Positions 1-32,251 of a stretch of DNA of 32,251 nucleotides are shown one piece after another. The translations under genes were made by a program, and so were the position numbers. Every line of letters begins with the position of its first letter. Position 1 is the first letter of the stretch. The stretch comes from a virus: positions 1 through 32,251 of the IMG/VR virus record IMGVR_UViG_3300030106_007757. The stretch is one strand, 5' to 3'. The notes under the pieces are model-generated. The model had not been told where the DNA came from and ran no database searches. It saw only the letters and a program-made list of their open reading frames with translations.

Positions 1-320
1 TCATTCACGGTGAAGATATACAAGTACAAGGTAATAAAGTACATTTTAAGACAGTAAACAATCAGCGTCTTATGAAAGATAAAGTAGACGATATAGTAAT
101 TAACGTTGGTGCTGGTAACACTGAAGAAAGACCGGTAGTTAATTTCGATCTTAAGATTGGTAATAAGGAATTCAAAGATGTTCCTTTTTCTGTAGGTAAC
201 AGAGCTAGTAATCTGTTTAAAATATTAGTCAGTAAAGACTTTATTGAAAAAGAGCTTGATGCTCTTATTGATGTAAGTCAGGAAAATATAGCTGACAGAG
301 ATATTGAAGCTACTTATTAA
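1..320 (+). CDS. C-terminal part of a possible retropepsin-like (Zn_protease/RimB-type) protein, truncated by window edge
   Basis: The frame is open from the first bases of the window (codons in phase with position 3), so the gene begins upstream; an internal ATG at 72 is unlikely to be the true start. The visible ~105 residues end in ...DIEATY. The stretch ERPVVNFDLKIGNKEFKDVP followed by an NR and a FKILVSKDFI segment resembles the second half of retropepsin-like domains of the PF05618 type, where RPV..., a strand pair and an R-(M/I)-L-(L/V)-G/S-x-x-(F/A)-(I/L) segment recur. The catalytic Asp half would lie outside the window, so activity cannot be judged. The stop codon overlaps by 4 bases the end of the convergent minus-strand gene. 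Identity is a family-pattern guess; that this is coding is likely. Confidence 0.45.
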   Translation, partial: IHGEDIQVQGNKVHFKTVNNQRLMKDKVDDIVINVGAGNTEERPVVNFDLKIGNKEFKDVPFSVGNRASNLFKILVSKDFIEKELDALIDVSQENIADRDIEATY

Positions 321-847
321 TACCAAGTAGGTTTCCAACGCAATGTCCAAGTTGCGAAATCTTTATCATGACGAATATACTCTCTGTATTTGTCAATAGT
401 TGAAAGATTATCAAAATTTTCTATATTTCTACAATCACAATCATCACTAATAGCAACTGCATAATTAGTTAAACCGGTTTTACTCATAATTGTATTATGA
501 ATATTTTTACCGCACCATTGTATAAACGTTTTTGTAAAATGCTCATTAGAATCAGGCCACCTATACATACGTTCAGTAAACATTTCCAACGTATGATCAA
601 CTAACCACTTAAAGTTATCTTTAGTCTCTCTAGCCCATATAGAGCATTGATGATTGAAATAACCTTTACCTCTTCTACGAGGTTTACCGGTAGAAGTTCT
701 AGGAGTAGAAGGATGATCTAACACCTCTTGTGGAAATGCGTGAGCTAACATAATAGCTCCTTCTATTTGCATCTTTGATCTTACATGTTGATCGCAAAGA
801 TTATGAGTTGATTGTATAGGGTCGTCGTCAGTTACAAAGATATTCAT
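317..847 (-). CDS. Conserved phage protein of unknown function (WARET...RW-P-W type)
   Basis: A 176-residue protein starting MNIFVTDDDP, with a CDQHV segment near residues 18-22, a central NHQCSIWARETKDNFKWL block, and a C-terminal W-T-L-R-W-K-P-T-W ending. I recognise this arrangement (D-x-DP start, C-D-x-H-V, W-A-R-E-T-x-x-N-F-x-W-L, terminal R-x-x-P-x-W) from uncharacterised proteins common in marine phages, but know of no proven function. The conserved Asp, Cys and His residues could suit an enzyme, which is only inference. It is the last gene of a minus-strand operon, its ATG overlapping the stop of the SET gene by 4 bases (ATGA style), so it is probably co-translated with the SET protein and FolE2. 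No signal peptide or membrane segment is visible. Confidence 0.6.
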   Translation of the reverse strand: MNIFVTDDDPIQSTHNLCDQHVRSKMQIEGAIMLAHAFPQEVLDHPSTPRTSTGKPRRRGKGYFNHQCSIWARETKDNFKWLVDHTLEMFTERMYRWPDSNEHFTKTFIQWCGKNIHNTIMSKTGLTNYAVAISDDCDCRNIENFDNLSTIDKYREYIRHDKDFATWTLRWKPTWY

Positions 848-1179
848 TTAAGTAGAGTATAATATGAAGTTATCTCATCTCCAGCTTTTATTGGCTTAAC
901 AGTATATAAAATTCTACGAAAATTAAAATGAGAACCTTTTATTTTCTCTTTTACCATAAAGGTATTAGGATTTTCACTATGATTTATAAACCCTCCTAAT
1001 GGTGTTCTTACCCATTCATCAATACCTATATATAAATTACTAACTTTAATATGTGTTATCCCGAGCTTCTTACCAGCACGTAGATCTACTTTAGTAAATA
1101 AACCTAAACCGTCTATTTTACTTTCTTTTATTGTAAGACCTAATGGTAAAGGCCTATAACTTTCCGGATCAAACTCCAT
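844..1179 (-). CDS. SET-domain protein (putative lysine methyltransferase)
   Basis: A 111-residue protein that is essentially one minimal SET domain. Residues ~24-35 (GLGLFTKVDLRAG) match the start of SET domains (GxGLFA...I..G). GGFINHSENPNT (residues ~62-73) matches the cofactor-binding pseudoknot motif NHS-x-x-PN, and KAGDEITSYYT near the end matches the GEEL/I-x-x-x-Y catalytic segment. SET domains transfer a methyl group from S-adenosylmethionine to lysine side chains. The expected post-SET cysteines are absent, as in small bacterial and viral SET proteins. It lies 2 bases downstream of folE2 and overlaps the following gene by 4 bases. The substrate is unknown: a host ribosomal or nucleoid protein or a phage protein are possibilities. 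Confidence 0.75.
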   Translation of the reverse strand: MEFDPESYRPLPLGLTIKESKIDGLGLFTKVDLRAGKKLGITHIKVSNLYIGIDEWVRTPLGGFINHSENPNTFMVKEKIKGSHFNFRRILYTVKPIKAGDEITSYYTLLK

Positions 1180-1181
1180 TA

Positions 1182-2231
1182 TTATCTTAATCCTGTAGAT
1201 TCAAAAACATCTCTAGTAACTCCTGCTTTAAAGCCACCTTCAATACCTTTTACAATTACAGATACAGCATTATGACTATGCAAACTTTCATTATGAGAAG
1301 CTACAATCTTAAAGTCTAAAATACGCGATTCATTAGTAAGCTTTTCATACAGCAATCTAACAGCATCTTCTACAAACTTTAAGTAAGCACCGTTCTTTTC
1401 TGCAAACGCTTGCTCATCTTCTCTTTTAACCATAACTTGCGTTTCAGTTTGAAGAGCATCTAAGCATAATTCTTGAATATCTTCAATCCAAAGCATATCT
1501 TCAAATCTTACACTTACACGAGCAACACTTCTTTGACTATGAGGTACAGTAGCTCTATTACGATACTTCTCAGCATGTTCACTTAGCTCAAAACTACAAG
1601 GACAAGCAGAAGAATAAACAAAATCAAAATGAATATACTTCTTAAACTCACCTTCTTTAGTTAAGTCACCTTCAAATACTACATCGTAATATTGATAACC
1701 TTCTAAACCACTACGTAAACTTTGCTGCTTAATAGGATAAGATATCTTAAGCATTATTCTAGAATCAAAACACTTAAGATTATTTTTATAAGTCTCTAAA
1801 ACGTCTTTAATCTTATCAATACTAAATGTCTCATCTTTATGATCATAAAAGCTTCTCATAATACGTGACATATTAATACCTTTCTTATGAGCTTCCAAGC
1901 TAACACTACCAGTTACACTTGTTTCCAACTCAATTGTCTTACCGTTTCTTTTCTTATATGTAAGAGGAAGTTTAAAGTTATGAATACCTACTTGTTGAAT
2001 AGGAACTGCTGCACCTTGAATTAAGCTTGAAGGTCCATTTTGCAGATCAGGTAAAGAAGAGATATACTTTTTAGTAGCGTTGACGCTTTTATCATAAACT
2101 CGAATAGGAGGAAAATAACTTTTACTATATTCTTCACCCATTAACTCTTTTGCAATAACATCTTTTTCGCCAGTAAGTTCATCATCCTCTCCTAGCCACT
2201 CATAATTAGAATCTTTTTTACTTTTACTCAT
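1182..2231 (-). CDS. folE2: GTP cyclohydrolase FolE2 (type IB)
   Basis: A 349-residue protein with the FolE2 signature set: SSACPCSFELSEHAEKY (residues ~208-224) with the conserved active-site/metal Cys, then VPHSQRSVARVSVRF, matching the CPCS...S...xxHxQRS block. KREDEQAFAEKNGAYLKFVE matches the KRxDE...A...KFVED segment and ESLHSHNAVSVI matches the C-terminal E-S-I-H-x-H-x-A block. FolE2 hydrolyses GTP to 7,8-dihydroneopterin triphosphate, the entry to folate and to 7-deazaguanine (queuosine/preQ0) synthesis. With QueD and QueE in the same region the second role is favoured. It leads a minus-strand operon with the SET gene and the 317-847 gene. The first ~60 residues are a charged extension beyond the usual core. 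A sigma70-like promoter precedes it. Confidence 0.88.
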   Translation of the reverse strand: MSKSKKDSNYEWLGEDDELTGEKDVIAKELMGEEYSKSYFPPIRVYDKSVNATKKYISSLPDLQNGPSSLIQGAAVPIQQVGIHNFKLPLTYKKRNGKTIELETSVTGSVSLEAHKKGINMSRIMRSFYDHKDETFSIDKIKDVLETYKNNLKCFDSRIMLKISYPIKQQSLRSGLEGYQYYDVVFEGDLTKEGEFKKYIHFDFVYSSACPCSFELSEHAEKYRNRATVPHSQRSVARVSVRFEDMLWIEDIQELCLDALQTETQVMVKREDEQAFAEKNGAYLKFVEDAVRLLYEKLTNESRILDFKIVASHNESLHSHNAVSVIVKGIEGGFKAGVTRDVFESTGLR

Positions 2232-2243
2232 TTATATTATACT

Positions 2244-2270
2244 ATTATAGTTACAATATTTCTTTTTCAA
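2244..2270 (-). promoter_or_regulatory. Possible sigma70-type promoter of folE2
   Basis: On the minus strand TTGAAA (plus-strand TTTCAA at 2265-2270) is followed after 15 bases by TATAAT (plus-strand ATTATA at 2244-2249), 12 bases before the folE2 ATG. A second TATAAT lies at 2236-2241. The 54-base divergent gap also holds the plus-strand late-type octamer of the 2286 gene. Predicted only from consensus. Confidence 0.4.
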
Positions 2271-2271
2271 G

Positions 2272-2279
2272 ACTAAATA
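2272..2279 (+). promoter_or_regulatory. Late-promoter-like octamer (ACTAAATA) before the 2286 gene
   Basis: ACTAAATA resembles the T4 late -10 element TATAAATA and ends 6 bases before the ATG at 2286, in line with the octamers in front of the structural genes. No Shine-Dalgarno sequence is visible. Weak on its own in AT-rich DNA. Confidence 0.4.
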
Positions 2280-2285
2280 TTGTAT

Positions 2286-3413
2286 ATGGCTAAATTGACG
2301 CAAAAAGACCTTATTCAAAGAAGTTTATATGAGGAAGGAATAGGAAGTATGTTAAAGCAAGCTGCAAAATCAGCTGTAAAGACCGGTGTAGGAGCTGCTA
2401 AAGCGTTAGGGGCGGCGGCAGCGCCGAAGACAGCAGCCGCACTTGGTAAGTTAGGAAGAGTCATTGGTAGTAATTTTGTAGAAATTCTAGCAGCTAATCC
2501 TAAGAACGGTTTAAGATCGTGGTTAAACACACCTGAAGGACAGAGACTTTTTAAAGATGTTAGTTTAGGGAAAGAAGAAACATTAGCTAATAAAGATGTA
2601 ATGATAAAATTTAAAGGTCAATATATTGACCCTAAAACTCCTAATCAACCTAAAGATGTGGAAGGTGAGTTTGCTGTTCGACCAGAAGGTGAAGGTCAAT
2701 GGGGCATTATGGGAGCTAAAGATAATGAAGGTAATGCTATTTGGGCTCCTAGTAAAGGAAAGGCATCAGGTAAAGCAAAAGGAGGAGGTGGTGACAGTGA
2801 TTTTGAGGAAGGTATTAAAGGAGCTCCTATTGAATCAGATAAAATTAGAAGAATATTAGAAATTATTAAAACTAGCGGTGAAATGGGTTCAGCAGCTACC
2901 CAAGCAGCATATAAGGCACTTAAGCGATTAGTTATAGATGGTTATAAGACCGGTAAATATGCGAGTGAAGAAATAATTGGGGCTGCTGATAATTTTTTAA
3001 AGGCAGTAGATGAGTTTAAACAAGGATATAAAGAGGGTTCTGGTGTAGAGGAAGAACCCAAAGAAGAGCCTAAGGAAGAGCCCAAAGAAGAACCTAAGGA
3101 AGAGCCTGAAGTTAAAAAAATTACTACGAGTTCCTTTAAAAATGAATTAAAAGAATTTGTTAAAAATAAACTACCAGGTGAAAGTTTTAATTCTATAAGT
3201 GCTGTTACTGAATTTGTAAGAAGTTTAGCTAAAGATGCTAATAACGCTACGTATTATAAAAATATACCGCAAATTATGAAGCAAATTAAGAAAGATAGAA
3301 GAAATTTTTCGAATACTGAGCTAGCTCAATTAATTACATTACTAAAAATGGATGGTTTAATTAATGAGAGTCAAAAAAATCTGCTAAGACAGTTGACTTT
3401 GCTTTCGAAATAA
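2286..3413 (+). CDS. Unknown protein with Ala-rich N-terminus and EEPK repeats; possible virion-internal protein
   Basis: The start is placed at the ATG at 2286 (MAKLTQKDLIQ...); a TTG two codons upstream is less likely. About 375 residues: a short amphipathic N-terminus ending in SLYEEG (residues ~14-19), an Ala/Gly/Lys-rich segment (~25-60), a basic and Gly-rich linker, helical stretches, an acidic EEPK x4 repeat (~254-275) and a helical, lysine-rich C-terminal domain. I recognise no family. The N-terminal helix with a nearby Glu recalls the capsid-targeting peptides of T4 internal proteins, and the late-type octamer upstream would fit a virion protein, but this is inference. The gene stands alone between the divergent folE2 operon and QueD. 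The Ala-rich segment has unusually GC-rich codons compared with the rest of the gene. Confidence 0.65.
   Translation: MAKLTQKDLIQRSLYEEGIGSMLKQAAKSAVKTGVGAAKALGAAAAPKTAAALGKLGRVIGSNFVEILAANPKNGLRSWLNTPEGQRLFKDVSLGKEETLANKDVMIKFKGQYIDPKTPNQPKDVEGEFAVRPEGEGQWGIMGAKDNEGNAIWAPSKGKASGKAKGGGGDSDFEEGIKGAPIESDKIRRILEIIKTSGEMGSAATQAAYKALKRLVIDGYKTGKYASEEIIGAADNFLKAVDEFKQGYKEGSGVEEEPKEEPKEEPKEEPKEEPEVKKITTSSFKNELKEFVKNKLPGESFNSISAVTEFVRSLAKDANNATYYKNIPQIMKQIKKDRRNFSNTELAQLITLLKMDGLINESQKNLLRQLTLLSK
3051..3110 (+). repeat. Tandem 12-base repeat encoding (Glu-Glu-Pro-Lys)n
   Basis: Five 12-base units (consensus GAAGARCCYAAR) run in frame, giving EEPK four times and a final EEPE. Units 1/3 and 2/4 are more alike than neighbours, suggesting duplication of a 24-base unit. 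It probably forms a stiff acidic spacer between two helical parts of the protein and may vary in length between relatives. Confidence 0.85.
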
Positions 3414-3426
3414 TTAATTATCCGAG

Positions 3427-3465
3427 ACTGGACGAGGGAGAGCCTTTTAAATTCACCTCACCAGT
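3427..3465 (+). other. Imperfect stem-loop between the EEPK-repeat gene and QueD
   Basis: ACTGG (3427-3431) pairs with CCAGT (3461-3465) and GAGG (3434-3437) with CCTC (3456-3459), with a small internal loop and an 18-base apical loop. It is followed by a T-rich stretch (TGATTTATTTCTTGTT) but no clean T-run. It could be a weak terminator or 3' stabiliser of the upstream gene. It lies just before the predicted QueD promoter, so it would not be in the QueD transcript if that promoter is used. Confidence 0.35.
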
Positions 3466-3492
3466 TGATTTATTTCTTGTTCTTCTTATAAT
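3465..3492 (+). promoter_or_regulatory. Possible sigma70-type promoter of QueD
   Basis: TTGATT (3465-3470), 16 bases, TATAAT (3487-3492), then only 6 bases to the ATG at 3499. A start site 6-8 bases beyond the -10 would fall on or next to the ATG, giving a leaderless message. No Shine-Dalgarno sequence is present. Consensus-based prediction. Confidence 0.45.
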
Positions 3493-3498
3493 AATAGT

Positions 3499-4137
3499 AT
3501 GACTTATACATCTTCGAAAGTAATTGAACTAGGATCAACAGCATTTCGTCAGCCTAATGCAGATTCGCATTGCAAATATTTACATGGCTATCAACTAAAA
3601 GCAGAACTTACTTTCGGTTGTGAAAAATTAGATAATAATAACTGGGTATTTGATTTTGGCGGTCTTAAACAACTTAAAGAAATATTTAACAATCAATTTG
3701 ATCATACTACTGTTATTTCTGGATCTGACCCTGAGTTAGATACTTTTAAAGAACTACAAAATAAAGGTATTATTCAATTAAGAATATTAGATGGTGGTGT
3801 AGGTATTGAAAAATTTGCTGAATGGGTATTTAAAACTGCAGATACACATGTTGAAGAGGTGACTGAAGGCCGTGTTTGGGTTGAAAACGTAACTGTATAT
3901 GAGCATAAGAGTAATTTTGCTTCTGTTAGTAAACAGCTACAAAAATCTACTCTATTTGTAGATGAAGAAGGAACTAAAACATATGTTGAAGTAGAAGAAA
4001 AAGAATTACCTGAGCAAGATAATACACCTGAACCAGATCCTGCTCCACAAGATCATAACCCGAGAGCAGCTCAGGTAGGTAATCAAGTTACACAAGGTAA
4101 AGGTAACTGGTTTGCAGGTACTTCGTGGGGTGATTAA
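3499..4137 (+). CDS. queD: QueD-like 6-carboxytetrahydropterin synthase homologue with altered zinc site
   Basis: Residues 1-~145 follow the PTPS/QueD fold: HCKYLHGYQLKAELTFG aligns with the C-x-x-x-H-G-H segment, WVFDFGGLK with the (I/V)-x-D-F-x-x-L-K motif, FDHTTVI with the catalytic D-H, and VTVYEHKSN with the C-terminal Glu segment. QueD turns dihydroneopterin triphosphate into 6-carboxytetrahydropterin. Conserved here are Cys25, His29, Asp68-His69 and the late Glu. Of the three zinc histidines, only His29 remains: the first is Phe16 and the third Tyr31. A ~65-residue acidic, Pro/Gln-rich tail ending WFAGTSWGD is not part of the normal enzyme. Either this phage branch binds metal differently or it has a changed activity. 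The stop overlaps PhoH's end by 4 bases on the opposite strand. Confidence 0.75.
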   Translation: MTYTSSKVIELGSTAFRQPNADSHCKYLHGYQLKAELTFGCEKLDNNNWVFDFGGLKQLKEIFNNQFDHTTVISGSDPELDTFKELQNKGIIQLRILDGGVGIEKFAEWVFKTADTHVEEVTEGRVWVENVTVYEHKSNFASVSKQLQKSTLFVDEEGTKTYVEVEEKELPEQDNTPEPDPAPQDHNPRAAQVGNQVTQGKGNWFAGTSWGD

Positions 4138-4856
4138 GTTCCTAATACTGAGCAAATAAATCTCAAGATCTTACTTCTAGCGATTTCAGAGTTTCCAAAT
4201 TTAAAGGAATATATATCATTTTCTCTACATTGCTCTGTGTTAAACGTATTAAAGATCTCTTTATATCCGGATTTATTTACATCAGCTTGATTACTATCAC
4301 CAATTACAATATATTTGGAATTTCTTCCAAACCTAGTTAAAATAGTTGTTAACTCTTTTCGTGATAAATTTTGTGCTTCATCTACAATTACTAAAGTTTT
4401 GTTAAAAGTTAAACCTCTAACAAAATTAACAGGTATTGCTTCAATTATTCCTTTTTGCTTAAGCATGCTGCATGCACCGGTACCAGCTATTTCAATAACT
4501 TTTTCATCTAAAGGTATAGCATAAGGAGAAAATTTATCATCAATTTCACCTGGTAAAGACCCTAAACTCTTTTCAGCTGACTCTGCAATAGATCTTATAT
4601 ATACCAACTTAGTAAAGTCTTCATTTTTAATTAGTTCTAAACCTGCATATACTGCAATATATGTCTTCATGCTACCAGCTGGTCCATCAACGAATCCAAT
4701 TTTTGTCTTATCATTTATAATACAATTATAAAATTGCTTGTGCATAGGATTAAGATAAAACGATCGCTTAATCTTAAAATCGAATATGTAGTTCTTGTTA
4801 AATGCTTCCGCAAGTTCATCACTTGCCCGACTCTTACGCGCGGTTTTTACACTCAT
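4134..4856 (-). CDS. phoH: PhoH-like P-loop ATPase
   Basis: A 240-residue protein with the PhoH core: FVDGPAGSMKTYIAVYAGLE (Walker A, residues ~54-73), KLVYIRS, LPGEIDDKF, VRGLTFNKTLVIVDEAQNLS (Walker B with DEAQ) and ILTRFGRNSKYIVIGDSNQ (sensor region). The Walker A reads GPAGSMKT, with Met where most P-loops have Gly. PhoH-like ATPases are very common in marine phages; their role (RNA metabolism or phosphate stress) is unsettled. The ~35 residues ahead of the core are basic. The gene is convergent with QueD and divergent from QueE, with a late-type octamer on its own strand 9 bases before the ATG. Confidence 0.88.
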   Translation of the reverse strand: MSVKTARKSRASDELAEAFNKNYIFDFKIKRSFYLNPMHKQFYNCIINDKTKIGFVDGPAGSMKTYIAVYAGLELIKNEDFTKLVYIRSIAESAEKSLGSLPGEIDDKFSPYAIPLDEKVIEIAGTGACSMLKQKGIIEAIPVNFVRGLTFNKTLVIVDEAQNLSRKELTTILTRFGRNSKYIVIGDSNQADVNKSGYKEIFNTFNTEQCRENDIYSFKFGNSEIARSKILRFICSVLGT

Positions 4857-4865
4857 ATATATTAT

Positions 4866-4873
4866 TATTTAGT
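4866..4873 (-). promoter_or_regulatory. Late-promoter-like octamer (ACTAAATA, minus strand) before PhoH
   Basis: The minus strand reads ACTAAATA (plus-strand TATTTAGT), 9 bases before the PhoH ATG. It abuts the predicted -35 box of the divergent QueE promoter, so the two could compete. Same octamer variant as before the 2286 gene. Confidence 0.35.
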
Positions 4874-4900
4874 TGAAAAACTCTTCAGAACCTATATAAT
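4873..4900 (+). promoter_or_regulatory. Possible sigma70-type promoter of QueE
   Basis: TTGAAA (4873-4878), 16 bases, TATAAT (4895-4900), then 7 bases to the QueE ATG at 4908. Near-consensus boxes whose expected start site coincides with the start codon; no Shine-Dalgarno sequence. This also supports the ATG at 4908 over in-frame ATGs further upstream. Confidence 0.5.
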
Positions 4901-4907
4901 CTTATAT

Positions 4908-5666
4908 ATGTCTATAGATTGTGATAAAGAAACGTTATTAATATCTGATGATAAAGCTTTCTATACTTTAGAAGGTGAAGGTGAATACGTTGGTATGCCC
5001 TCGGTATTTTTTAGATTATCTATGTGTAATCTTACCTGTCAGGGATTTGCCTCTGAAGATTCACCTCATGGTTGTGATTCTTATATTTCTTGGTCTGTTA
5101 AGAATAAAATGACGTTTAATGAAATCTTTAAATATTTTGAAGATCATAAGCTTATTGATAAGTTAAAAGAACGTGCAATATTTAAAATTACTGGAGGTGA
5201 ACCTATGGTTCAGCAAAAGCAGCTGCTAAAGTTTATAGAAGCTTTTATTGATAAGTATGATTTTCATCCTGTTATAGATTTTGAAACTAATGCTACAATT
5301 CAACCTGATGAATTATGGGTTAGTAAATATTATGCTACGTTTACTACTTCTCCTAAACTTACCTCTAATGGTGATCCGGAAAAACGTACATATAAACCTG
5401 AAGTTTTAAAGTGGCATAGAGAAGTAGGATCAGGTTTTAAATTTGTTATTAATAGATCTGAAGATATAGATGAAATATGGCAGAAATATGTACAAGATGG
5501 TATAATAAATGTACCATTACATCGTGTCTGGTTTATGCCTTGTTCAGGTAGCCGACAAGAGCATGTAGAAAAAGCACCTGCAGTAGCTGAATATGCTAAA
5601 GCAATGAATGTTAATTTTTCTCCTAGATTACATCTACTAATATGGGATATGGCATTAAAGGTATAA
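4908..5666 (+). CDS. queE: 7-carboxy-7-deazaguanine synthase QueE (radical SAM)
   Basis: A 252-residue radical-SAM protein. AFYTLEGEGEYVGMPSVFFRL (residues 17-37) is the QueE N-terminal signature. CNLTC (Cys40, Cys44) and a third Cys56 would hold the 4Fe-4S cluster; ITGGEPM is the SAM-binding GGEP motif, followed by DFETNATI and SPKL, both typical of QueE. QueE converts 6-carboxytetrahydropterin to 7-carboxy-7-deazaguanine, the step after QueD. The cluster motif is C-x3-C-x11-C rather than the plain radical-SAM C-x3-C-x2-C, so a ~9-residue insertion lies inside the loop. The start at 4908 is chosen because the motif begins right after it, a promoter precedes it, and the longer frame would run into PhoH on the other strand. 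Confidence 0.9.
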   Translation: MSIDCDKETLLISDDKAFYTLEGEGEYVGMPSVFFRLSMCNLTCQGFASEDSPHGCDSYISWSVKNKMTFNEIFKYFEDHKLIDKLKERAIFKITGGEPMVQQKQLLKFIEAFIDKYDFHPVIDFETNATIQPDELWVSKYYATFTTSPKLTSNGDPEKRTYKPEVLKWHREVGSGFKFVINRSEDIDEIWQKYVQDGIINVPLHRVWFMPCSGSRQEHVEKAPAVAEYAKAMNVNFSPRLHLLIWDMALKV

Positions 5667-5682
5667 CGCAATATATATACGT

Positions 5683-6405
5683 ATGAGAATTGCATTTTCC
5701 GGAACAGGTAATAGTGGTAAGAGCACTATAGTAAAAAGTTTTTTATATAATTGGGATAATTACTCAACACCGGAAAAAACATATAGAGATATCTTAACTG
5801 AAGAGGGATTACCTCATTCATCTAAAACAACCACTGATACACAAGAAAAAATTCTTAACTTTTTTATAGATCAAGTTAAAGAATATGATAAAGGTGAAAA
5901 AGTAGTTTATGATAGATGTCCGTTGGATAATATTGCATATACTATGTGGTGTCATGAAAAAAATATAGATGGATTTGATAGAAAGTTTGTTACAGATCAA
6001 ATATCACTTATGAGAGAATCTTTAAGATTCTTAGATATAATTTTTCTATGTAGGTTTGATGAGAAACAAGCTATCGAAGATGATGGTTTTAGGGATACAG
6101 ATAAAGATTTTATTAAAGAAGTAGATAATATTTTTTATTCTTTGTATAGACAATATACAGAAAACCCAGAAGCAGATATTTTCTTTCCAAAGGGTGATTC
6201 ACCTTGCATTATTGAGTTGCCTAACGAAGGACAACACCGTATTGATATGGTTCAAGAGTATGTAACTCCAGAAGGAGAGATGTACGGTGATGAATCTTCA
6301 ATCTTTAATGATATAAATGAGCTTGAAAGACTTGTTACTCAACAAAAAGCAGCTTTAGATCAAGAAGAAAAAGAGAAAGAATTATTTCGTAAGTTTGGTT
6401 TATGA
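5683..6405 (+). CDS. P-loop kinase/ATPase (AAA_28-like, nucleoside or NadR-type kinase fold)
   Basis: Begins MRIAFSGTGNSGKSTIVKSF, a Walker A (GTGNSGKST) at residues 7-15. YDRCPLDNIAYTMW (~70-83) is the D-R-x-x-x-D motif found in AAA_28/NadR- and deoxynucleoside-kinase-like proteins; FLCRFDE and DDGFRDTDKDFIKEVDNIF follow as the lid/R-rich region. It may phosphorylate a nucleoside, nucleotide or related small molecule. The last ~45 residues form a charged coiled-coil-like helix (NDINELERLVTQQKAALDQE). It opens the glycan operon, 16 bases after QueE and overlapping the first glycosyltransferase by 4 bases. Placement after queE also allows a role in handling a modified nucleotide; the substrate cannot be read from the sequence. 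Confidence 0.65.
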   Translation: MRIAFSGTGNSGKSTIVKSFLYNWDNYSTPEKTYRDILTEEGLPHSSKTTTDTQEKILNFFIDQVKEYDKGEKVVYDRCPLDNIAYTMWCHEKNIDGFDRKFVTDQISLMRESLRFLDIIFLCRFDEKQAIEDDGFRDTDKDFIKEVDNIFYSLYRQYTENPEADIFFPKGDSPCIIELPNEGQHRIDMVQEYVTPEGEMYGDESSIFNDINELERLVTQQKAALDQEEKEKELFRKFGL

Positions 6406-7166
6406 GAGAAACCATAGGTATAGCAATTATTACATGTGATAGACCAGAGTTTTTTAAAAGATGTAGAGAGTCTATTAATAATGAATGGTATGATCATATA
6501 GTAGTAGTTAATGATGGTAAGGGACCTCTTTTTGATCCTGCTTCTCCAGTTATACAGACTTCAGGTCGTGAAGGGGTAGGTAAAGCTAAAAATAAAGCCT
6601 TTCAATATTTGATTGATAAAGGCTGCGAGCATATATTTTTAGTTGAAGATGATGTAGTTTTTAAAAAGAACGCTTTTGACGCCTACATTAAAGCTAGTAA
6701 AGTTACTAAAGTAAAGCATTTTAATTATTGTTTACATGGTCAAGACAATAAAATAAACAATAAACCTAATCCACGTAAAATTATCGATATAAGAGGAACA
6801 AAAGTAGCTTTATATTTTAACATATACGGGGCATGTTCTTATTATCATAGATCAGTATTAGAAGATATAGGGTTATTTGATGAAGAATATATCAATGCAA
6901 TGGAGCATGTAGATCATACAATGCATGCTATAACAAAAAAATACCATCCTCCTTTTAGATGGTTTATTGATTTAGAAAACAGTAACGAATATATTAATGA
7001 TCAAGATTATAATCACGATAAATCTAAAATAAGGACAGGAGATTGGATGAAAGACTTTCGAAATGGAGTAGAAAGATTTAAAAGTAAGTATAAAATAGAT
7101 GTGACAAATCCTTATCAAGAGTATGATGGTATAGATAAGGTTATTAGTTATTTTAAGTCGATATGA
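6402..7166 (+). CDS. Glycosyltransferase, GT-A fold (GT2-like)
   Basis: A 254-residue GT-A type protein: IGIAIITCDRPEFFKRCRES at the N-terminus is the usual first strand and helix (nucleotide-binding start), DHIVVVNDG follows, and HIFLVEDDVVFKKNAFDAY (residues ~78-96) carries the acidic metal-binding DxD equivalent (EDD). GVGKAKNKAFQYL matches the G-x-x-x-A-x-N segment of GT2 enzymes. IGLFDEEYINAMEHVD resembles the acceptor-side ED loop (G-x-F-D-E-x-y...E-x-x-D). Such enzymes transfer a sugar from a nucleotide donor, in the cytoplasm since no membrane segment is present. First of eight tandem glycosyltransferases; its ATG overlaps the kinase stop by 4 bases and its own stop overlaps the next gene by 4. 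Confidence 0.8.
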   Translation: MRETIGIAIITCDRPEFFKRCRESINNEWYDHIVVVNDGKGPLFDPASPVIQTSGREGVGKAKNKAFQYLIDKGCEHIFLVEDDVVFKKNAFDAYIKASKVTKVKHFNYCLHGQDNKINNKPNPRKIIDIRGTKVALYFNIYGACSYYHRSVLEDIGLFDEEYINAMEHVDHTMHAITKKYHPPFRWFIDLENSNEYINDQDYNHDKSKIRTGDWMKDFRNGVERFKSKYKIDVTNPYQEYDGIDKVISYFKSI

Positions 7167-7915
7167 AAGTTGGAGTTGGTATTACTACATATAATGCAGA
7201 GCATTATTTTAAAGATTTATATGATTCATTACCTATGGATCAAATAGATGAACTAGTAGTAGTTAATGGTGGTAAAGAATATAAAGGTAAATATAAAGAT
7301 GCTCATTGGATCCAACATAGTAAAAATTATTATCCATCTTTTTGTAGAAATGATTGCTTAAGATTTTTAATGGAGAGAGATATGGATTATTATATTACAT
7401 TAGAAGATGATATGGTAATCAAAGACCCAGATATATTTAAAAAATATATGGAAGCTGCTGAACTTAGTAAGTTTGGTTATTTTTGTTTTGTAAGTACATC
7501 ATGGGAGTCAGGAGAACCAGGAAACAGAACACCTAAGATTGAGTTGCAATATTCAAAAGATGTTACAGTTAATTTATATCCTCATATGTGTAATGAGTTT
7601 ACGTTTAAAACAAAAAAATGCATTGAAGATACGGGGTTATATGATAATAAATTTAGATATATCTTTGATGTAGAGAATGTACACCGTATAGCTAATGCAG
7701 GTCATATTCCTAGTTTTTGGTATTTTCCGGATATTAAAGACTCAGATGATTTAATTATGAATCACCCGGAAACTGAAACTAGAATTAATGCAGGCGGTGA
7801 AAGAGATCGAAAGCTTGGTAAAGAATACGATATGTTTATTAAAAAACACGGTACAACTGTACAAGGTATACCTCAATTAACTAAGCAAGAGATTATAGAT
7901 AAAATAGTAAAATGA
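7163..7915 (+). CDS. Glycosyltransferase, GT-A fold (GT2-like), paralogue of the preceding gene
   Basis: A 250-residue protein with the same layout as its upstream neighbour: MKVGVGITTYNAEHYFKDLY start, ELVVVNGGKEY, NYYPSFCRNDCLRFL (equivalent of the A-x-N-x-G segment), and DYYITLEDDMVIKDPDIFKKY with the EDD acidic triplet near residue 79-81. DTGLYDNKFRYIFDVENVHR matches the late G-x-(Y/F)-D...D-x-E loop. The similarity in length and motif spacing suggests tandem duplication followed by divergence. No membrane segment is visible. Overlaps both neighbours by 4 bases (ATGA style), so translation is probably coupled. Donor and acceptor are unknown. Confidence 0.78.
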   Translation: MKVGVGITTYNAEHYFKDLYDSLPMDQIDELVVVNGGKEYKGKYKDAHWIQHSKNYYPSFCRNDCLRFLMERDMDYYITLEDDMVIKDPDIFKKYMEAAELSKFGYFCFVSTSWESGEPGNRTPKIELQYSKDVTVNLYPHMCNEFTFKTKKCIEDTGLYDNKFRYIFDVENVHRIANAGHIPSFWYFPDIKDSDDLIMNHPETETRINAGGERDRKLGKEYDMFIKKHGTTVQGIPQLTKQEIIDKIVK

Positions 7916-8682
7916 AAATTGCGATAGGTATTAATAGTTTTAAACAAGAAGCTAATTTAGAAAAGAGAGAAGCTCTATGTATCGAGTCTCTACGTATATG
8001 TAAAGAAAAAAATTCTAACGTAACGCTATATAATATTATAGAGGAAGGTGATGAAATAGATTTTGATGGTTTTAAAACGTTAAATGTAAAACAAGATGGT
8101 AAATTACCATATGTAAATAAGCTAATTGATCAATTAGCTAAAACTGATAACGATCTTATAGTATTTTTAAATAATGATATTGTGCTTAATGCTTCATTTT
8201 TTAAGCAATTAGAAGAAGATATTGAAACTTACCCCACTTCTAGAGTTCATTTACATAGTTTAGATAGTTTAAATGAAGATCTTAAACTTCAATCCTATAG
8301 TGTACATGGATTTGATCTGTTTGCTTTTAAAAAAGATTGGTGGCTTAAAAATTCTCACTTATATCCAAATATGTATCTAGGTAAACCGTACTGGGATACT
8401 GTTTATTTTATTGTTAGTGTATTGAATAGTAACTTTAAAATACTAAACAAACAACCTCCTGTAATTTTTCACCCTGAACATAGCTCAGAGTCTATGGAAG
8501 GTAGTGATCGTTATAAAACTCACAACGAAAATATCGCTAGTAATACCCCGGGAATGGGTAAATGGTGGCATTTCGTACAGAATGTACTTCTAAAACGACC
8601 ATCTGCAGGAGAAGTATTGTGGTGGACACCACTCGTTAATGAAATAGAACTAGAAAATCAATTATTTAGAAATGAAAATTAA
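7912..8682 (+). CDS. Glycosyltransferase-like protein, GT-A fold
   Basis: A 256-residue protein starting MKIAIGINSFKQEANLEKRE. DNDLIVFLNNDIVLNASFFKQ (residues ~78-98) has the strand-NND-hydrophobic arrangement of the GT2 metal-binding site (NxDxx). The segment YLGKPYWDTVYFIVSV may form the acceptor-side aspartate loop. The C-terminal third is Trp-rich (GKWWHFVQNV, EVLWWTPL), perhaps for carbohydrate contact. It is more divergent than its two upstream neighbours, so I am less sure of the reaction. Overlaps the upstream gene by 4 bases and the downstream one by 11. Confidence 0.65.
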   Translation: MKIAIGINSFKQEANLEKREALCIESLRICKEKNSNVTLYNIIEEGDEIDFDGFKTLNVKQDGKLPYVNKLIDQLAKTDNDLIVFLNNDIVLNASFFKQLEEDIETYPTSRVHLHSLDSLNEDLKLQSYSVHGFDLFAFKKDWWLKNSHLYPNMYLGKPYWDTVYFIVSVLNSNFKILNKQPPVIFHPEHSSESMEGSDRYKTHNENIASNTPGMGKWWHFVQNVLLKRPSAGEVLWWTPLVNEIELENQLFRNEN

Positions 8683-9367
8683 AGCTTATACACTTTTTAC
8701 ACCATCTCATAAGAAGTTTCTTTATGAATATTTGTTAGATTCGTTTAAACATAACGAAAATATTGAACTAACTATACTACATAGACCACAATTATGTGAA
8801 ACTGCAGAGTTTGGCTCTGATGGATGGCATGGAACTATGTACTATAAGGCTAATTGTTTTTATGACAAGCTAAAAGAGTGTGGTGACGATGAGATCTTTA
8901 TGTTTATCGACCCAGATATTGTAATTTATAAAGATTTTTATGATGATATTGTTAAACGTATGGAGACAGTTGATATGGTCTTTCAAAACGATGGCCCTGG
9001 CGGTGTAAATACCGGCTTTTTTGCAGTAAGAAACAATAAAAAGACACGCGCGTTCTTTAATACAGTAAGAGGTAACCTTGAAAAATTTGAAGAAGAGCAA
9101 AGAACCACCAATTATTTACTTAGAAACCTACAAAACTTCCCAGAAATACATGTAAAATGGAGTATGTTACCTAATACGTATTTTACTTTTGGTCATATTG
9201 CAGGTCAACCTGATGGCAAAGGTGGTTTAAAAGGTCACTGGGTTAATACAGACGATAAATTTCCTATTCCAGATGATATTTATATACATCATGGCAACTG
9301 GACACGTACAAAAGAAGACAAATATAAAATTTTAGATGTAGTTAGAAAGAGAATAAATGAAAGTTGA
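8672..9367 (+). CDS. Glycosyltransferase, nucleotide-diphospho-sugar transferase type (GT-A)
   Basis: A 231-residue protein: MKIKAYTLFTPSHKKFLYEY start, WHGTMYYKANCFYDKLKE, DDEIFMFIDPDIVIYKDFYD with a DPD (DxD) metal site near residue 74, and DGPGGVNTGFFAVRNNKKTRAFF. The last block, G-x-N-T-G-x-x-x-(V/I)-(R/K), is typical of PF03407/GT77-like and related GT-A enzymes that retain the anomeric configuration. A late HHGNW may be the C-terminal metal/phosphate-binding His motif. The start overlaps the upstream gene by 11 bases and its end overlaps the next gene by 11. No signal or membrane segment. Donor sugar unknown. Confidence 0.75.
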   Translation: MKIKAYTLFTPSHKKFLYEYLLDSFKHNENIELTILHRPQLCETAEFGSDGWHGTMYYKANCFYDKLKECGDDEIFMFIDPDIVIYKDFYDDIVKRMETVDMVFQNDGPGGVNTGFFAVRNNKKTRAFFNTVRGNLEKFEEEQRTTNYLLRNLQNFPEIHVKWSMLPNTYFTFGHIAGQPDGKGGLKGHWVNTDDKFPIPDDIYIHHGNWTRTKEDKYKILDVVRKRINES

Positions 9368-10220
9368 TTTTAAAAACCTAAGAGTCCCCGCTGATTATCC
9401 GACATATCCTCCTTATCATGAAGGAGATTATATGGAAGAATACTTTTATAAGTATTATATTGAAAATAAAAGTGAATTTGATAAGACTGGATTTACTTTA
9501 ATTCCAATATTTTGGACAAATGTATATCTTACTAGTAAAAATAAAGACCTACTACAACCTTATTTGAATTACTTACCTAAAGATAAAAAATATTTTACTG
9601 TTTCACAACATGACGACGCTGTAAATGAAATTTTACCACCTGGTACATTAAGTTTTGAAGCTGGGGGTAATAGAAATGGTATACCTCTACCATTAATTTG
9701 TTCGCCTTTAAAGAAAGGACTGATTGAATCTCAAGAAAAAGATATATTTTGTTCGTTTGTTGGTTCTATTTCAAATAACGCGCAATGTCGTGTCACACTT
9801 TATCAGACATATGCAAATGATCCTGATTTTTATTTTTCTAAACCTCGTTATTGGACAGCAGAAGTACCTCAAGATAATTTTAAAGAATTTATTGACGTAT
9901 CACAGCGTTCAGAATTTTGTTTAGCTCCAAGAGGCTATGGTAAAAATAGTTTTAGATTCTATGAAGTAATGCAATTAGGCTCTATACCTGTTCTTGTTTA
10001 CGATGAGGAGTGGTTACCATTTAAAAAATATATTGATTGGAATGAATTTAGCGTATTAGTAGAAGAGAAAGATATACCAAATTTAAAAACAAAGTTACAA
10101 TCTTATACTAAAGAGCAAAAAGATAAAATGCTCGAAAAAGGTAAAGAAATATATAGAGAATATTTTTCGATGGAAGGATTTAGCAAAAATGTATTAAGAT
10201 ATTTGCAAGATGAAAAATGA
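9357..10220 (+). CDS. Exostosin-like glycosyltransferase (GT47 type, GT-B fold)
   Basis: A 287-residue protein. SEFCLAPRGYGKNSFRFYEV followed by MQLGSIPVLVYDEEWLPF (residues ~185-222) is the exostosin/GT47 signature (F-C-L-x-P-x-G...R-x-x-E-x-x-x-x-G-x-I-P-V). KDIFCSFVGSISN (~123-135) matches the family's F-x-G strand. These enzymes, known from heparan-sulphate and plant cell-wall synthesis, invert the sugar donor configuration and use a GT-B fold, unlike the GT-A neighbours. Bacterial and phage members are cytoplasmic and uncharacterised. The start (MKVDFKNLRVP) overlaps the previous gene by 11 bases, and the end overlaps the next by 11. Confidence 0.82.
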   Translation: MKVDFKNLRVPADYPTYPPYHEGDYMEEYFYKYYIENKSEFDKTGFTLIPIFWTNVYLTSKNKDLLQPYLNYLPKDKKYFTVSQHDDAVNEILPPGTLSFEAGGNRNGIPLPLICSPLKKGLIESQEKDIFCSFVGSISNNAQCRVTLYQTYANDPDFYFSKPRYWTAEVPQDNFKEFIDVSQRSEFCLAPRGYGKNSFRFYEVMQLGSIPVLVYDEEWLPFKKYIDWNEFSVLVEEKDIPNLKTKLQSYTKEQKDKMLEKGKEIYREYFSMEGFSKNVLRYLQDEK

Positions 10221-10956
10221 TCTACCACTCTTTTACTATCAGCCTAATGATGTACCTTATCTTGAAAAGAGCTTAGAGCTTAATAAAAAGATATTTAAGG
10301 ATTTAATTATTATTAAAGGTACAGACTGCCCAGAGTTTAATAATGTTTATAGGCATATGTGTTATAATGCAGATATGTTTGAAAGATTGTGTTTTATTCG
10401 TTTCTTTAAAATTTTAGAATATGTAAAAGAGAATAATATAGATAAATTTTTATATTGTGATTCTGATGCTATCTTTTTGGTACCTTTAGATTTTGAAAGT
10501 ATTCTAGATAAAGAAAAATGTGTAGCGTGTAGACCTGAACAACAAGATAAATTTGAAGATGTTACTTGTGCGCATTTTTCTATATGGACGAAAGATGGTT
10601 TAGAAGATTTTTGTAATTACATTATTGATGTTTATACTAATAATATCGATATTCTTTTACCTAAGTGGGAGTGGCATATGGAAACACAAACAGGAGGAGG
10701 TATATGTGACATGACTGTAATGTATCATTGGTATAAGGGAAGTAAAAATTTATATAGTATTAATGGCGGCGCATTTGATAGAGGTATAGGAATGCCACAA
10801 AATAATATACCTGATGAATATGAAATGAAAAATGGTATAAAGAGATTACGTATGATTGATAACCAAATATTTGGTACTAATTATAATGGAGAGTCAGTTC
10901 AATTCTTTGGATTACATTTTCAAGGTGATAAAAAAGACTACATGTACAACTTATGA
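10210..10956 (+). CDS. Glycosyltransferase-like protein, GT-A fold
   Basis: A 248-residue protein: MKNDLPLFYYQPNDVPYLEK start, MFERLCFIRFFKILEYVKE, and IDKFLYCDSDAIFLVPLDFE (residues ~76-95) with a DSD metal-binding triplet. ETQTGGGICDMTVMYHWYKG has the G-G-x-x-x-D-M block common in GT-A nucleotide-sugar transferases where the acceptor Asp follows a glycine pair. The C-terminal FFGLHFQGDKK resembles the late His-containing strand. Layout is closest to nucleotide-diphospho-sugar transferases rather than to GT2. Overlaps the upstream gene by 11 bases and the downstream gene by 4. The sugar transferred is unknown. Confidence 0.72.
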   Translation: MKNDLPLFYYQPNDVPYLEKSLELNKKIFKDLIIIKGTDCPEFNNVYRHMCYNADMFERLCFIRFFKILEYVKENNIDKFLYCDSDAIFLVPLDFESILDKEKCVACRPEQQDKFEDVTCAHFSIWTKDGLEDFCNYIIDVYTNNIDILLPKWEWHMETQTGGGICDMTVMYHWYKGSKNLYSINGGAFDRGIGMPQNNIPDEYEMKNGIKRLRMIDNQIFGTNYNGESVQFFGLHFQGDKKDYMYNL

Positions 10957-11762
10957 AAAAATTCTTAACAACGTTTGCTCTATATAGTGATCATAGACAG
11001 ACATTATATGAGCAGTTTATCAGACCACGTTTTGCAAAATATGCTGAAATGCATAATATGAAATTTGTAGAGCTTAATAATAATAATTTTAAGATTCAGA
11101 TCTTACATCCAGAGTTTGATGTTAGAGAAAATATGCATTTTAATAGATGGTTATTGTTTAAGAGATTACTAGACGAAGGTAAGCTTAATGATGGCGACAT
11201 TCTTTATAATTTTGATGCAGACGTTTTTATAAAAGAAATGGATCAACACTTTGAACCTGAAAAGGGATTTTCATATGCTATTGATTCAGGCAATACACAT
11301 TGTTTTGGATTCTTTGCATTAAAAATTAACGAGTTTTCTAGAAAACTTATTAACGCTATTATTGATAGAGAGAGATGGCTTAAAGTAAGCCAGTATGAAT
11401 TTTTTAATGAGCATAATAATACAAAAGGTAAGTGGCATCTAGCTGATCAGCAAACGTATTACACTTGCGCTGGTATTAAACCACACAGCTGGAAGTCTTT
11501 TTATGAGTTAGATAATTTAGGATTTCATTCATATCCTACAGAATATACAATTTTTTCTTTAGATGAACTTAAGGAAAATGTAAATGTGCTACCTACAGAA
11601 TGGAATGTTACTCAGCTTTATGATGAAACTGGTGACCATGAAACAGGAAAGCCAAACACTTACGATATTAACCAAACTACGTTAGACAAAACTATATTTA
11701 GACATTTTGCTGGTGGTCAGCCATGGCGTTTCGATGAGTATACGCAAAAATATCCTTTATGA
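10953..11762 (+). CDS. Glycosyltransferase, GT34-like (GT-A fold)
   Basis: A 269-residue protein: MKKFLTTFALYSDHRQTLYE start, NRWLLFKRLLDEG, and DGDILYNFDADVFIKEMDQH (residues ~76-95) with a DAD metal site. AIDSGNTHCFGFFALKINEF gives the N-T-x-x-F-G-F-F block, and ADQQTYYTCAG the acceptor-side aspartate; RHFAGGQPW near the C-terminus is the late His motif (H-x-x-G-x-x-W). These features fit GMA12/MNN10-type (GT34) alpha-galactosyl/mannosyl-like transferases, and a second such gene lies at 31294-31998. No membrane anchor, unlike eukaryotic members. Overlaps both neighbours by 4 bases. Confidence 0.72.
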   Translation: MKKFLTTFALYSDHRQTLYEQFIRPRFAKYAEMHNMKFVELNNNNFKIQILHPEFDVRENMHFNRWLLFKRLLDEGKLNDGDILYNFDADVFIKEMDQHFEPEKGFSYAIDSGNTHCFGFFALKINEFSRKLINAIIDRERWLKVSQYEFFNEHNNTKGKWHLADQQTYYTCAGIKPHSWKSFYELDNLGFHSYPTEYTIFSLDELKENVNVLPTEWNVTQLYDETGDHETGKPNTYDINQTTLDKTIFRHFAGGQPWRFDEYTQKYPL

Positions 11763-12490
11763 AAATAGATGAATTTACTATATGTTTACATTGTGGTAGT
11801 GATCGAAAAGTTTCTGATCATCAAATGGAATTATTAAAACCACTTGAAGACGAATATAAAATTACTTATAATAATAGAATTGATAGACACCCTTTAATTT
11901 ATCCTTCTTATTCTCAGTTAATTAATCATTCTATAGTAACATCACATACTGAATATATTTTCTTTATTAACGATAGAACATTTCCAAAACCTCATGAGAT
12001 TAAAAAGATGATTGATCATCTAGAAAATGGCTTTGCATGGACGACTTTATGGGGTGTAGCTTTTATGGCTTTTTCTAAAGAATTAGTTAGGCAAATAGGA
12101 TGGTGGGACGAAAGATATGTAAACGGTGGGTGGGAAGATAGAGATTGGGTTTGGCGACTTAAAGAAGCTAATCTAGCTATCTATGAAAGTCATGAAGCAT
12201 CGTATGATCAATCATGGAAGTCACATCTTAATGTTGCAGGAGGTCATCAATCAACCCCTTTCTGGCTTAAAAAGTGGAATGGAGATAGACATGATGTTGT
12301 ATTAAAAAATATAGCTGATGAAGAGTATGAGCATTGGGAAATATTTTTAGGAGAAGAGAGACCAGATATAAGAAAAGAATGGAATACATGGGATAAGTCG
12401 ATTTTAAATGTAGCGGAAGGAGCAGAAGGTTCAGGACCTGCTAGCTCTTACCTTCTCGGTAATCGTGAAATAGTTAAAAATTATGAATGA
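11759..12490 (+). CDS. Glycosyltransferase, GT-A fold with EDRDW motif (GT2/GT7-like)
   Basis: A 243-residue protein. HTEYIFFINDRTFPKPHEIK (residues ~60-79) places NDR where the DxD site is expected. AFMAFSKELVRQIGWWDERY followed by VNGGWEDRDWVWRLKEANLA (~100-140) is a strong match to the catalytic G-W-x-x-E-D-x-(D/E)-(W/F)-x-x-R-(L/I) loop of GT2/GT7-like enzymes. The C-terminus is Trp- and Glu-rich. It is the last of the eight tandem glycosyltransferases; its end overlaps the PIG-L deacetylase by 8 bases. Sugar donor and acceptor are unknown. Confidence 0.78.
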   Translation: MKIDEFTICLHCGSDRKVSDHQMELLKPLEDEYKITYNNRIDRHPLIYPSYSQLINHSIVTSHTEYIFFINDRTFPKPHEIKKMIDHLENGFAWTTLWGVAFMAFSKELVRQIGWWDERYVNGGWEDRDWVWRLKEANLAIYESHEASYDQSWKSHLNVAGGHQSTPFWLKKWNGDRHDVVLKNIADEEYEHWEIFLGEERPDIRKEWNTWDKSILNVAEGAEGSGPASSYLLGNREIVKNYE

Positions 12491-13100
12491 AAGAACTTTA
12501 GTAATATCACCTCATATCGATGATGAGGTATTAGGTTGTTATGCTGCACTTCATGACAATTGTCACGTAATGGAGTGTGGTGTAGATAAATTTCATGTAG
12601 TTGATCGTGAAGAGCGACTTGAAGAATTAAAAGCATTAGCTGAATATAAAAAATTTACTTTTAAAGTTTTCGAAAACAAAGTAAACAACTATACTATAAG
12701 AACATTAATTCATCAAATTGAAGATCAAATTAACGAGATTAAACCAGAAAAAATATTTATACCATACCCTTCTTACAACCAAGATCATGTTACTGTATAT
12801 GACGCGTCGTTAGTAGCGTTAAGGCATCATGATGTAAATCATTTTGTTAAAAAAGTAGTCGCGTATGAAGAAGTACATAGTTTCTTATGGGATTATACAC
12901 ATGATATTAATAGTACTTTTAAGGGCAATTACTTTGTACCTATTGATATAGAAGATAAAATTACGTCTTATAAGTTTCTTAAATCACAAGTACGTGGTCA
13001 TCGAAGCCCTGAAATGTTAAGATTAATAGCAAGAATGAGAGGCGTGCAGGGAAACTTTGAGAACGCTGAAGCATTTCAAATTTTAAGATGGGTAGATTAA
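12483..13100 (+). CDS. PIG-L/LmbE-type N-deacetylase
   Basis: A 205-residue protein. VISPHIDDEVLGCYAAL (residues 7-23) is the PIG-L zinc motif (P-H-x-D-D-E-x-x-G), and YNQDHVTVYDASLVALR (~97-113) contains the H-x-x-V downstream zinc His segment (here QDH). The family removes the acetyl group from N-acetylglucosamine-type sugars (lipid-linked, thiol-linked or free). Its ATG lies inside the last codons of the preceding glycosyltransferase and its stop shares a base with the ATG of the formyltransferase, so the two would be made together. The sequence indicates a cytoplasmic enzyme. In this setting it most likely exposes the amino group of an N-acetylated sugar for further modification (inference). 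Confidence 0.85.
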   Translation: MNERTLVISPHIDDEVLGCYAALHDNCHVMECGVDKFHVVDREERLEELKALAEYKKFTFKVFENKVNNYTIRTLIHQIEDQINEIKPEKIFIPYPSYNQDHVTVYDASLVALRHHDVNHFVKKVVAYEEVHSFLWDYTHDINSTFKGNYFVPIDIEDKITSYKFLKSQVRGHRSPEMLRLIARMRGVQGNFENAEAFQILRWVD

Positions 13101-13777
13101 TGAAAAAAATATTATTATGTTCTTATAGAGACTGGTCTAATCAAATTTGCAAAGATGTAGAAGACTATTTTGCAAATTATGAAGATTTAATTATTATTAA
13201 ATGTACTACACAAGAAAAATTTCTTAATATTATAAAAGAAAATAAATTTGATTATATTTTCTTTCTAGGGTGGAGTGATATTATAGACAAGAGTATAGTA
13301 GACAATAATTTTTGTATTTGTCTGCACCCTTCCATGCTTCCTAAATACAGAGGAGGGAGCCCTTTACAGCATCAAATTATAAACAATGAAGAGGAAATGG
13401 GAGTAACGTTATTTAAAATGGATGAGTATTTGGATAAAGGGGATATAATATTTCAACAACCCATCTCTATCTTTATTGAAGATAATCTAGATGATATCTA
13501 TAATCAAATTAGTATTTCAGGTTATAATGGTGTGCGATGGATCATTGAATGTTTATGTCAAGGTATTAAAATAGATTTAAGGCCTCAAGATGATAATAAA
13601 AGTACGTATTTCAAGCGACGTACACCAGCAATGAGTGAAATAAAAATAGATGATTTTAAAAATTTAACTGCAACCGATATACATAATAAGGTTAGATGTC
13701 TTCAAGACCCATATCCAAATGCTTATATTGTTTGCAAAGATAATACTTACCTATATATTACTAATACTAAAGTATGA
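13100..13777 (+). CDS. Formyltransferase (methionyl-tRNA/amino-sugar N-formyltransferase family) with Asn-to-Cys change
   Basis: The start is placed at ATG 13100 (MKKILLCSYRDW), overlapping the deacetylase stop by one base; an ATG 12 bases upstream is possible. About 225 residues. CICLHPSMLPKYRGGSPLQH (residues ~70-89) and GVTLFKMDEYLDKGDIIFQQ (~99-118) match the formyl-transferase N-x-H-P-S-x-L-P-x-x-R-G and L-D-x-G-D-I motifs that bind N10-formyltetrahydrofolate. The catalytic His and Asp are present, but the usual Asn two residues before His is Cys. The C-terminal TYFKRRTPAMSEI resembles the linker to the substrate domain of sugar formyltransferases. Directly following a de-N-acetylase, it would suit formylation of a freed amino sugar. 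The Asn change leaves activity uncertain. Confidence 0.78.
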   Translation: MKKILLCSYRDWSNQICKDVEDYFANYEDLIIIKCTTQEKFLNIIKENKFDYIFFLGWSDIIDKSIVDNNFCICLHPSMLPKYRGGSPLQHQIINNEEEMGVTLFKMDEYLDKGDIIFQQPISIFIEDNLDDIYNQISISGYNGVRWIIECLCQGIKIDLRPQDDNKSTYFKRRTPAMSEIKIDDFKNLTATDIHNKVRCLQDPYPNAYIVCKDNTYLYITNTKV

Positions 13778-14721
13778 GACTATTATTTGTACCAACTAAT
13801 AAAGTAACTGCTCAAAATGACTATCTTGAGGTATCAATTTTGCATGGTTTGAGAGAAATAATGGGTAATCAATGTGTAGATTACCCCCGTAAGAAAATAA
13901 TGTATAATGATTTTTCCGATATTCCTAAAGATCAATTACACGGAAAGGGATTTACTTTGTTAACTAAACCTATAAAAGACTTAAGTGAAAAGGAAAGGGA
14001 ACTAAATCAATTTGATGCTGTATTATATGGGTGTGGTCATATGTACGGTGAAGGAACTGTAAAGGAGTTTAATAAAATATCAAAAAATAATGTTTGGGTA
14101 TTAGATGGACATGATTTATTTGGTGATGCTCCTCGTAAAATAGAATTTAATGATCAAGAGGTTATAGGTGTCCAATTTAGAAAATGTTTTAAAAGGGAAC
14201 TAGTGGAAAAAGTACCTGATGTATATCCTACAGGCTTTGGTATACCAGAATATCAGATTAGACCATTTGATATATCAAAGAAAGATCAGCAATATCAAAA
14301 AACTGCTCCGGATAATTCTTTATTTCAAACTGTAAACGATTTAGGAGGAGGCTTTTCACACCATAAATTTACAAAAGAAGAAGATTATTATAACGACTTA
14401 AGTCGGTCTTGGTTTGGATTAACTTGTCAAAAAGGAGGTTGGGATTGCATGAGACATTATGAAATTATGGCAGCAGGATCTGTTTTGCTTTTTAGAGATT
14501 ACAACTTAAAACCTGCAGCATGCTCTCCGCAAGCAATACCTTGTCTTTCATATTCATCTAGAGAAGAACTAGATAGTATAATGAATAGATTGGTAGTAGA
14601 TAATAAACCTACCGATGAATATTATTTTTATCTACATAAGCAAAGAGAATGGTTAAATAATGTAGGTACAACAAAAGCTAGAGCAAAACAAATTATAAAA
14701 ATTATTAAAAAGAGTTTATGA
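13774..14721 (+). CDS. Probable GT-B-type glycosyltransferase
   Basis: A 315-residue protein. The C-terminal half contains SWFGLTCQKGGWDCMRHYEI followed by MAAGSVLLFRDYNLKP (residues ~209-244), the pattern S-x-x-G-L...R-x-x-E-x-x-A-x-G-x-x-(P/L)-L seen in GT-B donor-binding domains (exostosin- and CgeB-like). The N-terminal half has two plausible Rossmann elements, MRLLFVPTNK and FDAVLYGCGHMY, and NVWVLDGHD. Overlaps the formyltransferase by 4 bases and the following epimerase by 4. I cannot assign donor or acceptor. Being separated from the GT-A run by the deacetylase/formyltransferase pair, it may act on the product of that pair. Confidence 0.6.
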   Translation: MRLLFVPTNKVTAQNDYLEVSILHGLREIMGNQCVDYPRKKIMYNDFSDIPKDQLHGKGFTLLTKPIKDLSEKERELNQFDAVLYGCGHMYGEGTVKEFNKISKNNVWVLDGHDLFGDAPRKIEFNDQEVIGVQFRKCFKRELVEKVPDVYPTGFGIPEYQIRPFDISKKDQQYQKTAPDNSLFQTVNDLGGGFSHHKFTKEEDYYNDLSRSWFGLTCQKGGWDCMRHYEIMAAGSVLLFRDYNLKPAACSPQAIPCLSYSSREELDSIMNRLVVDNKPTDEYYFYLHKQREWLNNVGTTKARAKQIIKIIKKSL

Positions 14722-15668
14722 AAAAAATATTAATATCAGGAGGAGCAGGATTTTTAGGTACATATTCTATAGAAAAATATCTAGAAGAAGGATACGATAT
14801 TACTGTTATAGATAATTTTTCTACAGCAGTAGTAAAAAACAATGACCCTGTTCTAGAAAAAGTAAAATTAATTGAAGACGATATCTTAAATGTAAAATGG
14901 ACTGACTTAGAAAAGTACGATTTAATTTTACACTTAGCAAGTCCAGTTGGACCAGCTGGTATATTAAAGCATTCCGGAAAGATGGCGAAGTATATTTTAG
15001 ACGACATATATTGGGCTATTGAAGGCGCACAACATAATAGCTGTCCATTAGTCTTTGTTAGTACATCTGAAATTTATGGTTATAGAGAAAAAGCTGTTTT
15101 ATTAAAAGAAGAAGATGATAAACTTTTAGTTGGTGATTTTAAAGTTCGTAATGAATATAGTATAGCAAAATTATTAGCAGAAATTGTTTTGTCAAATACA
15201 GCTAAAGTAAGTGACTTACAATATCAAATTATTAGACCATTTAATATTAGCGGAGCTAGACAATTAAAGGATGGTGGTTTCGTTTTACCAACATTTGTAA
15301 CACAATCTTTAAGTGAAAACGATATTACCGTTTTTAATGACGGTAAACAAATTAGAGCCTTTACACATGTTACAGATATTGTTAATGGTATCTATCTTAC
15401 TTCACAGTCTGATTTCAATGAAATTTGGAATGTTGGTAATCCAGATAACCAATGTACAATTTTAGAAATGGCAGAAGTAGTAAAAAGAAAAACACAGTCA
15501 GATTCAGATATTACATTTGTTGATCCAAAAACTATTCATGGACCATTGTATGAAGAAGCATGGGATAAAATACCTAACCCAGAAAAAATAGCAGATAAAC
15601 TCGGTTGGGTTGCAAATCATGACGTTGATTATATCATAAATGATGTAATTAATTATTATAGTTCATGA
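14718..15668 (+). CDS. NAD-dependent nucleotide-sugar epimerase/dehydratase (extended SDR)
   Basis: A 316-residue extended short-chain dehydrogenase. KILISGGAGFLGTYSIEKYL gives the Rossmann G-x-x-G-x-x-G, VIDNFS the NAD-binding Asp, LILHLASPVG the L-H-L-A strand, VFVSTSEIYG the catalytic Ser/Thr, and NEYSIAKLLAE the Y-x-x-x-K pair (~residues 150-154). IIRPFNISG and RAFTHVTDIVNGI are conserved substrate-domain segments. Length and motifs fit UDP- or GDP-sugar epimerases, 4,6-dehydratases or UDP-glucuronate decarboxylases; the LASPVGPAGI segment recalls the decarboxylase branch, but I would not decide. Overlaps both neighbours by 4 bases. Confidence 0.82.
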   Translation: MKKILISGGAGFLGTYSIEKYLEEGYDITVIDNFSTAVVKNNDPVLEKVKLIEDDILNVKWTDLEKYDLILHLASPVGPAGILKHSGKMAKYILDDIYWAIEGAQHNSCPLVFVSTSEIYGYREKAVLLKEEDDKLLVGDFKVRNEYSIAKLLAEIVLSNTAKVSDLQYQIIRPFNISGARQLKDGGFVLPTFVTQSLSENDITVFNDGKQIRAFTHVTDIVNGIYLTSQSDFNEIWNVGNPDNQCTILEMAEVVKRKTQSDSDITFVDPKTIHGPLYEEAWDKIPNPEKIADKLGWVANHDVDYIINDVINYYSS

Positions 15669-16405
15669 AAGAAATAGGTATAATAGGATACGGTGAAATA
15701 GGAGAGTCATTAGAGAAGTGTTATCTTGGTAAAGATTTTAATGTCAGTATAGTAGATACAGGAAAAGATATTAATCAAATTACTGATAGTGTTGACATTT
15801 TAAATATCGCGATTCCTTTCACCAGTATTTCTAAGTTTGTTAAAATAGTATCTCAATATATAGAAAAATATTCACCCAAGCTTACCATTATTCATAGTAC
15901 AGTTACTCCGGGTACTACAAAATTAATTATTGATATTACTAAATCAAATGTAGTTCATTCACCAGTCCGCGGTGTACATCCTAATTTATACGAAGGATTA
16001 AAATCTTTTGTAAAATGTATTGGTGGTGAAGACGATTATTCAATCGACTTAGCTAAAGAACATTACGATAAGTTAGAAATAAAGTATAAAGTTTTTAATG
16101 GTTCAGCTGCTACTGAATTAGCTAAAATTCTTTCAACAACTTATTATGGTATGTGTATTGCTTTTCATAATGATATAAACAAGCTGTGTAATGAATATGA
16201 TGTAAATTTTGATGAAGTTGCAACACAATGGAATAGAACATACAATGAAGGTTATAAAAAATTAGGAATGGAAAATGTTGTACGACCAGTATTATATCCT
16301 CCTAAAGATGGTAAGATAGGTGGTCATTGTGTTATACCTAACGCAGAGCTTTGCAAAAAGTTTTTTGATAGTACAGTATTAGATTATATTTTAGAATTAA
16401 AATGA
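15665..16405 (+). CDS. Short nucleotide-sugar dehydrogenase-like protein (UDP-glucose/GDP-mannose dehydrogenase family)
   Basis: A 246-residue protein. IGIIGYGEIGESLEKCYLGK is a G-x-G-x-x-G NAD-binding start; DILNIAIPFTS and IIHSTVTPGTT (residues ~77-87) match the UDP-glucose dehydrogenase V-x-x-S-T-V-P-x-G-T-T motif; GSAATELAKILSTTYYGMCI matches the central helix (A-E-L-x-K-x-x-x-N); DGKIGGHCVIPNAELCKK carries Cys222 in the G-G-x-C-x-P setting of the catalytic Cys. These enzymes oxidise C6 of UDP- or GDP-sugars to uronic acids. The protein ends 24 residues after the Cys, so the usual C-terminal nucleotide-sugar-binding domain (~130 residues) is missing. Either this is a natural short form or its activity differs. 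Overlaps neighbours by 4 bases. Confidence 0.72.
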   Translation: MKEIGIIGYGEIGESLEKCYLGKDFNVSIVDTGKDINQITDSVDILNIAIPFTSISKFVKIVSQYIEKYSPKLTIIHSTVTPGTTKLIIDITKSNVVHSPVRGVHPNLYEGLKSFVKCIGGEDDYSIDLAKEHYDKLEIKYKVFNGSAATELAKILSTTYYGMCIAFHNDINKLCNEYDVNFDEVATQWNRTYNEGYKKLGMENVVRPVLYPPKDGKIGGHCVIPNAELCKKFFDSTVLDYILELK

Positions 16406-17439
16406 AAAAAGCATTAGTATTAGGAGCCGGCGGTTTTATTGGAAGCCATTTAGTAAAAAGACTTAAAGAAGATGGGTATTGGGTACGTGGTGCTGATTTA
16501 AAATATCCGGAATTTTCAACTGTATTAGCAGATGAATTCATAAGTGGTAATAATGGCGACTTACGAAGTCAATCTAACTGTGAAAGATTAATAAAATTTG
16601 ATGGTAAGCAAGGTAATTTTTACAATAATGTTCCGGAACAGTATAAGGAACCTTTTGATGAAATTTATCAATTAGCAGCAGATATGGGCGGCGCTGGTTT
16701 TATTTTTACTGGTGATAACGATGCTGATATTATGCATAATTCTGCTACAATTAATTTAAATATTTTAAATGCAGTAAAAACTTTTAATGAATATAGAGGT
16801 GAAAATAAAACAAAAATATTCTATAGTAGTAGTGCATGCATGTATCCGGAACATAATCAGTTAGACCCGGATAATCCTAACTGTGAAGAGTCATCTGCGT
16901 ACCCTGCTGACCCAGATTCAGAGTATGGTTGGGAAAAATTATTTAGTGAAAGATTATATCTAGCTTATAATAGAAATTATGATATACCTGTAAGAATTGC
17001 GCGCTTTCATAATATATTTGGACCCCAGGGTACATGGGATGGAGGCCGTGAAAAGGCACCAGCTGCTATTTGCAGAAAGGTATTACAGGCAAAAAATAAT
17101 GGTGAAATAGAAATATGGGGCTCAGGTGAACAAACTAGAAGCTTTTTATATATAGATGAATGCATTGAAGGGGTAATTAGGTTAATGAACTCTGATTTTT
17201 CTGAACCAGTAAATATTGGATCAGATGAAATGGTGACAATAAATGAACTAGTAGATATTGCTGCAGAAATACAAAGCAAACCACTTGTTAAAAAACATAT
17301 TGATGGTCCTTTAGGAGTAGCAGGAAGAAATTCTGATAATAAATTAATTAAAGAAAAGATAGGATGGGCCCCCGATTATCCTTTAGCAAAAGGTATAGAG
17401 AAAACATACTGGTGGATATTTGAACAACTTAAATTATAA
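16402..17439 (+). CDS. GDP-mannose 3,5-epimerase-like enzyme
   Basis: A 345-residue extended SDR. KALVLGAGGFIGSHLVKRLK is the NAD motif. YQLAADMGGAGFI (residues ~87-99), YSSSACMYPEHNQL, AYPADPDSEYGWEKLFSE (Tyr/Lys pair), RIARFHNIFGPQGTW followed by GGREKAPAA, TRSFLYIDECIEGV and NIGSDEMVTINEL, then GRNSDNKLIKEKIGWAPDY match, block for block, the plant GDP-mannose 3,5-epimerase, including the ACxYP and R-E-K-A-P-A-A segments peculiar to it. That enzyme converts GDP-D-mannose to GDP-L-galactose and GDP-L-gulose. This gives the best indication of a donor sugar in the operon. Last gene of the tightly overlapped run, starting 4 bases inside its upstream neighbour. Confidence 0.87.
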   Translation: MKKALVLGAGGFIGSHLVKRLKEDGYWVRGADLKYPEFSTVLADEFISGNNGDLRSQSNCERLIKFDGKQGNFYNNVPEQYKEPFDEIYQLAADMGGAGFIFTGDNDADIMHNSATINLNILNAVKTFNEYRGENKTKIFYSSSACMYPEHNQLDPDNPNCEESSAYPADPDSEYGWEKLFSERLYLAYNRNYDIPVRIARFHNIFGPQGTWDGGREKAPAAICRKVLQAKNNGEIEIWGSGEQTRSFLYIDECIEGVIRLMNSDFSEPVNIGSDEMVTINELVDIAAEIQSKPLVKKHIDGPLGVAGRNSDNKLIKEKIGWAPDYPLAKGIEKTYWWIFEQLKL

Positions 17440-17440
17440 T
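17435..17440 (+). promoter_or_regulatory. TATAAT box just before the DUF366-like gene
   Basis: TATAAT overlaps the stop codon of the upstream epimerase and ends 5 bases before the ATG at 17446. No suitable -35 box is visible, so it may be chance in AT-rich DNA, but the spacing matches that at QueD and QueE. Confidence 0.25.
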
Positions 17441-17445
17441 TTGAT

Positions 17446-18027
17446 ATGGTTATTAAGCAAAGTGTATACGATGGTAATTTAATTCATAATCGTTTCGCAT
17501 ACGAGTATTTTCGAAAAAATGTATCTCCCTATGGTAACATAGTTGCTTTCAGAGCTCCTATGTACGTAAAAGATGCTTTAATTGATCTTGAAGATACACT
17601 AAGTGACGACTATATTCATAGTCAAGATTCTATTAATTTTTGTTGGGAGATACCTAACCTATGTCCATTAGGTGCTGTGTCTTTTCAGAGATTATTCAAT
17701 ACAGCAATTGCTAATCTTCTTGCTGCTATTATTCAAAAACCTATTTCAGTTGAAGGTGATGATCTAATGGTTCAAGACGAGTTTGTTGGAAATGATGAAA
17801 AGGTTAGAAAGGCAGGTAAGGTAAGTGTTTCAATTACATACTCGAAAGATAATGTATCTTTAGGTCATACCGGTATTAATATTATCGCTGGTGATAAAGC
17901 TCCTGGTTTCGCTTATTCATCTAATTTAAATAAAAAGCAGGTAGAATATTTTATGACTTCTGTAATCGATTATTTTAATTCTGAAGTTCAAGATCAGTTT
18001 GTAGCAACTACTAAAGTTATAGTATGA
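17446..18027 (+). CDS. DUF366-like protein
   Basis: A 193-residue protein. SVYDGNLIHNRFAYEYF, then GNIVAFRAPMYVKDALIDLE (residues ~31-50), HSQDSINFCWE, VSFQRLFNTAIANLLAAI, EGDDLMV and GKVSVSITYSKDNVSLGHTG (~126-145) follow the order of conserved blocks I associate with DUF366 (Y-D-G start, V-x-F-R, D-(L/I)-E-D, Q-R-L, G-D-D-L, K-x-(T/S)-V-S-I, H-x-G-(I/L)-N-(I/V)). DUF366 is known mainly from archaea and has no established reaction that I can cite. In a genome with folE2, queD and queE, a link to 7-deazaguanine chemistry is worth testing but not shown. Starts 6 bases after the epimerase and overlaps the next gene by 4. Confidence 0.55.
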   Translation: MVIKQSVYDGNLIHNRFAYEYFRKNVSPYGNIVAFRAPMYVKDALIDLEDTLSDDYIHSQDSINFCWEIPNLCPLGAVSFQRLFNTAIANLLAAIIQKPISVEGDDLMVQDEFVGNDEKVRKAGKVSVSITYSKDNVSLGHTGINIIAGDKAPGFAYSSNLNKKQVEYFMTSVIDYFNSEVQDQFVATTKVIV

Positions 18028-18380
18028 ATTTTTTTCAGCTTCAAAATAAATTATTTTATTCTAAGAAAGAAGACGCAGGTTATTTAGATTCAGAAGGCGA
18101 ACAAGCGTTTGTTCCTTTCTTGTTTAATAGATGGTTATCGTTTTATGATAACAATATGTGCGTTTTTACTAACGAAACTCTTAATAAGTTTAGTACTTTA
18201 TTTGATAATAAACAAGAGTCGTATAAATTATATTACTACTTGATTCCTAGACTTAAGTGGAAAAAAATTTCTTATATAAAGAAAAAGAAAAAAGAAGAGG
18301 AAGAAGTAGATTTAAGCTCTATTGCAAAAAATAAAAATATGTCTGTAAGAGAGTTAAAAATGTATTTAAATTATGAGTAA
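18024..18380 (+). CDS. Possible clamp-loader A subunit (gp62-like)
   Basis: A 118-residue basic protein. FFQLQNKLFYSKKED, FVPFLFNRWLSFYDNNMCVF, a middle Leu/Asn helix, and YYYLIPRLKWKKISYIKK recall the small gp62-type clamp-loader subunit of marine T4-like phages (N-terminal I/L-x-x-x-K, a P-F-(I/L)-x-N-(K/R)-x-L-S block, and an R-K-R-F-x-K-W-like basic segment). A run of Lys then Glu follows, and the C-terminus is a short helix (SVRELKMYLNYE). The T4 partner gp44 is not in the window, so context does not help. If correct, it would help load the sliding clamp for replication and late transcription. It overlaps its upstream neighbour by 4 bases and the next epimerase by 8. Confidence 0.4.
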   Translation: MNFFQLQNKLFYSKKEDAGYLDSEGEQAFVPFLFNRWLSFYDNNMCVFTNETLNKFSTLFDNKQESYKLYYYLIPRLKWKKISYIKKKKKEEEEVDLSSIAKNKNMSVRELKMYLNYE

Positions 18381-19272
18381 AGCAATTGTAACTGGTGGTG
18401 GAGGATTTATTGGGTCTAACCTGGTAGATAAGTTAGTTGAAATTTATGACAAAGTAATCATTATCGATAATGAATCAGCAGATTCTAATGAACAATTTTA
18501 TTATAATGATAAAGCTGAAAAGCATTTATTAAATGTATGCGACTACAAAAACACTAGACCGCTTTATGACGGGGTAGATTGTGTTTTTCATTTAGCAGCA
18601 GAATCTAGAATACAGCCAACTCTAGAAAATCCTGTATTAGCTGCACTTACTAATACCGTAGGAACCTGTACTGTATTACAATGTGCTAAAGAAGCTAATG
18701 TAAAGCGTGTTGTTTATAGTTCAACCTCTTCTGGATATGGCTTAAAGAATAAAATACCATTAAACGAAAACATGCCAGATGATTGTTTAAATCCTTATTC
18801 AGTAACTAAAGTATCAGGTGAAAAATTATGTAAAATGTATACTGATTTATTTGGTTTAGAGACAGTTGTCTTTAGATATTTTAACGTATATGGTGAAAGA
18901 CATCCAGTTAAAGGTCAATATGCTCCAGTTATCGGCATTTTTATTAGACAAAAAAATAACGGTGAGAAGCTTACTATTGTTGGAGATGGAAGACAAACGA
19001 GAGACTTTACACATGTTTCAGATGTTGTTCAAGCGAATATATTAGCATCAGATATTAACAATAAAAAACCGGTAGGCAAATTAATTAATTTAGGAACAGG
19101 TACAAATAATAGTATCTTGGAAATAGCTCAAATGGTTGGTGATAAGTACGCTTTTATAGAATCTCGTAGTGGTGAGGCACAAGATACATTAGCTGATATT
19201 TCAAAAGCTAAAGAGCTTTTAGGGTGGGAGCCAACAGTTAAGGTTGAAGATTGGATAAAGGATAATAGTTAA
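18373..19272 (+). CDS. NAD-dependent nucleotide-sugar epimerase (GalE-like extended SDR)
   Basis: A 299-residue extended SDR: KAIVTGGGGFIGSNLVDKLV (NAD motif), VIIIDNES (Asp binding adenosine ribose), CVFHLAAESRIQPTLENP, VVYSSTSSGYG (catalytic Ser/Thr), NPYSVTKVSGEKLC (Y-x-x-x-K), VVFRYFNVYGERHP, GRQTRDFTHVSDVV and INLGTG. The R-Y-F-N-V-Y-G and D-F-T-(H/Y)-V-x-D-V blocks fit UDP-glucose/UDP-GlcNAc 4-epimerases and relatives. It is apart from the main glycan operon, separated by the DUF366-like and clamp-loader-like genes, yet overlaps the latter by 8 bases and so is likely co-transcribed with it. It may supply one of the glycosyltransferases with its donor (inference). Confidence 0.85.
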   Translation: MSKAIVTGGGGFIGSNLVDKLVEIYDKVIIIDNESADSNEQFYYNDKAEKHLLNVCDYKNTRPLYDGVDCVFHLAAESRIQPTLENPVLAALTNTVGTCTVLQCAKEANVKRVVYSSTSSGYGLKNKIPLNENMPDDCLNPYSVTKVSGEKLCKMYTDLFGLETVVFRYFNVYGERHPVKGQYAPVIGIFIRQKNNGEKLTIVGDGRQTRDFTHVSDVVQANILASDINNKKPVGKLINLGTGTNNSILEIAQMVGDKYAFIESRSGEAQDTLADISKAKELLGWEPTVKVEDWIKDNS

Positions 19273-19295
19273 TCATTGATTTAAAATATCTAGCT

Positions 19296-19303
19296 AGTAA
19301 ATA
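19296..19303 (+). promoter_or_regulatory. Late-promoter-like octamer (AGTAAATA) before the co-chaperonin gene
   Basis: AGTAAATA ends 7 bases before the ATG at 19311, inside the 38-base gap after the epimerase. It matches the late-type octamer in its last six positions and in spacing, and would allow expression together with the head genes. Confidence 0.4.
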
Positions 19304-19310
19304 GATCTAT

Positions 19311-19727
19311 ATGGCAATGGCAAGTATAGATAATTTGGCACCTACTAGAAGCTTAATTGATTTAACAAATCCGGATAAAGGTGATTTTGGTATTGATGAT
19401 TATGAATTAAGCTTTATTTTTGATGATATTCTATTAATAGAATATGTTGATGAAACTGAAGAAGGTGAAGTAAATAGAAATGGAATTCTAATTCCAACAA
19501 ACACACTTAATAAAGCTTGGCGTAAAGGTAGAGTTATATTAGCAGGTCCTGATGCTAAATATGCTAAAGAAGGAGATGTAGTTATTTTTCCAAATAATAT
19601 GGGAGTAACCATTTCTGGTGTAAAAATTACCGGTAAAGGCAAAGTTAAAAAAGGCGTCTTCTTAAACGAAGAAAGAATGTTTGGAATTTGCAAAAAGAGC
19701 AATGATAGTCCAAAAAGCGATACTTGA
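19311..19727 (+). CDS. GroES-like co-chaperonin (T4 gp31 analogue)
   Basis: A 138-residue protein whose residues ~30-130 follow the Cpn10/GroES beta-barrel: DDILLIEYVDETEEG, a mobile-loop region NRNGILIPTNTLNKAW with the hydrophobic I-L-I tripeptide where GroES has I-V-L, KGRVILAGPDAKYAKEGDVV (V-x-x-x-G...G-D-x-V), then FPNNMGVTISG and ERMFGICK. GroES homologues cap the host GroEL ring; T4 gp31 replaces GroES so that gp23 can fold. No GroEL is encoded here, so it must use the host's. The N-terminal ~30 residues and an extended roof loop make it longer than gp31 (~111). Its 3' end overlaps the next gene. Confidence 0.82.
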   Translation: MAMASIDNLAPTRSLIDLTNPDKGDFGIDDYELSFIFDDILLIEYVDETEEGEVNRNGILIPTNTLNKAWRKGRVILAGPDAKYAKEGDVVIFPNNMGVTISGVKITGKGKVKKGVFLNEERMFGICKKSNDSPKSDT

Positions 19728-20079
19728 TCCTCTTTTGCAAACTAATGTATGTGAAGTACGCTTTCCTCGTAGGATTATAAAATCAGGTCTAGCTCCTACG
19801 AGGCGAATGTTATGTACTAATTCTATAGAATTACTTAACTCTGTAAATGGTAGAATATCGCTTAATTACTTTGCTCCTAAAGGCCCTCCTAAAGCATATC
19901 TTGGACCTGATAATTTAGCTGTTGCTTGGGATATATTAATGCAGGATTATAGAAATATAAATATGAATCAATGTAATTTAATACAACAAATTCCTGCTAA
20001 TGAAGATTTTTGGGTTTATTTTAATGAAAATATTTACCCAATGTCTTCAAAACAAAAATTTGATTTTATGAATTCATGA
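19702..20079 (+). CDS. Small protein with WYL_2 (DUF2693)-like features
   Basis: About 125 residues. I chose the ATG at 19702 (MIVQKAILDPLLQTNVCEVR) over a TTG at 19681; both overlap the co-chaperonin end. LLQTNVCEVRFPRR...RRMLCTN, followed later by NLAVAWDILMQDYRNINMNQ and NLIQQI, resembles the short phage WYL_2 domain (x-V-x-F-x-K...R-x-M-x-C-T, then (V/A)-x-D-x-x-x-x-x-(W/Y)-R-x-(F/I)-x-x-x-x-I). Such proteins are SH3-like and unassigned, perhaps nucleic-acid binding. A Cys/Pro-rich middle (FAPKGPPKAYLGPDN) is unusual. The stop overlaps the next gene by 4 bases. Confidence 0.45.
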   Translation: MIVQKAILDPLLQTNVCEVRFPRRIIKSGLAPTRRMLCTNSIELLNSVNGRISLNYFAPKGPPKAYLGPDNLAVAWDILMQDYRNINMNQCNLIQQIPANEDFWVYFNENIYPMSSKQKFDFMNS

Positions 20080-20432
20080 ATAACTGTTTAGAAAATATTA
20101 CTGATCATTTAAAGCCGTTCTTATTGAGAGATATAATTATAAGAACTGATAAGAAAATTTTGAAAAGAGGTAAATTGAAAATTTTTCAAATTAAACAGTA
20201 CTATATAAATCTGTCTTTAGAGTATAAAAACTCAATAAAGAATTATGAAATACCTTATCCATTTGATATACAGCTTGAACAGGAAGGTAATGAAGCAGTT
20301 TTAAATTATCATTTAAGTTCTTTTGTACCTAAGAGTCAAATAAATAAAGTAAAGTGTTTGGATACTTCCTCTAAGTCAAAAATATATAACAATTTAGTCT
20401 ACATATGGCCTTCAGAGGAACCCACATTATAA
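20076..20432 (+). CDS. Unknown small protein upstream of the helicase
   Basis: A 118-residue, lysine- and isoleucine-rich protein that I do not recognise. It begins with a helical stretch (MNNCLENITDHLKPFLLRDI), has a basic segment KKILKRGKLKIFQIKQYYIN, and ends with a Tyr/Trp/Pro-containing tail (YNNLVYIWPSEEPTL). It could be a mixed alpha/beta fold. No signal peptide or membrane segment. It overlaps the upstream gene by 4 bases and lies 7 bases before the GTG start of the helicase, so it may be a partner of the helicase; this is only position-based. Confidence 0.55.
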   Translation: MNNCLENITDHLKPFLLRDIIIRTDKKILKRGKLKIFQIKQYYINLSLEYKNSIKNYEIPYPFDIQLEQEGNEAVLNYHLSSFVPKSQINKVKCLDTSSKSKIYNNLVYIWPSEEPTL

Positions 20433-20433
20433 T
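20428..20433 (+). promoter_or_regulatory. TATAAT box just before the helicase start
   Basis: TATAAT overlaps the end of the upstream gene and ends 6 bases before the GTG at 20440. No convincing -35 box. Spacing matches the other near-leaderless starts, but chance occurrence is likely in AT-rich DNA. Confidence 0.2.
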
Positions 20434-20439
20434 AATAAT

Positions 20440-22074
20440 GTGTTAGGTGGTTTGTTAAAAAAATTTCCGAGTGGTTATACTCCTAATTCTGCTCAAGTAA
20501 AGCTCTTAAAAAATATCGATCAAGCTTTTGATGATGGCTATAAGTTTGTAGTATGTAATGCACCAACTGGATCTGGTAAGTCGTTTATTTCTAAAACAGT
20601 AAGTAATTCTGCTCGTGAAACTTCTAAAGAGTTTAGAGAGCTAATTAGTAATTATTTAGCTTATAGAAGAGCGCATGGTGGAGGCTACGCATATGAAGAC
20701 CATTGTGACGAAGAACAATCGTTTGGCTGTACTGCTCTAACTATAACAAAAGCTTTACAAGATCAGTATAAAGGTTTATTCGATGATGTTGAAGTATTAA
20801 AAGGTAAATCAAATTATCAATGTGCTGTAGATGACAAGTTTACTGTAGAACTTGCTCCATGCTTACATTTACCTAAATTTAAAGAAGAGTGTTGGTCAAA
20901 AAACATATGTCCTTATTACGAGCAGCGTAATAAAGCATTAGTATCTAGCTTTAATACCTTAAACTATAACATGTTTTTTTCTTTACCTGATCATTTAAAG
21001 AAAAGACAATTTTTAATTTGTGATGAAGCTGCAGAGCTTGAAGATCAATTAGTAAAAGAATTTTCATGTGCTGTAAACTTTGATATGCTTAAGAGTTTTC
21101 ATATTCAAGTTAGACCGTTTTATTCGAAAAATAATATACAGGTGTTAAAATGGATTAATAATTTAATAATTGATCTAAATGATAAAATAGAAGAATTAAA
21201 AGATGTAGTTAATACAACTAAAAAGAATAACAAATATATTATTTCTATAAAAAATAACTTAATAAGTTTACGTAACTTACATTCAAAGCTTTCTCTTATT
21301 TGTGATACCTGGAAAGAGAGTGAATATATTTTTGAAACAAGTAAAAAGGGTATCACCTTTATGCCGCTAAAAGTTAATAACCTTTCTAATCATTTGTTTA
21401 AGTATGCTGATAAGGTAATTTTAATGTCTGCTACAATTATTGATCCGAATAATTTTTGTAAAAGCTTAGGTATAGATAAGTTTAAATACGTTGAAGCAGA
21501 ATCTTCCTTTAAAGCAGAAAACGCTCCTATATACTGTAATACTAAATTTAAATTAAACTATCATAATCTTAAAAGAAATCTCCCTAAGGTAGTGGATCAA
21601 ATACAAGAAATATGTAACTTTCATAAAAATGATAAAGGTATAATTCATACACATAATAATACTATTACATCACATCTTTCAGATAATTTAACTAATAAGC
21701 GATTTTTAATTAGAGAACCTGGAGTGAGAAACGAAATGATATTAGAGCAGCATACTTTAAATAACGATCCTACTGTTCTTATATCCCCTTCTATGTCTCA
21801 TGGAGTAGATCTTAAAGATAATCTAGCTAGATTTCAAATTATAGTTAAAGCTCCTTATTTACCTACTAAAGATAAAAGAATTGAAAGACTAATGAAAGAA
21901 GACTTTGATTGGTATACAAATAAAATGCTTTGCTCGTTAATTCAGTCTTGTGGAAGAGGTGTTAGATCACATAAAGATCATTGCATAACATATATTTTAG
22001 ACGGGGCTATAGTAGAAAGTGTAGTTAATAACAAGCATAAGTTACCAAAATATTTCATCGATAGGTTTTTGTAA
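20440..22074 (+). CDS. DEAD-like superfamily 2 helicase of the XPD/DinG (Rad3) type
   Basis: A 544-residue protein from a GTG start (an ATG two bases earlier runs straight into a stop in its frame). VVCNAPTGSGKSFISKT (residues ~37-53) is motif I, FLICDEAAELEDQ is motif II (DEAA, the DEAH-like box of Rad3 enzymes), VILMSATII is motif III, LISPSMSHGVDLKDN is motif V-like and LIQSCGRGVRSHKDH is motif VI. Between motifs I and II four cysteines, spaced C-x12-C-x9-C-x5-C (in YQC, APC, EEC and NIC), sit where XPD/DinG enzymes hold a 4Fe-4S cluster. These helicases unwind DNA 5'-to-3', often at damaged or R-loop DNA. T4 has no such gene among its Dda/UvsW/41 helicases. Its role in this phage is unknown. 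Confidence 0.85.
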   Translation: MLGGLLKKFPSGYTPNSAQVKLLKNIDQAFDDGYKFVVCNAPTGSGKSFISKTVSNSARETSKEFRELISNYLAYRRAHGGGYAYEDHCDEEQSFGCTALTITKALQDQYKGLFDDVEVLKGKSNYQCAVDDKFTVELAPCLHLPKFKEECWSKNICPYYEQRNKALVSSFNTLNYNMFFSLPDHLKKRQFLICDEAAELEDQLVKEFSCAVNFDMLKSFHIQVRPFYSKNNIQVLKWINNLIIDLNDKIEELKDVVNTTKKNNKYIISIKNNLISLRNLHSKLSLICDTWKESEYIFETSKKGITFMPLKVNNLSNHLFKYADKVILMSATIIDPNNFCKSLGIDKFKYVEAESSFKAENAPIYCNTKFKLNYHNLKRNLPKVVDQIQEICNFHKNDKGIIHTHNNTITSHLSDNLTNKRFLIREPGVRNEMILEQHTLNNDPTVLISPSMSHGVDLKDNLARFQIIVKAPYLPTKDKRIERLMKEDFDWYTNKMLCSLIQSCGRGVRSHKDHCITYILDGAIVESVVNNKHKLPKYFIDRFL

Positions 22075-22080
22075 TAAATA
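22073..22080 (+). promoter_or_regulatory. Late-promoter-like octamer (AATAAATA) before gp15
   Basis: AATAAATA overlaps the helicase stop codon and lies 11 bases before the gp15 ATG at 22092. One mismatch to T4 TATAAATA. It opens the virion-gene block. Confidence 0.5.
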
Positions 22081-22091
22081 TATAAGTACGA

Positions 22092-23294
22092 ATGAAGAAA
22101 AGAGCATTTCATTTTGAAATTAAAAATCTTTTAACGCAATTTATTGCGGCTTTTGATGATGTAGTAATTAGTAGATGGAATAAAGATCGATCAGCTAAAT
22201 CTAACATCGAAGTGAGATATGTATTTGCCCCTAAGCATAGGGTAATGTATGATATTATTAATAAAGCACAAAATATTACCCTACCAGCAGTTGCTGTAAA
22301 CCTAACTAGTATTTCAAGAGACGAGTCGCGTGTATTTAATAAACTCGCACCAACATATATACCCGCAGAACTTGATTCTAATCCGAGAGTTTCATCTAAA
22401 TTTTTAATGCCTGTACCGGTTAATTTAGAAGTTAGTATGTCTATTTTAGCTAGATATATGGAAGATGTAGATCAAATTATATCTAACTTTGCTCCATATA
22501 ATAACCCTTATATTATTCTTTCATGGCCGGTACCTAAAGCCTTTGGCGCAGATTATGATCAAGAAATAAGAAGTGAAGTTTTATGGTCTGGAGAGTTATC
22601 GTACAATACACCTACAGATACAACTTATAGTGATAAATTTAGAATAACAGTAGATACTACATTTACAATTAAAGGTTGGTTGTTCCCGGAAAAGAAAGAC
22701 ACACAAGGTACAATTTATAAAGTAGATAGTAATTTCGTAGCTGTTGATTTAAGAAATAGAATATATAACCCTCTTGATAGACAAGAAGTAGTTGATAGTT
22801 ATGAAACTCAAGGCTACGGTGCTTTATCTGGATATAATGATACAGTTCCTACTAACTATTCGGAAATGGTCACTGTATCAGGTAGACCAGAATTTACTAA
22901 TATATTTTATACTTCTACTGGTGCTAATGTAGAAATGAGAAATGAAGTACCAATATTATCAACCTTAGATAATAGCTTTTTATTATTTGGAAAGCGTTTT
23001 AATTATAGTAATAATTTTTATCTAAGTTCAGAAAATACCAATGATGTTAATGGAGAAGTAGATCAATTCTTTTCTAATTATCAAGTTATAACTTCTGGTG
23101 ATGATAATGTACCCACTATAAGTGGATTTAAACTTAGTGATTCGAATTTTACAGTAGCAAATGATAATATAGTAAGTTTTTACTTCCCCGCCAATACCTT
23201 AAGCGGTCATGGGAGATTTACTTTAGTAACCGCAAACGAAGCTGGTTGGGCAACATCTTACCAAGCCACTAGCTCTATCATACACTTAGCATAA
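22092..23294 (+). CDS. 15: gp15-like tail sheath terminator/stabiliser
   Basis: A 400-residue protein. Its first ~220 residues match the T4 gp15 layout: IEVRYVFAPKHRVMYDIINK (T4: V-P-I-T-Y-A-S-K-E-H...), LPAVAVNLTSISRD, PVPVNLEVSMSILARYMEDV followed by DQIISNFAPYNNPYI (T4: P-I-x-x-x-Y-E-L-S-I-F-T-R-Y-E-D-D...I-L-P-Y-F-x-P), and FRITVDTTFTIKGWLFPE (T4: F-E-V-N-G-W-M-Y-P). gp15 caps the finished sheath and tube and joins tail to neck. T4 gp15 is ~270 residues; here ~180 extra residues (230-400) form a beta-rich, Ser/Thr/Asn-rich C-terminal domain with no family I recognise. Followed directly by the portal gene. Confidence 0.78.
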   Translation: MKKRAFHFEIKNLLTQFIAAFDDVVISRWNKDRSAKSNIEVRYVFAPKHRVMYDIINKAQNITLPAVAVNLTSISRDESRVFNKLAPTYIPAELDSNPRVSSKFLMPVPVNLEVSMSILARYMEDVDQIISNFAPYNNPYIILSWPVPKAFGADYDQEIRSEVLWSGELSYNTPTDTTYSDKFRITVDTTFTIKGWLFPEKKDTQGTIYKVDSNFVAVDLRNRIYNPLDRQEVVDSYETQGYGALSGYNDTVPTNYSEMVTVSGRPEFTNIFYTSTGANVEMRNEVPILSTLDNSFLLFGKRFNYSNNFYLSSENTNDVNGEVDQFFSNYQVITSGDDNVPTISGFKLSDSNFTVANDNIVSFYFPANTLSGHGRFTLVTANEAGWATSYQATSSIIHLA

Positions 23295-23297
23295 ATA
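23290..23297 (+). promoter_or_regulatory. Late-promoter-like octamer (CATAAATA) before the portal gene
   Basis: CATAAATA overlaps the gp15 stop codon and ends 8 bases before the ATG at 23306. Seven of eight positions match TATAAATA. Confidence 0.5.
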
Positions 23298-23305
23298 TAT
23301 ACAAG

Positions 23306-25120
23306 ATGCCTGGACCTGGATCATCAACAAGCCCTAATCAAAATCGTTCTTATGTAACGAACGATGGACGTGCTTCTACTTTTGGTAGAAACTTAATTCA
23401 ATATATTCAAAATAGATTACCATACGCAACTGATGGTAGAGGAGAAAACGATGCGTTAAATCCTAAATACAAAGTCTTTCAAAAAGCAGGAATGAGAAGA
23501 GCTGAAGCTTTAGCTAAGGCTTCTATTTCATCTTCTAACCCATACAATAATATTCCTATAGGTGATTTTGCAAAAGATTCATCTTTTGGTGATGTAATGT
23601 ATGCTAATATTCAAGACGATAAGCAAGGTCGTTTGAGAGATTATAGAATTATAGCTGCATATTCTGAAGTAGCTGATGCATTAGATGAAATTTGTGATGA
23701 GTCAATTAATCCTGATGAGTCAGGATGGATTACCAAATTACACTTTAAAGATATTGATCTTACAATAGAACAGAAAGAAATTCTAGATAAACAATTTCAT
23801 AGATATGTTGAGTATTATGATTTAAAAAACAAAGGATGGCAATATTTTAGACAGCTCTTAGTTGAAGGTGAAGTTTTCTTTGAGCAAATTATTCATGAAG
23901 GATATGTAGAAGATGGTGTATTAGGTGTAATAAATCTACCTGCTGAAATTATTGATCCTGTATATAACAATATACAAAACATGCTTGTAAAGGGGTATAT
24001 TTACCGTAAACCTATTTTTAGTCCTACCCACCCCAACAAAGTAGAAAAGATTGAATTTATTCCAATGGATCAAAACCAGATAATGTATGTTAATTCTGGT
24101 GTATATAACGAAACTAAAAACTTTGTAATTCCATTTTTAGAAAATGCTAGACGGCCATATAGACAATTATCTTTAATCGAAGATGCAATTGTAATTTATC
24201 GCTTAGTAAGAGCTCCAGAAAGACTAGTCTTTAATGTGGATGTAGGTAATATGGCTCCACCAAAAGCTGAAGCTTACTTACGTAAATTAATTCAAAATTA
24301 TTGGTCCAGAAAAACATTTGACATGGATCAAAATGATGTAGTTAAAAAGTTTAATCCTCAATCAATGTTAGATGCTTTTTGGTTTGCTAAGAGACAAGGA
24401 TCAGAAGGAACATCAGTGGAACAATTAGCCGGTGGAGCTAATCTTGGAGAACTTTCAGACTTAATGTATTTTATTAAGAAGCTTTATAGAGCTCTTAAAG
24501 TACCTTCAACTAGATTAGATCCAACAGATCAAGCATCTGCAGATGGTTCTACTATATTAAGAGAAGAATTAAAGTTTGCACGGTTTGTAATGAGACAGCA
24601 GCAAAGATTTGCTGCAGGTCTTAAAAAAGGATTTATTACTCATTTAACATTAATGGGGCTGTTCGAACAATATGAACTTAATGAACAAAATCTTGAAATT
24701 GAATTTAATGTTCCTACTAATTTTTACGAGTTAAGAGAGAATCAAAGATTAGAATTAAAATCTAATAACTATAATAATCTTGCAAGTAATGAATTTGTTT
24801 CAGCTACATACGCACAGAAAAAATACCTTGGATGGAAAGATAGAGATATTTTAGCTAATAGAGAGTTCCTTAGAAAAGATGCCGAGCTGCAGTGGGAGAT
24901 GTCGCAAATTGCTGCTGCTGGCCCAGCGTGGAAGGAACAAGCAGTTGCAGGTGAAGTAGCAGGCGATGCTGCTGCAGTAGGAGGTGAAGGCGGCGGTGTA
25001 GGTGGAGGCGGAGCAGGTGATATACCTGACTTCGGAGGAGGTCCAGCAGATACTGGAGGTGAAGAAGTAGAGGTAGCTGCTGAAACAGAAGTAGATGCAG
25101 AAGAAACTGCTGAAGTTTAA
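23306..25120 (+). CDS. 20: Portal vertex protein gp20
   Basis: A 604-residue protein matching T4-like portals: ADALDEICDESINPDESGW, VEGEVFFEQIIHEG, DAIVIYRLVRAPERLVFNVD, VGNMAPPKAEAYLRKLIQNY, FWFAKRQGSEGTSVEQLAGG, LGELSDLMYFIKKLYRALKV and PSTRLDPTDQASADGSTILR followed by EELKFARFV. Twelve copies form the DNA channel at one capsid vertex, nucleate the prohead and dock terminase and neck. T4 gp20 has ~524 residues; the extra length is mostly a C-terminal tail (from ~residue 550) that is Gly/Ala-rich and then strongly acidic. A late-type octamer precedes the gene. Its stop codon overlaps the end of the small convergent gene by 4 bases. Confidence 0.93.
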   Translation: MPGPGSSTSPNQNRSYVTNDGRASTFGRNLIQYIQNRLPYATDGRGENDALNPKYKVFQKAGMRRAEALAKASISSSNPYNNIPIGDFAKDSSFGDVMYANIQDDKQGRLRDYRIIAAYSEVADALDEICDESINPDESGWITKLHFKDIDLTIEQKEILDKQFHRYVEYYDLKNKGWQYFRQLLVEGEVFFEQIIHEGYVEDGVLGVINLPAEIIDPVYNNIQNMLVKGYIYRKPIFSPTHPNKVEKIEFIPMDQNQIMYVNSGVYNETKNFVIPFLENARRPYRQLSLIEDAIVIYRLVRAPERLVFNVDVGNMAPPKAEAYLRKLIQNYWSRKTFDMDQNDVVKKFNPQSMLDAFWFAKRQGSEGTSVEQLAGGANLGELSDLMYFIKKLYRALKVPSTRLDPTDQASADGSTILREELKFARFVMRQQQRFAAGLKKGFITHLTLMGLFEQYELNEQNLEIEFNVPTNFYELRENQRLELKSNNYNNLASNEFVSATYAQKKYLGWKDRDILANREFLRKDAELQWEMSQIAAAGPAWKEQAVAGEVAGDAAAVGGEGGGVGGGGAGDIPDFGGGPADTGGEEVEVAAETEVDAEETAEV

Positions 25121-25479
25121 CGAATAGGGTTAGAAGAGAAATATTGCGCTCTAATAAATAAATCGTGATGTTGACCTGAAGCCGCGGCTGCTGATACTTG
25201 ATTAACGTTTGTAATCCCTCTAATAGTTACTTCTTCATCGGCTTTCAATTGCCAGTAAAAATTTTCATGGTTTGTATTCTTATAATCATTATCCCAAATA
25301 TATATTACTGCACTAGTACTATTTTTAATTATTACTTCTGAACACGGCCAACCGTTAACACCAGCTCCAGAAATCGCTACTGTAGCAGTACCCACTGGTT
25401 GAATAAAAGATCTACATATATTTAAATTGAAATATTCACTTCCGGAATTAGAAGTTGGATAGTTTGATTGTTCTGACAT
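25117..25479 (-). CDS. Small beta-rich protein on the opposite strand; possible virion decoration protein
   Basis: A 120-residue protein starting MSEQSNYPTSNSGSEYFNLN. After a Ser/Asn-rich N-terminus it has alternating hydrophobic strands: FIQPVGTATVAISG, SEVIIKNSTSAVIYIWDND, FYWQLKADEEVTIRGITNVN followed by QVSAAAASG, and LFIRAQYFSS. This looks like a compact beta-sandwich, a form common among phage decoration and fibre-associated proteins, but I know no named family. It is the only minus-strand gene inside the head block, convergent with the portal gene and divergent from gp13. The minus strand has its own AATAAATA octamer 6 bases before the ATG, so it is probably a late gene. No signal or membrane segment. 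Confidence 0.65.
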   Translation of the reverse strand: MSEQSNYPTSNSGSEYFNLNICRSFIQPVGTATVAISGAGVNGWPCSEVIIKNSTSAVIYIWDNDYKNTNHENFYWQLKADEEVTIRGITNVNQVSAAAASGQHHDLFIRAQYFSSNPIR

Positions 25480-25485
25480 ATAAAT

Positions 25486-25493
25486 TATTTATT
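25486..25493 (-). promoter_or_regulatory. Late-promoter-like octamer (AATAAATA, minus strand) before the 25117-25479 gene
   Basis: Plus-strand TATTTATT, i.e. AATAAATA on the minus strand, 6 bases before the ATG. It is the left half of a 20-base perfect palindrome (25486-25505) shared with the gp13 octamer. Confidence 0.5.
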
Positions 25494-25497
25494 CGCG

Positions 25498-25505
25498 AAT
25501 AAATA
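25498..25505 (+). promoter_or_regulatory. Late-promoter-like octamer (AATAAATA) before gp13
   Basis: AATAAATA ends 5 bases (TTTTT) before the ATG at 25511. Right half of the palindrome at 25486-25505. Confidence 0.5.
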
Positions 25506-25510
25506 TTTTT

Positions 25511-26710
25511 ATGGCGCTTGCATGCAATATAACACCACTTTCAGCTTTTTTATCAACAAATCTTAATAGTAAAATAGAAACTTATGATAGATTAGGTGAT
25601 AGAATAAAGAGATCTTTAGGATACCCATTAGTTAGTCTCGAAATACATACAGACCAATTAAGAGAAAATATTCAAATAGCAGTAGAATATTTTACAAAAT
25701 ATGCAGGCTTTACTAAAGAATATCTTATTTTTGATTCAGCAATGTATGAATCTAATAAAGGTATTAGACTAGATCTATTATATACTCTTGCTAATACTGA
25801 TTTAGATTCGAATGCTCAAAGAATGGCTGGTGAAAATCCTTTAGGTCCGGGGCCAGAGTTTTATGGAAGTACTCCAGAGTCTATATTTGTTTGTACATCA
25901 GCAATACTTTCATCTGTTTTTGTTTCTTCTTCAGCTTTATCTTCTACTTTTGCTGCTCCTTCTGCTGCTAGAGGTGTAGCTCAATTTGATCTTTTTGACA
26001 AATCTCTTTACTCGCAAGTAACTGCTTACGATGAATTAGAACGTCCCGAGCTTTCTCTTAATACTTTTGGTTTAAGTTCATCATTTACCGAAAATCAACG
26101 CAGCACATTAACATTTGAAGGATCAGCCTCTGAAGCTGTAATTTACCAAAATGTATATGATTATGATATAATGGACTATAGAAAGGTTGTTGATGTAACA
26201 GACTTCGAAGAAGGCTCTACAACAGGTATAAACACATTATTTACGTTAGAGCAAACACTTGCACAACAAACATACTTTAGTTATGCATTAGGTAATTACG
26301 GATTTGATTTAGTTTCTTGGTATACACTTAAAGAATGGATAGACACCAGAGAAAAAGTATTAGCTATTAAACGTGATATAAAATTTGATCCAAGAACGCA
26401 ATATATGCAAATGTATCCTCAACCTGGTGGTGATAGATTCTATGGGGTATTAGCATGTTATCTTGAAAAGCCAATAAGATCCATTATTATGGAACAATGG
26501 ATATATGAATACTCGTTAGCTTTATCTATGATTACTATTGGTAGAGTAAGAGGTAAGTTTGGTAATGTGTCTTTATTAGGAGGCGGGGCTTTGAATTATG
26601 ATATGCTTCAAGAAGGCATACAACGAAAAGCAGAATTAGAAGGTAAACTGCTGGAAGGCGCATCACCAGGTCTTGGTGATACAGATCCAACATTATTCAT
26701 TGTGGGATGA
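25511..26710 (+). CDS. 13: gp13-like neck protein
   Basis: A 399-residue protein. N-terminal DRIKRSLGYPLVSLEIHTDQ (L-G-x-P-x-V-x-(V/L)-E-x-(T/H)-x-(D/E)-Q) and the following helix match the start of T4 gp13. TLKEWIDTREKVLAIKRDIK precedes a beta region (FDPRTQYMQMYPQPGG) and the C-terminal MEQWIYEYSLALSMITIGRV followed by GKFGNVSLLGGGALN matches the T4 block (K-x-Q-W-x-x-x-L-x-K-F-x-x-V-x-L-L-G-G). gp13 forms the collar ring on the portal with gp14. T4 gp13 has ~309 residues; the extra ~90 are a Ser/Ala-rich middle (about 130-190). Its TGA overlaps the gp4 ATG by 4 bases. Confidence 0.78.
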   Translation: MALACNITPLSAFLSTNLNSKIETYDRLGDRIKRSLGYPLVSLEIHTDQLRENIQIAVEYFTKYAGFTKEYLIFDSAMYESNKGIRLDLLYTLANTDLDSNAQRMAGENPLGPGPEFYGSTPESIFVCTSAILSSVFVSSSALSSTFAAPSAARGVAQFDLFDKSLYSQVTAYDELERPELSLNTFGLSSSFTENQRSTLTFEGSASEAVIYQNVYDYDIMDYRKVVDVTDFEEGSTTGINTLFTLEQTLAQQTYFSYALGNYGFDLVSWYTLKEWIDTREKVLAIKRDIKFDPRTQYMQMYPQPGGDRFYGVLACYLEKPIRSIIMEQWIYEYSLALSMITIGRVRGKFGNVSLLGGGALNYDMLQEGIQRKAELEGKLLEGASPGLGDTDPTLFIVG

Positions 26711-27144
26711 GGAAATGGAGACAGGGTATATTTACACCTACTAATCCGGATAAATTTATAGGTAGTAAAGCTGTTTATAGATCTGGACTTGAATTAAAGT
26801 TTTTTAGATTTTGCGATAATAACGATAATGTAAAAAAGTGGGGTAGTGAAAATGTAATTGTGCCTTATATAAGCCCTTTAGATCATAGAGCTCATAGATA
26901 TTTTGTAGATAATTATATTGAAATATTAGAAGGTAATAAATTAAAAAAGTATCTTGTAGAAATTAAACCATCAAAACAAACAAAACCCCCTACAACAAAA
27001 TATAGAAAACGACAGCATTTATTATATGAACAAAGAGCATATGTTATAAATCAAGCAAAATGGGAAGCAGCTCGTGAATATAGTAAAAAAATTGGCTGTG
27101 AGTTTATTATTTTAACAGAAAAAGAGCTAATTTATAACAAATGA
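26707..27144 (+). CDS. 4: gp4-like head completion protein (nuclease fold)
   Basis: A 145-residue protein, close to T4 gp4 (~150). KWRQGIFTPTNPDKFIG, YRSGLELKFFRFCDNNDNVK, KWGSENVIVPYISPLDHRAH followed by RYFVDNYIEI, and KYLVEIKPSKQTKPP match the gp4 pattern. The residues Glu (in GLELKF), Asp (VDNY) and E-x-K (VEIKP) form the PD-(D/E)xK-type catalytic set also seen in TnsA-like endonucleases. gp4 completes filled heads and is thought to trim DNA at the portal before tail joining. Translationally coupled to gp13 (4-base overlap). Confidence 0.83.
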   Translation: MRKWRQGIFTPTNPDKFIGSKAVYRSGLELKFFRFCDNNDNVKKWGSENVIVPYISPLDHRAHRYFVDNYIEILEGNKLKKYLVEIKPSKQTKPPTTKYRKRQHLLYEQRAYVINQAKWEAAREYSKKIGCEFIILTEKELIYNK

Positions 27145-27151
27145 ATAAATA
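27144..27151 (+). promoter_or_regulatory. Late-promoter-like octamer (AATAAATA) before gp21
   Basis: AATAAATA begins on the last base of the gp4 stop codon and is followed by ATTAC and the ATG at 27157. The 16-base string AATAAATAATTACATG is identical at the start of the 30541 gene. Confidence 0.55.
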
Positions 27152-27156
27152 ATTAC

Positions 27157-27822
27157 ATGTCGTTAAAACTTAACTTGGTTGTAGAAAAACCTGATGTAGA
27201 AGACGAGTTCGAATACATTGAAGAAGAAGTAGATAGAAACTCACCTTCTAATTTATATATTAAAGGCCCATATATGATGGCTGAAGGAGTCAATCGTAAT
27301 AATAGATTGTATCCAATTGACGAATTACAAAGAGAAGCTAATAGATATATTGAAGAGATGGTAAAGCCCGGGCGCGCAATGGGCGAGCTAAATCACCCGA
27401 CTACCGCAGATGTAGATTTAGAAAGAGCTTGTCACATGGTAACCGAGTTAACTCAAGACGGAAATGTTTTTTATGGTAAGTCTAAGGTCTTATCAACACC
27501 ATGTGGTCAAATTGTACGTGCATTAATTAATGATGGTGTTAAAGTTGGTATGTCTTCTAGAGCATTAGGTACATTAGAAGAGGGAAGTAAGCATAATACA
27601 GTTAAAAATATGAAGTTAGTAGCTATAGATTGTGTTGCTGATCCATCTTACCCATCTGCCTTTGTTAATGGTATCTTAGAGTCAAAGCAATGGGTACTAG
27701 TAGACGATAACAAATACGAAGAAGTATATGAAAATTTCGAAAAATCCCTTGAAAGGTTGCCTAAAAAGGACATAGATTCATTTTTACGTGATAGAATTCT
27801 TAGCTTTATTAAATCAATCTAA
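27157..27822 (+). CDS. 21: Prohead core protease gp21
   Basis: A 221-residue protein of the T4 gp21 serine protease family. NLYIKGPYMMAEGVNRNNRL is the conserved N-terminal block (x-G-x-(Y/F)-M-x-x-x-x-x-N-x-N-x-R-x-Y). GRAMGELNHPTTADVDLERA carries catalytic His80, and VKVGMSSRALGTL carries the nucleophile (Ser133 or Ser134). VAIDCVADPSYPSAFVNGIL matches the C-terminal strand-and-P-S block. It cleaves scaffold and capsid proteins after Glu in (L/I)-x-E sites during head maturation; a matching site lies in gp23 here (after Glu57). Next to its substrates gp22 and gp23. Confidence 0.92.
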   Translation: MSLKLNLVVEKPDVEDEFEYIEEEVDRNSPSNLYIKGPYMMAEGVNRNNRLYPIDELQREANRYIEEMVKPGRAMGELNHPTTADVDLERACHMVTELTQDGNVFYGKSKVLSTPCGQIVRALINDGVKVGMSSRALGTLEEGSKHNTVKNMKLVAIDCVADPSYPSAFVNGILESKQWVLVDDNKYEEVYENFEKSLERLPKKDIDSFLRDRILSFIKSI

Positions 27823-27828
27823 TAAATA
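27821..27828 (+). promoter_or_regulatory. Late-promoter-like octamer (AATAAATA) before the small core protein
   Basis: AATAAATA overlaps the gp21 stop codon and ends 5 bases before the ATG at 27834. It would drive the small core protein and gp22 together. Confidence 0.5.
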
Positions 27829-27833
27829 ATAGT

Positions 27834-27980
27834 ATGTCCAAACAAAAACAAAAAATAGCTAAGTTTATTGAGCATATTTCTAGTAAAAATTATGCTAAGG
27901 CACATAAATATTTAAAGAGCGTTGTTGAAGATAAGATAACAAAAAAAATTAACAACGCAACAGAAAAACCACTCTTTTAA
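27834..27980 (+). CDS. Small prohead core protein (gp67/gp68-like), 48 residues
   Basis: A 48-codon gene between gp21 and gp22: starts MSKQKQKIAKFIEHISSKNY, continues AKAHKYLKSVVEDKITKKI and ends ATEKPLF. It is a lysine-rich double helix without Trp. The arrangement (I-x-x-F-I/L-x-x-I-x-x-K-N-Y-x-x-A-x-K-Y-L-x-x-V-V-x-x-K-I-x-x-(K/R)-I) resembles the small prohead core proteins of T4-like phages, which lie beside gp21/gp22 in T4 (67, 68). It has its own octamer and ends 3 bases before the gp22 ATG. Likely helps set the length or shape of the scaffold core. Size and position are the main support. Confidence 0.62.
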   Translation: MSKQKQKIAKFIEHISSKNYAKAHKYLKSVVEDKITKKINNATEKPLF

Positions 27981-27983
27981 ACC

Positions 27984-28838
27984 ATGAGCAAAAAACAAGC
28001 ATTACCAGAACAAGCAGAAGAGGTACTTACTGAAGAGTCAGTACAGGCTATTGAGACTGCTATTGAAGAAAAAATTCAGCTATCAGTAGAAGCTGCTTTA
28101 ACTAATCAAGATGAGCTTTATGCTGAAAAACTTGAAGAGTTAGTAACTGCAATTGATAAAGATCATACAGATAAGCTTAAGAGAGTGGTTGAAGCTGTAG
28201 ATCATAACAATGCAAATAAACTTATTAAAGTTGTAAAGCGTTATGAAAATGAGCTAAATGGTCGCGCAAGTAAGTTTAAAGATACATTAGTAGAAAGTAT
28301 CTCTGATTACTTAGAAGAGTATCTAGAAGAGTCAGTACCTACTCAAGCAATTGAAGAGGCTACTAAGAATAGAACTGCTAGAGAAGTCTTAGGTAATTTA
28401 AGAAAAGTGCTTGCTGTTGATTCTACTCTTATGAGTGAGTCAGTTAAAGAAGCTGTCATGGATGGAAAGACTCAAATTGATGAGTTAAATGCTAAAGTAA
28501 ATGCTCTTGCTAAGCAAAATAAAGTTCTTAGTGAGAAGTATAGATCTACTAAAGCTAATCTTCTTATTGAAGCTAAGACAGCAAACTTATCTGAAGGTAA
28601 AAAGTCTTATTTACGTAAGATTTTGATTGATAAGACTCCGGAGTTCATCGAAGAAAATTTCGAATATACTGCTAAGTTATTTGATAAGAAAGAGAAAGAA
28701 AGACTTACAGTTATTAAAGAGGAGGCATACAAAAAACGTAAGGTCAAAACAGATGCCCCTGTACAACAGATTTCAGAGAAGAAAGAAGAGAAACAGTATA
28801 ACCCTTATTTAGCAGAGTTAGAAAGATCTCACAAATAA
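27984..28838 (+). CDS. 22: Prohead scaffold protein gp22
   Basis: A 284-residue, highly charged, helical protein without Cys or Trp, close to T4 gp22 (~269). The N-terminal half (residues ~5-110) is predicted long coiled coil (EEKIQLSVEAALTNQDELYA, EKLEELVTAIDKDHTDKL). DELNAKVNALAKQNKVLSEK (~160-185) is a second coiled coil, and SEGKKSYLRKILIDKTPEFI is the conserved late block of the family. It forms the inner core around which gp23 assembles and is then cut to peptides by gp21; (L/I)-x-E sites such as LAELE near the C-terminus fit this. It follows the small core gene by 3 bases and shares its promoter. Confidence 0.87.
   Translation: MSKKQALPEQAEEVLTEESVQAIETAIEEKIQLSVEAALTNQDELYAEKLEELVTAIDKDHTDKLKRVVEAVDHNNANKLIKVVKRYENELNGRASKFKDTLVESISDYLEEYLEESVPTQAIEEATKNRTAREVLGNLRKVLAVDSTLMSESVKEAVMDGKTQIDELNAKVNALAKQNKVLSEKYRSTKANLLIEAKTANLSEGKKSYLRKILIDKTPEFIEENFEYTAKLFDKKEKERLTVIKEEAYKKRKVKTDAPVQQISEKKEEKQYNPYLAELERSHK
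28830..28837 (+). promoter_or_regulatory. Weak late-promoter-like octamer (CACAAATA) possibly driving gp23
   Basis: CACAAATA overlaps the end of gp22. It has two mismatches to TATAAATA, so it is weak, but it is the only candidate at the right place for a separate gp23 transcript. Use of it would give a leader of about 79 bases. Confidence 0.3.
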
Positions 28839-28856
28839 TTTCACCCCTGAACATTG

Positions 28857-28894
28857 AGGTGCTTGCCACCTGAGTATCTTGGGACTAGATCCCA
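28857..28894 (+). promoter_or_regulatory. Structured 5' leader of gp23 (two hairpins)
   Basis: Hairpin 1: AGGTG (28857-28861) with CACCT (28867-28871), loop CTTGC. Hairpin 2: TGGGA (28880-28884) with TCCCA (28890-28894), loop CTAGA. ACCT (28868-28871) could instead pair with AGGT at 28897-28900, a possible ribosome binding sequence, so two alternative folds exist. The other virion genes have no leader of this kind. I do not recognise a known riboswitch class. Confidence 0.5.
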
Positions 28895-28895
28895 T

Positions 28896-28925
28896 GAGGT
28901 AAAAATGAAAGGAAACGTCTTATGA
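28896..28925 (+). promoter_or_regulatory. gp23 ribosome binding region with an overlapping 6-codon leader ORF
   Basis: AAAGGA (28908-28913) is a good Shine-Dalgarno sequence 8 bases before the gp23 ATG. It lies inside a tiny ORF, ATG at 28905, reading MKGNVL, whose TGA (28923-28925) overlaps the gp23 ATG (ATGA). The tiny ORF has its own GAGG (28896-28899) 5 bases upstream. Translation of the leader ORF could be coupled to gp23, but whether it is translated is unknown. Confidence 0.45.
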
Positions 28926-30418
28926 ATAAACCACAATCATTTATCGATAGAGATAGAGCAGATGCACTTCTTGAGAAGTGGGCACCTGTTCTTGAATACT
29001 CTTCCGACAGTGTTAAGGCTATTGAAGACGATCATACTCGTTTAAACACCGCTATTCTTTTGGAGAACCAGGAGAAGTGGTGTATCGAGGAAGCCAATAC
29101 AGCAGGATCCGGCGGATCTCTTGGTAGCGGAGCTACTATGAGTTCTATTTACGGACCAAACGCTGCCGCACAGAACATTGATTCTGGCGACACGTATGCT
29201 AACAGTGACGCTCGTCTTCCTAAAGTACTTATCCCGATGATTCGTCGTACGTTCCCTGAGCTTATCACCAACGAAATCGTTGGTGTCCAGCCTATGTCCG
29301 GACCTGTTGGTTTGGCATTTGCTCTTCGTTATGCATATCAGTCCCAGCAACTGGGTGATGGCATCGACGGAAGCACTGCTGCAACTGGTCATGGTCCAGG
29401 TGGTGGAGGTGGAGCACCTACCAACCAGTACTCTGGTAGTACTGGGCTTCCAGGTGATGAACTTGGATATCAGTTGCTCGACACCCGCTTTACTGGAACT
29501 TCATCCGCCCGCCTTAGTGGTGGCGATGATTGGACATTCGCACAGCAAGACCAAGGTGTTGCTCAGATCCTTTCCGCTTTTGAGATCACTGGAAACATTC
29601 CTCAGGTTGAGGTTAAGTTCGAGAAGACCGCAGTTGAGGCCGGCACACGCCGTCTTGGCGCACGTTGGTCCGTCGAGCTTGAGCAAGACCTTAAGAACAT
29701 GAACGGTATTGATATTGATGCTGAAATCACAAACGCTATGTCGTATGAGATTCAGGCTGAGATCGACCGTGAAATGCTCATGAGAATGATTCAAGCTGCT
29801 CTTGGAGCTGGATATGGAGCTGGATACACCATTTGGCAGCCTGCATCTGCAGACGGCCGTTGGTTGGTTGAGCGTAACAGGGACTTCTATCAGCGTCTTA
29901 TCATTGAGGCCAATCGTATCGCCGTCCGTAACAGACGTGGATCTGCAAACTTTGTTGTTGCAACTCCTCGTGTTTGCGCCATCCTTGAGATGCTCCCTGA
30001 ATTCCAGTGGGTACCAGTCCAGGGTGATGTTAACACACAGCCTGTTGGCATTGCGAAGATTGGTTCTGTAGGTGGAAGATTCAACGTTTACCGTGATACT
30101 AGAACAGAAGTTCAGAACAATCCTAATTATACAAGCGCTAACGCTGGCGAATACACAGGCTCTACTGCAAGTGTTGAGTATGCGTTGCTTGGATATAAGG
30201 GTCCTGAGTTTTACGATACTGGTATCATTTACTGTCCTTACATTCCTGTCATGGTTCAGAGAACTATTGGTCCTAACGACTTCGCACCACGTGTTGGCTT
30301 GCTTACTCGTTATGGTGTTGTTGACAACATCTTCGGAGCAAATCTCTACTACCATGTCATTCTTGTTCAGGGACTTGGTACTGCGTTCACTCCAGGCTCG
30401 ACAGCAGTGTACTTCTAA
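28922..30418 (+). CDS. 23: Major capsid protein gp23
   Basis: A 498-residue T4-like major capsid protein (T4: 521). RADALLEKWAPVLEY at the N-terminus and SDARLPKVLIPMIRRTFPEL, followed by ITNEIVGVQPMSGPVGLAFA (residues ~98-137), are hallmark blocks. VKFEKTAVEAGTRRLGARWS, VELEQDLKNMNGIDIDAEI, ANFVVATPRVCAILEML, KGPEFYDTGIIYCPYIPVMV and FAPRVGLLTRYGVVDNIFGA are further conserved segments. gp21 should cut after Glu57 in W-C-I-E-E|A-N, equivalent to T4 Glu65|Ala66. The coding sequence is much richer in G+C than its neighbours and uses CGT/CGC for most Arg codons, where the rest of the window uses AGA. It has its own leader and terminator. Confidence 0.96.
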   Translation: MNKPQSFIDRDRADALLEKWAPVLEYSSDSVKAIEDDHTRLNTAILLENQEKWCIEEANTAGSGGSLGSGATMSSIYGPNAAAQNIDSGDTYANSDARLPKVLIPMIRRTFPELITNEIVGVQPMSGPVGLAFALRYAYQSQQLGDGIDGSTAATGHGPGGGGGAPTNQYSGSTGLPGDELGYQLLDTRFTGTSSARLSGGDDWTFAQQDQGVAQILSAFEITGNIPQVEVKFEKTAVEAGTRRLGARWSVELEQDLKNMNGIDIDAEITNAMSYEIQAEIDREMLMRMIQAALGAGYGAGYTIWQPASADGRWLVERNRDFYQRLIIEANRIAVRNRRGSANFVVATPRVCAILEMLPEFQWVPVQGDVNTQPVGIAKIGSVGGRFNVYRDTRTEVQNNPNYTSANAGEYTGSTASVEYALLGYKGPEFYDTGIIYCPYIPVMVQRTIGPNDFAPRVGLLTRYGVVDNIFGANLYYHVILVQGLGTAFTPGSTAVYF

Positions 30419-30464
30419 TAGGAGTCATCGCTGGTTGAAGCAGCAGTCGAGAGACACAATCACG

Positions 30465-30496
30465 AAACGGCGAGACGAAAGTCTCGCCGTTTTTTT
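30465..30496 (+). terminator. Strong intrinsic terminator after gp23
   Basis: AAACGGCGAGAC (30465-30476), loop GAAA (a stable GNRA tetraloop), GTCTCGCCGTTT (30481-30492), then T to 30496: a perfect 12-bp stem, GC-rich, with a T-tract. It would end the gp23 transcript and separate it from the 30541 gene, which has its own octamer. The 46 bases between the gp23 stop and this stem hold no gene. Confidence 0.95.
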
Positions 30497-30527
30497 GTCT
30501 AAACATGCAATAAAAAAGAACGAAAAT

Positions 30528-30535
30528 AATAAATA
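30528..30535 (+). promoter_or_regulatory. Late-promoter-like octamer (AATAAATA) before the 30541 gene
   Basis: AATAAATA, then ATTAC, then the ATG at 30541, identical over 16 bases to the gp21 start region. Placed 31 bases after the gp23 terminator, where a fresh promoter is needed. Confidence 0.55.
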
Positions 30536-30540
30536 ATTAC

Positions 30541-31269
30541 ATGGCTATTAATTCATTTTCACACGCAGTGTTATCTGCATCATTAGTAAGTTACCCGGAA
30601 CTAGCAGAAGGGTCGGGTTACGCCGCGACCGGTTCAGTTTCTAATGTAGTTTCTCTAACAGCAGGAACAGAAGTTCATACTCCTGGAAGAGATACCGGAA
30701 TCGGAACTAGAAAAAGCGCACTTTCTGGTGTTATAGGATTAAGAAAACTTGGTGCAATTGGAGAACATCCAGTTTCACAATTATTATATACCCCGCCTCC
30801 AAGAACTAATGGCCATGTACCACAACCGGTACCTATTGGTGGTGATGGAACAGAAGGGTTTCCAGTAAATCCTGTAACTAACGAAGCAGCTGGTAGATCT
30901 AATCTTATTGCTTATCAAACAGGTGCAAAACAAGGTGCACAATGTGTAGCTGAATATAGACTAGTATCGCCTGAAGGTACTGAAACTGTAAGTTTCCATA
31001 GACCTCATTTAAAGCACGCTGGTGATACTTTTATTAGTTCGAGCTTATCTGGTATTACTGTAGCACTTAGAACTAGCCCTTCAGAAGCAGGAAAGAGTAG
31101 ACATCAAATTCATGATCACCCTCATTCAGGTATTGAAGTACAATATTACTTACCTGATCCAGGTGCTGGTGCTGGTTCAGCTCTTACAGTTGTATCTGCT
31201 GGATTAAGTAGTAAGCATTCAGGATTTGTAGGACCTGAGCATTCACGTAAGAGACTCTTAGGTTACTAA
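30541..31269 (+). CDS. Unknown protein downstream of gp23; probable virion protein
   Basis: A 242-residue protein rich in Gly, Ser, Ala, Pro and His, with few charged runs and no membrane segment. Visible parts are MAINSFSHAVLSASLVSYPE, GTEVHTPGRDTGIGTRKSAL, YTPPPRTNGHVPQPVPIGGD, AEYRLVSPEGTETVSFHRPH, and a His-rich HQIHDHPHSGIEVQYYLPDP. The composition suggests a beta-structured surface or head-decoration protein. I recognise no family. In T4 the vertex protein gp24 follows gp23, but this protein shows no likeness to the gp23/gp24 fold. It has a late-type octamer, fitting a virion component. It converges with the GT34-like gene 24 bases away. Confidence 0.6.
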   Translation: MAINSFSHAVLSASLVSYPELAEGSGYAATGSVSNVVSLTAGTEVHTPGRDTGIGTRKSALSGVIGLRKLGAIGEHPVSQLLYTPPPRTNGHVPQPVPIGGDGTEGFPVNPVTNEAAGRSNLIAYQTGAKQGAQCVAEYRLVSPEGTETVSFHRPHLKHAGDTFISSSLSGITVALRTSPSEAGKSRHQIHDHPHSGIEVQYYLPDPGAGAGSALTVVSAGLSSKHSGFVGPEHSRKRLLGY

Positions 31270-31300
31270 TTACTAAGCGTCTCCCTAAGCCTCCTAAGAG
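31255..31300. terminator. Possible bidirectional terminator between convergent genes
   Basis: CTCTTAGG (31255-31262) and CCTAAGAG (31293-31300) form an 8-bp inverted repeat spanning the last codons of the 30541 gene, the gap and the end of the minus-strand gene. The 30-base loop is long and there is no T-run, so termination is uncertain. Confidence 0.3.
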
Positions 31301-31998
31301 CATTCTATCTGTTTAAGATAGCCTCTAAACGTCTTTTTTATGCCGTGTGCACTTTTTAGAGTGCAAGGAAAATGTCTTACGTATGGATTATGCTTAGTAA
31401 TTTTCTCATAATTTTGTATTATATTTAAAGGTAATACTACACTTATATCTCTTATATTACATGTATTAAGTTCATACATCTTTTGACACACACCTTGCTC
31501 CCAATAAGGGTAATTTTGCTCAAACATCCACTCGTCATAAGTCCAAAAATCTAAAAGCTCTTTTACTTTTAATGTATTCTTAACTATAAAAACTCCTGTA
31601 TTTAACGCCGGGTATCTTACCTTACAATTAGATTTAAGCCATTCACTAGGATCAAGCTCCGGAGGAAATCCCTTACATGTACCATCTTCACTAAAGATTA
31701 TCTGTTTATCTTTATATTCATTAATTAGATCTTCAATAGGACCTCTATCGATATAAAAATGAGCATCAGCATCTATCCATATAACATAATCGTAGTTATC
31801 TAAATGCTCTATAACCATAGGTAACTTTTCCCAGGCTAAGTCTTTTCTATTATGTCTTCTTTTCGAAGAAAACTTAAAATCATAACCATATTTCTCGCAA
31901 TATGCTTTGTTTATCGTATAACTTAACTTACCATATTTTTTAGCAGTTAAACCATCAAACCACATTACCACACATATCTTATTCTTCTGGCTTGTCAT
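31294..31998 (-). CDS. GT34-like glycosyltransferase (GMA12/MNN10 type)
   Basis: The start is set at the ATG at 31998 (MTSQKNKICVVMWFDG); upstream in-frame ATGs fall in the previous gene and give a Cys-rich unlikely start. About 234 residues. TINKAYCEKYGYDFKFSS, AWEKLPMVIEHLDNYDYVIW followed by IDADAHFYI (DxD site, residues ~70-80), YPALNTGVFIVKNTLKVKEL (N-T-G-x-F) and FEQNYPYWEQGVCQKMYELN (acceptor-side Asp/Gln region), with VRHFPC...H late, fit GT34 galactosyl/mannosyl transferases. No membrane anchor. It lies 20 bases inside the end of a probable virion/fibre gene, so glycosylation of that or another surface protein is a fair guess. Confidence 0.72.
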   Translation of the reverse strand: MTSQKNKICVVMWFDGLTAKKYGKLSYTINKAYCEKYGYDFKFSSKRRHNRKDLAWEKLPMVIEHLDNYDYVIWIDADAHFYIDRGPIEDLINEYKDKQIIFSEDGTCKGFPPELDPSEWLKSNCKVRYPALNTGVFIVKNTLKVKELLDFWTYDEWMFEQNYPYWEQGVCQKMYELNTCNIRDISVVLPLNIIQNYEKITKHNPYVRHFPCTLKSAHGIKKTFRGYLKQIECS

Positions 31999-32251
31999 AC
32001 TCAACTCTAATACGTCCTTCATCATCAGTATAAGGATTCTGCAACATGTGCATATCATGTCTTTCTCCTAATACCATCCATGATACAGTAGCAGTTGAAT
32101 TTGCAACACAACTTTCAACAGTTAATGTGTTTCCAGATACTGAACCTCTAACTGGGTCCCAGTTAGTTTCATTAGTTGTAAATGTTCTAAAGCATCTATT
32201 TAAAGCAGTTAATGTACCATCTGTCATACCATGTAAATTATCGATATTAAC
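31979..32251 (-). CDS. C-terminal end of a probable virion/fibre protein, truncated by window edge
   Basis: The minus-strand frame is open to the window end (upstream codons read V-N-I-D-N-L-H-G before the first ATG at 32227), so the gene starts outside. The visible ~90 residues, NRCFRTFTTNETNWDPVRGS, VSGNTLTVESCVANSTATVS and WMVLGERHDMHMLQNPYTDD followed by EGRIRVEYDKPEE, are a beta-rich domain and a charged tail. The W-M-V-x-G-E-R-(H/Q)-D...T-D-D-x-G-x-(I/L) ending is familiar from C-termini of marine phage virion and tail-fibre-associated proteins. It overlaps the GT34-like start by 20 bases. Confidence 0.6.
   Translation of the reverse strand, partial: VNIDNLHGMTDGTLTALNRCFRTFTTNETNWDPVRGSVSGNTLTVESCVANSTATVSWMVLGERHDMHMLQNPYTDDEGRIRVEYDKPEE

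Follow-up and report, generated by a model that had tools for sequence, protein, structure and literature searches.

Why does the major capsid gene of an uncultured T4-like phage differ so sharply in base composition from the DNA around it? The gp23 gene (28922-30418, + strand) has a G+C content of 48.2%, versus about 32% for the remainder of the window, the 32,251-nucleotide stretch of DNA that was analysed, which comes from an uncultured virus record of 50,785 bases. A first-pass annotation had offered two explanations, that the whole transcription unit was exchanged from another phage, or that selection on coding and on RNA structure acted together on the most abundant protein.

The G+C step at gp23

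PHROG comparison placed the head genes of the window in T4 order, with the portal gene (23306-25120), head-completion genes, the gp21 prohead protease gene (27157-27822, + strand; PHROG 207, E 4e-57), a gene in the gp22 position (27984-28838, + strand) and gp23 (PHROG 138, E 3e-84). The gp22-position gene had no PHROG match and is called scaffold because it lies between gp21 and gp23, the arrangement of T4 and cyanophages. The location of gp23 after gp20, gp21 and gp22 is identical to the T4 order, and its homology to T4-like major head proteins was confirmed by tblastn matches in 2522 phage records, the best with about 32% identity. No DNA closely similar to the window was found among phage records. 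Relatives were obtained from a scan of viral contigs, which gave at least 600, of which 80 were kept, with gp23 65-89% identical; a gp23 scan of bacterial genomes, made as a host search, found no relative.

Several other features of these phages were observed. QueD-like (3499-4137) and QueE-like (4734-5666) genes hint at a pathway for 7-deazaguanine-type modification of DNA or tRNA. A sugar-biosynthesis cluster borne by the phage occupies positions 5683-17439 and 18373-19272; it is a long series of overlapping genes, each encoding about 230-345 aa, among them one for an exostosin-type glycosyltransferase and two for nucleotide-sugar epimerases/dehydratases. Beyond the head genes, positions 31979-50531 of the virus record (L087:980-19532, - strand) contain three very long ORFs of 1572, 2533 and 2065 codons, and one relative of the window phage carries a glutamine riboswitch (RF01739, 42.3 bits, L078:17120-17203).

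The composition step itself was as first described. The hand counts were exact (35 G+C in the 60 bases from 29641 and 15 in the 60 from 7201), about three quarters of the arginine codons of gp23 are CGT or CGC (21/29 counted), and the richest stretch of equal length (1497 bases) outside the gp23 region reached only 36.9% G+C (mean 31.4, sd 1.9). The shift had also been said to include the non-coding leader and the trailer. Both are indeed raised, to 44.6% in the leader (28839-28921, + strand) and 51.1% in the 45-base trailer spacer (30419-30463, + strand), but each alone is only moderately unusual, with 2.9% of leader-length and 1.7% of trailer-length stretches elsewhere in the window being equally G+C-rich.

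As for the relatives, the results showed a G+C rise at gp23 in every one fetched (80/80), with a mean of 11.8 points and a minimum of 3.3 in the 75 that had enough flank, and T4 and four annotated cyanophages show it as well. Pairwise gp23 distances track those of gp14, gp21 and gp22 (r 0.75-0.82). When gp23 and neighbour-gene trees were compared, they agreed for the lineage of the window, recovering it together with the main surrounding clades. The pattern is thus common to relatives with congruent trees, but the untranslated parts are not of ordinary G+C in this subclade, where they are raised. Acquisition of the unit, leader to terminator, from a G+C-richer phage would fit the sharp-edged step that takes in leader and trailer, and there is some mosaicism (window and relative L008 are 94% identical in gp21 but 79% in gp23); it is nevertheless scarcely credible, as the step is common to all 80 relatives and T4, the closest relative (L002) is closest in almost all genes, the window gp23 has a mean residual of 0.03 sd given gp21, the trees are congruent for the window lineage, and the codon changes follow optimal codons and are not G+C-driven. 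The horizontally exchanged cassette was rejected on these grounds, its pattern being present in close relatives and the history of gp23 not conflicting with that of its neighbours. These comparisons indicate that gp23 is, in all likelihood, a T4-type major capsid gene that was inherited vertically.

The amino acids of gp23 at ordinary codon usage would give 38.9% G+C, while 48.3% was observed and other coding sequence has 31.8%; the rise splits into about 7 points from amino-acid composition and about 9 points from a specific, putatively optimal codon set. In the window gp23, the codons CGT, CTT, GTT, TTC, ATC, AAC, GAC, AAG, GAG and CAG rise and ATA, TTA and AGA collapse, while GC-rich non-optimal codons (CGG, GGG, CCC, CTG, GCG, ACG) are not raised. 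Over 53 loci, CGT and TTC were up in 100% and AGA and CGA in 0%, and CGG, GGG, CTG and CCG were not raised. An internal control was provided by the gene 3' of gp23 (30541-31269), which has 41% G+C from its amino acids with third positions at 0.14, the ordinary level of the window; this gene is Gly/Ala-rich and had no match in Pfam or PHROG. Because the synonymous shift is specific to certain codons, the composition of gp23 points to codon selection and not to a G+C-rich donor. The high G+C of gp23 thus appears to be a side effect of selection for codons that are optimal in translation, together with a Gly/Ala/Arg-rich protein. Of the two explanations first offered, joint selection on coding and RNA structure was supported, its coding part being translational plus amino-acid selection and its RNA part residing in the leader, whose G+C stems from an RNA element that is conserved and covaries. 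The composition step as such is ordinary and already explained.

The trailer was equally ordinary. That gp23 has its own terminator was borne out by a strong hairpin at 30464-30493 (+ strand) followed by a T-run, with a z of -4.4 for 30416-30500. Such a terminator is present 3' of gp23 in 64/71 loci versus 16/420 control stretches, and cyanophages and T4 have similar stem-loop and T-run sequences after gp23. The 45-base spacer before it is conserved in the subclade of the window (L002, L006, L008, L013), and the G+C of the trailer is that of an intrinsic terminator plus this short conserved spacer. Separately, a second hairpin before the terminator was seen in the gp23 3' UTR of eight loci (L037, L038, L039, L045, L052, L054, L058, L059), with CCUAG/CUAGG or CCUGG/CCAGG stems, a two-sided change, and the loop tnngtc; five others (L066, L072, L074, L075, L077) have a different conserved hairpin with GAAATGATACAT.

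The RNA element in the gp23 leader

The gp22-gp23 junctions were found to repeat one design, consisting of a hairpin P1, in most loci a second hairpin P2, usually the motif GGUCGA, and a purine-rich Shine-Dalgarno (SD)-like site. P1 has a closing A-U pair, usually with G before and GA after it, P2 carries an asymmetric 3' bulge (UGA or UUG), and GGUCGA is present in 47/77 leaders. In the window, all on the + strand, P1 is AGGTG-cttgc-CACCT (28857-28871) with TTG before and GA after, P2 is TGGGA-ctaga-TCCCA (28880-28894) followed by TGAGGTAAA at the place where most relatives have GGTCGA, and the SD-like site is AAAGGA (28908-28913). The subclade of the window has GGTAAA in place of GGTCGA.

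Compensatory base changes were found among the relatives in both helices. In P1, standard pairs fill 92.4% of cells versus 74.4% in shuffles and at most 49% in slid registers, and two-sided changes number 41 versus 11 in shuffles, in an alignment that was fitted to the model and so favours structure. The count of the hairpin-plus-GA pattern is alignment-free, and gave 56/77 leaders versus 11.7 in dinucleotide shuffles (maximum 20). The P1 stems differ outright among loci (AGGTG/CACCT, AGACAT/GTGTCT, AAGTAT/ATACTT, AGATATTAAT/ATTAATGTCT). For P2, 79/80 cells are paired in class A versus 63.5 shuffled, and 108/120 in class B versus 90 shuffled. The same fold is mostly kept by relatives in more AT-rich leaders. 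The folding energy of the window leader is not unusual (z -0.13) and the stability of single leaders is mostly unremarkable, so the case for structure rests on comparison. The P1-P2 design is missing from about 7 of the 77 leaders, P1 stands alone in about 13 and one third have no SD-like site, so the wider group does not strictly require the element. The comparisons show that the gp23 leader is a conserved structured RNA element of P1, P2 and usually GGUCGA in this uncultured T4-like phage group.

Two further ideas about the leader were examined. A conserved upstream peptide starting at an xTG before P1 was rejected, being absent in 20/77 leaders and inconsistent in length (2-23 codons). Pairing of the GA after P1 with the UC of GGUCGA occurs in some predicted folds; these bases are invariant, or the pairing is broken where they vary, which leaves the contact unproven.

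The element is specific to this position. The window leader matches the leader covariance model at 28851-28903 (+ strand; 41.4 bits, E 1e-6), and model R2 gave 42 matches at E<0.01 in 0.9 Mb, all of them gp23 leaders, with a strong match occurring singly in contigs up to 230 kb. It had no match in T4, cyanophages or the rest of the window's record; the cultured or single-cell phages without a match were T4, P-HM2, P-SSM2, S-PM2, C48C1 and marine virus AG-341-P01. When 2.9 million viral contigs, some overlapping those fetched earlier, were searched with two DNA patterns made from the leader alone, 108 of the 110 placements ended 23-43 nt 5' of gp23, and in the other 2 the contig breaks off within the gp23 coding sequence. 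The idea that GGTCGA might be a general signal upstream of genes was discarded, since on inspection none of the 132 others found over both strands of 1.69 Mb lies behind such a hairpin pair except that of the L019 leader itself. No family of Rfam 15 matched the leader above its covariance-model gathering threshold, and no description of a gp23 leader RNA was found in the literature, which is weak evidence given the partial coverage. As far as these searches reach, the element is undescribed.

Late-promoter motifs, ribosome sites and a probable gp22-gp23 message

The T4 late -10 form, NATAAATA, lies within 30 nt of the ATG of gp21 in 53/58 loci, of gp20 in 10/12 and of gp13 in 19/32, versus a background of 1%, and for gp21 and gp13 the distance is most often exactly 13 nt. 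On the + strand of the window it occurs at 22073, 23290, 25498, 27144 and 30528, 13-19 nt before five late-gene start codons; these five genes have no SD sites, and the arrangement is repeated in relatives. Two of these sites read AATAAATA, one at 27144-27151, a T4-late-type promoter -10 element 13 nt 5' of the gp21 start, and the other at 30528-30535, 13 nt 5' of the start of the gene at 30541-31269. In T4 promoter geometry, such a spacing would make transcripts start at the start codon or within a few bases of it, implying that the mRNAs of the late neighbours may be near-leaderless.

The promoter pattern at gp23 was different. For gp22, NATAAATA lies within 130 nt in 48/59 loci, versus only 6/74 upstream stretches for gp23 (1/74 within 30 nt). 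In the window, CATAAATA at 27903-27910 (+ strand) is a candidate late promoter of a gp22-gp23 message and AATAAATA at 27821-27828 (+ strand) a second candidate. A sigma-70-type promoter was rejected, with fewer promoter-like sites over 27000-32251 than in shuffles. An SD-like site was found in 46/73 gp23 leaders versus 33/588 (6%) other long ORFs, and, by another count, in 52/77 leaders versus 13% in shuffles of the same bases. Its spacing is often long, the AGGA beginning 16-18 nt 5' of the ATG, and its median strength is -5.7 kcal/mol. The ribosome site was predicted to be more open than the leader body in 70/74 leaders, suggesting that the element leaves the downstream SD-like site relatively unpaired. 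Among the late genes, gp23 is an exception: it has an SD and lies behind a folded junction, and no separate promoter was recognised for it.

Taken together, these results make it probable that gp23 descended vertically with a G+C content driven by codons and amino acids, and that its conserved structured leader serves a gp22-gp23 message with a protected or processed, SD-led capsid cistron. Under such a scheme, gp23 would be the last cistron of a late message that is transcribed together with gp22 and ends at the terminator 3' of gp23. The intercistronic element would protect or process the gp23 part of this message and expose a dedicated SD-led start, and capsid protein would be made in large excess over scaffold. 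On a broader and more tentative view, which we hold possible rather than probable, most late genes of a large uncultured T4-like group may be near-leaderless and SD-less, with the capsid gene alone bearing a folded SD leader that is read by a specific factor or ribosome state raising late capsid synthesis.

The main rival to the protected or processed message is an operator. The leader element might be bound by a protein of the phage (gp23 itself, for instance) or of the host, for feedback or timed control of capsid synthesis; in T4, gp32 and gp43 do bind to structured leaders on the mRNAs that encode them (PMC3014915). The unpaired bases are conserved in sequence beyond what pairing requires (GA after P1, GGUCGA after P2), and there is one copy per genome, both consistent with a binding site. 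The partner protein is only hypothetical, and since the predicted fold is 5' of the SD and leaves it free, simple occlusion is unlikely unless a protein is bound. We regard an operator as a somewhat unlikely, though serious, possibility.

A special ribosome state, in which a Bacteroidota-type host ignores SDs and the gp23 SD is used by altered late ribosomes (lacking bS21 or carrying a phage bS21), is less probable and in our judgment unlikely. SD-like sites are almost confined to gp23, Bacteroidia ribosomes are SD-blind with rpsU as an SD-led exception (PMC9976891), and bS21-encoding phages are predicted to infect Bacteroidetes (PMC9723584). A bS21-like ORF was detected in the 229-kb relative L199 (G001:C1:39344-39463), and for one epimerase-family gene of the window the best match found, at 61%, was in a Crocinitomicaceae MAG. 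On the other side, the gp23 SD is weak beside the rpsU value of below -13 kcal/mol (PMC9976891), bS21 was seen in only 1/36 records with 28.2 bits against a cut-off of 27, and the Bacteroidota-type host is only presumed. A bS21 gene adjoining gp23 was also considered and dropped, the single bS21 being about 60 kb from gp23. The link to Bacteroidota ribosomes is suggestive only.

It is very doubtful that the hairpins act in DNA, as promoter or protein-binding site: the position at a gene junction where no late promoter was recognised, and the single copy, would suit this, but the stems vary freely with pairing kept, G-U pairs included, and the strand is constant relative to gp23, at 23-43 nt from its start.

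Comparison with known systems

What began as an oddity of base composition has led to an RNA element that can be tested, located at the capsid gene of uncultured phages that are widespread. Near-leaderless, SD-less late genes beside a capsid leader with both structure and an SD would be a natural system for late over-expression of one cistron, and the leader element merits experimental follow-up. Gene transfer should not be concluded from a G+C step at gp23, a caution that is needed since gp23 often serves as a marker gene. Phage structural genes are known to prefer host codons (Lucks et al. 2008, PMC2266997), and the same principle, a structural gene with a distinct and presumably optimal codon set, explains most of the step; unlike in that work, the bias is here concentrated in gp23 and common to 80 uncultured relatives and T4.

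Structures at the start sites of T4 mRNAs are inhibitory in e, soc, 49 and I-TevI and enhancing in 25 and 38 (PMC3014915). Like them, the gp23 leader is an RNA structure that related phages have kept, close to the beginning of a message of T4 type. The T4 structures, however, sequester the SD or AUG or lie between the two, whereas both gp23 hairpins lie in the gp22-gp23 gap, 5' of an SD predicted to be mostly open. An inhibitory start structure of the e and soc type was therefore rejected, as SD and AUG are not sequestered and the predicted ribosome site is the more open part in 70/74 leaders. So was a split SD as in genes 25 and 38, because P1 and P2 of the window (28857-28894) are 5' of the SD-like site and not between SD and AUG. 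The review names no such structure for gp23 (PMC3014915).

Marine T4-like cyanophages have the manA and wcaG RNA motifs (PMC2864571), likewise covarying cis-RNAs, found in marine metagenomes and in T4-like phages; they precede metabolic genes, and the gp23 leader, in contrast, precedes the capsid gene and has no Rfam match. The rpsU leader of Flavobacteriales with its extended SD (PMC9976891) differs in that the gp23 SD is much weaker and belongs to a phage gene, but both present the same arrangement, one SD-bearing gene among SD-less genes.
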